DNA from: Egibacteraceae bacterium
Lineage (GTDB): Bacteria; Actinomycetota; Nitriliruptoria; Euzebyales; Egibacteraceae
Assembly: GCA_030446775.1 (NCBI GenBank)
Contig: JAUJMQ010000002.1
Span: forward strand, 1-64,000
Length of the DNA: 64,000 bases
Direction: 5' to 3'
This document shows, piece by piece, positions 1-64,000 of the stretch (position 1 is the stretch's first letter; each line of letters begins with the position of its first letter). The translations under genes were made by a program, and so were the position numbers. The notes below the pieces were generated by a model. It was given only the letters and a program-made list of their open reading frames with translations, was not told where the DNA came from and made no database searches.

Positions 1-1973
1 GCGCGGCCGCGCACACCGTCACCCGCGACTACGTCGTCGTGGACTACGCCGGCGGCGACAAGCTGTTCGTCCCCTCCGATCAGGTCGACGCGATCGCCAG
101 GTACGTCGGCGGCGAAGAGCCGCGGGTCATGCGCCTGGGCGGCGCGGACTGGGAGCGCGCCAAGTCCAAGGTCCGCAAGGCCGTCCGCGAGATGGCTGCC
201 GAGCTCATCCGCCTGTACCAGGCGCGCATGCACGCCCCCGGCCATGCCTACGCGCTCGACAGCGCCTGGCAGCGCGAGCTGGAGACGGCGTTCCCCTACG
301 ACGAGACGCCCGACCAGCTGTCGGCCATCGACGAGGTGAAGGCCGACATGGAGGCGCCGCTGCCGATGGACCGCCTGATCTGCGGCGACGTCGGCTTCGG
401 CAAGACCGAGATCGCCGTGCGCGCCGCCGCCAAGGCGGTCTTCGACGGCAAGCAGGTCGCCGTCGTCGTCCCGACGACGCTGCTCGCCCAGCAGCACGGC
501 GAGACGTTCGGCGAGCGCTTCGCCGGCTTCCCCGTCAGCGTCGCGGTGCTGTCGCGGTTCGCGTCGCCCCGCGAGCAGAAGGCGATCGTCGACGGGCTGG
601 CCGCCGGCACCGTCGACCTCGTCATCGGCACGCACCGGCTGTTCGGCGCCGACGTGCGGTTCAAAGACCTCGGGCTCGTCGTCGTCGACGAGGAGCAGCG
701 CTTCGGCGTCGGGCACAAGGAGAAGCTGAAGCAGCTGCGCACGAGCGTCGACGTGCTGACGATGACCGCGACACCGATCCCGCGGACCATGGAGATGGCG
801 ATCACGGGCATCCGTGACCTGTCGACAATCGACACGCCGCCCGAGGAGCGCCAGCCGGTCGTCACGCACGTCGGCCCGTTCGACGAGCCGATGGCCGCGC
901 TCGCCGTCCGCCGGGAGCTGCTGCGCGAGGGCCAGGTCTTCTGGGTGCACAACTCGGTGTCGACGATCGCCGCCGCCGCCGAACGGGTGCGCGAGCTCGT
1001 CCCCGGCGCGCGGGTGGAGTTCGCCCACGGGCAGTCCGACGAGGCGACGCTGGAGCGGACGATGATCCGGTTCTGGCAGCGCGAGTTCGACGTCCTGGTC
1101 TCCACGACGATCATCGAGTCGGGGCTGGACGTGCCCAACGCCAACACGCTGGTCATCGAGCGCGCGGACCTGCTCGGGTTGGCCCAGCTCTACCAGCTGC
1201 GCGGCCGGGTGGGGCGCTCCACGGAGCGCGGGTACGCCTACCTGTTCTATCCCGAGCACTCGGCGATGACCGAGGAGGCGTACAAGCGCCTGGAGACGAT
1301 CTCGACCTACACCGGCCTGGGCTCGGGGCTGTCGATCGCGCTGAAGGATCTGGAGATCCGCGGCGCCGGCAACGTCTTGTCGGGCGAGCAGTCCGGGCAC
1401 GTCGCGACGGTCGGGTTCGACGAGTACGCCAAGCTCATGGCGCAGGCCGTCGCCGAGCTGCAGGCCGGCGGCGGGCGTCGTGCGGTGCTGGCGGCGGACG
1501 AGCCGGAGGTCACCCTGGACCTGCCCGTCGACGCCCATCTGCCGCACGACTACGTCGCCGACGAGGCCCTGCGCCTGGAGGCGTACCGCAAGATCGCCGC
1601 CGTCCGCGACGCCGCGTCGGTCCGCGCCGTGCGCGAGGAGCTCGTCGACCGCTACGGCCCGCTGCCCGAGCCGGCCGACCGGCTCGTCGCGGTGGCCGCG
1701 CTGCGCGCGATGGTCCGCCGCTGGGGACTGCGCGAGATCACCTCGACGCCGCGGCGGACGGTGCGCGCCACCCCCGTCGTCCTGGCCGACTGGCAGGAGC
1801 TGCGGCTGCAACGCGAGCACCCCGGGGCCGTCTACAACGCGACCGCCGGGGCGCTGGAGCTGCCGATGCCGCGCACCGGCGACCTCGTCGGCTGGCTCGC
1901 CCGGACGCTGCAGGGCGTCCTGGGCCCGGCTCGCAAGGCGCGGCCGGCCGGGGCGGGGCAGGGCGGCCGGTAG
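1..1973 (+). CDS. mfd: Transcription-repair coupling factor Mfd, C-terminal part (5' end outside window)
   Basis: ATP-driven DNA translocase that removes stalled RNA polymerase and recruits the UvrA/B repair machinery. The frame is open from the first bases (reading ...[23 protein letters not shown]), so the GTG at 39 in the ORF track is internal and the gene starts before the window. Seen: the CarD-like RNA-polymerase-interacting strand, Walker [14 protein letters not shown] box (DEEQRFGV), [17 protein letters not shown] and RGRVGRS helicase motifs, then the TRCF C-terminal domain. About 657 residues are visible; the family is usually 1,100-1,200, so roughly the UvrB-like N-terminal half is missing. 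It heads the mfd-eno-ppx block typical of Actinobacteria. Identification is secure. Confidence 0.97.
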
Positions 1974-2000
1974 GGCGGGTGGCGCGCCGCGGGACCGACC

Positions 2001-2006
2001 TACACT
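2001..2006 (+). promoter_or_regulatory. Probable -10 box (TACACT) before the foldase gene
   Basis: TACACT lies 41 bases before the GTG start of the SurA-like gene, in the short gap after mfd. The same hexamer occurs before uppS, greA and the PhoB-type regulator in this window, which is why it is called. No clear -35 was seen. Confidence 0.45.
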
Positions 2007-2046
2007 GGCCCGCATCCTCCCTCCCCGGACCAGGACTGTTGACATC

Positions 2047-3117
2047 GTGCACGTTTCGAACTCTTGGCGTCCCCTGCTGGCGGCGCTGCTCGCTGCCGCA
2101 CTGACCGCCTGTGGCACCGTCGGCGCGGGGGGAGACCCCAACGTCGCCGCGGTCGTCAACGGCACCGAGATCCCTGTCAGCGAGGTGGAGGAGCAGTTCG
2201 AGCAGGCCAAGAACAACCCCGAGGTCGCCACGCAGCTCGAGAGCGACACGGAGGGGACCGTCGCGGAGGGTCTGCAGGCCCAGATCCTGTCGCGGCTCGT
2301 GCTCGCCGAGATCCTCTCGGACTGGGCTGACGAGCTCGGCGTGACCGCGACCGACGAGGAGGTCGCCGCCGAGCGCGAGCAGGTCGTCGCCCAGGCCGGT
2401 GGCCAGGAGGCCTTCGACTCCCAGGTCGAGCAGGCGGGCTTCACCGACGAGCAGGTCGACGAGCTGCTGAGCCAGCGCGTCCTGCAGCTCGAGATCGCCG
2501 ACGAGGTCGGCGGCGGAGAGGTCAGCGACGCCGACGTCGCCGCGTTCTACGAGGAGAACGCCGACAGCCGCTTCGGGGAGAAGGCGACGATCCGCCACAT
2601 CCTCGTCGAGGACCAGCAGACGGCGCGCCGGCTGCGGCGCCAGCTCGACAACGGCGCCGACTTCGCCGAGCTCGCCCGCGAGCACTCCACCGACCCGGGC
2701 AGCGCCGAGAAGGGAGGGGACCTCGGCGAGTACTCGCGCGGCCAGGGCCTGGTTCCCGAGTTCGAGCAGGCGGCCTTCGACGCGGAGGTCGGCGAGCTCG
2801 TCGGTCCCGTCCGCACCGAGTTCGGCTTCCACCTCATCGAGGTGACCGACAAGGCGCCGCCGCAGACGTTGGAGGAGGCGACTCCCGAGATCCGCCAGGA
2901 GCTGGCCCAGACCCAGCAGGGCGAGCAGCTGGAGGCGGCGCTGCGCGAGCGCACCGAGGCGGCCGAGGTGACGGTCAACCCGCGCTTCGGCACCTGGGAC
3001 GCCGAGACCGGCGAGGTCCGCCCGAGCGAGCCGCTGGGTGCCGTCACCGAGTCTCCCGGGGCGCCCGCGGGTGGCACCGAGCCGGCGACGGTCCCCACCG
3101 AGACCGTCACCGAGTAG
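2047..3117 (+). CDS. SurA/PrsA-like peptidylprolyl isomerase lipoprotein (parvulin foldase)
   Basis: Extracytoplasmic folding factor that catalyses proline cis-trans isomerisation. The 356-residue protein starts at GTG 2047 with a lipoprotein signal (LLAALLAAALTAC, lipobox cysteine near residue 21). A SurA_N-like chaperone region follows (VVNGTEIPVSEVEEQFEQ, about residues 35-170), then a parvulin domain (IRHILVEDQQTARRL ... FAELAREHSTDPGSAEKGGDLG ... FGFHLIEV, about 180-275). The tail is Thr/Pro/Glu-rich. The 545-aa ORF in the track starts inside mfd and is not used. In M. tuberculosis a lipoprotein gene (lpqU) sits near this point of the cluster; a parvulin here is a lineage difference. mazG follows 5 bases later, so co-transcription is likely. 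Confidence 0.9.
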   Translation: MHVSNSWRPLLAALLAAALTACGTVGAGGDPNVAAVVNGTEIPVSEVEEQFEQAKNNPEVATQLESDTEGTVAEGLQAQILSRLVLAEILSDWADELGVTATDEEVAAEREQVVAQAGGQEAFDSQVEQAGFTDEQVDELLSQRVLQLEIADEVGGGEVSDADVAAFYEENADSRFGEKATIRHILVEDQQTARRLRRQLDNGADFAELAREHSTDPGSAEKGGDLGEYSRGQGLVPEFEQAAFDAEVGELVGPVRTEFGFHLIEVTDKAPPQTLEEATPEIRQELAQTQQGEQLEAALRERTEAAEVTVNPRFGTWDAETGEVRPSEPLGAVTESPGAPAGGTEPATVPTETVTE

Positions 3118-3122
3118 GCGGC

Positions 3123-4290
3123 GTGGCGCGGCTCGTCCTCGTCGACACCGCCGACGAGCTGCCCGGGCTGCTGCCGTTGCACGCCTGGTCGGCGCTCATG
3201 TCGTCCGATCTCGTCGTCGTCGGCGACGCCGGGCACCCGTTCCTGACCCACCTCGAGCTCGCCGAGCTGCGGACCGAGGTGCTCGCGTCCGCCGGCGACC
3301 GGACCGCGAGCCTGTCGCGCACCGACCTGCTGTCGGGGCTGCACCCCGCCGACAAGGCCCGCGCCGAGGCGGTCGTCGACCGTGTCCGCGACGAGGGCGA
3401 GGTCGTCTACCTGCTCGGGACCGGCGACGGGGAGGGCTTCGTTCGCACGCTGGGCATGGAGGCGGCCCGGGCCGGCGTCGAGGTCGAGGTCGTACTTCGG
3501 CGTCCGTCCGTCGCGGGTGCGGCTGCTCGACCTCGTGCGGACCGAGCAGCGGCTGCGCGCCCCGGACGGCTGCCCGTGGGACCTCGAGCAGGACCACCGC
3601 ACCCTCGCGCGCTACGCCGTCGAGGAGGTCTACGAGCTGCTCCAGCGAGGCGATCGAGGCGGGGAGCCCGACGCGATCCGCGAGGAGCTCGGTGACGTCC
3701 TGCTCCAGGTCGTGTTCCACGCCCAGATCGCCGAGGACAGCGGCGCCGGCTTCACGATCGACGACGTCGCGGGCGGGATCGCCGCCAAGCTCGTCGCCCG
3801 CCACCCCCACGTCTTCGGCGACGTCAGCGTCACGGGCGCCGACGAGGTCGTCGCCAACTGGGAGGCGCTCAAGGCGGCCGAGAAGCCCGAGCGCAGCGGC
3901 GTGTTCGACGGCGTCCCAGCGGCGCAGCCGGCGCTCGGCTACAGCGAGAAGCTGCAGCGGCGCGCCGCCGCCGTCGGGTTCGACTGGCAGGCCGACGTCG
4001 AGGCCGCCGACCGCATCCGCGCCGAGCTCGACGAGTTCCTCGTCGCCGGCGACGACGCCGGCCGCGAGCACGAGATCGGCGACGTGCTCCTGAGCGTCGT
4101 CGGTCTCGCGCGCCGGCACGGCCTCGATCCGGAGCTGGCGCTGCGCGGTGCCGCCGGCCGCTTCCGGCGGCGCTTCGAAGCGGCCGTCGCACAGGCCGAC
4201 CGGCCGGTGCCGGAGCTGTCGTCGCTGTCCCGCGACGAGTGGCTGGCGCTGTGGGACGCCGCCAAGGCCACCGAGACCCGACCAGGATGA
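3123..4290 (+). CDS. mazG: MazG nucleoside triphosphate pyrophosphohydrolase, frameshifted
   Basis: House-cleaning enzyme that hydrolyses (d)NTPs to monophosphates. The reading starts at GTG 3123 with the Rossmann-like N-terminal region found in actinobacterial MazG (MARLVLVDTADELPGLLPLHAWSAL), then must switch frame near 3494. Frame 3 reads ...EVEVVLRR, while the conserved continuation FGVRPSRVRLLDLVRTEQRLRAPDGCPWD is in frame 1. Removing the A at 3494 (gtcgtActtcggc) restores one open frame of about 388 codons. The MazG metal-binding motifs EEVYELL and EELGDVLLQVVFHAQIAED are intact. The position between mfd and eno is the conserved one. The indel is more likely a sequence error than true inactivation, but only reads can decide. 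Confidence 0.9.
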
Positions 4291-4324
4291 CGGCCTGCGA
4301 GTCGCGGGCGACCGGCTCGTGCTG

Positions 4325-6196
<1,872 letters not shown>

Positions 6197-6207
6197 TCTG
6201 CTCCCGG

Positions 6208-6249
6208 TTTGTTCTGATCTCCCTGGCCGGCCAAGGGGATCAGAACAAA
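6208..6249. terminator. 42-bp inverted repeat, probable terminator; relative of the one at 49968
   Basis: TTTGTTCTGATC ... GATCAGAACAAA form 12-base perfect arms around an 18-base GC-rich centre that also pairs partly. It starts 12 bases after the ftsB stop. A second element of the same length with identical arms but a different centre is at 49968-50009. The 3' arm ends in AAAC, so read on the opposite strand it ends in a T-run. It could be a bidirectional terminator or a small dispersed repeat. Confidence 0.6.
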
Positions 6250-6307
6250 CTCGCAGGGAGGGTGGCGGGGGGTGTGCGAGTCGCGGTGGGGAGGCAGGCT
6301 GGCGGCG

Positions 6308-6864
6308 ATGGACGACGCGCTCCGCCCGGCTGCCGACGCCGGCTACGAGGCCCAGCTGGCCCGGCCGGCCGCCGAGCCGCGTGACGCCGCGCTCGCGGCC
6401 GCGATGATCGGCCGGCCGTTGCGCGGCTCGTCCGCGGTCGCCGTGCGCTGCGGCTGGGGGCTGCCGGCGGTCCTGCGGGTCTCCCCCAGCTGTCCGACGG
6501 CACCCCGTTCCCGACGCTGTTCTGGCTGTCGTGCCCGCTGGCCAGCCGTCACGTCGGCCGGCTGGAGGCCGATGCCGCGATGGCCGGGCTGAACGAGCGG
6601 CTGCGCGCCGACCCCGACCTGTCCGACGCGTACGCCGCAGCCAGCGAGCGCTACGTGGCCGCCCGCGACCGCCTCGGCTCACCCGTCCCCCGGGGTGACA
6701 GCGCCGGCGGGATGCCGACGCGGGTGAAGTGCCTGCACGCGCTGTACGCCCACCACCTCGCGACGCGCGACAACCCGCTGGGGGCCTGGGTGGCCGAGCA
6801 GATCGAGCCGATGGCGTGCCCGCGTCCCTGCGTCCGCCCCCAAGACGCCCCCGAGCCGCGATGA
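6308..6864 (+). CDS. DUF501 family protein, frameshifted
   Basis: Conserved actinobacterial protein of unknown function, always near ftsB and ppx. The N-terminal part is in frame 2 from ATG 6308 (AAAMIGRPLRGSSAVAVRCGWGLPAVLRVSP). The rest is in frame 1: QLSDGTPFPTLFWLSCPLASRHVGRLEADAAMAGLNERL and the family signature SAGGMPTRVKCLHALYAHHLATRDNPLG. The break is in a run of five C (6483-6487); six C would restore one frame (ctccccccagctg). This is the pattern of a homopolymer miscount. Corrected length is about 186 residues, normal for the family. The stop overlaps the ppx start by ATGA. Confidence 0.85.
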
Positions 6865-7784
6865 CCAGGGTCGCCGTCGTCGACGTCGGGACCAACTCTG
6901 TGCGCCTGCTGGTCGCCGACGCCGCCGACGGCTCCCTGGAGGCCGTCGCGCGCACGATGACGATCACCCGCCTCGGCGCGGGGGTCGACACGACCGGGCG
7001 CCTCGACGACGCGGCCCTGGCCCGGACGCTGGACTGCATCGGCGGCTACGCCAGGCGCTGGCGGGAGCTCGGGGCGCAGCGGGTGCGCATCTCGGCGACG
7101 TCGGCGGTCCGCGACGCCGCCGACCGGGACCGCTTCTTTGACGGCGTCCGCGCCCGGGCCGGCGCCGAGGCGGAGGTCCTGTCCGGCGAGCAGGAGGCCC
7201 GGACCGCCTTTCTCGGCGCGACGGCGTCGGTGGACGGCGAGCCGCCGTTCCTCGTGCTCGACATCGGCGGCGGGTCCACCGAGCTGATCCTCGGCACGGA
7301 CGCCCCGGAGGCGATGACGAGCCGGCAGCTCGGCTGCGTCCGGCTCACCGACCGGGCCCTGCATGACGACCCTCCCACCCGGGCGCAGCTGTCGGCGGCG
7401 ACCGGGCTGGTCGACGAGCAGCTCGACGGCGCCGCCGCGGTGATGGACCCGTCGCGGGGCCGCACGCTCGTCGGCGTCGCGGGGACCATCACGACGGTCG
7501 CGGCGCTGTACGGGGAGCTGCCGGCGTACCTGCCCGAGCGGATCCACGGCACGCGGGTGCCCTTCGACGGCGTCGACGCGGTCACCGAGCGGCTGGCGGC
7601 GCTGACCACCGCGCAGCGCGCCGAGCTGGGGCCCATGGCGCCGGGCCGTGAGGACGTGATCGTCGCCGGCTGCCTCATCCTGCGGCGGGTGATGGAGCGC
7701 TTCGGCTTCGCCGAGGTGCTCGCCAGCGAATCCGACATCCTCGACGGGCTCGCGCTGGCGCTGGCGGCCGCGCCCGGCGCCTGA
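6861..7784 (+). CDS. ppx: Ppx/GppA phosphatase family protein (exopolyphosphatase / pppGpp phosphatase)
   Basis: Member of the actin-like ASKHA fold that removes terminal phosphate from polyphosphate or pppGpp. The 307-residue protein has the N-terminal phosphate loop VDVGTNSVRLLVAD, the switch SATSAVRDAADRDRF, the catalytic EAEVLSGEQEA, and the second loop FLVLDIGGGSTELILG. The C-terminal helical half ends in ASESDILDGLALAL. It is the short one-module form, as in M. tuberculosis Rv1026 at the same place. Start ATG 6861 overlaps the DUF501 stop, so it ends the eno-ftsB-DUF501-ppx operon. Which substrate it prefers cannot be read from sequence. Confidence 0.93.
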   Translation: MTRVAVVDVGTNSVRLLVADAADGSLEAVARTMTITRLGAGVDTTGRLDDAALARTLDCIGGYARRWRELGAQRVRISATSAVRDAADRDRFFDGVRARAGAEAEVLSGEQEARTAFLGATASVDGEPPFLVLDIGGGSTELILGTDAPEAMTSRQLGCVRLTDRALHDDPPTRAQLSAATGLVDEQLDGAAAVMDPSRGRTLVGVAGTITTVAALYGELPAYLPERIHGTRVPFDGVDAVTERLAALTTAQRAELGPMAPGREDVIVAGCLILRRVMERFGFAEVLASESDILDGLALALAAAPGA

Positions 7785-7816
7785 GCGCCCGCCCGGAGCT
7801 CCGGCGCGACGTCAAG

Positions 7817-7837
7817 CCGCCCCCCCGGCGGGGGCGG
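7817..7837. terminator. GC hairpin between convergent genes
   Basis: CCGCCCC ... GGGGCGG forms a strong stem with a short loop, 33 bases after the ppx stop and before the convergent UspA-like gene. There is no T-tract, which is common for terminators in very GC-rich Actinobacteria. Confidence 0.4.
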
Positions 7838-7839
7838 TG

Positions 7840-7915
7840 GCGATCCAGGTCAACCCGCCGCGGGCGCGATCAGGTCAACCCGCCGCAGGCGCGATCAGGT
7901 CACCCCGCCGCAGGC
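7840..7915. repeat. Three tandem 25-bp repeats
   Basis: The unit gcgatcaggtcaacccgccg + caggc occurs three times back to back (7840-7865 with one extra C, 7866-7890, 7891-7915), differing at only a few bases. It fills the intergenic space up to the stop of the UspA-like gene. No spacer structure, so it is not a CRISPR. Function unknown. Confidence 0.85.
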
Positions 7916-7918
7916 GCT

Positions 7919-8344
7919 TCAGCGCGCGCTGCTCGGTTCGGCCGCGCCGATCACGTGGGTGACCGGCACGTCCACGGCGCGCTCGACGCGCCGCACGAGG
8001 TCGGTCCGCAGCCACCGCGACATCCCTGGTGGCAGCGTCGACAGGACGACCTCGTCGGCCGGCTCGCGCCGCAGGGCGTCCAGGACCGCGTCCACGGGGC
8101 GGGCGTCACCCACCTCGCCGGTGACCGGGCAGCCCAGCGTGGCGAAGGCCTCGAGCGCGGCGTCGAGACGGCGCTGCGCGCCGGCGCGGTCGTCGGTCTC
8201 GTTGTGGCTCCAGCCGCGGGGGTCCGGTCCCGCCGGCACGACGACGTGGATGTGGCAGCCGCCCGCCTCGGACCGCTCCCGCAGCAGGTTCGCGAGCTCG
8301 CGACCGCCCAGGGTGTGGTTGGCGACGACGAGGATGCGTGACAT
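7919..8344 (-). CDS. Universal stress protein-like (UspA-fold) protein
   Basis: 141-residue single-domain protein with the UspA-like Rossmann beginning MSRILVVANHTLGGRELANLL, a conserved DARPVDAVLDALRREPADEVVLSTLPPGMSRWLRTDLVRRVER segment, and the ending VDVPVTHVIG. The glycine-rich ATP loop of classical UspA (GxxGxxxxxxxGS) is replaced by TLPPGMSRWL, so ATP binding is uncertain. It is the actinobacterial single-domain type often found with stress genes. A GGAGGTG ribosome site precedes ATG 8344. A CBS-domain gene lies upstream on the same strand, 82 bases away, and the two may be co-expressed. Confidence 0.75.
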   Translation of the reverse strand: MSRILVVANHTLGGRELANLLRERSEAGGCHIHVVVPAGPDPRGWSHNETDDRAGAQRRLDAALEAFATLGCPVTGEVGDARPVDAVLDALRREPADEVVLSTLPPGMSRWLRTDLVRRVERAVDVPVTHVIGAAEPSSAR

Positions 8345-8426
8345 GTCGGCACCTCCGCTGGCGACGCCCCGCGGGCGGCCTGCGGCGAGCCTACGCCCGC
8401 CACGCCCGCGGCGGAACCCCTGCGGC

Positions 8427-8906
8427 TCAGGTCGTCCGGTCGGCCCGGCGCAGCGCCCGCACGAGGTCGCCTCGCGTGACGATGCCCACCACCCTGCGGG
8501 CGTCGTCGACGACGGGGACGCGCGTCACGCGGCGGTCGTGGATCAGTGTCGCCACATCCTCGACCGTCGCCTCCTCGCCGACCGCCGGGGGGTCGTCCTC
8601 CATGACGTCGGCGACCGTCTGGCCGAGCGCCGCGCGGACCTCCTCTTCGAAGCGCCTGCGCTCACCGGGCAGGGGGATGTACGCACCGAGGATCTCGATG
8701 GTCGTCGGGCCGTGCAGGCGCGCCTCGGACACGAGCAGGTCGCTGTCGTCGAGCAGCCCGACCAGGCGCCCGCCGGAGTCCACGACCGGCGCGCCGCTGA
8801 TGTCGGCGTCGACGAGCAGGGCGACGGCGTCCTCGACGGTGGTGTGGGGCGTCAACGTCGTCACGGGCGACGTCATCACGTCGGTGACAGGCAGGTCCCT
8901 GGGCAT
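8427..8906 (-). CDS. CBS-domain pair protein
   Basis: 159-residue protein made of a single CBS pair (Bateman module), which usually binds adenosyl nucleotides. Repeat 1: VTDVMTSPVTTLTPHTTVEDAVALLVDADISGAPVVDSGGRLVGLLDDSDLL. Repeat 2: VADVMEDDPPAVGEEATVEDVATLIHDRRVTRVPVVDDARRVVGIVTRGDLVRAL. No catalytic or membrane domain is attached. It resembles stand-alone CBS proteins that act as energy or stress sensors in Actinobacteria. Partner and ligand are unknown; the adjacent UspA-like gene on the same strand suggests a stress role (inference). Confidence 0.85.
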   Translation of the reverse strand: MPRDLPVTDVMTSPVTTLTPHTTVEDAVALLVDADISGAPVVDSGGRLVGLLDDSDLLVSEARLHGPTTIEILGAYIPLPGERRRFEEEVRAALGQTVADVMEDDPPAVGEEATVEDVATLIHDRRVTRVPVVDDARRVVGIVTRGDLVRALRRADRTT

Positions 8907-8984
8907 GCTCGCTCTCCGGTCGGGGCCGGTCAGCCTAACGGCCGGGCTATCGTGAGCCTTCCGTCACCGCGAGGAAGGCAGGCC

Positions 8985-9293
8985 GTGCTCGTCTGGTTCT
9001 CCGTCACACCGATCGGCACCGGCTCGGCGAGCGTGTCGCGGGACGTCGCACGCGCCCTCGACGCCGTCACGGCCACCGGGATCCGCGCGACCACCGACGC
9101 CTCCGGCACCCTGCTCGAGGGCGACTGGGACGCCTGCATGGCGGCGCTGCGAGCCGCCGGCGACGCGGTGCTCGAGGAGGCGCCGAGGGTGTCGTTCACC
9201 TGCAAGCTCGACATCCGGCGCGACAAGCCGGACCAGTCGGGCGCCGACAAGCTCGCCAGCCTCGACGCCGCACGCCGGGAGACGACCGCATGA
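8985..9293 (+). CDS. MTH1187/YkoF-type thiamine-binding family protein
   Basis: 102-residue protein of the MTH1187 (DUF77) superfamily. Seen: MLVWFSVTPIGTGSASVSRDVARALDAVTATGIRATTDASGTLLEGDWDACMAALRAAGDAVLEEAPRVSFTCKLDIRRDK. The PIGTG, the T...GT.LEG.W and the K.D.R elements are typical. Relatives bind thiamine or its precursors, but no thiamine gene is nearby, so the ligand is open. The start is fixed by GAGGAAGG (8971-8978) seven bases before GTG 8985; the 444-aa ORF in the track begins in antisense sequence of the previous genes. The stop overlaps the following mini-gene (ATGA). Confidence 0.85.
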   Translation: MLVWFSVTPIGTGSASVSRDVARALDAVTATGIRATTDASGTLLEGDWDACMAALRAAGDAVLEEAPRVSFTCKLDIRRDKPDQSGADKLASLDAARRETTA

Positions 9294-9391
9294 TGATGAC
9301 ACCGCAGACGCAGCGCACCGCCGTGATCGTGCTCGCCGTCGTGCTCGGCGTCGCGCTGGTGCTCAGCCTCGTCGGCCCCTTCCTGACCTGA
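9290..9391 (+). CDS. 33-residue single-span membrane peptide
   Basis: Too short for the ORF track. ATG 9290 overlaps the upstream stop by ATGA, giving MMMTPQTQRTAVIVLAVVLGVALVLSLVGPFLT. Residues about 10-32 form one hydrophobic helix with a short polar N-terminus. The overlap suggests translational coupling to the thiamine-binding-type gene. Short one-helix proteins of this kind recur in Actinobacteria, but I cannot name a family. It could be a membrane anchor or a chance ORF; the coupled start and clean helix favour a real gene. Confidence 0.55.
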   Translation: MMMTPQTQRTAVIVLAVVLGVALVLSLVGPFLT

Positions 9392-9418
9392 GCCCGCCAC
9401 CCTGAACGCGCGCCCACC

Positions 9419-10672
9419 CTGAACGCGCCTGCCCCGAACGGGATCGTCGAGCGCCTGGCGGCGGGCCTCGCCGCGCAGCCGCCCGCGACGGTCGCCGCCC
9501 CGCGGCTGGGGCGCATCGGCGCGGCCCTGGCGATCGTCGCGCCGGCGGGGCCCCACGACGCCGAGATCGTCTACACCCGCCGCCGCGACGACCTGCGCGC
9601 CCACCCGGGTCAGATCTCGTTTCCCGGCGGGCGCGTCGACCCCGGCGAGACGGTCGCCGAGGCGGCGGTGCGCGAGGCCGTCGAGGAGGTCGGCCTGCGG
9701 CCGGATTCGGTCGCGCTGCTGGGATCCCTCCCGCCGCTGTTCATCCCGCCGTCGCGGTTCTGGCTGCAGACCGTCGTCGCCGCATGGGAGGCGCCCCACC
9801 GCCTGGTCGCGGCAGAGGCGGAGGTCGCCGAGGTCCTGGCCGTGCGCCTGTCCCTGCTGACCGACCCCGCCACCTGGCGGTCGGTGCGCCTGACGGTCTC
9901 GGGCTGGTCGTGGGCGTGGGCACTGCCGGGCGGGCACCTGCTGTGGGGCGCGACCGGCGTCGTCACCGCGTCGCTGCTCGCCGTCCTCGACCCCGGGTGG
10001 AGTCGCGGGCTGCGGCCCGCCGACCTGGCCGACCGGGAGGTCCGCCCCCGGCGCCGCGCTGCACGGACCGCGTCGACCCGCGCGCTGCTGCCCGGGACGC
10101 CCGAGCGCTCGGCGCGCGAGCTCGCGGCTGCCGGCGGCTGGCGACCTCCGGCCGGCCATGGCGGCACCGCCGCCGCGGGCGCCGTCGTCGCCGAGGCGGT
10201 CACGCGGGTGGCCGGCCCCGGCGCCCAGCGCGTGCTCGTGCTGGCCGGCGACGGTGGTGACGGTGCCGTGGGCCGTGCCGCCGCCCGCAACCTGTCGAGG
10301 CTCGGCCTGCCGGTCGCCGTGGTCGCAACCGCGGAGTTCCCGGGGACGCTTCCCGAGGCCGACGTGGTCGTCGACGCCCTCGTGGGCGACGGCCTGCGCG
10401 GGCCGCTGCGCGGGACGCCGCTGGCGATGGCCGCCGCCCTGCGCGAGTCGGCTGCGACGGTCGTGAGCGTCGATCTGCCGAGCGGCCTGTCACCGGTCGA
10501 CGGGATCGTCGGCGAGCTCGTCGCGGCCGACGTCACCGTCGAGCTCGCGCCCCCGCGGCCGGTGCTGTCGTCACCGCGGGTCGCCCCCTTCGCCGGTGAC
10601 CGCTACGCGGTGCTGCCCGGCGGGCCGGGAGAGCCCGGCGTGCTCGTGCGGGTCGTCGACCTGGCTCCGTGA
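9419..10672 (+). CDS. Nudix hydrolase fused to a YjeF_N-like (NAD(P)HX epimerase-type) domain; start uncertain
   Basis: The N-terminal part is a CoA-pyrophosphatase-like Nudix domain: QISFPGGRVDPGETVAEAAVREAVEEVGL contains the full GX5EX7REUXEEXG box. The first ATG/GTG in the frame (GTG 9668) would cut that box in half, so translation must start upstream; only CTG 9419 or an undetected indel offers a start. The C-terminal half (about residues 220-410) resembles YjeF_N epimerases: VLVLAGDGGDGAVGRAAARNLSRLGLPVAVV, ADVVVDALVGDGLRGPLRG, VVSVDLPSGLSPVDG. The GNNGGDG loop is shortened to GDGGDG. Both parts lie in one frame with a basic linker (RRRAARTAS). Fusion of a nucleotide pyrophosphatase with a nicotinamide-repair epimerase would suit metabolite repair (inference). 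Confidence 0.7.
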   Translation: MNAPAPNGIVERLAAGLAAQPPATVAAPRLGRIGAALAIVAPAGPHDAEIVYTRRRDDLRAHPGQISFPGGRVDPGETVAEAAVREAVEEVGLRPDSVALLGSLPPLFIPPSRFWLQTVVAAWEAPHRLVAAEAEVAEVLAVRLSLLTDPATWRSVRLTVSGWSWAWALPGGHLLWGATGVVTASLLAVLDPGWSRGLRPADLADREVRPRRRAARTASTRALLPGTPERSARELAAAGGWRPPAGHGGTAAAGAVVAEAVTRVAGPGAQRVLVLAGDGGDGAVGRAAARNLSRLGLPVAVVATAEFPGTLPEADVVVDALVGDGLRGPLRGTPLAMAAALRESAATVVSVDLPSGLSPVDGIVGELVAADVTVELAPPRPVLSSPRVAPFAGDRYAVLPGGPGEPGVLVRVVDLAP

Positions 10673-10744
10673 GGTGCGCCGCCGGTGGCCCGGACAGACC
10701 TGTCGCGGTGGCGGGCGACGGACCCGGCACGAGCGTTGCGCGGA

Positions 10745-13618
10745 TCAGCTCGGCACGCTGCCGGCGTGGACCGCCGCGGCGGCGTGCCGGTCACGGCTCG
10801 CGGGTGACGGTCCGTTCGTCGCCGCGGGAGGCGAGGCATCCATGCGTTCGGACAGCACCTGGGCGAACAGCTGCATCAGCTCCAGGACGGCGTTGTCGAG
10901 CTGCCTGGGCTCGGCGCTGGCGCCGCACAGCGTGCCGACGAGGGTGCCGTCGGCGTGACGGATCGGGACGCTCACGTACGTCTCGATGCCGAGCGCGCGG
11001 GCGGCTTCGACGCCGCTGTACACCCGGCTCACCTCGCTGCTGTGGAGCACATCGTCCTCGATCATGCGGCGGCACAGCGTGTCGCCCCAGGCAACGGTCA
11101 GACCCTCCTCGATCGTCATCGCCCCGGCGTTGTGGGTCGAGCGGGTCACCTGCTCGGTCAGGTCCCGGTCGATGGTCGTGAAGAAGGTCGTGTCGAGGCC
11201 CGACAGTGCCGTGAGCTCTCGCAAGAGCGCTTTCATGGTGCGGTCCGGGGCAACGTCGGCGCCGGCGATCTCTGACACCAGAGAGGAGAAGGCGGTCGAG
11301 GAGCGACGGGTCTGGCCCAGGTCGGGCATGCGGGTGCCGAACAGCATCGCGACCACGTGAGCTTCGGGGACCGGCCTGCTGAACAGGTAACCCTGGACCT
11401 CGTCGCATCCGTTGTCGACGAGGAACGCGAGCTGCTCGGGCGTCTCGACGCCTTCCGCGACGACGGTGCGGCCCAGGCTGTGCGCCAGGGCGATGATCGA
11501 GCTGAGCAACGGCGCCTCGCCGGCGTCGATCTCGGCGATGAAGGACTTGTCGATCTTGAGTCGCTGGGCCGGCAGCTGCCGCAGCCGGCTCAGTGACGAG
11601 TGCCCGGTGCCGAAGTCGTCGATGGACAGGCACACCCCGACTGCCGTGAGGCGCTCCAGGGCCCGGTTGATCTCGGCCTCGGCGGCGAGCACGGTCTCGG
11701 TGACCTCCAGGTGCAACGCGTGCGTCGGGAGTCCGGTCTCGGCCAGGATGGCGGTCACGGCCGGTCCCAGGTCAGGGTCGAGAAGCTGCCGTTGGGACAG
11801 GTTCACCGCGACCGTGAGCTCTGGCCAGTCCGTGCGCCACCGGCTCATCTGCTCGCAGGCGGTGCGCAGCACAAAGGCGCCCAGCTCGGTGATGACGCCG
11901 GTCTTCTCCGCCGCCGGGAGGAACTCGAACGGGGGCACGACGCCGCGTTCAGGGTGGTCCCAGCGCACGAGCGCCTCCAGGCCGCAGACCTCCCCCGACG
12001 CGGTGTCGACGATGGGCTGGTAGTAGACGGTGAACTGCCGCCTGGCCACGGCGTCGCGCACCTCGTTCTCCAGCTGCATCCGATCCTTGAGGCGGTCGTG
12101 CATCCGCGGATCGAACACGCAGGCCTGGTCTCCGCCGCGAGCCTTCGCCTCGTACATCGCGAGGTCGGCGTTGCGCAGGAGAAGGTCGAGGTCGCCGCTG
12201 GCATCCCCCAGCGCGATGCCGATGCTTCCCCGCACCCGCACCTCGGTCCAGTCAAGCGCGAACGGGTCGCGCAGGGCGCGCAGGATCCGGTCGGCGGCGA
12301 TGCCGGCACTGTTCATCCCGGCGTCAGGCAGCAGGACTGCGAACTCATCGCCCCCGAGACGCACCACGGTGTCCTGGGCCCGCACGCAGCCGCCGAGACG
12401 GTCCCCGACACGGAGCAGCAGGTCGTCGCCGCTGGCGTGGCCGAGACTGTCGTTGACCTCCTTGAACCCGTCGAGGTCGAGCAACACCATGGCCGTGGAA
12501 CCGGCTCGCATCTCCGGCGACGCGGCATGGTCCCGCAGCAGCGCGCGGTTCCCCAGACCGGTGACCGGGTCCTGGTACGCCTGCAGCCGCAGCGCCTCCG
12601 TCTGGGCGGCCACCTCCTGTTCCAGACCGGCTCGAAGCCGCATCTCGGTGCACAGCGAGGACGTCTGGCGCACGAGCAACAGTCCAACGAGCACAACCGC
12701 CGCGGCGAGCCCTTCGGGGGAGAAGTGGGCGAGCGTCACGGCGAGCGCGAGGACGACGGGCACGACCAGCACCGCGACGGGCAGGCTCGTGTCGGCGGCC
12801 ACGTCGCGTGCCTTGCTGGCGTCGTACGTCCCCGCCCGCGCGCCCAGGACCATCATGGGATAGCCGATCACCCACAGGACGGTCGCAGGGTGACCACCAG
12901 ACCATGAGCCGCTCAAGCTGAGGTAGCCATAGACGCTGTCGCCTGCGGCCAGGGCGAGGACCCCGCCCGCCAGGAACAGCACCGCTCGCCGGCTGTGCGG
13001 GTGAATGCGCGTGGCGATGAGCAACGCCACGCTCACCACCGTGACGTCGGCCAACGGGTAGGCGGTCAGCACGAGCGTCTGCAGCGGACCGGTCGTGACG
13101 TTGCGCAGCGTGTCGCCCAGCAGCACGTGCCAGCTGATCGCCAGCAACGACGCGGCGATGATCGCGCCGTCGAGGACCAACCGCATCCGGTCCCCGCGGG
13201 ACGACGCGCGCTGGGGCAGCGCGAGAGCGGCGGGCATCATCAGCAAGACCGCGAAGAAGAACGGGATGTCGGCCAGCGAGGGGACTCCAACGGTCGCCCC
13301 GACCACGTCGTAGATCAGCCACACGGCGAAGATCAGGCTCGCCGACAACGCGGACGCCGCGGCAAACCGCCAGGGCCGACCGCCGGCCGGCCCTCGTCGT
13401 GCCGCGAGGCGCCACAGTGCCACGGCGCTGGCGGACATCACCGCGGTCGTGACGCCGTTGGACACCTCCGACCGCAGCGAGTCGGGGGTGACGGCCAGGG
13501 CAGCCACGTACGCGCCGGCGCCGATGAGCACCGCCAGCCAGGACGGCGTGCTGCGTCGCTGCCGCGTCCGGGACGCCGGCGGGCTGTCGCGGTCGATCCG
13601 AGCGGCGGGACCTGGCAT
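10745..13618 (-). CDS. Membrane-bound diguanylate cyclase/phosphodiesterase (GGDEF-EAL) with C-terminal GAF
   Basis: 957-residue cyclic-di-GMP enzyme. The N-terminal third (about residues 27-320) holds around ten hydrophobic helices, an uncharacterised sensor membrane region. A short coil leads to GGDEF (about 350-505), with the intact signature [12 protein letters not shown] and an RxxD inhibitory site five residues before it (RAQD). EAL (about 520-770) keeps [44 protein letters not shown] and VAEGVET, so both activities look possible. A GAF-like domain follows ([27 protein letters not shown] ... [21 protein letters not shown]), unusual at the C-terminus of such proteins. No neighbour on the same strand is close enough for an operon. 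Confidence 0.93.
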
Positions 13619-13787
13619 CGTCTCTGCTCCGGATGGAGGGGGCCAAGCGCGGGGGCGTGCTCCACGGCAAGAGAGCTCCGGGATGCACGTCGGCCGCGGC
13701 CGGCCCGCCTTTACCGCCTTGCTCTCCGATGCCCCAGCTGATGAGCGTCGCGCCCGGGAGGGAGGAGCCGTCTACGCTGCCCCGGCC

Positions 13788-13873
13788 GCCCGGATGGTGG
13801 AACTGGTCAGACACGGGGGCCTTAAACGTCCCTGCCCCTCGCGGGCGTGTGGGTTCGAATCCCACTCCGGGCA
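13788..13873 (+). tRNA. tRNA-Leu (anticodon UAA)
   Basis: The sequence folds as a class II tRNA: acceptor GCCCGGA/TCCGGGC with A73, D-arm GTG...CAC with GG in the loop, anticodon stem GGGGC/GTCCC around CTTAAAC (anticodon TAA), a long variable arm TGCCCCTCGCGGGCGT, and T-arm GTGGG TTCGAAT CCCAC. The 86 bases do not include an encoded CCA (ACCG follows). The long variable arm and UAA anticodon identify leucine. Confidence 0.95.
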
Positions 13874-14033
13874 CCGCTGCCGCAACTGGTCCAGCCGCGA
13901 CCAGGTTTCGGCCACGATTGGCCCTTGACGGGTTGGGCGGACCTGCCGCTGGGGTATCCAGGGACCGCGTCGATCGACGCCAGGGCCGAAGAGCGCCGCC
14001 AGCCCGGCCCCCCACCACGTCGAAGGGAACACC

Positions 14034-14837
14034 ATGCAAGGCCAAGACCTCACCCGTCTGCGAGGGGCGAACGTCGTCGACCTCGACGGCGACAAGATCG
14101 GCAAGGTCGAGGAGATCTATCTCGACCAGGACACCGACGAGGCCGAGTGGGCGCTGGTCAACACCGGCATGTTCGGCACCAAGTCGACCTTCGTGCCGCT
14201 GCAGGGCGCCGAGGTGACCGAGGACCAGCTGCGCGTGCCGATCGAGAAGGCCCGTGTGAAGGACGCCCCCAACATCGAGGCGGGTCGTGAGCTGTCCCAG
14301 TCCGAGGAGGCCGAGCTCTACAGCTACTACGGGATGAGCTACAGCGAGTCGGAGTCCGACAGCGGGCTGCCCCAGGACACTCCGACCACCGGTGGCGACT
14401 ACGACACGGTCGGCCACGACACGAGCGGCCCGACGACCGACGACGCGATGACGCGGTCGGAGGAGCAGCTGCGCGTCGGCACCCAGCGCCAGGAGACGGG
14501 CCAGGTGCGGCTGCGCAAGCACGTCGACACCGAGCGCGTGTCCGAGACCGTGCCGGTCACGCGTGAGGAGGCCCGCATCGAGCGCGAGCCGATCACCGAC
14601 TCCAACGTGGGCGACGCCACCTCGGGCCCGGCGTTCTCCGAGGACGAGCACGAGGTGACGCTCACCGAGGAGCGGCCCGTGGTCGAGAAGGAGGAGGTCC
14701 CGGTGGAGCGGGTGCGCGTGGACACCGACACCGTCACCGAGCAGGCCCAGGTCGACGAGGAGGTCCGCAAGGAGCGCATCGAGCTCGACGAGGAGCAGGG
14801 CTCCAGCGGCTACGAGGGCGGGGCGAGCAACCGGTAA
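14034..14837 (+). CDS. PRC-barrel and DUF2382 (YsnF/AvaK-type) stress protein
   Basis: 267-residue acidic protein. The N-terminal PRC-barrel (about 5-90) reads LRGANVVDLDGDKIGKVEEIYLDQDTDEAEWALVNTGMFGTKSTFVPLQGAEV. A Ser/Asp/Tyr-rich linker (about 100-145) follows, then DUF2382 (about 148-260): RSEEQLRVGTQRQETGQVRLRKHVDTERVSETVPVTREEARIEREP ... EERPVVEKEEVPVERVRVDTDTVTE. Such proteins are common in Actinobacteria and linked to general stress, function unproven. ATG 14034 follows GAAGGGA. It stands alone between tRNA-Leu and a hairpin terminator. Confidence 0.9.
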   Translation: MQGQDLTRLRGANVVDLDGDKIGKVEEIYLDQDTDEAEWALVNTGMFGTKSTFVPLQGAEVTEDQLRVPIEKARVKDAPNIEAGRELSQSEEAELYSYYGMSYSESESDSGLPQDTPTTGGDYDTVGHDTSGPTTDDAMTRSEEQLRVGTQRQETGQVRLRKHVDTERVSETVPVTREEARIEREPITDSNVGDATSGPAFSEDEHEVTLTEERPVVEKEEVPVERVRVDTDTVTEQAQVDEEVRKERIELDEEQGSSGYEGGASNR

Positions 14838-14858
14838 GGCCCACCCCCGCGAACATCC

Positions 14859-14891
14859 GAGCCGGCGCGCCCCCAGCGGGTGCGCCGGCTC
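14859..14891 (+). terminator. GC-rich hairpin after the PRC-barrel gene
   Basis: GAGCCGGCGC ... GCGCCGGCTC forms a ten-base perfect stem 22 bases after the stop. No T-run follows. The next gene on the other side is convergent, so it may serve both. Confidence 0.55.
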
Positions 14892-14977
14892 CCGCGTCTC
14901 CCCCGGCGTCTCCCCCCCGCGTCGGTCCGCGCCGGCCGCCGCCCACCGGGCAGGCGTGACGCTGCCGGCTGCACGTG

Positions 14978-15544
14978 TCAGCTTCCCTGCGAACCAGGGC
15001 GGGGCGCCTGCGCGGCCCGCTGCTCGGGCAGGATGCAGCGCAGCGCCACCCCCGGGTGTTCGCGGACCTCGTCGAGGGTGCGGGGCAGCGGCGCCCGCAG
15101 CGCGAACGCGGCACCGAGCACCACCACCGCGAGCGTCGCCACGGCCGCGCCGTCACGGGCACGGTCGGACACGGCGAGCGCGGCGGCGACCACGCCGAGG
15201 GCGAAGACCGCGAAACCCACGGCCAGCGGCGCGGGGACGAAGTGGACCGCGATGTGGCCGCCGAACACGTCCATCCAGGTGGCGTGCGGGAGGTCGGCCG
15301 CCAGGAACAGCACGTCGGGCAACGCGAAGAACAGACGCCCGGTCGCAGCCGCGGCGACGACGGTCAGATGGCGGTGTCGCGTCGGGCGCAGCAACCGCTC
15401 GGCGGGCACGAGCGCGAGGCCGGCGGCGGCGCCCGTCAGGCCGTGCAGCCAGTAGTGGAACAACGCGCCGAGGGCGGCGTAGCGCAGCGCGAGGTAGGCC
15501 TCGACGGCGGCCATCACGACCGCGGCGACCGCCACGCGCCTCAT
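14978..15544 (-). CDS. Integral membrane protein of unknown family
   Basis: 188 residues. The true start is ATG 15544, which overlaps the upstream gene's stop (ATGA); the longer 306-aa ORF is an artefact reading into that gene. At least four hydrophobic helices are visible: VAVAAVVMAAVEAYLALRYAALGALFHYWLHGLTGAAAGLALV, TVVAAAATGRLFFALPDVLFLAA, FGGHIAVHFVPAPLAVGFAVFALGVVAAALAV, and VATLAVVVLGAAFAL. Histidines (HYWLHG, HATWMD, HIAVHF) sit near the membrane. The C-terminal tail is cytoplasmic or periplasmic and Gln/Arg-rich. I do not recognise the family. Coupled to the thioredoxin-like gene upstream. Confidence 0.7.
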   Translation of the reverse strand: MRRVAVAAVVMAAVEAYLALRYAALGALFHYWLHGLTGAAAGLALVPAERLLRPTRHRHLTVVAAAATGRLFFALPDVLFLAADLPHATWMDVFGGHIAVHFVPAPLAVGFAVFALGVVAAALAVSDRARDGAAVATLAVVVLGAAFALRAPLPRTLDEVREHPGVALRCILPEQRAAQAPRPGSQGS

Positions 15545-16011
15545 CGCAACCCGCCCAGCAGGACCGCGATCTCCTCGCCGTGCGCGGCCGCCTGCGCGTC
15601 GAAGGTCCGGTAGCGGACGTGGCCCTCGCCGTCGATGAGCGCGTAGCCGGGACCCACCCTTCCGTCGCTGGTCAGCAGCCCGTAGGCACGCGCCACGGCC
15701 GGGTCGCCGCTGCGGCGGACCTGTGCGTCGACGGCCGGGGCGGGGCACGCGTCGGGGCACACGAGCAGCAGCCCCGGCTCGCCGGGGGAGAAGCCCAGCG
15801 CGTCGTAGGCCGGCGCCGGCTCGTCGAGGTACAGAAGGTCCAGCTGCTGCAGCGCTGGGAACGGGGACCCCGGCCGGCCGCTGTCGGCGCGCAGCCACAG
15901 GCCCAGCGCGGACCCGGTGACGACGATCGTCGCGGCGGCGACCGCGGCCGTCGTCCGGTCGGCCCGGCTGGCGCGGCGCGGGGCGGTGGTGTCGTGGGGC
16001 GAGGAGGCCAT
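15541..16011 (-). CDS. Membrane-anchored thioredoxin-like protein
   Basis: 156 residues from ATG 16011. One N-terminal membrane anchor (TTAAVAAATIVVTGSALGLWLRA, about 18-40) is followed by a small domain that resembles a thioredoxin/peroxiredoxin-like fold: PALQQLDLLYLDEPAPAYDALGFSPGEPGLLLVCPDACPAPAVDAQV ... GPGYALIDGEGHVRYRTFDAQAAAHGEEIAVLLGGL. The CPDAC motif (CxxxC) sits where the redox helix would begin, and the ALIDGEGHVRYRT strand is typical of that fold. The redox role is an inference. The 453-aa ORF in the track extends antisense into the NYN gene and is rejected. It lies divergent to NYN and overlaps the next membrane gene. Confidence 0.6.
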   Translation of the reverse strand: MASSPHDTTAPRRASRADRTTAAVAAATIVVTGSALGLWLRADSGRPGSPFPALQQLDLLYLDEPAPAYDALGFSPGEPGLLLVCPDACPAPAVDAQVRRSGDPAVARAYGLLTSDGRVGPGYALIDGEGHVRYRTFDAQAAAHGEEIAVLLGGLR

Positions 16012-16056
16012 CAGCGGGGCGAGGATACGCGGCCCGGTCGTCGACCCACAGGCCGC

Positions 16057-16062
16057 TAGCAT
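16057..16062 (+). promoter_or_regulatory. -10 box TAGCAT, leaderless-type
   Basis: TAGCAT ends 6 bases before ATG 16069 of the NYN gene, so the transcript would begin at or next to the start codon. No Shine-Dalgarno sequence is present between them. Confidence 0.5.
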
Positions 16063-16068
16063 CGCCCC

Positions 16069-17235
16069 ATGCCAGCAGACGAAGAGCGCATCGCCCTGTT
16101 CCTGGACTACGAGAACCTCGCGATCGGGGCGCGCGACGACCTGGGCGGCCACTTCGACCTTCGCCCGCTCGCCGACGCGCTCGCCGAGCGCGGGCGCGTG
16201 ATCGTGCGCAAGGCCTACGCCGACTGGTCCTACTTCGGCGAGGACCGCCGCAACCTCACGCTTCACCACGTCGAGCTCATCGAGATCCCCCAGCGCCTGG
16301 GGGCGGTCCGCAAGAACGCCGCGGACATCAAGATGGCCGTCGATGCCGTTGAGCTGTGCTTCGAGCGGGACTACATCACCACCTTCGTGATCTGCACCGG
16401 CGACAGCGACTTCACCCCGCTCGTGGGCAAGCTCCGCGAGCTCAACCGGCGGGTGATCGGCGTGGGCCTGGAGGCCTCGACGTCGCGGATGCTGCCCCCG
16501 GCCTGCGACGAGTTCCTGTTCTACGAGCGGCTGGAGGGCGTCAACGTCCCCACCAAGCGCCCGTCGTCGGGCCGGAGTCGGCGTGGGGGCCGTGGCGCCG
16601 CTGCGAGCGTCGAGACGCCGGCCATGCCGCCGCCGGCGTCGGCGCTCCGCGGGACGCCGCGTCAGCAGCCCGTCCCGGCGGCGCAACCGTCCGCGCCCGA
16701 GCCGGTCGAGGAGAGCGAGAACGGGGAGGCCCCGCAGCCGGTCGACCTGGCGCGGCTGGTCACCCAGACACTGGCCGGTCTGCAGCGCAGCTCCGGCGGG
16801 GCGGTGCTCGCCTCGACGCTCAAGCGGGCGATCCTGCGCAAGGACCCCACGTTCTCCGAGGCCGACCATGGGTTTCGTGCCTTCGGTGAGCTGCTGCGCC
16901 ACCTCGCCGACCGCAAGGTCATCGACCTGTCGACCGGCTCGGCCAAGGGCGACCCGGAGGTGAGCTTCCCGGAGGAGGGCAGCGGGGAGGAGGACGCCTT
17001 CGCGCTGTTGCGCGACGTCGTCGCGGACCTGTCGTCGGCGAACGGGCCACCGCCGCTGTCCGGCCTGAAGGACCAGCTGCGCAAGCGCCGGCCCGACTTC
17101 AGCGAGAAGGCGTTCGGCTTCGGCGGCTTCCTGCAGTTCTGCAAGGCCGCGCGGGCGCGGGGCGTCGTGGACATGACCTGGGACGACGACGCCGACGACT
17201 ACGTGCTGACCACCGCCGGAGCCGCCGTCTCGTGA
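16069..17235 (+). CDS. NYN-domain (LabA/DUF88-type) protein with two OST-HTH/LOTUS-like domains
   Basis: 388 residues. The N-terminal NYN/PIN-like nuclease domain (about 5-160) has IALFLDYENLAIG, ADIKMAVDAVELCFE, CTGDSDFTPLVGKLRELNRRVIGVG and SRMLPPACDEFLFYERL; the acidic residues of DYEN, D(I)KMAVD and TGDSDF are the metal-site set. A basic, Pro/Ala-rich linker (about 165-225) leads to two related winged-helix repeats (about 230-300 and 310-380): LARLVTQTLAGLQRSSGGAVLASTLKRAILRKDPTFSEADHGFRAFGELLRHL and AFALLRDVVADLSSANGPPPLSGLKDQLRKRRPDFSEKAFGFGGFLQFCKAA. These match OST-HTH/LOTUS RNA-binding modules. Likely an RNA-binding or RNA-cleaving regulator; the target is unknown. Its stop overlaps the response regulator start. 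Confidence 0.87.
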   Translation: MPADEERIALFLDYENLAIGARDDLGGHFDLRPLADALAERGRVIVRKAYADWSYFGEDRRNLTLHHVELIEIPQRLGAVRKNAADIKMAVDAVELCFERDYITTFVICTGDSDFTPLVGKLRELNRRVIGVGLEASTSRMLPPACDEFLFYERLEGVNVPTKRPSSGRSRRGGRGAAASVETPAMPPPASALRGTPRQQPVPAAQPSAPEPVEESENGEAPQPVDLARLVTQTLAGLQRSSGGAVLASTLKRAILRKDPTFSEADHGFRAFGELLRHLADRKVIDLSTGSAKGDPEVSFPEEGSGEEDAFALLRDVVADLSSANGPPPLSGLKDQLRKRRPDFSEKAFGFGGFLQFCKAARARGVVDMTWDDDADDYVLTTAGAAVS

Positions 17236-17861
17236 CCGCGGCCACCGAGGTCGTCATCGTCGACGACCACGACCTGGTCCGCGAGGGCCTGCGCAGCCTT
17301 CTCGGGCGGTACGACGACATCGCGGTCGTCGGCGAGGCCGGCTCCGTCGACGACGCGCTCACGGTCGTGCACAGCACCGATCCGGACCTGGTGCTGCTGG
17401 ACCTGGGCCTCGGTGACGAGGACGGCGCCGAGGTCGCGCGCCGGCTGCGGTCGACCGGGGTGGGGGTCCGGATTCTCGTGCTGTCCAGCCACGACACCAC
17501 CGACGCCTTGCGGCGGGCGCTCGCCGCGGGAGTCGACGGCTACCTGCTCAAGAGCGTGTCGGTTGCAGGCCTGGCCGACGGGATCCGGGCGGCCGCCGCC
17601 GGACGGACCGTCATCGGCGAGGAGTTCCTCCCCAAGCTGCTCGCCGACGTGGCCGGCGGCGGACCTGTGACCCTGACCGGCCGGGAGCACGAGGTCCTGG
17701 GCATGGTCGCGGAGGGGTTGGGCAACCGTGACCTGGCGGCCCGGCTGGGGATCTCACCCAGGACCGCCCAGAAGCACGTCGAGAACCTGTTTCGCAAGCT
17801 CGACGTCCACGACCGCGGCAACCTCGTGGCGCAGGCCACCCGCCGGGGCCTGCTGGCCTGA
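17232..17861 (+). CDS. NarL/LuxR-family response regulator
   Basis: 209-residue transcription factor: receiver (about 5-120) with DDHDLVREGLRSLL, phospho-acceptor in DLVLLDLGLGDEDG, and lysine in GYLLKSVS; then a LuxR helix-turn-helix (about 145-205) with LTGREHEVLGMVAEGLGNRDLAARLGISPRTAQKHVENLFRKLDVHDR. No histidine kinase lies nearby, so it is an orphan in this window. GTG 17232 overlaps the NYN stop by four bases, so the pair is probably one transcript and may share a task. DNA targets cannot be inferred. Confidence 0.92.
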   Translation: MTAATEVVIVDDHDLVREGLRSLLGRYDDIAVVGEAGSVDDALTVVHSTDPDLVLLDLGLGDEDGAEVARRLRSTGVGVRILVLSSHDTTDALRRALAAGVDGYLLKSVSVAGLADGIRAAAAGRTVIGEEFLPKLLADVAGGGPVTLTGREHEVLGMVAEGLGNRDLAARLGISPRTAQKHVENLFRKLDVHDRGNLVAQATRRGLLA

Positions 17862-17935
17862 GAAACGTGCGGTCCGCCGTCGACATGGCGGAGAGGTCTG
17901 CGTATCCCCCACGTGGGGTGGTGATACGGCTATGC

Positions 17936-17972
17936 AACGCCACCTGTGGTCATGCGACGGATGTCGAGGATG
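17936..17972. repeat. 37-bp direct repeat, copy 1 (native fumC 3' end)
   Basis: The segment beginning aacgccacctgtggtcatgc is identical to 18041-18077. In this copy it encodes the end of fumarase in the frame that continues from LREVVKEAGVLPDAEVDR, so it is the native one. Confidence 0.9.
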
Positions 17973-18040
17973 CGGTCGACCTCGGCATCGGGCAGCACGC
18001 CGGCTTCCTTGACCACCTCGCGCAGTACAACGGGCTACAG

Positions 18041-18077
18041 AACGCCACCTGTGGTCATGCGACGGATGTCGAGGATG
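18041..18077. repeat. 37-bp direct repeat, copy 2 (inserted copy inside fumC)
   Basis: Identical to 17936-17972. It sits where fumarase should read directly from LAKRALQ into VLREVVKEAG; removing about 52 bases here, flanked by GT on both sides, rejoins those two segments. It brings its own TAG stop. Confidence 0.85.
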
Positions 18078-19514
18078 GACCTGCAGCGCGCGCTTGGCGA
18101 GCAGCCGCGGAGCGCCGCGACGTGTCGTAGCCGATGGCCGGCACGAGGGCCGTGACGATCGTGAGGTTGCGCTCGCTGAGCTCGGTGCAGCGGTCGACGT
18201 TGGCCTCCAGGCCGTCGACGCACTGCCGCGCGAAGTTGTCGCACGACGTCGACAGCAGCCGCACGGACTCCAGGACGTTGCGCGCCATCACCGGGATGAA
18301 GACGTTGAGCTCGAACGCCCCCGACAGCCCGCCGACGGTGACCGCGGCGTCGTTGCCGACGACCTGGGCGGCGACCTGGGTCAACGACTCCGCAAGCACC
18401 GGGTTGACCTTGGCGGGCATGATCGACGAGCCGGGCTGCAGCTCCGGCAGCCGCAGCTCCATGAGGCCGGTCATGGGTCCCGAGCCCATCCAGCGGATGT
18501 CGTTGGCGATCTTCGTCGGCGACACCGCGACGACCTTGCACGCACCCGACAGCTCGACGAGCGCGTCGCGCGCCCCTGCGCCTCGAAGTGGTTGTCGGCC
18601 TCGCGCAACGCTTCGATCCCGGTGCGCCGGCGCAGCTCGGCGATGACGCCCGCGGTCATCCCCTCCGGCGCATTGAGGCCGGTCCCCACCGCGGTGCCGC
18701 CCAACGGCAGCTCCGCGACCCGCTCCAGCGCGGCGCGCACCCGGACGGCGCCCAGCTCGACCTGACGGGCGTAGCCGGAGAACTCCTGACCGAGCGTGAC
18801 CGGTGTCGCGTCCATGAGGTGGGTGCGGCCGGGCTTGACGACGTCGGCGAACTCGCCGGCCTTGCCGGCCAGCGAGGCGCGCAGCGTCTCCAGGGCCGGC
18901 AGCAGCCGGTCGACGCAGGCCCGGTAGGCCGCGACGTGCACGGCGGTCGGGAAGACGTCGTTGGACGACTGCCCGGCGTTGACGTGGTCGTTGGGGTGGA
19001 CGAGCTTGGAGCCGATTCTGCCTTCCAGGATCTCCGTGGCGCGGTTGGCGATGACCTCGTTGGCGTTGACGTTGGACGAGGTCCCCGAGCCCGTCTGGAA
19101 CACGTCGACGGGGAAGTGGGAGTCGAGCTTGCCGTCGGCGACCTCACCGGCCGCCTGGCTGATCGCCTCGAACTGCCGGTCGTCGAGCACCCCGTGTCGT
19201 GGTTCACGGCGGCGGCGCACGCCTTGATCAGTCCGAGGGCGGCGATGACCTCGCCTGGGATCGGCTGACCGGAGATCGGGAAGTTCTGCACGGCGCGCTG
19301 CGTCGAGGCTCCGTAGTAGGCGTCGGCGGGCACCTGCATCTCGCCCATGGTGTCGCGCTCGATGCGCGTGTCGGCCATCGGTCGGCTCCTGTCGGTGTCG
19401 CGGTCCGTCGGGTGTCTGGAGCAGCCCTAGGCAACCGATCCCGGTCGCCGGGGCGGGGCACGGGCGCCGCCAGGCTGGCCGCGTGCCACAGCATCCCCGC
19501 TTGTACCGCCGGTC

Positions 19515-20186
19515 ATGACGACGCTCGTCCTCGTCCGGCACGCCACCACCGCGGCGACCGGCAGGCGCCTGGGCGGGCGGACGCAGGCACCCCTGGACGA
19601 CAACGGCCGGGCGCAGGCGCGCGCGGCCGCCGAGCGGCTGGCCGACCTGCCGCTCAAGGCGGTCTATGCCAGCCCGCTGGCGCGCACCGCCGAGACCGCC
19701 GAGATCGTCGCCGCCCCGCACCGCCTGGCGGTGCGCCACGACGACGGGCTGCTGGAGGTCGAGTACGGGACGTGGACCGACCGGCCGCTCAAGCCGCTGA
19801 CGCGCACGAAGCGCTGGCCGGTGATCCAGGCGCGCCCCTCGCTGGTGACCTTTCCCGACGGCGAGTCGATCCGAGCGGCCCAGCTCCGCGCCGTCGACGC
19901 GCTCGAGGCGATCGTCGGCCGCCACCCTCGCGAGGCCGTGGCGGCGGTCAGCCACGCCGACGTCATCAAGGCGGTCGTCGCGTTCTACCTCGGTCAGCCG
20001 CTGGACCTGTTCCAGCGCCTCGTCGTCAACCCGGCGTCGGTGACCGTGCTCGGGCTGCCGGCGGGTGGCGGGCAGCCGGCGCTGCTGCGCTTCAACGACG
20101 ACGGGCCGATCAACATCCAGCGGCCGCCGCCGCGGCGTGCCGCGGCGACGCGGGGCGCACCGCGACGGGGGCGCAGCGGTGGCTGA
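19515..20186 (+). CDS. Histidine phosphatase family protein (MSMEG_4193/Rv2135c type)
   Basis: 223-residue phosphoglycerate-mutase-fold protein. Seen: the catalytic [10 protein letters not shown] (RHxT motif), [42 protein letters not shown], and the second histidine in [18 protein letters not shown]. The C-terminus ends in the [10 protein letters not shown] stretch and a basic tail. Orthologues form a fixed trio with DUF3090 and the SCO1664 family in Actinobacteria, as here. Its substrate is not known; several relatives were first misnamed phosphoglycerate mutase. ATG 19515; the stop overlaps DUF3090. Confidence 0.92.
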
Positions 20187-20700
20187 GTCCTACGAGCTCG
20201 ACCCGGTCGACTGGGTGACCGCGGGAGCGGTCGGCGAGCCGGGGCAGCGCACCTTCTACGTGCAGGCACGCCAGGGTCAAGACCTGCTCGCGCTCGTCGT
20301 CGAGAAGAGCCAGGTCAAATGGCTCGCGCAGCTCGCCCAGGAGCTGCTCAACCGGGTCGGGGTGACCGTCCAGCCCGACGACCTCGACGCGGCCGCGCAG
20401 CAGCTCCGGGAGCCGATCGTCCCCGCGTGGCGCGTCGGGTCGCTGAGCCTGGGGACCGACGAGGACGGGGAGCGGTTCCTGCTGGAGGCCGAGGAGCTTG
20501 CCGGCGACGAGGAGCAGGAGGAGCCCGGCACGGCCCGCCTGTGGATGTCACGCGACCAGCTCGTCGCGATGGCGGCCTACGCGGCGTTCATCATCGAGGC
20601 CGGCGCGCGCGACTCCTGCAGGCTGTGCGGCCGCCCCATCGACCCGCAGAGCGGCCACGTCTGCCCGGCACGCAACGGCTACGGGCCGCTCACCCGGTGA
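20179..20700 (+). CDS. DUF3090 family protein (Rv2134c type)
   Basis: 173 residues from GTG 20179, overlapping the phosphatase stop. Seen: [65 protein letters not shown], and a C-terminal zinc-knuckle-like [21 protein letters not shown]. Function unknown; the family nearly always lies between the histidine phosphatase and the SCO1664 gene. In M. tuberculosis the trio is next to mshC (mycothiol ligase), but no mshC lies here. The stop overlaps the next GTG start. Confidence 0.92.
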
Positions 20701-21455
20701 GCGTGCGCCCCGGCGGCCCCCTTTCCGACGTCGCGGCCGACCTGCGCTCGCTGCTGGCGACCGAGCCGCTGGCGGTCCACGGGCGCATCGTCAACGCGAG
20801 CAACCACACGACGCTCGTCCAGGTCGGCGACCCGCAGCTCGACGTGCTGGGCGTGTACAAGCCCCGGGCGGGGGAGCGTCCCCTGTGGGACTTCCCGGGC
20901 GGGACGCTGCACCGGCGGGAGGTCGCCGCCTCGGTCGTCAGCGACGTCCTCGGCTGGGGGATCGTGCCCCCGACGGTCCTGCGCGACGGCCCGATGGGCG
21001 TCGGGTCGTTGCAGCTGTTCGTCCCCCACGACCCCGAGCGGCACTACTTCGTCCTCGTCGACGAGTCCGACGACCACGACGAGCAGCTCGCGCGGATGGC
21101 GGTGTTCGACCTGCTCGTCAACAACGCCGACCGCAAGGCCAGTCACGTGCTGCTCGACGGCGACGGGCACCTGTGGGGTTGTGACCACGGCCTGACGTTC
21201 CACGTCCAGACCAAGGTCCGCACGGTCATCTGGGAGTTCGGCGGGACGCCGCTGGCGCCGGCGTGGCGAGACGACCTCGGCCGGCTGTCGGCCGTCCTGG
21301 ACGACCCCGCGTCCGGCGCGGGGGCCGCGCTCGCCGACCTCCTGTCGGCCCACGAGCTCGCGGTCCTGGGCCTGCGGGCGCAGGCGCTGGCCCGGATGGC
21401 GGTGCTCCCCGCCATCGAGGAGGACCGCCGTCCCTACCCCTGGCCGCCGCTGTAG
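20697..21455 (+). CDS. SCO1664 family protein (phosphatidylinositol-kinase-like fold)
   Basis: 252 residues. It carries features of the atypical-kinase family distantly related to PI3/4-kinases: LDVLGVYKPRAGERPLWDFPGGTLHRREVAASVVSDVLGWGIVPPTV, a DLLVNNADRKASHVLLDGDGHLWGCDHGLTF catalytic/metal region (NNADRKxxH and the CDHG acidic pair), and FHVQTKVRTVIWEFGGTPL. Third member of the conserved trio. GTG 20697 overlaps the DUF3090 stop (GTGA); GTG 20703 is an alternative. The kinase activity is an inference from fold. Confidence 0.9.
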   Translation: MSVRPGGPLSDVAADLRSLLATEPLAVHGRIVNASNHTTLVQVGDPQLDVLGVYKPRAGERPLWDFPGGTLHRREVAASVVSDVLGWGIVPPTVLRDGPMGVGSLQLFVPHDPERHYFVLVDESDDHDEQLARMAVFDLLVNNADRKASHVLLDGDGHLWGCDHGLTFHVQTKVRTVIWEFGGTPLAPAWRDDLGRLSAVLDDPASGAGAALADLLSAHELAVLGLRAQALARMAVLPAIEEDRRPYPWPPL

Positions 21456-21459
21456 CCGC

Positions 21460-22002
21460 TCAGCCGCCCGGGCGGACCGCGGCGATCTCGTCCCCGTCGG
21501 CGTCGAGCGCCACGACGCGATCCGGCTTCGTCCCGGCCGGCAGCTCCGTGGCGAAGAAGCCCACCGGGAAGCCGAGCTCGTCGGCCCGCACCGGCGCGGT
21601 GACCGGCGCGCCGGCCGTCGGCTCGACGACGACCTCGCCCACGGACTCGGCCGCGACGCCGATCAGCACGACGAGGTCGTCGCCCAGCGCGACCCCGCGC
21701 ACCCCCTGGAGCGGCTCGCCGGTGTCGGCGGCGGCGCAGGCACGCTCGACGACCTCGGCCCGGTAGCGCAGCTCCACGCAGTTGTCGCTGCCGTCGAAAC
21801 GGGCGACCGCCTCCCAGACCTGGCCGTCGAGCGTCCCGCTGTCGATCGGCTCGCGCAGGGTCCGCGGGTGCTGCTCCTGGCGCACCCGCTCCTGGAGCGC
21901 GGGCGCGACGGCGGCGCCACCGACCCCGAACACGACGGCGGCCGCGACGCCGACGACGACGAGCGCACGACCGGACAGCGTGCGGCCCTCGGGCGACTCC
22001 AT
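21460..22002 (-). CDS. Membrane-anchored protein of unknown function
   Basis: 180 residues from ATG 22002. One N-terminal membrane segment (ALVVVGVAAAVVFGVGGAAVAPAL, about 13-36), then an exported domain: LREPIDSGTLDGQVWEAVARFDGSDNCVELRYRAEVVERACAAADTGEPLQGVRGVALGDDLVVLIGVAAESVGEVVVEP. The two cysteines could form a disulfide. I do not recognise the domain. It is convergent with the SCO1664 gene (4 bases apart) and divergent from ilvA (19 bases), so ilvA's promoter overlaps its 5' end. Confidence 0.65.
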   Translation of the reverse strand: MESPEGRTLSGRALVVVGVAAAVVFGVGGAAVAPALQERVRQEQHPRTLREPIDSGTLDGQVWEAVARFDGSDNCVELRYRAEVVERACAAADTGEPLQGVRGVALGDDLVVLIGVAAESVGEVVVEPTAGAPVTAPVRADELGFPVGFFATELPAGTKPDRVVALDADGDEIAAVRPGG

Positions 22003-22008
22003 GCCCCC

Positions 22009-22014
22009 TATGCT
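22009..22014 (+). promoter_or_regulatory. -10 box TATGCT that decides the ilvA start
   Basis: TATGCT ends 7 bases before GTG 22022. The tempting upstream ATG (22010) is part of this box and would not be in the transcript. The spacing equals that before several other genes in the window, so a leaderless GTG start is preferred. Confidence 0.5.
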
Positions 22015-22021
22015 CGCACGC

Positions 22022-23236
22022 GTGCGCAGCGACCTGATCGTCCTGTCCGACGTGCTGGCCGCCGCCCAGCGGTTGACCGGCGTCGTCCAGGTGACGCCGC
22101 TGGAGCCCTCGCGGGCCGTCTCGGAGCTGGTCGGTGTCCGCACGCTGCTCAAGTGCGAGCACCTGCAGCGGACGGGCTCGTTCAAGATGCGCGGCGCGTA
22201 CAACCGCATCGCCCAGCTCAGCGACGACGAGCGCGCCCGCGGGGTGGCCTGCGCCTCGGCAGGCAACCACGCCCAGGGGGTCGCCCTGTCCGCGCAGCTG
22301 CTCGGCGTGAAGGCGACGGTCTTCATGCCGGCTGGCGCGCCGCTGCCCAAGGTCGAGGCGACGCGGGCCTACGGCGCCGAGGTGGTGCTGTCGGGGGAGG
22401 GCTTCGACGACGCGTTCGACGCCGCGCAGAAGTGGGTGGCCGACAACGGCGCGGTGTTCGTGCACCCCTTCGACCACCCCGACATCATCGCGGGGCAGGG
22501 CACCCTCGGCCTGGAGATCCTCGACCAGGTCCCCGACGCGGGGACCATCGTCGTGCCGATGGGCGGCGGCGGGCTGATCTCCGGGGTCGCCGCGGCCGCG
22601 AAGGCCCGCCGCCCCGACGTGCGCGTCGTCGGGGTGGAGGCGGCGGCCGCAGCGGCGTTCCCGGCATCGCTGGAGGCCGGGCACCCGGTGACCCTGGAGG
22701 CCGTCGCCACGATCGCGGACGGCATCGCGGTCAAGACCCCCGGGGAGCTGACGCTGGCCCACGTGCGGGCCTACGTCGACGAGGTCGTCACCGTGAGCGA
22801 CGAGGCGATCGCCAGGGCGGTGCTGCTCCTCGTGGAGCGGGCCAAGCAGGTGGTCGAGCCGTCGGGTGCGGCGGGTCTGGCGGCGGTGCTGTCCGGGGCG
22901 GCGACCCTCGTCGGGCCGGTTGTCGTGCTGCTGTGCGGCGGCAACGTCGACCCGCTGCTGCTCATGCGGATCATCTCCTCGGGGATGGTGGAGGAGGGTC
23001 GCTACCTCACGCTGCGCACGCGCCTCGCGGACCGGCCGGGCGCCCTGTCGCGGCTGCTGGGCCTGCTCGCCGGCGTCGGGGGCAACGTCGTGGCCGTCGA
23101 GCACCACCGGCACGGCACCCGGTTGGGGCTGCAAGAAGTCGAGGTCGCGCTGGAGATCGAGACCCGCGGGCCGGCCCATATCGACGAGGTGCTCGCCGTC
23201 CTCGCCGGCGACGGTTACCCGGTGAGAAGGGACTAG
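22022..23236 (+). CDS. ilvA: Threonine ammonia-lyase (threonine dehydratase) with ACT domain
   Basis: PLP enzyme that deaminates threonine to 2-oxobutanoate (isoleucine route or catabolism). 404 residues. Seen: VTPLEPSRAVSELVG, the PLP lysine in GSFKMRGAYNRI, CASAGNHAQGVALSAQLLG, the glycine loop VPMGGGGLISGVAAAAKARRPDVRVVGVEA, VEPSGAAGLAAVL, and LLCGGNVDP. A single ACT-like domain closes the protein (TLRTRLADRPGALSRLLGLLAGVGGNVVAVEHHRHG, about 325-400). One ACT domain and about 400 residues match the catabolic/TdcB-YbgI-like actinobacterial class rather than E. coli IlvA (about 510). Biosynthetic versus catabolic role cannot be settled here. Confidence 0.93.
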   Translation: MRSDLIVLSDVLAAAQRLTGVVQVTPLEPSRAVSELVGVRTLLKCEHLQRTGSFKMRGAYNRIAQLSDDERARGVACASAGNHAQGVALSAQLLGVKATVFMPAGAPLPKVEATRAYGAEVVLSGEGFDDAFDAAQKWVADNGAVFVHPFDHPDIIAGQGTLGLEILDQVPDAGTIVVPMGGGGLISGVAAAAKARRPDVRVVGVEAAAAAAFPASLEAGHPVTLEAVATIADGIAVKTPGELTLAHVRAYVDEVVTVSDEAIARAVLLLVERAKQVVEPSGAAGLAAVLSGAATLVGPVVVLLCGGNVDPLLLMRIISSGMVEEGRYLTLRTRLADRPGALSRLLGLLAGVGGNVVAVEHHRHGTRLGLQEVEVALEIETRGPAHIDEVLAVLAGDGYPVRRD

Positions 23237-23294
23237 GCGAGCCGGCTGCAGCAACGACCAGGTGCAGCGCACCATCCGTCGCGCCGTCCCCGTC

Positions 23295-24248
23295 TCAGGG
23301 CAGGCGCGGGGCCAGCTCGTCGGTCCAGAAACGGAAGAAGCCGTCGACGTCATCGGCGATCTGCACCACGCAGATCTCGTCGTAGCCGGCGTCGACGAAC
23401 TTCGTGATCGCCTCGACCGAGACCTCGGGGTCCGGGCCGCAGGCGACCATCTCTGTGACGTCGGACTCGCGCACGGTCGCCACCGCGGCCTCGAAGTTCA
23501 CCGGGTTGGGCAGCTCGGCCTGCACCTTCCAGCCCAGGACGCCGAACGCGAAGCGCATCGCCAGCCGCTTCGCGCGCGCCTCGTCGGCGTCGTAGCTGAT
23601 CGCCACCTGGCCGATCTTGCGCTTGCCGGCGCCGGCCTCCTTCTCGTAGGCCGCCACGAGCTCGGCGTCCGGCTCGGTCGAGACGAAGTGGGCGTCCAGC
23701 TGCGCCGCCATCGCGATGGACGCGGCGCCGCTGCCGGCGATCGCGATCGGCACGGGCTCGTCGGGCAGCGAGTACAGCCGCGCGTCCTCGACGGTGACGT
23801 GCTTGCCGCGGTAGGTGACGAACTCGCCGGTCCACAGCAGCCGCATCGCCTCGACGGCCTCGGCGAGCATCTCGTGGCGGATGTCGATCGACGGCCAGCC
23901 GGCGCCGACGACGTGCTCGTTGAGCCGCTCGCCGGCGCCCAGCCCGAGGGTGAACCGCCCGTCGCTCAGAATCGCGATCGTGGCCGCCGCCTGGGCGATG
24001 ATCGCGGGGTGGTAGCGGATGATCGGGCAGGTCACGAGCGTGGTGAGCCCGATCCGCTCGGTCGCGTGCGCGACGGCCCCCAGGACGCTCCAGGCGAACG
24101 GGCTGTCGCTGTGGCTGTCCAGCCACGGATGGAAGTGGTCGGAGATGACCGCAAAGTCAAAGCCCGTCTCCTCCGCCCGCTGCGCCTGCCCGACGAGCGC
24201 CTTCGGGCCGTTCAGCTCGCTGAACAGGGTGTAGCCCCACTTGACCAT
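23295..24248 (-). CDS. LLM-class F420-dependent oxidoreductase (TIGR03557-like, G6PDH-related)
   Basis: 317-residue luciferase-like TIM-barrel flavin/F420 enzyme. Seen: MVKWGYTLFSELNGPKALVGQAQRAEETGFDFAVISDHFHPW, the SDHFHPW active-site histidine segment, TTLVTCPIIRYHPAIIAQAAATIAILSDGRFTLGLGAGERLNEHVVG, and IAIAGSGAASIAMAAQ. The pattern is that of F420-dependent glucose-6-phosphate dehydrogenase relatives. Use of F420 is inferred from family and supports an actinobacterial host. GAGGAG lies upstream of ATG 24248. It stands alone, convergent with ilvA. Confidence 0.88.
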   Translation of the reverse strand: MVKWGYTLFSELNGPKALVGQAQRAEETGFDFAVISDHFHPWLDSHSDSPFAWSVLGAVAHATERIGLTTLVTCPIIRYHPAIIAQAAATIAILSDGRFTLGLGAGERLNEHVVGAGWPSIDIRHEMLAEAVEAMRLLWTGEFVTYRGKHVTVEDARLYSLPDEPVPIAIAGSGAASIAMAAQLDAHFVSTEPDAELVAAYEKEAGAGKRKIGQVAISYDADEARAKRLAMRFAFGVLGWKVQAELPNPVNFEAAVATVRESDVTEMVACGPDPEVSVEAITKFVDAGYDEICVVQIADDVDGFFRFWTDELAPRLP

Positions 24249-24333
24249 CGAGCACTCCTCGACGCGACGCCCGTCCGGGCACTCGCCCTACCCGCCCCCC
24301 GGCCGGGTCACGCGCTTGCCGGCCGGCCCCGGC

Positions 24334-24339
24334 TAGGCT
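24334..24339 (+). promoter_or_regulatory. -10 box TAGGCT before the acyltransferase gene
   Basis: TAGGCT lies 35 bases before ATG 24375, followed by a clear GACAGGAGGGGG ribosome site. The same hexamer precedes arcA. Confidence 0.4.
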
Positions 24340-24374
24340 GCCGTCCCGGGGCGGGGGAGGGACAGGAGGGGGCG

Positions 24375-25154
24375 ATGGAGCCGGTCTACACGCCGGTCGT
24401 GGCCGCGGTGAACGGGCTGTACCGCGCGATGGGCTGGCAGGTCCGCGTCACCGGCGCCGAGCACGTCCCGGCCGCCGGGCCGGCGGTCATCGCCACGAAC
24501 CACGTCGGCTACCTCGACTTCACCTTCGTCGGCTACGGGGTCCGCGGCCGCGGGCGGCTTCTGCGCTTCCTGGCCAAGGCCGAGCTCTTCGACCACCCCG
24601 TCGCCGGGCCGCTGATGCGCGGGATGAAGCACATCCCCGTCGACCGCTTCGGACGTGCGGCCGACGTCCTGGCCGTGGCCGAGGCGGCGCTGCGGCGCGG
24701 CGAGGTCGTCGCGATGTTCCCCGAGGGCACGATCAGCCGCTCGTTCGTCCCCGCGGCGGGCAAGTCCGGCGCCGCCCGGATGGCGTTGGACACCGGCGCC
24801 CCGCTGATCCCCGGCGCGGTGTGGGGCAGCCAGCGGCTGCTGACCAAGGGCCGTCCGCGCAACCTCCAGCGCAACGTCGTCGTCACCGTCGACTTCGGGC
24901 CGCCGGTCGCCGCCACGGCGGGCGAGGACGCGGGTGCGGTGACGCGACGGCTGATGGCGGCGATCGGTGAGCTCACCGATCGCGCGTCGCGCGACTACCC
25001 GCAGCGTCCGGCCGGCGAGCACGACCGCTGGTGGCTGCCCGCCCACCTCGGCGGTGGCGCCCCCAGCGTGGAGGAGTCCGCCGCGCTCGCGGCGGTCGAG
25101 TCGGCCGAGCGCCGGGCGCGGCGCCGGCAGGAGCGGAAGGCAGCAGCGCCATGA
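24375..25154 (+). CDS. 1-acyl-sn-glycerol-3-phosphate acyltransferase family protein (PlsC-like)
   Basis: 259-residue membrane-associated acyltransferase of phospholipid synthesis. Seen: motif I NHVGYLDF (HX4D) after [13 protein letters not shown], motif II region [16 protein letters not shown], motif [27 protein letters not shown], motif [18 protein letters not shown]. The C-terminus is a charged helix ([17 protein letters not shown]). ATG 24375 follows a strong ribosome site. Its stop overlaps dodecin by ATGA. The exact lysophospholipid substrate is not determined. Confidence 0.92.
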
Positions 25155-25357
25155 GCGACCGGACCTACAAGATCACCGAGATCGTCGGGACGTCGCCGGA
25201 CGGCGTCGACGCCGCGATCCGCAATGCGGTCGCCAAGGCGGCCGAGACGCTGCGCAACCTCGACTGGTTCGAGGTCGTCGACATCCGTGGCCACCTCAGC
25301 GACGGGCGCATCGCCCACACCCAGGTGACGATGAAGGTGGGGTTCCGCCTGGAGTGA
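25151..25357 (+). CDS. Dodecin family protein
   Basis: 68-residue protein of the flavin-binding dodecin family: [68 protein letters not shown]. The one-helix three-strand layout, the tryptophan in NLDWFEVV that stacks on flavin, and the ending TxKVGFRLE match the family. Dodecins store flavin or CoA as dodecamers. The ATGA overlap with the acyltransferase suggests co-translation; a link between the two functions is not known. Confidence 0.93.
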
Positions 25358-25376
25358 CGCCCACGCTCGTCGGACG

Positions 25377-25790
25377 CTAGCCGTCCGGCAGCGTCACCGA
25401 GGTCGCGCGGAACACCGGGCCGACCTGGCAGGTGGTCATCACGTCGGGCGCCTCCTGCCCGCCGACGGTCACGGTGTCGCCCGTGCGGGCGACGGCGCCG
25501 TCGGGTCCGGTGAGCGTCAGCGGGCGCAGGCGCAGGCGCCAGCCGCCCGGATACTCGACCTGCCAGCGGGTCGAGCCGTCGTCGATCCACGCGCACCCGC
25601 CCTCCAGCTGCGCGTCGCCGCCCAGCGTGCCGGTGATCCGCACCGGCGCGGCGGCCTCCGACCCCGCGGTCTCCTCCGGCGCCGAAGGCGTCGGGTCGGC
25701 CGCTGGGGACGACCCGCCGGCGTCGGCCGCCCCGCCGCACGCGCTCAGCAACAGAGCGGCCGCGCCGACGAGCAGGCGTGTCGGTCGCAT
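25377..25790 (-). CDS. Small lipoprotein of unknown function
   Basis: 137 residues from ATG 25790 (MRPTRLLVGAAALLLSACGG); LLSAC is a lipobox with the cysteine at about residue 18. A Ser/Pro/Glu-rich linker (about 20-50) leads to a beta-rich domain: VRITGTLGGDAQLEGGCAWIDDGSTRWQVEYPGGWRLRLRPLTLTGPDGAVARTGDTVTVGGQEAPDVMTTCQVGPVFRATSV. It has two cysteines, and a final part that resembles small OB-like extracytoplasmic domains. No family recognised. Divergent from the polymerase gene with 20 bases between starts. Confidence 0.7.
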   Translation of the reverse strand: MRPTRLLVGAAALLLSACGGAADAGGSSPAADPTPSAPEETAGSEAAAPVRITGTLGGDAQLEGGCAWIDDGSTRWQVEYPGGWRLRLRPLTLTGPDGAVARTGDTVTVGGQEAPDVMTTCQVGPVFRATSVTLPDG

Positions 25791-25810
25791 GCGGCACACT
25801 CCGGGTCGCG

Positions 25811-27583
25811 ATGGTCTCCGTCCAACCCTACGTGCACGCCCGCACCGCCGACCAGGCCGCCGCCTGGCTGTCGGAGCTCGGCGACGTCCCGATGGTCGCG
25901 GTCGACACCGAGACCAGCGGCTGGGACCCGTACAGCGACCGGCTGCGGCTCGTGCAGGTCGCGGCCGGCCCCCAGCACCCGGTGCTGGTGCTCGACGCCG
26001 AGCACGTCGATCCCGCGGCCCTCGGCCCGCTGCTCGGCGACCCGGGGGTCTTGAAGGTCTTCCACCACGCCGCGTTCGACCTGCGGTTCCTGGCGACCGC
26101 CGGCGTGCGGGTCTCCCGCGTCGCCGACACGATGCTCGCCCAGCAGCTGCTCGACGGCGGCGAGAAGACCAACGCCGGCGTGGGGCTGGCCGGGCTGGCG
26201 TCGTTCCGGCTCGGGATGGAGCTCGACAAGTCCGTGCGCGACTCGTTCGGAGGTCGCGAGCCGGTCAGCGCGGCGCAGCTGCGCTACGCCGCCGACGACG
26301 CGGTGGCGACCCTGGCCGTGTTCGACCAGCAGTGGCGCGAGCTCGTCGGCCACGGACTCGTGCGCGTCGCGAAGCTGGAGTTCGGCGCCCTGCCGGTGCT
26401 CGCCGACCTCCAGCTGCGGGGCGTCGCGTTCGACGCGCCGCGCTGGGCGGGCGTGCTCACGGTGCTCGAGGCCGAGCTTCCGCAGCTCGAGGAGCAGGTC
26501 CAGGCGGCGCTCGTGAGCCCCGACACCCCCCGCACGCTGTTCGGTCCCGAGCCGGTGAACCTCGACTCCCCCGAGCAGCTTCGCGAGGCGTTGTTGCGCC
26601 TCGGCCTGGACCTGCCCAGCACCCGCGAGACGGTCCTGCGCGACCACCGCGAGCACCCGGCCGTCGGGGCGCTGCTGGAGTACCGCCAGGTCGCCAAGAT
26701 CACGTCGAACTGGGGCGGGGACTGGCACGCCCGCGTCGTACACCCCCGCACCCGTCGGGTCCACGCCGACTGGCGCCAGATCGTCGGCACCGGCCGGATC
26801 GCCTGCAGCGACCCGAACCTGACCCAGGTGCCGAAGGAGGGTCGCTACCGTGCCTGCTTCGGCGGAGAGGAGGGCCGCGCCCTCGTCGTCGCCGACTACT
26901 CCCAGCAGGAGCTGCGGATCCTCGCGGCGGTGTCGGGCGACGCCGCGCTGAATGAGGTGTTCACGCGGGGCGGCGACCTGCACCGCACCACCGCCGCGAT
27001 GGCCTTCCGCGTCGCCGAGGACGCGGTGACGCCCACGCAGCGCGCCGCCGCCAAGGCGCTGAACTTCGGCCTGATGTACGGGATGGGCGCCCCCGGGTTC
27101 GCGCGGGCGACCGGCATGGACCTGGCGGCCGCCCAGCAGGCGATGCAGCGCTACTTCGACGCCTTCCCCGCCGTCGCGGCGTGGCTGGCCGAGGCGGAGG
27201 CCGCCGGCAAGCGCAGCGGCCGGGTCCGCACCCCGATGGGCCGCATCCGCACGCTGGACCCCGCCGCCGGCAGCGTCGTGACGCTGTCGCGCAACGCCCC
27301 GATCCAGGGTGCGGGGGCCGACATGACCAAGCTCGCGCTCGCCGAGGTGGACCGCCGGCTGGCCGAGCGCTTCGGCCGCGACGGCCGCGACGGTCCCGTG
27401 CGCCGCGACGGTCTCGTCCTGGTCGTCCACGACGAGCTGGTCGCCGACGTGCCCGCCGCCGACGCCGAGGAGGCGGCGGCCCTGGTCACCGACGGGATGC
27501 TCACCGCCGCCCGCGAGATCCTGGGCGACGTCCCCGCCGCGGTCGACGCCGAGGTCCGCCCCCGCTGGGGGCAGGCCGGCTGA
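25811..27583 (+). CDS. Bifunctional 3'-5' exonuclease / family-A DNA polymerase (not the canonical PolA)
   Basis: 590 residues, much shorter than actinobacterial PolA (about 900) and without a 5' nuclease. The N-terminal DEDD proofreading domain (about 15-180) has MVAVDTETSG, HHAAFDLRFLA and the YAADDA motif. The polymerase (about 250-590) has motif A VADYSQQELRILAAVSG, motif B RAAAKALNFGLMYGMG (RxxxKxxxFGxxYG), and motif C VVHDELV. All catalytic acids appear intact, including an active-looking proofreading site. Relatives occur in phages, cyanobacteria and some Actinobacteria. ATG 25811 is chosen as the first methionine before VSVQPYVHARTADQAAAWL. No phage gene lies around it; the role (repair, lesion bypass, or element-derived) is open. 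Confidence 0.9.
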   Translation: MVSVQPYVHARTADQAAAWLSELGDVPMVAVDTETSGWDPYSDRLRLVQVAAGPQHPVLVLDAEHVDPAALGPLLGDPGVLKVFHHAAFDLRFLATAGVRVSRVADTMLAQQLLDGGEKTNAGVGLAGLASFRLGMELDKSVRDSFGGREPVSAAQLRYAADDAVATLAVFDQQWRELVGHGLVRVAKLEFGALPVLADLQLRGVAFDAPRWAGVLTVLEAELPQLEEQVQAALVSPDTPRTLFGPEPVNLDSPEQLREALLRLGLDLPSTRETVLRDHREHPAVGALLEYRQVAKITSNWGGDWHARVVHPRTRRVHADWRQIVGTGRIACSDPNLTQVPKEGRYRACFGGEEGRALVVADYSQQELRILAAVSGDAALNEVFTRGGDLHRTTAAMAFRVAEDAVTPTQRAAAKALNFGLMYGMGAPGFARATGMDLAAAQQAMQRYFDAFPAVAAWLAEAEAAGKRSGRVRTPMGRIRTLDPAAGSVVTLSRNAPIQGAGADMTKLALAEVDRRLAERFGRDGRDGPVRRDGLVLVVHDELVADVPAADAEEAAALVTDGMLTAAREILGDVPAAVDAEVRPRWGQAG

Positions 27584-27637
27584 GCGATCAGCGGGCCAAG
27601 GGGGCAGGCCTGGCGGGGCGGTGTGGCCGGGCGGCGG

Positions 27638-30406
27638 TCAGACCGACGAGAAGCGGGCGCCGCTGCCGCTGTAGTGGGGCAGCCCGCGCGAGAGCATGCG
27701 CCCGACCGCCTCCGGCTCGCCGGGGTGTGCCAGGAAGTAGCCCTGGGCGAGCTGGCAGCCGAGCATCGACAGCCAGTCCATCTGCCGGCGGTGCTCGACG
27801 CCCTCGGCCACCGAGACCAGGCCCAGGGCGTTCGCGAGCCGCACGGCGGCACCCACGATCGCGGTGTCGGCGCCGTCGGTGCCGATGTCGGCGACGAAGG
27901 AGCGGTCGATCTTGAGCATGTCGACCGGCAGGAGCTTGAGGTGGCTCAGCGACGAGTACCCGGTGCCGAAGTCGTCGACGGCGATCCGCACGCCCATGTC
28001 GCGCAACCCGAGCAGCGCCGCCTCGGCCGTGCCCAGATCCTGCAGCAGCGCGCTCTCGGTGATCTCCAGCATGAGCGCGGTGGGGTCGGTGCCGAAGTCC
28101 GACAGCGCCGTCGCCACGATGGCACCGAAGTTCGGGTCGGCGAGCTGGCGGGCCGAGACGTTGACCGTCATCGTCAGCGGACGGGTCGGCGCGAGCTCGG
28201 CGCGCCAGGCGGTCAGCTGCGCGCACGCGGTCCGCACCACCCATGCGCCCATCGGCACGATGAGCCCGCTCTCCTCGGCCACGCCGATGAAGCCGGCCGG
28301 ACCGATCACCCCCCGCTCGGGGTGCTGCCAGCGCACGAGCGCCTCCGCGCCCACGACGCCGCCGGTCTCGACGTCGACGAGCGGCTGGTACAGCAGGCGC
28401 AGCTGGTCGGCGTCGATGGCCCGGCGCAGGTCGCGCTCGAGCTCGAGCACCGACCCCTGCCCGCGCGGCGCCGGGGCGGCGGTGTAGAGCTCGAAGCGGG
28501 CCTTGCCCCTGGCCTTCGCCTGGTACATCGCGGTGTCGGCCTGGGTGAGCAGCGACTCGCCGTCGACGGTCGTCGTGCCCAGCGCAACGCCCATGCTGAC
28601 CGTCGGCGTCAGCTCGTGGTCGTGCAGGCGCAGCGGGCGACCGAGCGCCGCGACGACGCGCCCCGCCTCGACGGCCGCCGCCTCCTCCGACTCGATGCCC
28701 GCCAGGCACACGACGAACTCGTCGCCGCCGAAGCGGGCGGCCATGTCGCCCGGGCGCAGCACGTCGACGAGCCGCTCCGCCATGGCGACCAGGAGCCGGT
28801 CGCCGGCGTCGTGCCCGAGGCTGTCGTTGACGACCTTGAAGCGGTCGAGATCGAAGAACAGCAGCCCGACGGGGGAGTGACGGGTCGGGTCGGCGAGCGC
28901 TTCGGACAGGCACTCCATGAAGTACGCGCGGTTGGGCAGCCCGGTGAGGTGGTCGTGGCGGGCGCGGTAGGCCAGCTCGGCCGCCAGGCGCTGGCTGGCG
29001 CGCTGCGCCTCGACCTCGGCGGTCACGTCCTCGATCGAGCCCACCCAGCCGGTGACCGCACCGTCGTCGGAGCGCAGGGGCGCCGCGTGGGTCTTGACCC
29101 AGCGCAGGCTGCCGTCGGGGCGGACCATGCGCAGCCGCAGCGCCGCGGCGGACCCGCCGTCGCTCCACGCGCGGCGCAGTGCGGCCTGGTCCTCAGGGCA
29201 GAACGTCTCGGCGAGTCCGTCGCCGTGGAGGTCGGCGGCGCTGCGCTCGGACAGGGCCAGCAGCTGGTCGTTGGCGTACTCGCAGCTCCCGTCGGCGGCG
29301 AGGCCGAAGACACCCAACGGCGACTCCGCCGCCAGCGACCGGAACCGCTGCTCACTGTGGCGCAGGTCGCCCGTACGCTGCGCGACCAGCCGTATGGCGT
29401 GGTTGGAGGACCGCCCGAGGGTCCACACGACGGTGGCGAGCATCGCCGTGAGCAGCAGCCCCGCGACGAGGATGACCTGCGGCACGGGCAGGCCGGGGGC
29501 GCCGGCCCGGCGCGGCAGTGTCTGCATGCGCAGCGTCCACAGGCGGCCGCCGGCGCTCACGGCGATCAGCCGCTCGTCGACGGGGTCGGCGGCCGCGGTG
29601 AAGCCACGTGGACGGCTCGTGACAAGCCTGCCGCCCTTCGGGGGTCCGTCGAACAGCTCGGTGCCGATCCCGTCCACGTCGCGCACCAGCACCTGGCTCA
29701 AGAACTGATCGGCGCGGAACGCGACCCCGACCCAGCCGGTCACCGCAGCGCGGCGCTCCGTGACTGTCGCCGGCGTGGCGCCGTCCCGGAACAGCGGCGT
29801 GACGAGCAGGAGCCCGACCGGCGTGCCGGGTACGTGGGGCAGCGGCACCGGTTGGCTCAGGATGCCGCTGCCGGCGTCGGTGGCACGGCGCAACGTCGTG
29901 CGGACGATGTGAAGGTTGCCGGGCACCAGACCCAGCGAGGCGGGGTCCACCTCTGGCTCGAGGTGGATGTCGCTCAGCTCCACGCGCCCGTCGGGGCCGG
30001 TGTCGGCGGCGAGGATGGCGCCGAGGCCGGGATAGCGCCGGCCGGTCAGCTGTCCGTCGCTGAACTCGTGGAACTCGTCGTGGTTGACGTGGGACGAGGC
30101 GTTGTGCAGCCCCTGGATCGCCGAGACCAGGTCGGCGTAGCGCGACAGGTGCAGGTCGGTCTGGGCGCTGACGCTGCCGGCCGCGCTCTGGAAGGAGGTG
30201 TGGGCGTTCGCGGCGATGACCTGCGCCTGGTACCGCGACAGGCTGAAGGAGGCACCGGCACCGGCCACGAGCACCGCAAGCGCCGCGGCGACGTGCCACC
30301 ACCGCCGCCCTGCGGCAGGTCCTGTCGTCACGCTCGACGCCTCCGGGGCTGGCGGGTGGTCCTCCTCCTGTCGTGGTCGGCCGATCGGCGCCGTAGTTGA
30401 GGGCAT
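27638..30406 (-). CDS. Membrane CHASE-PAS-GGDEF-EAL cyclic-di-GMP enzyme
   Basis: About 922 residues from ATG 30406. An N-terminal membrane helix (WWHVAAALAVLVAGAGASFSL) and a second one (VPQVILVAGLLLTAMLATVVWTL, about residue 320) bracket a CHASE-type extracytoplasmic sensor (LVSAIQGLHNASSHVNHDEFHEF ... GWVGVAFRADQFL). Then PAS/PAC (about 370-490: FRSLAAESPLGVFGLAADGS ... GWVGSIEDVT), GGDEF (about 505-665) with ARFGGDEFVVCLAG and an RxxD site five residues upstream (RPGD), and EAL (about 675-915) with EALVRWQHPERG, NVSARQLADP, LEITESAL, DDFGTGYSS, KIDRSF and VAEGVE. Both catalytic sites look intact. It is preceded by two tandem 53-bp elements on its transcribed strand. Confidence 0.93.
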   Translation of the reverse strand: MPSTTAPIGRPRQEEDHPPAPEASSVTTGPAAGRRWWHVAAALAVLVAGAGASFSLSRYQAQVIAANAHTSFQSAAGSVSAQTDLHLSRYADLVSAIQGLHNASSHVNHDEFHEFSDGQLTGRRYPGLGAILAADTGPDGRVELSDIHLEPEVDPASLGLVPGNLHIVRTTLRRATDAGSGILSQPVPLPHVPGTPVGLLLVTPLFRDGATPATVTERRAAVTGWVGVAFRADQFLSQVLVRDVDGIGTELFDGPPKGGRLVTSRPRGFTAAADPVDERLIAVSAGGRLWTLRMQTLPRRAGAPGLPVPQVILVAGLLLTAMLATVVWTLGRSSNHAIRLVAQRTGDLRHSEQRFRSLAAESPLGVFGLAADGSCEYANDQLLALSERSAADLHGDGLAETFCPEDQAALRRAWSDGGSAAALRLRMVRPDGSLRWVKTHAAPLRSDDGAVTGWVGSIEDVTAEVEAQRASQRLAAELAYRARHDHLTGLPNRAYFMECLSEALADPTRHSPVGLLFFDLDRFKVVNDSLGHDAGDRLLVAMAERLVDVLRPGDMAARFGGDEFVVCLAGIESEEAAAVEAGRVVAALGRPLRLHDHELTPTVSMGVALGTTTVDGESLLTQADTAMYQAKARGKARFELYTAAPAPRGQGSVLELERDLRRAIDADQLRLLYQPLVDVETGGVVGAEALVRWQHPERGVIGPAGFIGVAEESGLIVPMGAWVVRTACAQLTAWRAELAPTRPLTMTVNVSARQLADPNFGAIVATALSDFGTDPTALMLEITESALLQDLGTAEAALLGLRDMGVRIAVDDFGTGYSSLSHLKLLPVDMLKIDRSFVADIGTDGADTAIVGAAVRLANALGLVSVAEGVEHRRQMDWLSMLGCQLAQGYFLAHPGEPEAVGRMLSRGLPHYSGSGARFSSV

Positions 30407-30426
30407 TCGCCGACAGGCCCAGCACG

Positions 30427-30538
30427 GCACCTCAAACGCCGGGCGGCTTGCGTCCAACGACTCCCTTCGGGAGACCGCCTAATACGCACCTCAAACGTCG
30501 GGCGGCTTGCGTCCAACGACTCCCTTCGGGAGACGGCC
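30427..30538 (-). promoter_or_regulatory. Tandem pair of 53-bp structured elements upstream of the GGDEF-EAL gene
   Basis: Two copies (30427-30479 and 30486-30538) match at 51 of 53 positions and repeat every 59 bases, 21 bases before the start of the CHASE-GGDEF-EAL gene. Read on that gene's strand, each contains a perfect hairpin CTCCC-GAA-GGGAG followed by TCGTTGGACGCAAGCCGCC and GTTTGAGGTGC; GGCGG before the hairpin can pair with CCGCC after it. GGACGCAAGCC recalls the GACGCAAAGCC core of c-di-GMP-I (GEMM) riboswitches, but the GCAAACC partner segment is absent, so it is not a recognised member. A leader RNA or a protein-binding array are both possible. Confidence 0.6.
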
Positions 30539-30603
30539 CCTGGCTTGCCGACGTCCTGGGTGCCGGTCCCCCGATTGGTCGGGGCGCTACCCGGTGGCGC
30601 TGG

Positions 30604-32134
30604 TCAGGAGTGGTCCGGCAACCCGGCCCCGTCCGTGCGCTTGGACGGAGCGGCCGTAGGCAGTGCGTCGCCGTTCGCCCCGACGCGCGCGAACAGCGCC
30701 CGCAGGTCCAGCCCGGTGAGGTCCGAGCCGATCTGCAGGCCCTGCTCGAGGTTCGCCGCGACGCTTCGGGTCAGCTGCGACGCCCCGTCGGTGGAGATCA
30801 CCGTCATCTTGCCGACCCCGGAGATGGGCTCGGCGGCCGCGCGCACCACCTGCGGCAGCACGTTGACGACCATCTCGAGCACCGCGGCGTCGCCGTACTC
30901 GCGGAAGGCCTGCGCGCGCTTGTCCATCGCCTCGGCCTCGGCCTGGCCACGGGCCAGCGTCGCGGCCGCCTCCGCCTCGCCCTCGCGCTGCACCGCCTCG
31001 GCGATGGCCTCGCGCCGCAGCTTCTCCGCGGCCCCACGCGCGGCCCTCGACCTCCTCGGCGGCGGCCAGCGCCGCGCGGCGCAGCTTCTCGCCCTCACCG
31101 GACAGCCGCGCCGCTCGGCCTCCGCCTGGGCGGCGGCGATCGCGGCCTGCTTGTCCGCTCCGCGGTGAAGATGGCGGCGTTGCGCGCGGCCTGCGCCTCC
31201 TGCTCCACGCGGTAGCGCGCCGCGTCGGCCGGCTTGCGGACGTCGGTGTCGAGCCGCCGGTCGGTCAGCGCGGCGTTGGCCTGGGCGACCTTCTCCTGCT
31301 CGGCGAGCACCTCCTGGTCGCGCGCCGCCTGCGCCAGCGGGCCGGCGGCGGCGGCACGCGCCGCGGCCGCGTCGGTCTCGGCCAGGATCTCGGCCTTCTT
31401 CAGGTCCAGGGTCCGCTGGCCGATCGCGATCTGCTCCTCGGCGAGCAGGCGCTCCTGCTCGGCGGCCTGCCGGGCCGCGCCTCGGCGATGGGCGCTTCCT
31501 TCTCCACCCGGGCGGCCTCGGGCCGGCCGAGGTCGGCGAGGTAGCTGCCCTCGGCCTGGATGTCCTGCAGCTGGAAGGTGTCCAGCGCAAGCCCCTGGTT
31601 GGTCAGCGAGGTCTCGGCCTCCTCGGCGACGGCGGAGGCGAACGCGGCGCGGTCCTTGATGATCTCGTCGACGGTCAGCCGGCCGACGATCGCGCGCAGC
31701 GAGCCGGCGAGCACCTCCTGGGTGAACGTGTCGATGCCCTGCTGCTGGTTCATGAAGCGCTGCGCCGAGGCGCGGATCGCGTCCTCGTTGCCGCCGACCT
31801 TGACGATCGCGACGCCCTCCAGGTCGCACTTGATGCCCTGAGCGGACACGGCGCCGCGGATGCCGACGGGTATCCGCCGCGACGACAGGTCCAGCGAGCC
31901 GAGCTTCTGCACGAAGGGCAGCACGAACACCGACGCGCCCATCACGACCTTCTGGCCCGACAGGTCGGTGGAGACCTCACCGGTCTCCGGATTGCGCACC
32001 GGGCCCTTGCCCTTGCGGCCGGTGATGATGAAGGCCTCGTTGGGGCCTGCGACCTTCACGCGGCTGACGATGAGCAGGGCGACGAGCAGCAGCAGCACGA
32101 CGCCGCCGACGACGAGGGAGAGCACGACGTCCAT
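30604..32134 (-). pseudogene. Flotillin / SPFH-domain protein, broken by several frameshifts
   Basis: Membrane-microdomain scaffold of the flotillin family. From ATG 32134 (AAGGAG upstream): one N-terminal helix (MDVVLSLVVGGVVLLLLVALLIVSRVKVAGPNEAFIITGRKG), the SPFH domain (PFVQKLGSLDLSSRRIPV ... RASAQRFMNQQQGIDTFTQEVLAGSLRAIVGRLTVDEIIKDRAAFASAV), then the long Ala/Glu coiled coil and a C-terminal part VVRAAAEPISGVGKMTVIST. The frame changes near 31486, 31159, about 31115 and about 31035; each is explained by one or two missing bases in GC-rich runs. Corrected length is about 510, normal for the family. NfeD lies just upstream, the usual partner. Probably intact in the organism. Confidence 0.88.
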
Positions 32135-32161
32135 GTGAGGTCTCCTTGGCGCTCGGGTCTG

Positions 32162-32668
32162 TCAGAAGCCGGACTCGGTCACGACGACGGAGGTGGGGGA
32201 AGCGACGTCGACGACGACGACGGTGGTGCCTGCGGCGATCGGGCCCTGGGCGCGCGCGTTGAGCTTGTGCCGCTGCCCTCCGGCCGCGACGACGACCTCG
32301 CCGAGGCCCGCGTCGGGGATGCGGGTGACGACGGTGCCGATGCGCCCGACGAGGTCGCGGGTGCGCGGGGTGGGATCGGTCGACATGTTCAGCAGCGAGC
32401 GGGAGAAGGTGAACGCCGCGAACCCGATGCCGAGACCGGCGCCGAGCCCGCCGAGCGCGGCGGCCCACGCGACGAGCTCGCCGGGGCCGACGAGCAGCGC
32501 GGCGGTGAAGCCGAACGCCGCCAGGAAGGAGCCCACCACCTCGGTGGACAGCAGGCTGCCGCCGTCCAGCGACACGTCGGGGAGCAGCCCGTCGAGGAAG
32601 TCGCCCAATACCAGCGCGACCACGACGAGTCCCAGCCCCAGACCACCGACGACCAGGAAGCCGGTCAC
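32162..32668 (-). CDS. NfeD-like membrane protein
   Basis: 168 residues from GTG 32668. Hydrophobic helices: VTGFLVVGGLGLGLVVVALVLGDFLDGLL (about 1-28), EVVGSFLAAFGFTAALLVG, and LVAWAAALGGLGAGLGIGFAAFTFSRSLL. The C-terminal soluble domain (about 110-168) is the OB-fold NfeD type: LVGRIGTVVTRIPDAGLGEVVVAAGGQRHKLNARAQGPIAAGTTVVVVDVASPTSVVVTESGF. NfeD proteins pair with flotillin/SPFH proteins, whose gene follows 27 bases downstream. The 381-aa track ORF extends antisense into vapBC and is not used. Confidence 0.85.
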   Translation of the reverse strand: MTGFLVVGGLGLGLVVVALVLGDFLDGLLPDVSLDGGSLLSTEVVGSFLAAFGFTAALLVGPGELVAWAAALGGLGAGLGIGFAAFTFSRSLLNMSTDPTPRTRDLVGRIGTVVTRIPDAGLGEVVVAAGGQRHKLNARAQGPIAAGTTVVVVDVASPTSVVVTESGF

Positions 32669-32885
32669 TGCTGCGTCCCCCTTCTCGGACCCCGAGGGTA
32701 CGACGTCGCGGGGCCGCGCGGGGGCCGCTGGCGAGCGCAAGCCCGTACGTCGGCCATCCGCGGCCGTTGCTCCTTTCCTCGTGGGCCCGGCGGGGGCTCG
32801 TCCACCGAGCTCGCGGTTGACCGCATCAGGCACGGCTTGTGGCATCATGAGATGACGCCCTTGATGTCGGGGAGATCGAACGACC

Positions 32886-33083
32886 ATGCGGACGACCCTT
32901 GCTCTGGATGACGAGCTCGTCGCGGAAGCGCAGCGGCTCACCGGCACGAGGGAGAAGAGCGCTCTGGTTCGCGAGGCGTTGCGGGCCCTCATCCAGCGGG
33001 AGAGCGCGCGCCGTCTGGCCAGGCTGGGCGGTAGCGAGCCCGCGCTCACCGAAGCCCCCAGGCGCCGCAGCGAACCCTTGTGA
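32886..33083 (+). CDS. vapB: VapB-type antitoxin
   Basis: 65-residue protein: MRTTLALDDELVAEAQRLTGTREKSALVREALRALIQRESARRLARLGG. The beta strand MRTTLALDDEL and two helices form the ribbon-helix-helix pattern of the VapB/DUF2191 group, and the C-terminus (EPALTEAPRRRSEP) is the toxin-binding tail. GGGGAGAT precedes ATG 32886. Its stop overlaps the toxin start, the normal arrangement of a type II toxin-antitoxin operon, which such antitoxins usually autoregulate. The 217 bases upstream (32669-32885) hold no gene. Confidence 0.88.
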   Translation: MRTTLALDDELVAEAQRLTGTREKSALVREALRALIQRESARRLARLGGSEPALTEAPRRRSEPL

Positions 33084-33517
33084 TCCTCGTCGACACCTCG
33101 ATCTGGATCGACCATCTGAGAACCGGACATGCGACCCTCGCACAGCTGCTCGAGGAGGGTCTCGTGCTGGGCCACCCCTGGGTGATCGGCGAGCTCGCGC
33201 TCGGCCGCCTCTCCCAACGTCGCGAGATCATCGGACTGCTGACCAGCCTCCCGCAGGCGACGGTCGCCGCGGCGGACGAAATCCTGTCGCTCGTCGAGCG
33301 GCACCACCTGTTCGGGTGCGGCATCGGCTACGTCGGCGCGCAGCTCCTCGCGGCGACGCGGCTGACCGCCGACGCCGCGCTGTGGACGGCTGACAGACGC
33401 CTCGCCGCCGCCGCCGCACGCCTGGGCTGCGGCGTCGATCCAACTGTGGCCGCCGTGGACCGGAACCAGATCGGCGACGGCAACAAGGCTGCGCAGGAGA
33501 ACCCTCTGGCCGGCTAG
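33080..33517 (+). CDS. vapC: VapC-type PIN-domain toxin
   Basis: 145-residue PIN ribonuclease. Acidic residues: D in MILVDTSIWIDHL, E in VIGELALGRL, and the acidic pair in RLTADAALWTADRRLAAAAARLG. The family cleaves RNA, often tRNA or rRNA. GTG 33080 overlaps the antitoxin stop. The last 20 residues (DRNQIGDGNKAAQENPLAG) lie outside the domain and look like an added tail. A complete, apparently functional pair. Confidence 0.9.
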   Translation: MILVDTSIWIDHLRTGHATLAQLLEEGLVLGHPWVIGELALGRLSQRREIIGLLTSLPQATVAAADEILSLVERHHLFGCGIGYVGAQLLAATRLTADAALWTADRRLAAAAARLGCGVDPTVAAVDRNQIGDGNKAAQENPLAG

Positions 33518-33572
33518 CTGGCTGCGCTCGATCCCTGCACGAGACCGCGGGCTCTCGCTGCCTCGATCCCTC

Positions 33573-33578
33573 TAGGCT
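33573..33578 (+). promoter_or_regulatory. -10 box TAGGCT before arcA
   Basis: TAGGCT ends 9 bases before ATG 33588; no ribosome site lies between, suggesting a leaderless or near-leaderless transcript. Confidence 0.4.
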
Positions 33579-33587
33579 GCGGGCGAC

Positions 33588-34810
33588 ATGGAGCCGCTGA
33601 CCCCCGCCGTCACGTCCGAGGTCGGCACGCTGCGCGAGGTCATCGTGCACCGCCCCGGCTTGGAGCTGCGCCGCCTGACCCCCGCGAACAAGGACGCGCT
33701 GCTGTTCGACGAGCTCGTCTGGGTCGCCAAGGCTCAGGAGGAGCACGACGGGTTCGCCGCGCTGCTGGGCGACCAGGGCGTCAACGTGCGGCTGTTCGCC
33801 GACCTGCTGTGCGACACGCTGACCGACGAGGGGCTGCGGCTTGAGGTCATCGAGCAGGTCGCCACGGAGGACGCCTGCGGCGTCGAGCTCGTGCAGCGGG
33901 TCCGCGGGCACCTCAAGGAGCTGCCGGTCGCGCAGCTCGCGACCCACCTCATCGGGGGCCTGACCGTGCAGGAGGTCCCGGGCGCCGGCGACGGCTTCGT
34001 CGGCGGGGTGCTCGGACCGGCCGCCTTCCTGCTGCCGCCCCTGCCCAACGCGGTGTTCACCCGTGACCCGTCGGCGTGGATCGGCGACGGCGTCGTCCTG
34101 TCGCCGATGCACAAGCCCGCGCGACGCGCCGAGCGGCGCATGTGGCAGACGATCTACAGCAACCACCCCGCCTTCGCCGGTGCGCCGGACCGGGTGCGCT
34201 ACGGCGACGCGCAGCGCGACTACTTCCCCGCCACGATCGAGGGCGGCGACATCCTCGTGCTGTCGGCCGACTGCGTGGCGATCGGGCTGTCCGAGCGCAG
34301 CCACCCCGTCGCGGTCGAGAACCTCGCCGCGCGGCTGTTCGACAACGGCAACGCGAAGTGGGTACTGGCGATCGACCTGCCCAAGGCCCGGCGGACGATG
34401 CATCTCGACACGGTCATGACCGTCGTCGACACCGACGCCGTCGTGCTGTGGCCCCGGGCGGTGCGGCTGCTCGACGCCTACCGGATCCAGCCGGGCGGCG
34501 GCGGCCGCATGAAGGTCACCGTCGAGCCCGACCTCGTCAAGGCGGTCGCCGACGGGATGGGCACCGACGCGCTGCGGGTCATCACGACCGGCGAGGACGA
34601 GGTGCTCGCCGACCGCGAGCAGGACGACGGCAACAACACCCTCGCGTTGCGCCCGGGGTGGTCGTCGCCTACGAGCGCAACGCCGACACCAACCGCCGGC
34701 TGGCCGACGCCGGTGTCGAGGTGCTGACGATCTCGTCCTACGAGCTGCCACGAGGCCGCGGCGGTCCGCGCTGCATGTCGTGCCCGGTGGTCCGCGACCC
34801 GCTGGGCTGA
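33588..34810 (+). CDS. arcA: Arginine deiminase, frameshifted near the C-terminus
   Basis: Hydrolyses L-arginine to citrulline and ammonia. Seen: [94 protein letters not shown], and [18 protein letters not shown] with the catalytic His/Asp. After DDGNNTLAL the frame changes at about 34649: one missing G (ttg[g]cgcccggg) links to [50 protein letters not shown]. The catalytic cysteine (CMSCP) is in the second part. Corrected length about 408, as usual. No arcB/arcC or antiporter is nearby, so it may work alone (acid or nitrogen stress; inference). Confidence 0.92.
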
Positions 34811-34811
34811 C

Positions 34812-35168
34812 GTGGGCGCCGTCGACCTGGAGGTCTACGACGGGCACTGGGATGACGCCGACCCCCACGCCCGGTTCAAGGCCGAGGTCGCGGCGTACAC
34901 CCGCGCCGACCCTTTGCCCGCGCTGCGTGGCCTGGCCGACCTGACCGGTGTGCCGCTCCGGGGCGCTCGCGCTACGCGCTGGTCAAGTGGGCGGCCGAGG
35001 GGTCGAGGCGCTGCTGGCGCTGGGGCCACGCGCGGTGGAACGGCTGTGGGCCGTCGTCGAGGAGGCCGAGCGGGACGGCTCGACGTCGCGCGGCTGCGCG
35101 CGTGGGCCCTGCTTCGCGGGCAGCTGGCGTGGCTGCGCGCCGGACTGGACGACCCCCCGCCCGGCTAG
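34812..35168 (+). pseudogene. DUF6027-like protein, broken by several indels
   Basis: GTG 34812, one base after arcA. Frame 3 reads MGAVDLEVYDGHWDDADPHARFKAEVAAYTRADPLPALRGLADLTGVPL; then pieces in other frames read RYALVKWAAEGS, ALLALGPRAVERLWAVVEEAERDGSTSR, and finally LRAWALLRGQLAWLRAGLDDPPPG in the original frame up to the stop. Joined, this gives a protein of about 115 residues resembling the actinobacterial DUF6027 group, of unknown function. Three or more small indels are needed. The close spacing to arcA suggests co-expression. Family name is from memory of typical sequences, so moderate confidence. Confidence 0.6.
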
Positions 35169-35195
35169 CCGCCGAGAGGGCGGATCACGGTGACG
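35161..35195. repeat. Left 35-bp direct repeat flanking the decayed-gene island (att-like)
   Basis: Begins ccggctagccgccgagaggg and matches 32 of 35 bases of 38828-38862, in the same orientation. On the minus strand it encodes ...VTVIRPLGG-stop, close to the GreA end ...VTAIRPLGN-stop. It overlaps the last bases of the DUF6027-like gene. Confidence 0.7.
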
Positions 35196-35435
35196 TCGGA
35201 GCCCTCGAGCCAGCCGAGCGCGGAGCAGGAACCATCAGCTCACCGGTGGAAGGCTGCGTCCTGACCCTGGGGGGCCGTCCCGGGGCTACTCCGCAACTTC
35301 TCCACTGACTGCGGCACTCGAGCGAGGCGCCGCGTCCATCCAAGGTCGGCAACCCGCAGTGAACCTCCTGGTCCGGGCAGGCGTCGTATACGTGGAGCGG
35401 GCGAGCGGGGGAGTCGGCCGGAGAGGTGGAGTTGG

Positions 35436-35589
35436 ATGGATGAGGACTTCACAGCATTCTGCAGTCGTGAATATGTTCGCGTAGTAGCATCAATGAGCCT
35501 CTACGCGCAGCTCCGACCTTGCCGAGGACTTCGCTCAAGAGGCGCTCGCCAGAGCGTGTGCTGATTGCATTCTTATCCGGCGCACCTGA
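35436..35589 (+). pseudogene. Fragment of an ECF-type sigma factor (region 2)
   Basis: ATG 35436 reads MDEDFTAFCSREYVRVVASMSLYA, and one frame over SDLAEDFAQEALARACADC continues it; together these match sigma-70 region 2 (the pattern F..FY...Y..VV...L...D...AEDLAQE.F..A). A stop follows at 35587, so only about 50 residues remain, and regions 3-4 are lost. Codon use is AT-richer than the neighbours (gca, gta, tca), in line with foreign origin. The 267 bases before it (35169-35435) contain no gene. Confidence 0.6.
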
Positions 35590-35591
35590 AA

Positions 35592-35624
35592 GGCGGCGTC
35601 CCCGGAGCACGCCCCGGGGCCGCC
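35592..35624. terminator. Strong hairpin, probable terminator
   Basis: GGCGGC-GTCCCCGG ... CCCCGGGG-CCGCC pairs as a long stem followed by GTCCTTG. It stands between the sigma fragment (plus) and the M14 gene end (minus), so it could end both. Confidence 0.55.
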
Positions 35625-35652
35625 GTCCTTGCCTGACGCCGTCCTTGCCTGA
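35621..35652. repeat. Perfect 16-bp tandem duplication
   Basis: cgccgtccttgcctga occurs twice in a row and abuts the M14 peptidase stop codon. The second copy is the base of the hairpin's tail. Probably a local duplication. Confidence 0.8.
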
Positions 35653-36945
35653 TCAGTCGCGGACCGTCATGTCGAGCTTGCGCGGCAGCCGCCCGGCCGC
35701 CTCGGCCCCGCTGGCACCGGGGATGCGCTCCTGCTGAGGCAGAATGAGCAACTCCGCGAGCGCGGGTCGACGTTCGCGACGCTGCCGCTGGCAGTGTGGC
35801 CTCCAGCGCCGACCACACCAGCGAGGTGGCAGCGCCGGCGCGCCGTGAGCGCTCACGAGCGGGCAGCGGGTCGTCGGACTGGCCGCTGATCTCCAGCAGG
35901 ACGCTGCCACCGACCAGCCCTTCCTCCCGTTCTCGATGCGCTCGCTGCCCAGCAGCCCGTAGGCGTTGCGCGCGATGCCCTGCGATAGTCGCCGCCCTCG
36001 TAGCGGGTGAGCTCCGCGTCAGGCAGGCGCAGCGACGTGCCCTTCATGATGAGCGCGAGCTGCTTGGAGAAGGCGACCGACTCAGGGGCGACCTCCTCGT
36101 TGGTCGGCCACAGCACCGAGGCGACCACGTCCGCGCCCGGGGTGTTCGCGACCGGATTCGCGTCCTCGGGCACCCGCAGCAGACCCTGGTTGTGCACATC
36201 GATCACCCAGATCGGCTCGAAGCGGTCATAGACCCCTCGTACGGCCCTGGCCTCGGCGACCGGGTTCCGGTCGGGGTCGTAGATGGCGGCCCTCCAGATC
36301 GGGGTTGCAGCGAACCTGCCAGCTCTGCGACCAGTCGGCCCAGTGGTAGCGGTTGACGTCGTAGGAGTACTCATCCGTCTCGTCGTACTGGGTCGAGAAC
36401 ACGCCGCGACCCTGGTTGAGGAGTGCCGGATCGACCGAGCCGTCCTCTGCGAAGCAGTCGCGGCTATCGCGCGGAGGCGCCGTGAAGTCGGTGTTGCCGC
36501 GGGTGTCGAAGGCGTAGCCGTCGGGGTTGACCAGGGGCATGACGAGCACGTACAGCTCGTCGAGCACGTCGTCGACCTGCTCGTTGTCCCGGGTGAAGCG
36601 GCCAATGAGCTCGTAGGCCGACTGGAACCCGGTCGCCTCGTTGCCGTGCTGAGAGGCGATCACCAGCACGGGCGTCTTGGTGGGATCGCCGATCTTGACG
36701 AGCAGGATGTCGCGACCGCGACGCGTGCGGCCGACCGACTCGACGTCGAAGGGGGCCGCCGCGCGGCGCTCGAAGGCACGCAACGACCGGCCGAGCTGGT
36801 CGGGGCGGCTCGCCTGCTCGGACGGAGCGAGCGGCTGGCGGGCGGCTGGTGCGGGTTGCGCCATGACGCTGGGCGAAAGGACCGCGAACAGCGCTACGAG
36901 AACGAGGAGCGGGGCGAGTCGCCTATTCAATTTGAACCCCTTCAC
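35653..36945 (-). pseudogene. Secreted M14-family zinc carboxypeptidase, frameshifted
   Basis: ATG 36945 begins a Sec signal peptide (MKGFKLNRRLAPLLVLVALFAVLSPSVMA). The M14 domain has ESVGRTRRGRDILLVKIGD, the zinc motif HGNEATG (HxxE), LVMPLVNPDGYAFDTRGN and DYSYD-type substrate residues (TDEYSYDVNRYHWADW). The frame changes near 36291 (NPDLEG to AAIYDPDRNPVAEARAVRGVYDRFEPIWVIDVHNQG, with the third zinc ligand DVH), near 35982 (GGDYR to QGIARNAYGLLGSERIENG), and again before ALAELLILPQQERIPGASGAEAAGRLPRKLDMTVRD-stop. About 430 residues when rejoined. It lies inside the repeat-bounded island, so true decay is more plausible here than for housekeeping genes. Confidence 0.8.
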
Positions 36946-37041
36946 CCTGGGTGGAACGAACGCGCGGCATCATCCGTCTGACCGCTATGCCCGTCAAGTG
37001 GCCTTCTGACGGAAACCATAGATCGCTTGGGACCCCGGAGC

Positions 37042-37262
37042 TCATCCCTCGACGGCATGCCGCAACCGTGCGACCAGCGCCTGGGCGTCGAGGGCGCCCG
37101 TGGCTCGCGCACGAAGAAAACGTCGCGCACGTCTGTGCCCAACGTCTCCAGCCGAGCGCCGGTGACGTGCAGCCCTGCGTCCGCAAGCGCGCTGGCGACC
37201 CGGTAGAGCAGACCGGGGACGTCGTGGGCGACCACCTCGATGCGACACGCTGGAGACGCTGC
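37042..37262 (-). pseudogene. 3' remnant of glnD (PII uridylyltransferase), C-terminal ACT domain
   Basis: Minus strand reads CRIEVVAHDVPGLLYRVASALADAGLHVTGARLETLGTDVRDVFFVREPRA and, after one shift, LDAQALVARLRHAVEG-stop. This is the closing ACT domain of GlnD (IEV.A.D.PGLLYR.A.AL...G....A...T.G..V.DVF.V). Nothing of the nucleotidyltransferase or HD domains precedes it; the sequence switches to a plus-strand MNT gene at the junction. A truncated leftover, about 70 residues. Confidence 0.65.
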
Positions 37263-37545
37263 TGACGATGAGCTGCGACGGCGCCGTGACGAGATCCTCC
37301 CCATCGCCGCCCGGCGAGGAGCCCGCAACGTCGGGGTGTTCGGTCCGTGGCCCGTGGTGAGCAGGACAGCGACAGCGACCTCGACCTGCCCGGCGACCTG
37401 GAGGCCGGCAGCAGCCTGTTCGACCTCGGCGGACTGCTCATGGATCTGCAGGATGCGCTCGGCTGGCCCCGTCGACGTTGTCGAGCTCGACGGGCGGCGC
37501 CCACGGTCGAGAAGCCGCGTGCTCGCCGAGGCGGTTGCGCTGTGA
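37240..37545 (+). pseudogene. MntA-type nucleotidyltransferase (antitoxin-like), two compensating frameshifts
   Basis: Reads [24 protein letters not shown], then after one missing base at about 37343 [40 protein letters not shown], then back via an extra C at about 37468 to [25 protein letters not shown]-stop. The GSVARGE...SDSDLDL motif is the MNT nucleotidyltransferase signature (GSxARGxxxxxSDxDL). In MNT-HEPN toxin-antitoxin pairs this protein AMPylates and silences the HEPN toxin. The stop overlaps a HEPN fragment start (GTGA), exactly as in such operons. Confidence 0.7.
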
Positions 37546-37595
37546 GGGCCGACACGGAGCGGGTGCTCGACATGGTCGAGCAAATCGAGCTAATC
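37542..37595 (+). pseudogene. 5' fragment of a HepT/HEPN toxin
   Basis: GTG 37542 overlaps the MNT stop. The product starts [18 protein letters not shown], matching the first helix of HepT-like HEPN RNases, then diverges into unrelated sequence ([14 protein letters not shown]...). The catalytic RX4-6H motif is absent, so the toxin is lost. The junction near 37590 marks another recombination or deletion point. Confidence 0.5.
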
Positions 37596-37829
37596 CTGTT
37601 GCCGACGAACGTACTCCAGAAGCTGGATGATCGGCAGTCGACCATCCGACTGCATTCGCTGGCCTCGCCGCCGCCGGTAGAAGCTAACGTTGGCGCCACC
37701 AGCAACGGGCGCCGAGACGTTGAGAATGACCAGACAATCGACTCGTCCGACCGGCCGAGCAGCGCGGCGCTTACGACCGCTAGTCGAAGGGCCGCCGGGG
37801 TGGTTCAACGCTCCACCGGGGCCGTCGGA

Positions 37830-38308
37830 CTCTAGGGAGTCACACAGCGTCGCAGCGGGGGAGGATGCCTTCTTCGTGTGGGGCGGCGTAGACCACCCTG
37901 GCACGGGAGCGCCGCTCTCCGACGGTGCCATCTATTTCCCCTCACTCAACGCCTGGGAGGTGAGCCTCCAGCTCCAATTGCAGGCCCTGCCGCCAAGTCT
38001 CAGCCTCGTCGGATGGCGAGCTCTTTGTTTGGAATGGGCAGGAGGCAGCGAGCTATAGCGTGCAGGGCAGAGATTGGAAGGAACTGTCGTGCAGTCCACG
38101 TGCGCAGCCCGCGCCGCTGGGCGCCGTCTGGACTGGTTCCGAATTCATCATCGTCGGCGACAGGAGCCGGACAAGCGATGAGACAAATGGACTCGCCTAC
38201 CAGTCCCGACACCGGCCGGTGGCGGTCCTATCCATAACACCGGTGACACTGAACGTTGGCTCAGTAGCATGGACCGGTCGAGAAGTAGCAGTGGTTGGCG
38301 ACCACTAG
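37830..38308 (+). pseudogene. Degenerate Kelch-type beta-propeller fragment
   Basis: Pieces in different frames resemble Kelch repeats: EDAFFVWGGVDHPGTGAPLSDGAIYFPSLNAWE, ELFVWNGQEAASYSVQGRDWKEL, and APLGAVWTGSEFIIVGDRSRTSDETNGLAY then VTLNVGSVAWTGREVAVVGDH-stop. The repeated pattern (W.G.E..V.GG / A..Y.P....W) is visible, but at least three frame changes and internal stops separate the parts. Base composition is clearly less GC-rich than the core genes. A decayed gene, or an unrecognised one with errors. Confidence 0.5.
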
Positions 38309-38827
38309 GACAGGAATAACGCTTCACGTGATCACACTGAAAGGGCGGTGGGCACCGCTTACGATACGAACATGCAACCGCCGCCGAGCCCGGCCTGCTC
38401 GACCTCCCCGCCGCTGTCACAGCCTGACCCTACGATGCAACAAGTGGAGGTCACCTACCGAAATCCCACGCCGACCGGAACATCCTCAATCGTTGAGCAG
38501 TACCGCCTTACCGACGCCACGCAGGTCGTTCGGCACCAGCTGCGGTCACCTTCCGCAATCTCTTCGGCCCGCCGCAACTACGTGAAGGCTTGGAGCAGAG
38601 GCTCGCGACCGGCCAAAAGCGGAGGGCGGCGTCCAGCGCCCGGGCGGTAGGGGTTCGCCACAGGTTCCACCATCACAGGATGTCATGACGTGTAAACCGC
38701 ACCCTTATACGCGCTTATGGATGGTTATGAGCCCCATGGGAGAACCGGCCGGCGGACAGAGCCGAGGATCACGCCTCGTCTGGCGAGGGAAGTTGTTCAC
38801 CGGAAGGGCCCGTGCTGGTTGATCGCC
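38309..38827. other. Gene-poor, lower-GC stretch
   Basis: No convincing gene. ORF 38348-38650 gives VEVTYRNPTPTGTSSIVEQYRLTDATQVVRHQL, which could be a remnant of a small beta-strand domain, but I cannot place it. Bases 38660-38760 are distinctly AT-richer (ttatacgcgcttatggatggttatgag). It ends at the right direct repeat. Confidence 0.5.
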
Positions 38828-38862
38828 CCGGCTAGTTGCCGAGAGGGCGGATCGCGGTGACG
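38828..38862. repeat. Right 35-bp direct repeat, at the 3' end of greA
   Basis: Begins ccggctagttgccgagaggg; 32 of 35 bases match 35161-35195. It covers the last nine codons of greA plus its stop, the sort of gene end that site-specific integrases use. Confidence 0.7.
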
Positions 38863-39308
38863 GTCACCTTGAACTCCCCGGCGGGCGCCGAGTACGAGCG
38901 GGACTCGCCGACCTTGGCGCCCAGCAGCGCCTTGCCCAGCGGCGAGTTCGCGCTCACGACGCCGATGCCGCCCGCCGGCCGGTCCTCGCGACTGCCGACG
39001 AGGAAGGTGTCGGCGTCGCCGTCGGCGTCGACGGCCGTGACCACCATGCCCGCCGCCACCGCGTCGCCCTGCGGCGCCTCGCCGACCTGCGCGTCGCGCA
39101 GCATGTCGGTCAGCTGGCGGATGCGGGCCTCCATCTTGCCCTGCTCTTCCTTGGCCGAGTCGTACTCGGCGTTCTCCGACAGGTCGCCGTGGGAGCGGGC
39201 GACCTCGATCGCCTTGGAGGCGCGCGCGCGCCCGTGCGTCGTGAGGTCGGCGAGCTCGGCGCTGAGACGGTCGTAGGCAGACTGGGACAGCCAGACGGTG
39301 TCGCTCAC
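38832..39308 (-). CDS. greA: Transcription elongation factor GreA
   Basis: 158 residues, the family length. It rescues backtracked RNA polymerase by stimulating transcript cleavage. The N-terminal coiled coil (about 1-78) contains LSQSAYDRLSAELADL and the tip motif ARSHGDLSENAEYDSAKEEQ with the acidic pair that enters the polymerase channel; the C-terminal FKBP-like domain (about 82-158) ends GKALLGAKVGESRSYSAPAGEFKVTVTAIRPLGN. GTG 39308. It is divergent from the Fpg/Nei gene, and its 3' end carries one of the island repeats. Confidence 0.96.
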   Translation of the reverse strand: MSDTVWLSQSAYDRLSAELADLTTHGRARASKAIEVARSHGDLSENAEYDSAKEEQGKMEARIRQLTDMLRDAQVGEAPQGDAVAAGMVVTAVDADGDADTFLVGSREDRPAGGIGVVSANSPLGKALLGAKVGESRSYSAPAGEFKVTVTAIRPLGN

Positions 39309-39348
39309 TGCAACAGGTCCTCGCGATGCCGGCGGTTGGACGGGGACA

Positions 39349-39354
39349 AGTGTA
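39349..39354 (-). promoter_or_regulatory. -10 box TACACT of greA
   Basis: Read on the minus strand, TACACT lies 40 bases before the greA GTG, in the gap shared with the divergent Fpg/Nei gene. Confidence 0.45.
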
Positions 39355-39379
39355 GAGCCGGACCTCCAAGGAGCATCGG

Positions 39380-40261
39380 ATGCCCGAGCTGCCGGAGCTG
39401 CAGGCCCACGCCGAGCGGCTCGCCGCGACCTACGCCGGCGCGGTCCTCGAGCGCTTCGAGCCGCTGTCGTTCACGGCGCTCAAGACGTTCGCCCCACCCG
39501 CCGACGCCGCTGTCGGCCGGGCGGTGGCCGACGTCGGGCGTCGCGGCAAGCACCTGCTGCTGCGGTTCCCCGCCCCGGCGCCGGCCCGAGGCGACGAGGA
39601 CCTCACCCACGTCGTCCACCTCATGCAGGGCGGGCGCCTGCGCCCGGATGCCAAGCTGGCGCGCCGGCCGCGCGACGGCGTGGCCCGATGGCGGTTCGCC
39701 ACGCCCGACGACGGGTCCGCCCCTCCCGCGCTTCTGCTGACCGAGGCCGGCACCGAGCGGCGTGCCGGCATCTGGACGGTCGCCGGCGACCCCCTCGTCG
39801 CCGACCCGCTCGCCGGGCTCGGGCCCGAGGCCGACGCCCTCGACGACCGGCAGCTCGCGGGGCTGCTCGCGGCGCACCCCATGAGGCTGCACACGTTCCT
39901 GCGCGACCAGCGGCTCGTCGCCGGCCTGGGGCGGCGGCTGGCCAACGAGGTGTGCCACCGCGCGCGGCTGTCGCCGTTCGCCCAGACCGCTCGCCTCGGC
40001 GACGCCGGCGCCGCCGCGGTCGTCGCCGCCATCCGCGACGCCGTCGCCGAGGGTCTGGCCGCCGACCGGGCGCGTGGCGACATGTCGGCGTCCAAGGAGC
40101 GCCCCGGCGCGGTGCACAGCCGCACCGGCGAGCCGTGTCCCGTATGCGGTGACACCGTGCGGGAGGTCGCCTACCGCGACTACACCGTCCACTACTGCGC
40201 GACGTGCCAGACCGGCGGCAAGGTGCTCGCGGACAACACGACCTCGAAGTTCCTCAAGTAG
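39380..40261 (+). CDS. Fpg/Nei-family DNA glycosylase
   Basis: Base-excision repair enzyme for oxidised bases, with AP-lyase activity. 293 residues. Seen: the N-terminal catalytic PELPE (MPELPELQAHAERL), the conserved lysine in RRGKHLLLRF, HLMQGGRLR, and the H2TH region RLVAGLGRRLANEVCHRARLSPF (usually GNIYADE). The C-terminal zinc finger reads CPVCGDTVREVAYRDYTVHYCATCQTGGK (CX2C...CX2C). The finger marks it as Fpg/Nei; 8-oxoG versus pyrimidine specificity is not settled, and LANEVCHRA is a variant of the H2TH loop. AAGGAG precedes ATG 39380. Confidence 0.92.
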   Translation: MPELPELQAHAERLAATYAGAVLERFEPLSFTALKTFAPPADAAVGRAVADVGRRGKHLLLRFPAPAPARGDEDLTHVVHLMQGGRLRPDAKLARRPRDGVARWRFATPDDGSAPPALLLTEAGTERRAGIWTVAGDPLVADPLAGLGPEADALDDRQLAGLLAAHPMRLHTFLRDQRLVAGLGRRLANEVCHRARLSPFAQTARLGDAGAAAVVAAIRDAVAEGLAADRARGDMSASKERPGAVHSRTGEPCPVCGDTVREVAYRDYTVHYCATCQTGGKVLADNTTSKFLK

Positions 40262-40275
40262 CGCGCGGCCGCCGC

Positions 40276-40308
40276 GACGGCCCCGCCCTCGCGTGGGGCG
40301 GGACCGTC
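40276..40308 (+). terminator. Hairpin terminator after the Fpg/Nei gene
   Basis: GACGG-CCCCGCCC ... GGGGCGGG-A-CCGTC forms a long stem 15 bases after the stop. A second hairpin CCGGGCGC/GCGCCCGG is at 40350-40372. The remaining bases to 40549 hold no gene; TAGGAT at 40511 may be the -10 of the MFS gene. Confidence 0.55.
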
Positions 40309-40549
40309 GGGCGACCAGGGCCGCCAGGGACCGCGTTGCGGTCCTGACTCCGGGCGCCCCCCGTGCGCCCGGCCGTCACGCTGTGTATCCACCAGCATGG
40401 CAGCCTGTTATTGGATTCGGACCCAGGACGGCTGCGTCCTGCTGTCCATTCGGACACCTTACGGGGGATCGGCGTCTCCCCCTAACGGGGGGCCGGCACA
40501 GCCGCGCCGTAGGATCGAGGGCCCGCCGGCCTGCGAACCGATCGGCCCC

Positions 40550-41851
40550 ATGCCCCGTCGTCCCGCGCTCCTGGCCGAGCCCGCCTACGTCGTCGCGCTC
40601 GTCATCGCCGTCGTCGTGGCCCTCGGCTTCGGTCTCGTCGTCCCCGTGCTGCCGCTGTTCGTCCGCGAGTTCGGCGTCGGGCTGTTCGCGGTCACCGGCG
40701 TCGTCGCGGCCTTCGCGGGCGTACGGCTGCTGTCGAGCGTCTACACCGGCGCGCTCGCCGACCGGATCGGCACGCGGCGGGCCATCGGGTTCGGCGCGAT
40801 CATCGTCGCCGCCTCGAGCCTGGGAACGGCGGTCGCTCCCAACTACTGGACCGTCCTCGTCGTCCGCGGCCTTGGGGGGTTCGGCAGTGCGCTGTTCTTC
40901 AACGCGCTGTTGGCCATGGTCGTGCGCATCATCGCCGCCGACCAGCGCGGCCGCGCGGTCGGCACGTTGCAGGGCGCGTTCCTGTTCGGCATCGCGTTCG
41001 GTCCCAGCGTCGGGGGGCTGCTGGCCGAGCCGCTCGGCCTGCGCCTGCCGTTCGCGATCTACGCGGTGTTCTGCGGCGCGGCCGGCGTCGTCGCACTGCG
41101 ATTCCTGCCCGGCGACGACCGCGGGCCGGCCGTCGCGGTGAACGGTGCCGGTGCGAGCGTGGACGAGCCGTCCGGCGGTGGGCGGACCCCGGCCGGTGCC
41201 GGCGCCGGACGGGGGCCCGCCCGGCCGCAGGGCCTGACCGCGACGTGGCGCCTGACGCGGGAGCTGTGCGCCGACCCCGCCTTCGTCGCGGCGCTCGTGA
41301 TGATGGCGGCGTCCCGCTGGGCCGCCACGGGCGTGCGGTTCAGTCTCATCCCGGTGTTCGGGGCCGAGGTCGTGGGCGCCAGCAAGGCCGTCGTCGGGGG
41401 GGCGTTGACCCTCGCGGCGGTGACCCATCTGCTCGTGCTGTGGCCCACCGGCAAGATCGCCGACACCGTCGGCCGGCGGGCGATGGGCGCGCCGGCCTAC
41501 CTGGTGTTCGCCGTGATCGCCGCGGCCGTCGGGTTCGCCACCTCGCTGACGGCGTTCCTCGTCGTCATGGCGCTGTACGGCGTCGGGACGGGACTGACCT
41601 CGGTGACGCCGCCCGCCGTTGTCGGCGACATCGTGCCGCCGGAGCGGACCGGCGTGGGCGTCGGCGTGCTCAACACGGCCGGCGACCTCGGCAGCGTCGG
41701 AGGACCGCTGGTGTCCGGGCTCCTGGCCGAGCGGCTGGGGTACGGCTGGGGCTTCGGCGCCAGCGCCCTGCTCCTCGCCGTCGGCGGCCTGGTCGCGCTG
41801 GGGATGCGCGAGACGCTGCCCTCGCGGGTCGAGGCCCGCACGGCCGTCTGA
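40550..41851 (+). CDS. MFS transporter (drug-efflux type, 12 TM)
   Basis: 433 residues from ATG 40550 (MPRRPALLAEPAYVVALVIAVVVALGFGLVVPVLPLFVREFGVG). Twelve hydrophobic helices in two halves are separated by a hydrophilic Gly/Pro-rich loop (about residues 195-235). Motif A is seen as GALADRIGTRRAIGFG in the first half and GKIADTVGRRAMGAP in the second. The upstream 51 codons in the track ORF are intergenic and not used. Substrate unknown. It is followed by uppS with its own promoter. Confidence 0.9.
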   Translation: MPRRPALLAEPAYVVALVIAVVVALGFGLVVPVLPLFVREFGVGLFAVTGVVAAFAGVRLLSSVYTGALADRIGTRRAIGFGAIIVAASSLGTAVAPNYWTVLVVRGLGGFGSALFFNALLAMVVRIIAADQRGRAVGTLQGAFLFGIAFGPSVGGLLAEPLGLRLPFAIYAVFCGAAGVVALRFLPGDDRGPAVAVNGAGASVDEPSGGGRTPAGAGAGRGPARPQGLTATWRLTRELCADPAFVAALVMMAASRWAATGVRFSLIPVFGAEVVGASKAVVGGALTLAAVTHLLVLWPTGKIADTVGRRAMGAPAYLVFAVIAAAVGFATSLTAFLVVMALYGVGTGLTSVTPPAVVGDIVPPERTGVGVGVLNTAGDLGSVGGPLVSGLLAERLGYGWGFGASALLLAVGGLVALGMRETLPSRVEARTAV

Positions 41852-41890
41852 CCGCGCCGACCGGCCGGTGTGACGCTGCGCGTGTCGCCC

Positions 41891-41896
41891 TACACT
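41891..41896 (+). promoter_or_regulatory. -10 box TACACT, leaderless-type, before uppS
   Basis: TACACT ends 6 bases before GTG 41903. It places transcription start at the start codon and argues against the upstream GTG at 41870. Confidence 0.55.
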
Positions 41897-41902
41897 CGCG
41901 GC

Positions 41903-42679
41903 GTGCTGCCCTCCCTGGTCTACCGGCTGTACGAGCGCCGGTTGCGCGGCGAGCTTCGGGACGGGGCCCTTCCCCGCCACATCGGCGTCGTGCTGGACGG
42001 AAACCGCCGCTTCGCCCGCGCCCGCGGCCTGGAGACGGTGGTCGAGGGCCACCGCGCCGGCGCCGACCGCATCCACGACCTGCTCGACTGGTGCCACGAG
42101 CTCGGCATCCCCTACGTCACGCTGTGGCTGCTGTCCACCGACAACCTCCGGCGCGACGAGTCCGAGGTCACCGGCCTCGTGCCGATCATCGCCGACACCG
42201 TCACCCGCATCGCCAACGACCCGGCCAACCGGGCCCGAGGGGTGAAGATCACCGGCGTCGGCGCCCTCGACGTGCTGCCCGACGCGCTGCGGCGGGCGCT
42301 CAAGGACGCCGAGGAGGCGACCGCCGGGCGCGACGGCTGCCACGTCCAGGTCGCCGTCGGCTACGGCGGACGCCAGGAGATCACCGACGCGCTGCGCGCG
42401 CTGCTCGAGTCGCGCCACGCCCGCGGCCACTCGTTGTCCGACGTCATCGACGACCTCTCACCCGAGCTGATCGCCGCGCACCTGTACACGACCGGCACGC
42501 CCGACCCCGACCTCATCATCCGGACCTCGGGTGAGATCCGGCTGTCGGGCTTCCTGCTGTGGCAGTCCGCGCATTCGGAGTTCTACTTCTGCGACCCCTA
42601 CTGGCCGGAGTTCCGCAAGACCGACTTCCTCCGCGCCCTGCGCGAGTTCCAGCACCGCCAGCGCCGCTACGGCCGCTGA
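41903..42679 (+). CDS. uppS: Isoprenyl transferase (cis-prenyl diphosphate synthase, UppS-like)
   Basis: Condenses isopentenyl diphosphate units to the polyprenyl carrier lipid used in cell-wall synthesis. 258 residues. Seen: IGVVLDGNRRFARARGLETVVEGHRAGADRIHDLLDWC with the catalytic aspartate in LDGNRR, TLWLLSTDNLRRDESEV, VAVGYGGRQEI, and the C-terminal signature DPDLIIRTSGEIRLSGFLLWQSAHSEFYFCDPYWPEFRKTDFLRALREFQHRQRRYG. M. tuberculosis has two such enzymes (short Z-FPP and decaprenyl); chain length cannot be told here. Confidence 0.95.
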   Translation: MLPSLVYRLYERRLRGELRDGALPRHIGVVLDGNRRFARARGLETVVEGHRAGADRIHDLLDWCHELGIPYVTLWLLSTDNLRRDESEVTGLVPIIADTVTRIANDPANRARGVKITGVGALDVLPDALRRALKDAEEATAGRDGCHVQVAVGYGGRQEITDALRALLESRHARGHSLSDVIDDLSPELIAAHLYTTGTPDPDLIIRTSGEIRLSGFLLWQSAHSEFYFCDPYWPEFRKTDFLRALREFQHRQRRYGR

Positions 42680-42840
42680 GCCCAGACGCTGGGCCGGGGA
42701 CAGCGGCGGGCCGGCCTCCCGGTCCATCTCTGTCGGGTGTGTGCGGCGTCGGACGAGCGGGGGCGGGTTGCGCCTCCCCGGTGCGAGCGCGGACGGCCCG
42801 TACCCTGCGGGCAGCCGACGTCCGGGGACCGAGGGTGCGC

Positions 42841-44193
42841 GTGACCGCAGACCGCCTGACCTACGTGCTCGACACCTGTGTGCTGCTGGCCGATCCGCGG
42901 GCGCTGTTCCGCTTCGACGAGCATGCGGTCGTCCTGCCGCTGGTCGTCGTGGAGGAACTCGACTCCCACAAGACGCGCATGGACGAGGTCGGTCGCAACG
43001 CGCGGAGCGCGCTGCGGCTCATCGAGGAGCTGCGGGTGCGCAGCGGCACCGGGCTGCGCGAGCCCGTGGCGCTCGGCGCACGCGGGACCCTGCGCGTGGA
43101 GGGCAACCACGTCGACACGGCGCTGCCCGCCTACCTCGACCCCTCCAAGCCCGACCACCGCATCCTCGCGGTCGCGCTCGGCATCGGCGGCACGCTCGTG
43201 AGCAAGGACACCGCCCTGCGGATCAAGGGCGGGCAGCTGGGCGTGCCCGTCGAGGACTACCGCGCCGACACGGTCGAGGTCGACGAGCGCTACACCGGCA
43301 TCGCCGAGGTCGAGGTCGACCGGGTTACCCTCGACGCGCTCCACGCGTCGGGCAAGGCGTCGCTGACGGCCGCCGGAACCGGTGACGCCGAGCTCAACCA
43401 GTGCCTGGTCCTGCGGGCCGGCCGGTCCGCGTCGGGGCTCGCCCGGGTGGTCGGTGTGGCCCAAGACGAGATCACGGTCGCGCGCGTCCCGGGCTCGTCG
43501 CGGGCGTTCGGGGTCTCGGCCCGCGACGTCCGCCAGACGTTCGCGCTGGATCTGCTGACCGATCCCGCCGTCCCCTGCGTGTCCCTGATGGGCATGGCCG
43601 GCACCGGCAAGACCTTCCTCGCGCTGGCCGCCGGCCTCGAACAGGTCCTCGAGGCGCGCGCCTACCGGCGGCTGTCGGTCTACCGGCCGCTCGTCGCGGT
43701 GGGACGTCAGGAGGTCGGCTACCTGCCCGGCGACCTCGAGGAGAAGCTGTCGCCGTGGATGGCGGCGATCCACGACAACCTCTACGCACTGTTTCGCTGC
43801 GACGACGAGCCGGGCGCGGCGCGCTCCGGGAGGGAGGGCGACGACCATCGCCACGCCTCCGCCGCGGTCGATGCGCTGCTCGAGCGCGGCCAGCTGGAGA
43901 TGGCGGCGATCACCTACCTGCGCGGGCGCTCCATCACCGACGAGTACGTGATCGTCGACGAGGCGCAGAACCTCGAGCTGCCAACCCTCAAGGTCATCCT
44001 CACCCGCATGGCCCACGGCTCGAAGGTGGTGTTCTGCGGCGACCTGTCCCAGGTCGACAACCCCTACATCTCGCCGTTCGGCGGGATGGCGGCCCTCATC
44101 GAGAAGCTCAAGGGCACCTCGCTGTTCGGGCATGTCACCATGAGCAAGGGGGTCCGCTCCCCGCTGGCCGAGCTCACCGCAACCGCGTTCTGA
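42841..44193 (+). CDS. PhoH family protein with N-terminal PIN domain (PhoH2-type)
   Basis: 450-residue fusion of a PIN ribonuclease with a RecA-like PhoH ATPase/helicase; relatives in mycobacteria unwind and cut RNA. The PIN part (about 3-135) has RLTYVLDTCVLLADPRALFRFDEHAVVLPLVVVEELDSHK and GGTLVSKDTALRIKG. The PhoH part (about 225-450) has Walker A LMGMAGTGKTFLALAAGLE, YRPLVAVGRQEVGYLPGDLEEKLSPWM, and Walker B EYVIVDEAQNLELPTLKVILTR, then VVFCGDLSQVDNPYI. TACCCT at 42801 may be its -10. GTG 42841 is chosen; GTG 42835 is an alternative. Confidence 0.93.
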   Translation: MTADRLTYVLDTCVLLADPRALFRFDEHAVVLPLVVVEELDSHKTRMDEVGRNARSALRLIEELRVRSGTGLREPVALGARGTLRVEGNHVDTALPAYLDPSKPDHRILAVALGIGGTLVSKDTALRIKGGQLGVPVEDYRADTVEVDERYTGIAEVEVDRVTLDALHASGKASLTAAGTGDAELNQCLVLRAGRSASGLARVVGVAQDEITVARVPGSSRAFGVSARDVRQTFALDLLTDPAVPCVSLMGMAGTGKTFLALAAGLEQVLEARAYRRLSVYRPLVAVGRQEVGYLPGDLEEKLSPWMAAIHDNLYALFRCDDEPGAARSGREGDDHRHASAAVDALLERGQLEMAAITYLRGRSITDEYVIVDEAQNLELPTLKVILTRMAHGSKVVFCGDLSQVDNPYISPFGGMAALIEKLKGTSLFGHVTMSKGVRSPLAELTATAF

Positions 44194-44322
44194 CCCACCT
44201 GGCCACCGCGCTGCGCCGGTCGCAGCCCCGGGTGGTGCGGTGCCCGGCGTGTCGCCGACGGTGGCGAGCGCCTCCCGCGGCCGCGACAGTGGGGCGTCCC
44301 CGCTCGCAGCGAAAGGCAGCGC

Positions 44323-45894
44323 GTGCCCGACGTCGTCGTCGTCGGCGCCGGTCACAACGGCCTGGTCGCCGCGTGCTATCTCGCCCGTGCCGGTCTCGAC
44401 GTCCTCGTCGTCGAGCAGGCCGATCGGGCGGGGGGCGGCAGCCGCACCGACGAGCTCGTGCCCGGCTACCGCTTCGACACCCACTCGGTCGCCCACAACA
44501 TCATCAACATGACCGATATCCCGGACGAGCTCGATCTTGCGGCGGCGGGTCTGGACTACCGCGAGATGGACCCGTTCGCGGTGTCGGTCGGCGCCGACGG
44601 CCGCATCGTCCGCTTCGCCCGGTCCGTGGACGCCACCGTGGCCTCGATCGCCGAGGTCAGCCCTGCGGATGCCGACGCCTACGCCGAGTTCATGCGCCTG
44701 GCACTCCCGCTCGTGCGGGTCGCCGTCAGCGGTGTGCAGTCGGGTGCGTCGCCGGCGCGGGTCCGGCGGATCGCCCGGGCCCAGATCGCCGGCGGCATCA
44801 CGACGCTGCTGCGCTACCGGGGACCGGTCAACGTCGCGCGTGAGCTGCTCGCCCCCTACCAGCGCATCCTCGAGCACCGGCTCGCCTCGGACGTGACGCG
44901 CGCCCCCGTCGCGGCGTTCGCCGCGCATGCGTCGGCCAGCCCGGCCACGCCCGGCTCCGCCTTCTTCGCGCTGTGGCAGGCCGCCTACCACCTGTACGGC
45001 CAGTGGCACGCGCGCGGCGGCGCCCAGGGGCTCGTCGACGCGTTGCTGCGGCGTCTGGACAGCCTGGGCGGGGGCGTGCGGACCGCCGCGCCCGTCGTCC
45101 GCATCGACCGCGCCCCGGACGGCCGCGTGGCCGGCGTCACCCTCGCCGGCGGGGAGGCGGTCCGAGCGCCCGTCGTCGTCACCGCGATCGACCCCCGGGT
45201 CGCGCTGCTCGCGCTGCTCGACCCCCCGCTGACCGGCCCCGTCGCCGACGAGCTGCGCGCCACGTCGCGCGGCAACGCCGTGCAGATGGTCGTGCACCTC
45301 GCGGTCGACCGTCTGCCGGCCTATCCCGGGGCGCGAGCCGGAGACCACGCCGGCCTGCAGTCCTACGTCGACTCCCTGGACGACCTCGTGCACGGCTTCG
45401 CGGCCGCCGAGGACCGGCGGCTGCCGCCGGACCCCGTGCCCGTGTACGGCTTCACGCCCTCGGCGCTGGACGACGGGCTGGCCCCACCGGGCCGCCACAC
45501 GCTGTACCTCGCATGCCCGTGCGCGCCGTCCGCCGTGGAGGGCGGTTGGAGCGCGTCGGCCGAGGCCTTCGCCGAGCGGATGATCGACGCGCTGGAGGCG
45601 CGCGCCCCTGGCTTCCGATCGACGGTGGTGGGCCGCGCCGTCCGCACCCCCGAGACGATGGCCGCCGAGCTCGCATGGCCGGATGCGCACCCGATGCACC
45701 TCGACATGAGCCTGGATCAGCTCGCCTTCCTGCGGCCCACCCGTGCGCTGGCCGGCCATGCGACGCCGGTGCGGGGGTTGTTCATCTCCGGTGCGGGCAC
45801 CGCGCCCGTCGGTGGCATCGCGGGATCGCCCGGCAGAGCCGCTGCCAAGGCGGTCCTCGCCCGCCACGGCATGCCGCGCAGGCCAAGCGCATGA
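44323..45894 (+). CDS. Phytoene-dehydrogenase-like FAD oxidoreductase
   Basis: 523-residue NAD(P)/FAD protein of the phytoene desaturase / carotenoid isomerase superfamily. The dinucleotide-binding start is VVVVGAGHNGLVAACYLARAGLDVLVVEQADRAGGGSRTDELVPGYRFDTHS (GxGxxG then E and GG). The C-terminal FAD motif is PVRGLFISGAGTAPVGGIAGSPGRAAAKAVL. The middle (HARGGAQGLVDALLRRLDSLGGGVRTAAPVVRI) matches the GG.Q.L...L.....G......V..I segment of this group. No crtB or other carotenoid genes are near, so the substrate is unknown. GTG 44323 follows GAAAGG. Confidence 0.9.
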   Translation: MPDVVVVGAGHNGLVAACYLARAGLDVLVVEQADRAGGGSRTDELVPGYRFDTHSVAHNIINMTDIPDELDLAAAGLDYREMDPFAVSVGADGRIVRFARSVDATVASIAEVSPADADAYAEFMRLALPLVRVAVSGVQSGASPARVRRIARAQIAGGITTLLRYRGPVNVARELLAPYQRILEHRLASDVTRAPVAAFAAHASASPATPGSAFFALWQAAYHLYGQWHARGGAQGLVDALLRRLDSLGGGVRTAAPVVRIDRAPDGRVAGVTLAGGEAVRAPVVVTAIDPRVALLALLDPPLTGPVADELRATSRGNAVQMVVHLAVDRLPAYPGARAGDHAGLQSYVDSLDDLVHGFAAAEDRRLPPDPVPVYGFTPSALDDGLAPPGRHTLYLACPCAPSAVEGGWSASAEAFAERMIDALEARAPGFRSTVVGRAVRTPETMAAELAWPDAHPMHLDMSLDQLAFLRPTRALAGHATPVRGLFISGAGTAPVGGIAGSPGRAAAKAVLARHGMPRRPSA

Positions 45895-45950
45895 CCTTCC
45901 GGCCACGAACATCGTCGAGATGTGGGATTGGCGCCCGCGGCTGCGCCCCG

Positions 45951-45956
45951 TAAGGT
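45951..45956 (+). promoter_or_regulatory. -10 box TAAGGT, leaderless-type
   Basis: TAAGGT ends 6 bases before GTG 45963 of the secreted protein gene. Confidence 0.45.
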
Positions 45957-45962
45957 GACCTG

Positions 45963-47753
45963 GTGAGGAGTCTCGTGCCCCGTCCCGGAAGTGGCCGCAA
46001 CCGCATGCGCTCGGCGGCGTTGGCGATCGCTGTCGTGCTCATCGCCGTGCCGGCAGCGGCTCTCGCAGCGCAGTCGGCCGCATCCTCGGGCAAGGCTGGC
46101 GCGACGGGCGCCAGGGCCGGCGGGGAGCAGGCGGTGGCCGCAGCCACCCAGGCGGCCGAGGCCCAGGCGAGCGAGCCGGCGGGGCCCGGAGCCGGCCAGC
46201 AGGCGCAGCCGGGCGCCGGCGAGCAGGCGGGCCAGGCCGGTGCCGGCGAGCAGGGTACCGGCGGCGCTGCCGGCGGCGGCGAGGCCGCGCCGGCGGACAA
46301 CGGCGCCGCGCAGGGCAAGGCCGCTCCCGCGGAGCCACAGGTCGCCGCTGCGCCGGCCACTGCCGGTCCCGACACGGTCAAGCCGAGCGAACCCGCGAAG
46401 CCGCAGGCCGGGGGCGAGGCCGAGCAGCCGCAATCCGAGCCCGCGAAGCCGGCCGCCCCCGCGAAGCCGGACGCCCCCGCCAAGTCGGAACCCGCGCCCG
46501 CCGAGCCGCGCGCTCCCGCCGGGCCGGACGCACCGGGCAAGCCCAGCGAGCCGGCGCCGGCGCCGTCGGAGGCGCCGGTCCTCGTCGCACCCGCGGCCGA
46601 GACCGTCGTGGCCGGCCGCGAGCGTCTCGCCGTCGAGGTCGACGGCAACGTCGAGCGGCTCGTCGTGCAAGTGGTCCCGTCGGCGGCTGGGGCCGCGGCC
46701 CGGTGGTCGGTCGAGACCGACCCCAGCGCGGACTCGGCTGCCGTGGCGATCGACCTGGAGAGCCCCGAGTACGGTCCCGCCCCGGCCAACGGCCGCGCCC
46801 GGGTGACCGTGTGGAGCGGCGACACCGGCGCGGCGCCGCTGGCGGCCAACATCCCGGTCACCGTCGACCTGGACCCGGCCCGTCCGAGCGGGCTTGCGGC
46901 GCGGGTCCGCCGCAGCGGCGATGTCGTGCTCACCTGGGACGCTCCCGTCGCCTCCTCCGACCGCCATCGCGTGCGGCGCGCCGAGGGTCGCGGCGGGTAC
47001 GTCGGGATGGCGACGTTCGACTGGACCGCGACGCGGACCCGCGACGCAGGCGTCGAGCCCGGCCGGTACCGCTACGAGCTGACGGCCAGCCGCCCGGGCG
47101 CCGACGGGACCCTGAACTGGTCCGAGCCGGTCGTGCTACCGGTCCGCGTCACCTCGCCCGAGGTCAAGACCCCGCCTCCGACCCAGCGGCCCCCGACCGA
47201 GCCGCCATCCGCCAACCGCCCCGACGGGAGCGAGAACCCAGGCCAGGGCTCGGAGTCGGGCAAGGATGGCGGCGGCGAGCCGCCTCGCGACACGCCGCCC
47301 CGAGAGACGCGGGACGGCGGCGGCGGCGACGCCTCCAGGCCGCGGCCGCGCACGGGTGGCGGGGCGACGCAGCCTCCACTGCGGTTCTCCGCGCCGCCGG
47401 CGAACATCCAGCCGCTCGTGCCCGGCGCGTCGGCCTACGACCCACCGCCGAGCGTCGCCCTCCCGCAGGTCGCCGACCCGAGCGCGCCGACCGGCACCAG
47501 CGACCTGACGCTGCAGCCGTACGAGGCGCCGCCGGTCCCCCCGCAGGCCGCGCCGGTGCCGCCGGCGGTCGAGGCCCCCGTGCTCGCCGCGCCCACCGAC
47601 GACCCCGCGGTCACAGAGCAGCCGGTGGACGCCGGGGAGGAGGCGCTCACCGCGCCCGAAGGCGGCCCCGTCGAGGTCGACCCGGCCAGCGTCGCCGCCG
47701 TGCTCCTCGTCCTGCTGCTCGGCGGGCACGGTTGGCGGCTGACCCGCCCCTGA
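45963..47753 (+). CDS. Secreted, Ala/Pro-rich protein with Fn3-like domain and C-terminal anchor
   Basis: 596 residues. A signal peptide (RMRSAALAIAVVLIAVPAAALA, cleavage near residue 35) is followed by a long low-complexity region (about 40-200) rich in Ala, Gly, Gln, Pro, with many GAGEQAGQ-like and PAKP/PAEP short repeats. Then a beta domain (about 205-300), a fibronectin-III-like domain (about 305-400: RPSGLAARVRRSGDVVLTWDAPVASSDRHRVRRAEG ... YRYELTASRPG), a second Pro/Gly/Asp-rich stretch, and a final hydrophobic helix VAAVLLVLLLGG with a short basic tail. Probably a surface or wall-spanning protein; no LPXTG. No family recognised; the low-complexity parts would mislead similarity searches. 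Confidence 0.75.
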   Translation: MRSLVPRPGSGRNRMRSAALAIAVVLIAVPAAALAAQSAASSGKAGATGARAGGEQAVAAATQAAEAQASEPAGPGAGQQAQPGAGEQAGQAGAGEQGTGGAAGGGEAAPADNGAAQGKAAPAEPQVAAAPATAGPDTVKPSEPAKPQAGGEAEQPQSEPAKPAAPAKPDAPAKSEPAPAEPRAPAGPDAPGKPSEPAPAPSEAPVLVAPAAETVVAGRERLAVEVDGNVERLVVQVVPSAAGAAARWSVETDPSADSAAVAIDLESPEYGPAPANGRARVTVWSGDTGAAPLAANIPVTVDLDPARPSGLAARVRRSGDVVLTWDAPVASSDRHRVRRAEGRGGYVGMATFDWTATRTRDAGVEPGRYRYELTASRPGADGTLNWSEPVVLPVRVTSPEVKTPPPTQRPPTEPPSANRPDGSENPGQGSESGKDGGGEPPRDTPPRETRDGGGGDASRPRPRTGGGATQPPLRFSAPPANIQPLVPGASAYDPPPSVALPQVADPSAPTGTSDLTLQPYEAPPVPPQAAPVPPAVEAPVLAAPTDDPAVTEQPVDAGEEALTAPEGGPVEVDPASVAAVLLVLLLGGHGWRLTRP

Positions 47754-47761
47754 CGACTGTC

Positions 47762-47794
47762 GGGGGCCGGCGCCGCGCCGGCGCCGACTCCCCC
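47762..47794. terminator. GC hairpin between convergent genes
   Basis: GGGGG-CCGGCGC ... GCGCCGG ... CCCCC folds back on itself between the end of the secreted protein gene and the end of phoU. No T-run. Confidence 0.4.
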
Positions 47795-47841
47795 TCGGCC
47801 GGCGTTGCGCCCGGCACGGTCCTTGCGCTCCGGGCCGCGCG

Positions 47842-48540
47842 TCACTCCAGCTCGGGCAGGTCACCGGTCAGGAAGAAGGCCGCCTGGCGGGCCATCTCCA
47901 CGCCGTGGTCGGCGATCCGCTCGTAGTACCGGCAGATCAGCGCAAGGCTGACGGCCTCCTCCACGGTCTGCTCGCCGAGGTACAGCTCGGTCAGCAGCGC
48001 CTTCTGCAGCATGTCGACATCGTCGTCGAGCTCCTGCAGCTCGACGGCCGCCAGCGCGTCGTGCGCGCGCCAGGCGTTCACGGCACCGGTGAAGACCATG
48101 CCCGACACGCTGCCGAGGCGGGCGATCATCTCGCGCAGGGACGGGCCCATCGACGGCGGATGGACCCATGCGAGCGACTCGGCGACGTGACGCAGCAGAT
48201 CTCCTGAGCGCGCGACGTCCTCGCTGCAGCGCAGCAGCGCCACGACCCGACGCAGGTCACCGGCGACCGGGGACTGGCGGGCGAGCAGCTGGAAGCAGCT
48301 CTCCTCCAACAGCAGGCAGCGGCGGTCGACCTCAGCGTCCATCGCGATCGCCCGCTGCGCGCTCGCGGTGTCGGCCTCCAGGAACGCGTCGGTCACCGGA
48401 CCGACCAGCCGCGCGACGATCTCCCCCACGGCCACGAGCTGGTCGTCGCAGTCCTGCAGCTGCTGGGAGAACGCGGCACGCGACAGCGTGGGCTGGTGGC
48501 GTTGGGCCTCCAGCCACTCCAGCGGGTCCTCGTCGCTCAT
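47842..48540 (-). CDS. PhoU-like phosphate-signalling protein (first copy)
   Basis: 232 residues in two three-helix PhoU repeats. Repeat 1 holds ILDxxxR-like and DAEVDRRCLLLEESCFQLLARQSPVAGDLRRVVALLRCSEDVARSGDLLRHVAE; repeat 2 holds DDDVDMLQKALLTELYLGEQTVEEAVSLALICRYYERIADHGVEMARQAAFFLTG. The E/DxxxD metal-cluster residues are visible in ERIADHGVEMA but weaker in the first repeat. It is separate from the second PhoU at 57469 and only about 25% alike by eye. PhoU links the Pst transporter to the PhoR-type kinase. Located 4 kb upstream of pstS, on the opposite strand. Confidence 0.87.
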   Translation of the reverse strand: MSDEDPLEWLEAQRHQPTLSRAAFSQQLQDCDDQLVAVGEIVARLVGPVTDAFLEADTASAQRAIAMDAEVDRRCLLLEESCFQLLARQSPVAGDLRRVVALLRCSEDVARSGDLLRHVAESLAWVHPPSMGPSLREMIARLGSVSGMVFTGAVNAWRAHDALAAVELQELDDDVDMLQKALLTELYLGEQTVEEAVSLALICRYYERIADHGVEMARQAAFFLTGDLPELE

Positions 48541-48648
48541 CGGTGCACCTCTGTCTCCGGTCGGCTCGTGGGCCGGCCGGTCGCGCGGCCCGCCCCGTCA
48601 ATCCTGCCCGCCGCGATGCACCGCCGCCGTCCGCGTGCCGCCGGCCGC

Positions 48649-48654
48649 TAGCGT
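48649..48654 (+). promoter_or_regulatory. -10 box TAGCGT, leaderless-type
   Basis: TAGCGT ends 7 bases before ATG 48662 of the DUF4032 gene; the block from phoU (start 48540) to here holds no other gene. Confidence 0.4.
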
Positions 48655-48661
48655 GAGGGTC

Positions 48662-49942
48662 ATGGTCGCCCGCCGACGGGGGCTGCGCATCCTCGCGCGC
48701 CCCGGCCACCCCGACTTCCTCGATCTGCCCTGGGACCGCCCGTTGGACCGGTGGCGCTCGGAGCGGTCCGTGGAGGTCGTGCGGGGGGTGCACCGCCACG
48801 TCGTGCAGTTCGTCGACTACGGCGGGACGATCTACGCGCTGAAGGAACTGCCGCCCCGCGTGGCCGAGCGCGAGTACCGGATGCTGCGGAAGATGGCGGA
48901 GGAGGAGCTGCCGGTCGTCGAGGCCGTCGGTGTCGTCACCCGCTCCGGAGCCGGTTCCGACGACCCGCTCGAAGACGTGCTGATCACCCGGTACCTCGAC
49001 TACTCGCTGCCCTACCGGACGCTGTTCACCCACCGCCGCGCCGCGACGTCCGACGTCCGGGGGCTGTCCGACCGGCTGCTCGACGGGATGGTGATGCTGC
49101 TGGTCCGGCTCCACCTGTTCGGCTTCTTTTGGGGTGACTGCTCGCTGAACAACACGCTGTTCCGCCGTGACGCCGGAGCGCTGGCCGCCTACCTCGTGGA
49201 CGCCGAGACGGGGGAGTGGCACGCGACGCTGACCGACGGGCAGCGGGCGGCGGATCTCGACGTCACCGTGCTCAACGTGGCGGGCGGACTGCTCGACGTC
49301 CAGTCCCAGCTGGGGCTGCCACCCGAGCCGGATCCCATCGAGACGGCCGAGGACCTGCGTCGCCGCTACGACCAGCTGTGGACCGAGCTGACGACCGAGG
49401 AGGTGATCGGCCCCGACGAGCGCTACAAGATCGAGGCGCGGATGCGCCGGCTCAACGACCTCGGCTTCGACGTCGACGAGGTCGAGATCGTCCAGACCGA
49501 CGAGGGCGACCGCCTGCTGCTGCGGACCGCCGTCACCGAGGCGGGCCACCACCGCCGCCGGCTGCTGTCGCTGTCGGGGCTGGAGGCCCAGGAGAACCAG
49601 GCTCGCGTCCTGCTCAACGACCTCGCGAACTTCCGCGCCTACCACGACCGCAAGACCGGCAAGACGATGCCCGAGATCGTCGCCGCGTACCGCTGGCTGA
49701 CAGAGGTGTTCGAGCCGACCGTCGCGGCGATCCCCGAGCACCTGCGGGGCAAGCTCGAGCCCGTCGAGGTCTTTCACGAGGTCATCGAGCACAAGTGGTT
49801 CTTGTCGGAGTCGGTCGGCCGCGACGTCGGCATCGACGAGGCCGTCGCCTCCTACATCGCCGACGTGCTGCCGGAGGCACCCGACGAGCGGCTGGTGCTG
49901 GCCGACGGCGAGCCGTCAGCCGGCTGGATCGGCTACGGCTGA
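48662..49942 (+). CDS. DUF4032 / lipopolysaccharide-kinase-like protein
   Basis: 426 residues. The N-terminal two thirds have the look of an atypical protein/LPS kinase: VEVVRGVHRHVVQFVDYGGTIYALKELPPRVAEREYRMLRKMAEEELPVVEAVGVV (Lys and Glu of the N-lobe), and LLVRLHLFGFFWGDCSLNNTLFRRDAGALAAYLVDAETGEW with a WGDxSxxN catalytic loop and a DAE metal site. The DUF4032 C-terminal domain follows (about 225-420: LTTEEVIGPDERYKIEARMRRLNDLGFDVDEVEIV ... VFHEVIEHKWFLSESVGRDVG). Function unproven; common in Actinobacteria. The transcript probably ends at the inverted repeat 25 bases downstream. Confidence 0.9.
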   Translation: MVARRRGLRILARPGHPDFLDLPWDRPLDRWRSERSVEVVRGVHRHVVQFVDYGGTIYALKELPPRVAEREYRMLRKMAEEELPVVEAVGVVTRSGAGSDDPLEDVLITRYLDYSLPYRTLFTHRRAATSDVRGLSDRLLDGMVMLLVRLHLFGFFWGDCSLNNTLFRRDAGALAAYLVDAETGEWHATLTDGQRAADLDVTVLNVAGGLLDVQSQLGLPPEPDPIETAEDLRRRYDQLWTELTTEEVIGPDERYKIEARMRRLNDLGFDVDEVEIVQTDEGDRLLLRTAVTEAGHHRRRLLSLSGLEAQENQARVLLNDLANFRAYHDRKTGKTMPEIVAAYRWLTEVFEPTVAAIPEHLRGKLEPVEVFHEVIEHKWFLSESVGRDVGIDEAVASYIADVLPEAPDERLVLADGEPSAGWIGYG

Positions 49943-49967
49943 ACGCCGGCTTCGTGCTGGCGCTGGC

Positions 49968-50009
49968 TTTGTTCTGATCGCCTCGGCCCGCCAGGCGGAT
50001 CAGAACAAA
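49968..50009. terminator. 42-bp inverted repeat, sister of 6208-6249
   Basis: TTTGTTCTGATC ... GATCAGAACAAA, same 12-base arms and same total length as the element at 6208, with a different centre (GCCTCGGCCCGCCAGGCG) that still pairs in part. It lies between the convergent DUF4032 and epimerase genes and fits a bidirectional terminator. Confidence 0.65.
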
Positions 50010-50017
50010 CCCCCCGC

Positions 50018-50998
50018 CTAGCCGGCGAGGGCGGCGTCGTCGGCGGAGAAGTCGGGGTCGGGCTCGGCGGGCGAGTGGTCGAGGTGCCAACGGACGGACG
50101 CGGCCAGCGCCTGGACCGGGTCGGTGTCGCTCCAGCCGAGGACGGCACGGGCCTTGGCGGAGTCGACGAGGACGTGCTGGGGCTGGGAGGCGGTGATGCG
50201 CAGGTCGTCGGGCAGCGCCTCGTCCGGCACCCGTACGAGCTGGGCGTCCCAGCCGGCGGCGTCCAGGATCGCCCGCGCCCAGGCGCCGACGCTCCAGGTC
50301 CGCCGCTCACCGATGTTGAGCACCTCGGAATCGAGGTCGGGGTGCTCGGCGGCCAGGCGGACAGCCCGCGCGACGTCGTCGACCCACCCGCGCGTCCACA
50401 GGAACGTGCCCGCCCCGAACGGGATCCGGTCGCGCCCGGCGCGCACCCGGCGCAGCACGAAGTCCTCGCGGCGCTGGTCGTCGCGCGCCCCGTAGACCGC
50501 TGGCAGGCGCAGGACGGTGGCACCGGCGGGCAGGTAGACGTCCTCGACGTCGAGCTTCTCGTAGGTGTCCAGGTCGGCCTGAGCGTTGTCGAGCTGGGCG
50601 CCGCGGAACAGGTAGCGCTCCTCGCGTGCCGGCGAGGACTCGTCCAGGGGCACCGGATCGGTCTCGCGGCCTGCGCGCAGTGCCCCGAAGGCGCGGGAGG
50701 TGTCCATGCTCGACAGCACCACGGCGCGGCAGCCCCGCGGGAGCGCGGCGACCGTCGCCGTCGCGTCCGCCGTGGAGTACGCGCACGTGTCGACGAGGGA
50801 CTCGGCGGCGAAGTCGGCCAGCACGCCGGCGACCGCCTCGATGTCGTGGCGGTCGGCGTGGACATGGGCGACGTCGGGCAGGTCGCCGGGCTCGGTCTGC
50901 CCGCGGTGAACGACGAGCACCTCGTGACCGGTGTCGAGCAGCTCGGCGACGATCGCCACGCCGATGAACCGCGTCCCTCCCAGCACCACCACCCGCAC
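50018..50998 (-). CDS. NAD-dependent epimerase/dehydratase family protein (extended SDR)
   Basis: 326 residues. The start is set by GAGGAAGGAG five bases before GTG 50998, preferred over ATG 51028 in the track. Seen: VRVVVLGGTRFIGVAIVAELLDTGHEVLVVHRG (GGTRFIG is the variant TGxxGxxG loop), VVLSSMDTSRAFGAL, a DTYEKLDVEDVYL segment where YxxxK would be expected, and VLRLPAVYGARDDQRREDFVLRRV then WTRGWVDDVARAVRLAAEHPD. It resembles sugar-nucleotide epimerases and the chloroplast RNA-binding CSP41-like group. Substrate unknown. Divergent from glpX. Confidence 0.85.
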   Translation of the reverse strand: MRVVVLGGTRFIGVAIVAELLDTGHEVLVVHRGQTEPGDLPDVAHVHADRHDIEAVAGVLADFAAESLVDTCAYSTADATATVAALPRGCRAVVLSSMDTSRAFGALRAGRETDPVPLDESSPAREERYLFRGAQLDNAQADLDTYEKLDVEDVYLPAGATVLRLPAVYGARDDQRREDFVLRRVRAGRDRIPFGAGTFLWTRGWVDDVARAVRLAAEHPDLDSEVLNIGERRTWSVGAWARAILDAAGWDAQLVRVPDEALPDDLRITASQPQHVLVDSAKARAVLGWSDTDPVQALAASVRWHLDHSPAEPDPDFSADDAALAG

Positions 50999-51148
50999 GT
51001 CGGCTCCTTCCTCGGAATGGATGTGCAACTCTAGCGTTGCGCCAGGGTCGCGGCCGGCGGCGCATCGTGCCGCCGCCGCCGCCTGGGCACGAGGAACGCC
51101 CTGCGCCCCCCTGACTATGCTGACGCCCCCGGCAGGAAGGCATCACCC

Positions 51149-52149
51149 GTGAGCTCGTCGCGCCAGCCCCAGGCCCCGGACCGCAACCTCGCCCTCGAGC
51201 TCGTACGCGCGACCGAGGCGGCCGCGCTGGCCGCCGGCCGCTGGATGGGTCGCAACCGCAAGAACGACGGGGACGCGGCGGCCGTCGACGCCATGCGGCT
51301 GGTGCTCAACACCGTCGAGATGGACGGGGTCGTCGTCATCGGCGAGGGCGAGAAGGACGAGGCGCCCATGCTGTTCAACGGCGAGAAGATCGGCTCGGGC
51401 AACGCGCCCCAGGTCGACATCGCCGTCGACCCGATCGACGGCACCCGGCTGCTCGCCCAGGGGCGTCCGGGGTCCCTGGCGGTCATCGCCATCGCGCCCC
51501 GCGGGTCGATGTTCGACCCCGGCCCGATGGTGTACATGGACAAGTGGGTCGTGGGACCGGAGGCGGTCGGCGCGGTCGACATCGACGCGGGCGTCGCCGA
51601 CAACCTGTCGCGCATCGCCGAGGCGAAGGGCAAGAAGGTGCGTGACCTCGTGTGCGTCATGCTCGACCGCCCCCGGCACGCCGAGCTCATGGCCGAGGTC
51701 CGCCAGACCGGGGCGCGGCTGCGGCTGATCATGGACGGCGACGTCGCCGCGAGCCTGCTCGCGTTGCTGCCGGAGAAGCCCGTGGACGTGCTGCTGGGCA
51801 TCGGCGGCACGCCGGAGGGGTCATCACCGCGTGCGCCGCGCAGGCGCTCGGGGGTGAGATGCAGGGGCGGCTGTGGGCGCGCAGCGACGACGAGCGGGAC
51901 CGGGCGGAGCAGGCCGGCTACGACGTCGACGCGCCGCTGGGCACCGACCGGCTGGTGTCGAGCACCGACACGTTCTTCGTGTGCACCGGCATCACCAGCG
52001 GTGACCTCGTGGAGGGCGTGGAGTACCGCGCCGGCTCCGCGGTCACCGAGTCACTGGTGATGCGGGGCAAGAGCGGCACCGTCCGCTACATCAGGGCACG
52101 CCACAACCTCGACAAGGTCATGGAGTACAGCTCCATCGGCTTCGACTGA
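51149..52149 (+). CDS. glpX: Class II fructose-1,6-bisphosphatase, frameshifted
   Basis: Gluconeogenic phosphatase; the GlpX type is the main one in Actinobacteria. From GTG 51149 the protein reads NLALELVRATEAAALAAGRWMGRNRKNDGDAAAVDAMR, VVIGEGEKDEAPMLFNGEKIGSG, DIAVDPIDGTRLLAQGRPGSLAVIAIA (DPIDGT metal site) and VDVLLGIGGTPEG. It then needs a frame change at 51817-51820, where four G stand in place of five, to reach VITACAAQALGGEMQGRLWARSDDERDRAEQAGYDVD and the end GTVRYIRARHNLDKVMEYSSIGFD. Corrected length about 333, normal. The indel is in a homopolymer, so probably a sequence error. TATGCT at 51116 may be the -10. Confidence 0.94.
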
Positions 52150-52267
52150 GGTCACCGGCAGCGCCGAACCAACCGCCTGCGGCCCTCGGCACCTCGGCGG
52201 TCGGCCGTACCGTACCGCCGGCCGGGCTGCTCTCTTGCGAACGACCTTCCGAGGAGCGACACCTTGC

Positions 52268-52278
52268 GTTCACCCGCG
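52268..52278 (+). promoter_or_regulatory. Possible PHO-box half (GTTCACCCGCG) upstream of pstS
   Basis: GTTCACCCGCG resembles one 11-bp unit of the actinobacterial PhoP operator (direct repeats of GTTCACC-type sequence). A second adjacent unit is not clear. It lies 108 bases before pstS in a 236-base gap (52150-52385) that otherwise holds no gene. Confidence 0.35.
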
Positions 52279-52385
52279 GCCCGCCGGCGTGACACCGGCC
52301 CTGGCTACGGTTGCCGCGTCGACGTCTGTACCGCGAGCCGACACCGACCCGCCGTCCGGACGACCTGCCTGCAAGAGAGTAAACG

Positions 52386-53417
52386 ATGCGCACACGCAAG
52401 TCGCGCGGCCAGCTCGGGCTGTTGGCTGCTTTGGCGCTGCTGGGGGCCGCCTGCGGCGGCGATCCCGAGGCCGCCGCGCCGGAGGTCGGGGCCGACGCCG
52501 CGACCGACGGGGCGGCCGCCGAGCCGGTGGAGGATGGTGACGGCGAGGCGGTGTCCGGCGCCATCGACATCGACGGGTCGTCGACCGTCGGGCCGCTGAC
52601 CGACGCGGTCAGCGAGATCTACGCCGAGGAGCAGCCCGAGGTCACCGTCAACCTCGGCATCTCGGGCACCGGCGGGGGCTTCGAGCGCTTCTGCGCCGGG
52701 GAGACCGACATCTCCAACGCCTCCCGTGACATCGAGGAGGAGGAGGTCACCGCCTGCGAGGAGGGCGGCGTCGAGTACACCGAGGTCCGCGTCGGCACCG
52801 ACGCCCTCACCGTCGTCGGCCATCCGGGCATCGACTTCACGGACTGCCTGACGTTCGAGCAGCTGGCCACGATCTGGGGCGCGGACGAGCCGGCGACGAA
52901 CTGGAACGAGCTCAGCCCCGACTACCCCGACCGGTCGATGGAGGTGTTCGCTCCTGGCGTTGACTCGGGCACCTACGACTTCTTCACCGAGGAGGTCCTG
53001 GGCGACCCCGAGGAGGGTGCCGAACAGCCGCGGGCCGACTACAACGCCAGCGAGGACGACAACATCATCGCCCAGGGGGTCGCGACCACCGAAGGGGCGT
53101 GGGGCTACTTCGGCTTCGCCTACTTCCAGGAGAACCCCGAGGCGCTCAAGGCCTTCGCGGTCGACAACGGTGAGTCCGGCTGCGTCGAGCCGTCGCTGGA
53201 GACGGCCGAGGCCGGCGAGTACCCGCTCGCGCGACCGCTGTTCATCTACGTCAACAACGAGTCGCTCAGCGACCCCGCGGTCGCTGACTACGTCAGCTTC
53301 TACCTCGACAACGTCAACGACGTCATCACCGACGTCGGCTACATCCCGGCGCCCGAGGAGGCGCTGTCCGAGGCGCAGACCACCGTGGAGGAGGCCATCA
53401 GCTCCGCGGGGGGGTGA
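52386..53417 (+). CDS. pstS: Phosphate ABC transporter substrate-binding lipoprotein
   Basis: 343 residues. Lipoprotein signal GLLAALALLGAACGG (lipobox LGAAC, cysteine about residue 23), then an acidic linker. The phosphate-binding domain shows IDIDGSSTVGPLTDAVSEIYAEEQPEVTVNLGISGTGGGFERFCAGETDISNASRDIEEEE, in which DGSSTV, SGTGGGF and DISNASR carry the phosphate ligands; then GVDSGTYDFFTEEVLG and ATTEGAWGYFGFAYF. It matches the short PstS class. It begins the pstSCAB operon. Confidence 0.95.
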   Translation: MRTRKSRGQLGLLAALALLGAACGGDPEAAAPEVGADAATDGAAAEPVEDGDGEAVSGAIDIDGSSTVGPLTDAVSEIYAEEQPEVTVNLGISGTGGGFERFCAGETDISNASRDIEEEEVTACEEGGVEYTEVRVGTDALTVVGHPGIDFTDCLTFEQLATIWGADEPATNWNELSPDYPDRSMEVFAPGVDSGTYDFFTEEVLGDPEEGAEQPRADYNASEDDNIIAQGVATTEGAWGYFGFAYFQENPEALKAFAVDNGESGCVEPSLETAEAGEYPLARPLFIYVNNESLSDPAVADYVSFYLDNVNDVITDVGYIPAPEEALSEAQTTVEEAISSAGG

Positions 53418-53489
53418 CCCGCACCAATCGAACACGGGGCCCTCCGGCTGAGTCTCGGAGTTCCCCGGATCCGACGTCAGGAGCCACAT

Positions 53490-54479
53490 GTGGACACACA
53501 GCCGCAGACCTCCGCCGCGGGCACTCCGGCCGTGGAGGTCGGCGCGGCGGAGCGCGGGAGCCGCTCGCGGATGGACCTCGGCGGCCGCTCACGTCCCGGC
53601 GAGCGCACCATCCTCGCGGTCCTGGCGCTGTGCGGGGCGTTGTCGATCTTCACCACGGTCGGAATCATCGTCGTGCTCATCGGTGAGGCGAGCGCGTTCT
53701 TCCGCCACGTCCCCTTGCGCGACTTCCTGACCGGGACGGAGTGGACGCCGCAGGCGGGCCTGGAACGCGGCAGCTTCGGGGTGCTGCCCCTGCTCAACGG
53801 CACCCTGCTCGTCACGGCCATCGCGCTGCTCGTCGCCGTCCCCCTCGGGCTCGGCGCGGCGATGTACCTGTCGGAGTACGCGCCCGAGCGCGTGCGCAAG
53901 CTCCTCAAGCCCTCGCTCGAAGTCCTCGCCGGCGTGCCGACGATCGTGCTCGGCGTGTTCGCCCTCAACATCGTCACGCCCGCTCTGCGCGGCGTGCTCG
54001 GAGCGGCGGGGATCGAGGTCGACTTCTTCAACGCCCTCAGCGCCGGCCTCGTCATGGGCGTGATGATCATCCCGACCGTCGCGTCGCTGTCAGAGGACGC
54101 GATGTCGGCGGTGCCGCGGGGGTTGCGTGAGAGCGGCTACGGCCTCGGCGCGACGAAGCGTCAGGTCGCCGTGCGGGTCGTGCTGCCCGCAGCGCTGTCC
54201 GGGGTCGTCGCGGCGATCATCCTGGGTCTGGGCCGCGCGATCGGCGAGACGATGATCGTCGCGGTCGCCGCCGGCAACCTGCCGACCATCACGTTCGACC
54301 CGACGAACCAGGTCCAGACCATGACCGCCTACATCGTGCAGACCGTCGGCGGCGAGGCGCCACGCGGCACGGTGAAGTACCAGTCGATCTTCGCCATCGG
54401 GTCGCTGCTGTTCGCGATCACCTTCCTGCTCAACGTCGCCGCGCAGCGCTTCGTCCGGCGCTTCCGCGAGGTGTACTGA
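53490..54479 (+). CDS. pstC: Phosphate ABC transporter permease PstC
   Basis: 329 residues, six membrane helices. After an N-terminal polar stretch: TILAVLALCGALSIFTTVGIIVVLIGEASAFF, LPLLNGTLLVTAIALLVAVPLGLGAAMYLSEYAPERVRKLLKPSLEVLAGVPTIVLGVFAL, the permease EAA loop SEDAMSAVPRGLRESGYGLGATKRQVAVRVVLPAALSGVVAAIILGLGRAIGETMIVAVAAG. The start is GTG 53490; the ATG at 53488 is out of frame. The stop overlaps pstA (TGATG). Confidence 0.95.
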   Translation: MDTQPQTSAAGTPAVEVGAAERGSRSRMDLGGRSRPGERTILAVLALCGALSIFTTVGIIVVLIGEASAFFRHVPLRDFLTGTEWTPQAGLERGSFGVLPLLNGTLLVTAIALLVAVPLGLGAAMYLSEYAPERVRKLLKPSLEVLAGVPTIVLGVFALNIVTPALRGVLGAAGIEVDFFNALSAGLVMGVMIIPTVASLSEDAMSAVPRGLRESGYGLGATKRQVAVRVVLPAALSGVVAAIILGLGRAIGETMIVAVAAGNLPTITFDPTNQVQTMTAYIVQTVGGEAPRGTVKYQSIFAIGSLLFAITFLLNVAAQRFVRRFREVY

Positions 54480-55387
54480 TGGGGGTCGCAACGCCGGAGC
54501 GCACCGTGCGTAAGGCGCTGGGCGAGCTGCAGCGACCCGCCGAGCGCAAGACCAAGGAGCGGGTCTTCCGCTTCCTGCTGTTCGCCGCGACCGTCGTCGG
54601 GGTCGTCGTGCTGGGCGTCCTCATCGTCAGCGTCGCCATCGACGGCGTCCCGCGCATCAACTCGACGTTCTTCACGAACTACTACAGCCGCTTCCCTGAG
54701 AGGACCGGCATCCGGTCCGGGCTGACGGGGACGCTGTCGCTGATGGTGCTCACCGCCTCGTTCTCGTTCCCGATCGGGGTGGGCGCGGCGATCTACCTGG
54801 AGGAGTTCGCTCCGAAGAACCGTCTGACCGACCTGCTGGAGGCGAACGTCTCCAACCTCGCCGGCGTGCCGTCGGTCGTGTACGGGCTGCTCGGCGCGGC
54901 GGTGTTCGTCTACCTGCTCGACTTCGGGCGAAGCTTGCTGGCAGCTTCGCTGGCGCTTTCGCTGCTGATCCTGCCGGTCATCATCGTCGCCGGACGTGAG
55001 TCGATCCGCGCCGTGCCGCAAGCGATCCGCCAGGGTGGTCTGGCCCTGGGCGGGACACCGTGGCAGGTTGCGTCGCGGCAGGTGCTGCCCGCCGCGATGC
55101 CCGGTATCCTCACCGGCACCATCCTGGCGCTGTCGCGGGCGATCGGTGAGACCGCCCCCATCCTCGTGGTGGGTGCGGCGTTCACGCGGCGCGCCGACAA
55201 CGTACCGTGGGAGCCGCTGGACTCCTTCACGGCCCTGCCGATCCAGATCTTCCAGTTCGTCAGCAACTTCCAGGAGGAGTTCCGTGTCGACGCCGCCTCG
55301 GCCGGGATCGTCGTCCTCCTCGTGGTGCTGTTGCTCATGAACTCCGCGGCGATCCTGCTGCGCAACCGGTACTCCAGGAGATGGTGA
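54479..55387 (+). CDS. pstA: Phosphate ABC transporter permease PstA
   Basis: 302 residues. Membrane permease half with [96 protein letters not shown], the EAA loop [63 protein letters not shown], and a final helix [21 protein letters not shown] 54479 overlaps the pstC stop and its own stop overlaps pstB, so the three are translationally coupled. Confidence 0.95.
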
Positions 55388-56268
55388 TGGACAGAGCTCG
55401 GACCGCAGCCGCGCCGGCCGAGGCGCCCGCGGCTCACCGCACGGGCGTCGCCGTGGAGCACGCCGAGCAGCGCCCCCCGTCCGACGGCGAGGCGGTGTTC
55501 GCCGTGCGCGACCTGACCGTGTCCTACGGCTCCAACCCCGCCATCGTCGATGTGACCATGGAGATCCGCCGCGGCGAGATCACCGCGCTCATCGGCCCCT
55601 CCGGCTGCGGCAAGTCGACGTTCATCCGCTGCTTCAACCGGATGAACGACCTCATCCCCACCGCGCGCGTCCGCGGCGAGATCACCTACCACGGCGTGGA
55701 CCTGTACGGCAAGGGCGTCGACCCGGTCGAGGTGCGCCGGCGCGTCGGGATGGTGTTCCAGAAGCCCAACCCGTTCCCGAAGTCGATCGCGGACAACATC
55801 ACCTTCGGGCCCAAGGTCACGGGCATGAAGTTCGACCCCGACGAGATCGTGGAGCGCAGCCTCAAGCGCGCCGCGCTGTGGGACGAGGTGCGCAACAAGC
55901 TCGACGACAGCGCGTACAGCCTGTCGGGAGGCCAGCAGCAGCGGCTGTGCATCGCCAGGGCGATCGCGGTGGACCCGGACGTCATCTTGATGGACGAGCC
56001 CTGCTCGGCGCTGGACCCGATCGCCACGGGGCGCATCGAGGACCTCATGCGCGAGCTGCAGGAGCGCTACACGATCATCATCGTGACCCACAACATGCAG
56101 CAGGCGGCCCGGGTGTCGGACCGCACCGCCTTCTTCACCGCCGAGGTGGAGTCCGAGGAGAACGACCACCGCTTCGGCCGGCTCGTCGAGTACGACCTGA
56201 CCGAGAACATCTTCAAGAACCCCCAGGACTCCCGCACCGAGGACTACGTCACCGGCCGCTTCGGCTGA
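55387..56268 (+). CDS. pstB: Phosphate ABC transporter ATP-binding protein PstB
   Basis: 293 residues from ATG 55387, with AGGAG 6 bases upstream; ATG 55381 is an in-frame alternative. Seen: Walker [34 protein letters not shown]-loop [16 protein letters not shown] signature [21 protein letters not shown], Walker [24 protein letters not shown], and H-loop [25 protein letters not shown] and [11 protein letters not shown] are specific to PstB. The N-terminal 35 residues are an extra Ala-rich extension. Last gene of pstSCAB. Confidence 0.96.
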
Positions 56269-56279
56269 GCCGGCGGGAC

Positions 56280-56285
56280 TATCCT
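56280..56285 (+). promoter_or_regulatory. -10 box TATCCT, leaderless-type
   Basis: TATCCT ends 6 bases before ATG 56292 of the aminotransferase gene, showing that this gene has its own promoter and is not simply part of the pst transcript. Confidence 0.5.
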
Positions 56286-56291
56286 CCCGGC

Positions 56292-57479
56292 ATGTCCGTT
56301 GTCGAGTCGCCGGCCCCCACCGCCGCGGCGCTGACCGACGCCGAGGTCGCCGCCTGGCGTCGGCGGTTCCCCACGACGGCGCGGTGCACGTATCTGATCA
56401 ACAACTCGCTGGGCGCGATGCCGGCGACGGTCCCCCACTCGCTGGCGGTCTTTGCGCGGCTGTGGGAGACCAAGGGCGTCGAGGCCTGGCACGACGACTG
56501 GCTGCCTGAGGTCCGCGCCGTCGCGGAGCTGCTCGAAGGGCTGCTCGGTGCCCCCGCCGGCAGCGTCGTCGTCCACCAGAACGTCGCGACGCTGGCGTCG
56601 ATGGTGCTGTCGACCCTTGACGTCGACCGCGCCCGGGACCGGGGCCGCGACACCGTCGTCATGCTCGACAGCGAGTGGCCGTCGCACGGCTACCTGCTGG
56701 AGGGCTACCGCTCCCGCGGCGTGCGGGTCGAGATCGTGCCGACCGACGGCGTGCACGTCGACACCGGGCGCCTGCTGGCAGCCATCGACGAGCGGACGCT
56801 GTTCGTCCCCGTCAGCCACGTGCTGTTCCGCAGCTCGTTCATCAACGACGTGGCCGCCGTCTGCGCCCGCGCCCGCGAGGTCGGCGCCGTGACGATGGTC
56901 GACGGCTACCACGCCGTCGGCCACATGCCCGTCGACGTCACGGCGATCGGCTGTGACTTCTACGTGGGCGGCAGCGTGAAGTGGCTGTGCGGCGGGCCCG
57001 GCGTGGGCTACCTGTTCACCTGTCCGGAGCGGCGCGACGACCTCGCGCCGCGCGAGGTCGGCTGGCTCGGCCACGCGCGGCCCTTCGGCTTCGAGCCGCA
57101 GTGGGAGCCCGCCGAGGGCGCGATGGGCTGGCTCGGGGGAACCCCCGCGATGCCGGCGCTGTACTCGGCCCGCGAGGGCTACAAGGCGATCACCGAGGTC
57201 TCGCCGGCCCGGGTGCGGGCGACCTCACGCCGGCTGACGGCGCGCCTGGTCTCCGGTGCGCTCGAGCGCGGCATCGAGGTTCGCAGCCCGGTCGACGGCG
57301 ACCGCCGGGCGGGCTCGGTGACGCTGTTCCTGGGCGACGACACCGAGGCAGCCAGCCGGCGGCTGATCGACGCGGGGATCATCGTGGACTACCGCCCGCG
57401 CGCCGGCATCCGCGTCGGCGCGCACTTCTTCAACACCCTCGACGAGTGCGACGCCCTGCTGGACGCCGTCAGCTTCTGA
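56292..57479 (+). CDS. Class V aminotransferase (kynureninase / cysteine-desulfurase-like fold)
   Basis: 395-residue PLP enzyme. Seen: TYLINNSLGAMPATVPHSLAVFARLWETKGVEAWHDDW near the N-terminus (kynureninase-like), VHQNVATLASMVLSTLD, MVDGYHAVGHMPVDVTAIGCDFYVGGSVKWLCGGPGVGYLFTCPE with the PLP-binding lysine in GGSVKWLCG, and a small domain ending VDYRPRAGIRVGAHFFNTLDECDALLDAV. The pattern is closest to kynureninase and isopenicillin-N-epimerase-like proteins. No kynurenine genes are near, so the substrate is unknown. Its last 11 bases overlap the convergent phoU. Confidence 0.88.
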   Translation: MSVVESPAPTAAALTDAEVAAWRRRFPTTARCTYLINNSLGAMPATVPHSLAVFARLWETKGVEAWHDDWLPEVRAVAELLEGLLGAPAGSVVVHQNVATLASMVLSTLDVDRARDRGRDTVVMLDSEWPSHGYLLEGYRSRGVRVEIVPTDGVHVDTGRLLAAIDERTLFVPVSHVLFRSSFINDVAAVCARAREVGAVTMVDGYHAVGHMPVDVTAIGCDFYVGGSVKWLCGGPGVGYLFTCPERRDDLAPREVGWLGHARPFGFEPQWEPAEGAMGWLGGTPAMPALYSAREGYKAITEVSPARVRATSRRLTARLVSGALERGIEVRSPVDGDRRAGSVTLFLGDDTEAASRRLIDAGIIVDYRPRAGIRVGAHFFNTLDECDALLDAVSF

Positions 57480-58155
57480 CCGTCGGCGAGTTCGACGCGA
57501 GCTCGATGCGCCGGCCCGTCACCGCGAAGTGGACCTGCTCGCCGATGTCGACGGCGTGGTCGCCGAGGCGTTCGAGGTAGCGCGCGACCAGCACCATCCG
57601 CATCGCCCAGTCGAGCCGCTCCTCGTCGGTCGCCGCCAGCCGCACGAGCCGGGCGAACAGGCCCTTGTTGAGCTGGTCGAGCGGCTCGTCGAGCTGCGGC
57701 AGGCTGAACACGAGCTCGAGGTCACGGCGCGAGAAGGCGTCCAGGGAGCGGGCGATCACCCGGCGGGCGTGCCCGCCCATCTCCTGCAGCTGCGCCGTGA
57801 GCTCGGGGTCGTCGGTGAACTCCTCGACGAGCAGCACGAACTTGGCGATGTTGACGCACAGGTCGCCCATGCGCTCCAGGTGGACGTTCATGTGCAGGAA
57901 CGCCGCCAGCAGGCGCAGCTCGCTGGCGACCGGGCTCTGCAGCGCGATGGTGGTGAGCACACCCTCCTCACAGGCGTTGTAGAGGGCGTCGAGGCGGTCG
58001 TCGGAGCGGATGACCTCGTGGGCCGCCGAGACGTCGCGGCGGACGAGCGCCTCCATGGACGCCGACAGCATGTCGAGCACCCGCGTGCCCATCGTCAGCA
58101 GGTCGTCCTCGAGCTCGGCGAGACGGTCACGGTACTCGCGGCGAAGCTTGGGCAT
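57469..58155 (-). CDS. phoU: Phosphate transport system regulatory protein PhoU (second copy)
   Basis: 228 residues with two clear PhoU repeats: RREYRDRLAELEDDLLTMGTRVLDMLSASMEALVRRDVSAAHEVIRSDDRLDALYNACEEGVLTTIALQSPVASELRLLAAFLHMNVHLERMGDLCVNIAKF and VIARSLDAFSRRDLELVFSLPQLDEPLDQLNKGLFARLVR ... MVLVARYLERLGDHAVDIGEQVHFAVTG. ExxxD metal motifs (LERMGD, LERLGD) are intact in both. It is a better match to classical PhoU than the copy at 47842. Divergent from the PhoB/RegX3-type regulator, whose promoter sits in the 68-base gap. Confidence 0.94.
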   Translation of the reverse strand: MPKLRREYRDRLAELEDDLLTMGTRVLDMLSASMEALVRRDVSAAHEVIRSDDRLDALYNACEEGVLTTIALQSPVASELRLLAAFLHMNVHLERMGDLCVNIAKFVLLVEEFTDDPELTAQLQEMGGHARRVIARSLDAFSRRDLELVFSLPQLDEPLDQLNKGLFARLVRLAATDEERLDWAMRMVLVARYLERLGDHAVDIGEQVHFAVTGRRIELASNSPTVRS

Positions 58156-58211
58156 TCGAGCGCTGCCTGTTCGGTGGGGAAGGTGGAGTCCGATCCTACG
58201 AGCCGCCTCCC

Positions 58212-58217
58212 TACACT
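58212..58217 (+). promoter_or_regulatory. -10 box TACACT, leaderless-type, before the response regulator
   Basis: TACACT ends 6 bases before ATG 58224. No ribosome site lies between. Confidence 0.55.
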
Positions 58218-58223
58218 TGCGTC

Positions 58224-58910
58224 ATGCCCAAGATCCTGGTGGTGGAGGACGAGCCTGCGCTCGTCGACGCGCTCGAGTACGGCCTGTCCGCCGAAGGTTT
58301 CGAGGTCACGACGTCCACCGATGGCGGCGAGTCGCTGCGGCTGTTCGAACGGGAGCGACCCGACCTCGTGCTGCTCGACCTCATGCTGCCCGGCATGTCC
58401 GGGACCGAGGTCTGCAAGCGGATCCGCGCCAGCAGCCCCACGCCGATCATCATGCTCACGGCCAAGGACTCCGAGATCGACAAGGTCGTGGGGCTGGAGC
58501 TCGGCGCCGACGACTACGTCACCAAGCCGTTCTCCATGCGCGAGCTCGCCGCCCGCGTCCGCGCCGTCCTGCGACGCGGCGGCGAGTCGGACCTGCCCGA
58601 CACCGGCGCACCGCTGGAGATGCTGGGCGTGCGCATGGATTCCGAGCGCTACGAGGTGACCGCGCGCGGGCAGGCCGTCGAGCTGCCGCCCAAGGAGTTC
58701 GCGCTGCTCGAGCTGCTGCTGCGCAACGCGGGACGCGTCCTGACCCGCGACGTGATCATCGACCGGGTCTGGGGCGGCGACTACGTCGGCGACACCAAGA
58801 CCCTCGACGTCCACATCAAGCGGCTGCGCAGCCGCATCGAGCCCGACCCGCACGACCCGCGCCTGATCCTCACCGTCCGCGGGGTGGGCTACAAGTTCGC
58901 CGACTCATGA
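58224..58910 (+). CDS. OmpR/PhoB-family response regulator (RegX3/PhoP-like)
   Basis: 228 residues. Receiver (about 1-118): ILVVEDEPALVDALEYGLSAEGFEV, phospho-acceptor in DLVLLDLMLPGMSG, conserved threonine in IIMLTAKDSE, lysine in DDYVTKPFSMRELAARV. Winged-helix output (about 130-226): LPPKEFALLELLLRNAGRVLTRDVIIDRVWGGDYVGDTKTLDVHIKRLRSRIEPDPHDPRLILTVRGVGYKF. The linkage to phoU and pst makes it the probable phosphate regulator (inference). The kinase gene follows. Confidence 0.95.
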   Translation: MPKILVVEDEPALVDALEYGLSAEGFEVTTSTDGGESLRLFERERPDLVLLDLMLPGMSGTEVCKRIRASSPTPIIMLTAKDSEIDKVVGLELGADDYVTKPFSMRELAARVRAVLRRGGESDLPDTGAPLEMLGVRMDSERYEVTARGQAVELPPKEFALLELLLRNAGRVLTRDVIIDRVWGGDYVGDTKTLDVHIKRLRSRIEPDPHDPRLILTVRGVGYKFADS

Positions 58911-58968
58911 CCGCGGCCGGCTTGCCGCGGCGCGCAGCGCGCCGTGGCCGGAGGCGGCCGGCGCAGCC

Positions 58969-60271
58969 GTGCGCGCCCGGCTAGCGCTCGTCGTCGCGGC
59001 CGCGGTCGCCGCCGCGATGCTCGGTGGGTCCGCCACCCGCCCCGTCGCGCTGGCCGGCGGGCTCGTGTTGGGCACGGTCGCGGCGCTCGTCGTGGCCGCC
59101 GGGCTGCGGCGGCGCACCGAGCGCGTCGCCGCGGCGCTGCAGCGCCTCACCGGCGGCGCCACGGCCGGGCCGGGCGCCGACGGCCTGCCGCCGCGGCTGG
59201 ACGCGGCGCTGCGCGCGGCGGGCGCGGCACTGGACGAGCGCCGCCGCCGCCTCGCCGAGGAGCGCGACCGCGCCGAGCGCCTGCTGGAGAGCCTTCCGAC
59301 CGCCATCCTGCTGTTCGGGGAGGCCGGCATGTCCTATGCCAACCCGCCCGCGCGGCGGTTGTTCGGCGTCTCGCGCAGCGAGTCGCGCACACCGCTGCAG
59401 GTCCTGGGGGTGCAGGGCCTCGCCGGTGCGGTCGTCGAGGCGCGCGAGACCGGCCACTCCGTGGACGTGGAGGTCACCCGCGACGAGCGCGAGCTCGTCG
59501 GCCGGGCGTCGCGCACCGACCCCGACACGGTCGCGCTGGTCGTGTCCGACCTCACCGAGTCCCGCCGCCTGGAGGCCGTCCGCCGCGACTTCGTCACGAA
59601 CGCCTCCCATGAGCTCAAGACGCCGGTCGCCGGCATGCAGGCGCTCGCGGACTCGCTCGTGCTCGCCGTGGACCGCGACCCCGACCGCGCCCGCACGATG
59701 CTGCGCCGGTTGCAGCACGAGGCCGTGCGACTCGCCCAGCTCGTGCGCGACCTGCTGGACCTCGCGCGGCTGGAGGAGTCCGCCGCGGAGTCGGGGCGCC
59801 GGCGCGTCGACCTCGCCGAGGTCGCTCGCAACCAGGTCCAGGCGCTGTCCGGGCTCGCCGAGGAACGCGGCGTCACCCTGCGCGTCACAGGCGCGACGTC
59901 GGCACCGCTGGTCGCGCTGCCCGGAGACGTCCGCCTCATCGTGGCGAACCTCGTGGAGAACGCGGTGCGCTACAACCGTCCCGGAGGCACGGTCACCGTC
60001 ACGGTGCGCCGGCAGCCGGCGCACGTCGTGCTCGAAGTCATCGACGACGGCATCGGCATCCCGGAGGCGGACCGGGACCGCGTGTTCGAGCGGTTCTACC
60101 GGGTCGACAAGGGCCGCAGCCGCGCCGCCGGCGGCACCGGCCTGGGCCTGTCGATCGTGCGCCACGCCACCGCCCGCCACGGCGGTGACGTCACGATGCG
60201 CAGCATCCTCGGCGAGCTCGACGTTCCGCGTCGTGCTCCCCGTGGAAGGATCGCCGCCGAGCCGGCGGTGA
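58969..60271 (+). CDS. PhoR/SenX3-like sensor histidine kinase, frameshifted at the 3' end
   Basis: About 434 residues. Two N-terminal membrane helices (LALVVAAAVAAAMLGGS, ALAGGLVLGTVAALVVAAGL) with no large periplasmic sensor, then a PAS-like region (RLLESLPTAILLFGEAGMSYANPPARRLFGVS), the phospho-histidine in FVTNASHELKTPVAGMQALADSL, N box LVENAVRYN, and G boxes DDGIGIPEADRDRVFERFYRVDKGRSRAAGGTGLGLSIVRH. The track ORF runs on to 60495 in the wrong frame; a shift near 60216 (ctcggcgag/ctcgacg) restores the usual kinase ending STFRVVLPVEGSPPSRR-stop at 60271. The lack of a periplasmic domain fits sensing through PhoU-Pst. Start GTG 58969 is the first good one; an earlier start in the 58-base gap cannot be excluded. 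Confidence 0.9.
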
Positions 60272-60282
60272 ACAGGGAGGCC

Positions 60283-61386
60283 ATGGCAGCGGGGAACGGC
60301 TCCGGACACGGGCACGGCTCCGGGCACGGGCACGATCACCGGCATCGATCCGGACCTGCTGGGCCACCGCCGCGCCGTGCGGGCGATCTGGGTGTCGGTG
60401 GCCGGGCTCGGCGCGACGGCGGTGTTCCAGCTGGTCATCGTCTCGCTCAGCGGGTCGGTCGGGCTGTTCGCCGACGCGCTGCACAACCTCGGTGACGTGG
60501 CGGGCACGTTCTCGCTGCTGCTGGCCTTCTCGCTGTCGCGGCGCGCGGCCAGCGACACCTATCCCTACGGCTGGCGCCGCGCGGAGGACCTCGCCGGCCT
60601 GCTCATCGTGCTGGCGATCGCCGTCTCGGCCGGTCTGGCCGGGTGGGACTCGATCCGGGCGCTGGCGGGGGAGCGCCACGAGATCACCGCCGTGCCGCTG
60701 GCCTTCGCCGCGGCGGTCGCGGGGATCGTCGGCAACGAGGCGGTCGCGCGCTACAAGATCCGCGTCGGCCGCGAGATCGACTCGGCGTCGCTGGTCGCCG
60801 ACGGTCAGCATGCGCGTACCGACGGGCTGGCCTCCGCCGCCGCCGCCGCCGGCATCGCCGGTGCCGCGCTGGGCTTGCCGGTGGCCGACCCGATCGCCGG
60901 TCTGGTGATCACCGCGGGGATCGTCTGGATCCTGTTCGACGTCGGGCGCGACGTCCTGCGCCGCAACATGGACGCCGTGGAACCCGGCCTCGTGCCGCGC
61001 ATCCGGACCGCCGCCGGGCAGGTTGACGGCATCCTCGGCGTCCACGACGTGCGCGCTCGCTACCTGGGACGGACCCTGGCGGTGCAGCTCCACGCCGACG
61101 CCGACGCGGCTCTGACGCTGGGAGGGCGCACGCCCTCGCCGAGGAGGTGCGCCACCGGGTCGTGCACGAGATCCCCAGGGTCGCCGCCGTCGACGTCCAT
61201 CTCGACCCGGCGGGCGACGACGCCGCCCACGCAACGACCGCCCACCACTTCGCCGGCGACGACGCGGCCCTGGTCGCCTCGCTCTCCGCCGGCGGGGCGG
61301 GCCAACCCCACGTCCATGGCGGACACGGCGGACGCGGCGGCCGCGGCGGCCATGATCGACGTGATCGACATGATGGACATGGCTGA
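60283..61386 (+). CDS. Cation diffusion facilitator transporter with His-rich ends, frameshifted
   Basis: Zn/Co/Mn-type efflux transporter. ATG 60283 starts the His-rich N-terminus MAAGNGSGHGHGSGHGHDH; the frame must change near 60340 to reach IDPDLLGHRRAVRAIWVSVAGLGATAVFQLVIVSLSGSVGLFADALHNLGDVAGTFSLLLAFSLSRR. The metal site is HNLGD in TM2 (family HxxxD) and the second site DGQHARTDGLASAAAAAG in TM5. After ADAALTLG a further change near 61125 gives AHALAEEVRHRVVHEIPRVAAVDVHLDPAGDDA and a second His-rich tail (HVHGGHGGRGG ... HDGHG-stop). The track shows it falsely fused to endonuclease III. Confidence 0.88.
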
Positions 61387-62134
61387 CCCGGCTGGCGTGA
61401 CCGGCACGCCTCCCGCCGGCCCGGCGGAGCCGACGCGGCGCAGCGGCAAGACCGTGCGGGCGCCGCTCATCACGGCGCGGCTGCACGAGGCCTACGACGG
61501 CGGCGTCGTGGAGCTGGACTGGACCACGCCCTTCGAGCTGCTCATCGCCACGATCCTGTCGGCGCAGTCGACCGACAAGAAGGTCAACGAGGTCACCAAG
61601 ACCCTGTTCGCAAAGTACCGCGGGCCCGCCGACTACCTCGCGGTCGACGAGGCCGAGCTCCAGCGCGACCTGTACCCCACGGGCTTCTACCGCCAGAAGA
61701 CGCGCAGCGTCCGAGGGGTGTGCCAAGCGCTGCTGGACCGCTACGGCGGCGAGGTGCCGCTGCGGATGGCCGACCTCATCACGCTTCCGGGCGTGGCGCG
61801 CAAGTCCGCCAACGTCGTTCTCGGCGCCGCCGCGCCCGACGCCAACCGCGCCGACCCGGACGCGGGCATCGCCGTGGACACGCACGTCAAGCGGCTGTCG
61901 CGGCGGTTCGCGTTCACACGCCACGACGACCCGGTCAAGATCGAACGTGACCTCATGCGCCTGCTGCCGCGCCACCAGTGGCCGACGGCGAGCCTCACGA
62001 TCATCCTGCACGGCCGTCGCGTGTGCGACGCGCTGCGCCCCCGGTGCGGCGACTGCGTCGTGGAGCAGCTGTGCCCGTCGTCGCAGCTCGTCGGCCGTCG
62101 TGACCTCGCCGGTCAGGCCCGCGGCCTGGGCTGA
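61379..62134 (+). CDS. nth: Endonuclease III (DNA glycosylase/AP lyase)
   Basis: 251 residues from ATG 61379, overlapping the CDF stop. Removes oxidised pyrimidines and nicks abasic sites. Seen: PFELLIATILSAQSTDKKVNEVTKTLFAKY, GFYRQKTRSVRGVCQALLDRYGGEVPLRMADLITLPGVARKSANVVLG (helix-hairpin-helix with catalytic lysine), VDTHVKRLSRRFAF with the catalytic aspartate, and the 4Fe-4S motif CDALRPRCGDCVVEQLC (C-X6-C-X2-C-X5-C). An N-terminal Pro/Thr-rich extension of about 25 residues precedes the core. The start is inferred from overlap; methionines further upstream exist in frame. Confidence 0.95.
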   Translation: MADPAGVTGTPPAGPAEPTRRSGKTVRAPLITARLHEAYDGGVVELDWTTPFELLIATILSAQSTDKKVNEVTKTLFAKYRGPADYLAVDEAELQRDLYPTGFYRQKTRSVRGVCQALLDRYGGEVPLRMADLITLPGVARKSANVVLGAAAPDANRADPDAGIAVDTHVKRLSRRFAFTRHDDPVKIERDLMRLLPRHQWPTASLTIILHGRRVCDALRPRCGDCVVEQLCPSSQLVGRRDLAGQARGLG

Positions 62135-62137
62135 CCG

Positions 62138-62857
62138 TCACCGCCGCCGGCGCGCGAGCCGCTCGGCGACGGTCATGGCCGCGGCGAGCAGCAGCACCAC
62201 GGCCGCCACGGGCCGGCGCTCGGGCAGGAGCGGGTCGATGAACGGCTGCCCGGCGACCACGACCGCGCCCCGCTCGGCGCGGATGACGCTGGACTCCGCG
62301 CTGGCCGCGTCCACGCGGTTGAAGGCGCCCACGACCTCGACGACGTCACCGCGCGCCTGCGGCCCACCGACGCTGGTGATCTCGTCGGCGACCGTCGCCG
62401 GTACGAACACGCCGACGCCGGCGTTGCCACCGCGGTAGTCCCGGTGGGCGGGCAGCGGTCCCAGCGTCCCGCCGTAGACGTCGTCGTTGAGCTGCACCCA
62501 TGCGCCGCCGTCACGGCGCAGGACCGCCCCGACGACCTCACCGCGGTAGCGCACCCGCATCCCGTCGAACGCCTGCGGGCAGTCATACAGCTCGTTCGAC
62601 GTCACGGTCACCGGGGCGGCCGCCGGGTCGTCGCCCGGTGCCGCGCGCGGGAGGCCCTCGCGCGGCAGCGACTCGTCGCAGGCCGTCTCGGCCCTCGGGT
62701 CGCCGTCGCGGGCGGACAGCTCCGGCACCCGCGGCGCGCCACCCGGCACGGGGTGGCGCAGCGCCTCGGTCAGGGCGACGATCCCGCCCAGCCCGAGCAG
62801 CGCCGCGAGCGCCGCGCCCAGCACCCTGCCGCGCGGGACGGGCCCGCGGCCGCTCAC
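62138..62857 (-). CDS. Membrane protein with OB-like extracytoplasmic domain
   Basis: 239 residues from GTG 62857, overlapping the TrkH stop. N-terminal helix (GRVLGAALAALLGLGGIVALTEAL, about 10-33), an exported domain (about 90-205) with VTVTSNELYDCPQAFDGMRVRYRGEVVGAVLRRDGGAWVQLNDDVYGG, HRDYRGGNAGVGVFVPATVADEITSVGGPQARGDVVEVVGAFNRVD and AERGAVVVAGQPFIDPLLPERR, then a C-terminal helix VAAVVLLLAAAMTVAERL. The strand order G.RV.Y.GEV.G...R...AWV.LND and GD.VEV.G.FN suggests a nucleic-acid-free OB fold. I do not know its role; coupling to TrkH suggests a link with potassium uptake or simply shared transcription. Confidence 0.65.
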   Translation of the reverse strand: MSGRGPVPRGRVLGAALAALLGLGGIVALTEALRHPVPGGAPRVPELSARDGDPRAETACDESLPREGLPRAAPGDDPAAAPVTVTSNELYDCPQAFDGMRVRYRGEVVGAVLRRDGGAWVQLNDDVYGGTLGPLPAHRDYRGGNAGVGVFVPATVADEITSVGGPQARGDVVEVVGAFNRVDAASAESSVIRAERGAVVVAGQPFIDPLLPERRPVAAVVLLLAAAMTVAERLARRRR

Positions 62858-64000
62858 ACCCGTCCCCGCAGGATCGCGACGACGTAGCCGCCCAGCGCGA
62901 AGATCGCGACGAACTCCAGGCGCCCGGTCACCATCTGCGCGATGTAGATCACCTTCAGCGGCCACTCCAGGGCGGGGCGCACCAGCCCCACCGAGAGCCC
63001 GCCGGACGAGGCCGCGGCGGTGCTCTCGAACATCGACAGCTGGAGGTTGTAGCCGTAGAACAGCCCCGCCAGCGCACCGCCGAGATACAGCACCAGCCAC
63101 AGCAGCAGGATCGTCGCGGCGGCGCGCACCTGCTGGTCTGACAGCAGCCGGCGGGTCGTGGAGTGGAACCGCTCGACAACGGCGGCGTCTTCGGGAAGCA
63201 GGACCTTGCGGACGTCGCGCCGCAGCCCCAGCGCGATGACCCCGATGCGGATCGCCTTGATCCCTCCGGCGGTTGAGCCCGCCATCCCGCCGATCGCCAT
63301 GGCGGTGACGATCATGGCGGGTGCGAGCACGCCCCAGTCGGTGACGAACAGCCGCCCGGGGAGGAGTGCCAGGCCCGTGGTCGTGTGCGCGCTGACGAGG
63401 TGGAAGAAGCCGTGGCGCAGCAGCGGCACGAACTCGGTGTAGGTGCCGCTGCGGGCCAGGCCCACCGCCATGATCACGAACAAGCCGAGGATGGACGCAG
63501 CCAGGGTGCGCGTCTCGATGTTGCGGGTCAGCTCCTGGCGGCGGCCCTGCCACAGCTGGTAGTGGACGGCGAAGCTGAACGCGCCGGCGGTCATGATCGG
63601 CAGCAGCACCGCCTCGACGAGAGGGGACCGATAGAACGACACGCTCGCCGACTGCGGGGAGAACCCGCCGGTGTCGAACGCGGCCATGAACAACATGATC
63701 GCGTGGAACAGCGCCGTCACCGGCGCCAGGCCGGCCACGAGCAGCGACGCCCAGAGGAGCCCGGTGCCGATGACCGCGTAGACCAGCGCCACACGCCAGA
63801 TGAAGCGGGCCGTGCGCACGACGTTGGGGACGACCTTCTCCTCTCTCCCCTCGCCCGTGTAGAGGGCGGCGATGCGGCCCGAGGCGCTGGCGAAGATCGT
63901 CAGCACCACGACGACGATGCCCTGGCCGCCCATGAACTGCAGCAGGTGCCGCCACAGGTTCACGCTGCGCGCCATATGGTCAAGATCGTTCGCCAGCGTC
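62854..64000 (-). CDS. TrkH-family potassium uptake permease (5' end outside window)
   Basis: The frame stays open upstream of the track's ATG 63975 (reading TLANDLDHMARSVNLWRHLLQFMGGQGIVVVVLTIF), so the gene begins beyond the window. At least 382 residues are visible of a family that is usually 450-500. Pore-loop signatures: MAAFDTGGFSPQ, VSAHTTTGLALLP, AIGGMAGSTAGGIKAIRIGV, ESTAAASSGGLSVGLV, the four pseudo-repeats that form the K+ filter. It normally works with a TrkA regulator, which would be outside the window. Downstream partner is the OB-like membrane protein. Confidence 0.93.
   Translation of the reverse strand, partial: TLANDLDHMARSVNLWRHLLQFMGGQGIVVVVLTIFASASGRIAALYTGEGREEKVVPNVVRTARFIWRVALVYAVIGTGLLWASLLVAGLAPVTALFHAIMLFMAAFDTGGFSPQSASVSFYRSPLVEAVLLPIMTAGAFSFAVHYQLWQGRRQELTRNIETRTLAASILGLFVIMAVGLARSGTYTEFVPLLRHGFFHLVSAHTTTGLALLPGRLFVTDWGVLAPAMIVTAMAIGGMAGSTAGGIKAIRIGVIALGLRRDVRKVLLPEDAAVVERFHSTTRRLLSDQQVRAAATILLLWLVLYLGGALAGLFYGYNLQLSMFESTAAASSGGLSVGLVRPALEWPLKVIYIAQMVTGRLEFVAIFALGGYVVAILRGRV

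Follow-up and report, generated by a model that had tools for sequence, protein, structure and literature searches.

The 64,000-nucleotide stretch of DNA analysed here (the window), part of the draft genome of an Egibacteraceae bacterium (G000; 2.40 Mb, 78 contigs, 59.8 % complete), carries at positions 35196-38826 a block of 3.63 kb that is absent from relatives and enclosed by two directly repeated copies of the end of greA. Our preferred reading is a genuine insertion at the 3' end of greA, probably made by a site-specific recombinase that has since been lost. Among the individual explanations considered, the remnant of such a site-specific integration comes out best, at somewhat less than even confidence.

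The repeat pair, initially annotated as 32 identical bases of 35 at 35161-35195 and 38828-38862, could be refined to 36 nt (35160-35195 and 38827-38862, both on the plus strand and in the same orientation), of which 33 are identical, with a start-to-start spacing of 3667 bp. Allowing up to three mismatches, the 36-nt sequence matched only these two sites in the window and none in shuffled windows, and the entire 2.40-Mb draft contains just these two copies. Its edges are sharp: on the greA side none of the 9 bases directly beyond it match (0 of 9), and neither edge can be extended significantly. As first proposed, the right copy is the terminus, stop codon included, of an intact greA (38832-39308, minus strand; Pfam GreA_GreB_N and GreA_GreB, 2.1e-27 and 4.5e-17), whose minus strand reads TVTAIRPLGN*, and the left copy encodes on the same strand the GreA-like end VTVIRPLGG*. 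The left copy starts within the last codons of the DUF6027 gene and adjoins its stop, and a single CTAG serves both the DUF6027 stop and that of the greA-like end, forming a convergent junction; the repeat thereby runs 6 bp beyond the greA stop into the DUF6027 end. Because this CTAG is common to both genes, the left copy appears to be the displaced native greA end, still in place at the ancestral junction, and the right copy, the present greA end, its replacement. Alternatively, and as the initial annotation had itself considered, the left copy might be the terminus of a second greA, a paralogue now decayed, since it encodes a plausible GreA end with a stop. This is very improbable: similarity collapses directly past the repeat, genomes of the family have one greA (a second, distant match exists only in G010), and none of the relatives compared has a tandem greA at this locus.

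In relatives, the gene order arcA-(DUF6027)-greA-fpg-MFS is kept without the island. The left native flank in the window consists of arcA, encoding arginine deiminase (33588-34804, plus strand; Pfam ADI 3.8e-80), and the DUF6027 gene (34812-35168, plus strand; Pfam DUF6027 1e-15), the TAG stop of which overlaps the left repeat. arcA, with or without DUF6027, adjoins greA in at least seven relatives, the nearest named ones being different genera and not strain-level relatives. The empty site predicted by the initial annotation, with DUF6027 joined to greA, exists in G014, where DUF6027 runs directly into the greA end, and arcA is adjacent to greA in G006, G003, G004, G021, G023, and G008. Because relatives show this empty site, we read 35196-38826 as inserted and the gene order of this sequence as departing from the ancestral one. 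Other genes fill the arcA-greA gap in G005 (one protein of ~250 aa), G016 (several genes), G002 (DUF6027 and a glutamine amidotransferase-like gene), and G015 (a GGDEF protein), all these identities being read from sequence; neither greA repeats nor integrases were found there. From these comparisons, the arcA-greA gap seems to be a permissive spot for different genes.

Such permissiveness would also suit an insertion without any site-specific integrase, in which the incoming DNA came from a relative and included that relative's greA end. On the right, it would have entered by homologous recombination inside greA, and on the left by an illegitimate event that spared 36 bp of the recipient greA end. 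With three differing bases, the tails look as they would if they stemmed from two strains. However, this scenario does not predict the 6 bp by which the repeat extends beyond the greA stop and into the end of DUF6027, and the island is not known from any close relative, so that we regard the scenario as unlikely.

The composition of the insert is foreign. In the tetranucleotide comparison suggested with the initial annotation, its profile was the most atypical (rank 0 of 261 equal windows), and its GC content is 0.669 versus 0.73. The outer parts, 35196-35590 (GC 0.641) and 37600-38826 (0.633, in line with the lower GC first noticed at 37.6-38.8 kb), account for the deviant profile, whereas 35590-37600 is of ordinary composition (GC 0.69-0.70); the flanks have 0.74-0.75. 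Profile searches recovered most of the gene content initially described: the first part of an ECF sigma gene resembling sigE, weakly supported (35436-35590, plus strand; Pfam Sigma70_r2 E=0.076 on read-through, and tblastn), a near full-length secreted M14 carboxypeptidase (35668-36945, minus strand; Pfam Peptidase_M14 1e-16), the C-terminal ACT tail of glnD (37046-37268, minus strand; NF002895 E=6.6e-11, covering positions 701-761 of 782), an MNT-type nucleotidyltransferase in a broken frame (37258-37545, plus strand; PF01909 E=2.7e-4 on read-through), and a Kelch-repeat fragment with homologues in relatives (37819-38371, plus strand; Pfam Kelch_6 7.6e-5 on read-through). No model supports the proposed HEPN start, and no RNA family was detected in the insert. 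The best Kelch homologue among the relatives, in G077, has a sigma gene directly upstream, which the sigma piece of the insert matches in tblastn. The closest M14 homologue (G025, 439 aa, 52 % identical) sits among other neighbours than the island gene. We infer from this arrangement a nested insert, in which low-GC DNA with the SigE-like sigma and Kelch genes would later have been split by the block of M14, glnD tail, and MNT. Apart from this tail in the island, no glnD sequence was encountered in the draft; the gene is absent at 17862-17936 of the window, the place between a response regulator and fumC that it occupies in G021.

The initial annotation regarded these genes as decayed, a view that the pattern of frame breaks does not bear out. 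The M14 gene aligns with its G025 homologue over nearly the full length, with its motifs kept, no in-frame stop, and single-base frame shifts only. Closely spaced breaks run from arcA (34.65 kb) through DUF6027, which holds several, and the island up to the right repeat, and in the two genes beyond the left repeat they are as frequent as inside; the stretch from greA to 51.8 kb is free of them. In arcA, shortening of a G run breaks the frame near 34655, and a conserved motif lacks one codon. Aligned with its G005 counterpart, arcA gives split HSPs, and greA a single unbroken one (81 %). Similar clusters were found in fumC, in a flotillin-like gene, and in other contigs of the draft (contigs other than that of the window were sampled by region), with few in the loci of most relatives. 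Since single-base breaks of this kind also affect the native arcA and DUF6027, consensus error of an error-prone assembly accounts for at least part of the apparent decay and probably for much of the frame breakage.

Assembly error is also the strong rival to a real insertion. A join or gap-fill, from a strain mixture or an error-prone filler, might have brought together fragments with no connection to each other and framed them by two variants of the greA terminus, in which case repeat and island would not coexist in one chromosome; we consider this a serious possibility, though not the favoured one. For instance, the contig was scaffolded across gaps of 100 N, one of them flanked by exact 55-bp repeats, and other contigs contain exact 55-bp duplications, which are unmerged contig ends. 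Furthermore, the 3' tail of fumC is duplicated within the frame-broken gene (17936-17972 and 18041-18077), parts of one gene in contig C11 are present in two versions, one of them gap-rich, the frame breaks begin in arcA and stop at the right repeat, and the island itself is a mosaic of partial genes. On the other hand, the clear artefacts of this draft are either exact copies of 55 bp or no more than ~1.4 kb apart, and the greA repeat is inexact, 36 bp long, and 3.67 kb apart, which rules out a 55-bp contig overlap as its source. In addition, the outer parts of the insert have one unusual composition in common, as a single piece of DNA would, and the repeat edges fall on a biologically meaningful junction.

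Several features of the draft were recorded alongside. The exact 55-bp duplications lie on scaffold C16 (83959 and 132760), C6 (20917), C33 (11267), and C34 (3699), two of them flanking 100 N. The duplicated fumC tail is 37 bp, exact, 105 bp apart, and ends in GGVA* and GGVL*; fumC (17936-18077 and 18124-19366 of the window) is split into three frames, and the flotillin-like gene at 30661-31477 has several frame breaks. A dispersed repeat, ~55-60 bp long and with a palindrome inside (CTCCCTTCGGGAG), occurs between genes of this genome, often as tandem pairs, at 30427-30538 of the window, at C16 88889, 97622, 100266, 121257, and 127532, and at L223 1-54 and 3574-3627. C16 also holds an array with units of ~82 bp (140147-140535).

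Integration at the greA end is favoured because the 33-of-36 repeat has sharp edges, because relatives such as G014 show the empty site, and because the left copy keeps the original DUF6027/greA junction. Further reasons are the top-ranking atypical composition of the insert, the match of its sigma and Kelch pieces to neighbouring genes of G077, and the combination of regenerated gene and displaced fragment, which is the layout used to map tRNA-gene islands (PMC4383910). In the proposed course of events, the foreign 3.63 kb would have entered the greA 3' end in this lineage in the form of a circle with an attP that comprised the final nine greA codons and the stop. A site-specific recombinase, presumably of the tyrosine type, would have joined this circle to the greA end, regenerating greA with a new last codon and displacing the old end by 3.67 kb to its present place beside DUF6027. 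The integrase would have been lost afterwards.

The initial proposal of an integrated element attached at greA thus stands as regards the empty site, the foreign composition, the left repeat lying where the native end belongs, and the lack of a paralogue, and it found no backing from an integrase, recurrent use of the site, a viral attP, or literature precedent. Six-frame searches of 35160-38862 against Pfam, PHROGs, and NCBIfam revealed neither an integrase, as first noted, nor any phage or other mobility gene. Other insertions at the same end were likewise not encountered: none of the 57 greA loci of the class with a usable 3' flank (0.7-19 kb) has a second greA tail, the best second match being 25 of 36, which equals background. 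An exact scan of viral sequences for the repeat returned nothing; the one match of a degenerate attP scan (L129) lies inside a phage gene and was judged to be chance. The insert shows no DNA similarity to phages and one 180-bp match to a plasmid at 70 % identity. A greA apparently beside a provirus in IMG/VR (L230) was dismissed, as ilvA and a long run of C separate the two; along positions 1-9461 of this contig, carB-greA-ilvA is followed by a long C/G stretch and, behind it, phage terminase genes, and the contig is probably chimeric. What weighs against integration is therefore the lack of element genes, of a second tail in the 57 loci, and of a viral attP, together with three mismatches in the 36 bp, an error-rich stretch, and a scaffold with other duplicated ends.

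The Islander approach maps islands in tRNA genes by a regenerated gene and a displaced fragment, combined with an integrase filter (PMC4383910); the greA candidate has the former layout and fails the filter. Like Islander-type islands in tRNA and tmRNA genes and SGI1-type islands at trmE, its target keeps an end, a displaced end fragment lies opposite with foreign DNA between, and the direct repeat measures tens of bp. In contrast to these islands, the insert is only 3.6 kb, is devoid of integrase or mobility genes, and sits at greA, for which no report as attB was found in the literature searched. The locus likewise resembles the unmerged contig ends and error patches of draft metagenome assemblies, as the same draft has duplicated ends and clustered frame breaks. 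That the greA 3' end serves as attachment site of a hitherto undescribed small integrative element in this lineage, surviving here as an integrase-less remnant with a SigE/Kelch operon, is a doubtful, rather improbable extension of our reading. The locus is also a warning that clusters of frame breaks and duplications of gene tails in draft genomes can mimic a decayed island. If the insertion is real, greA would join the protein-coding genes whose 3' ends are integration sites.
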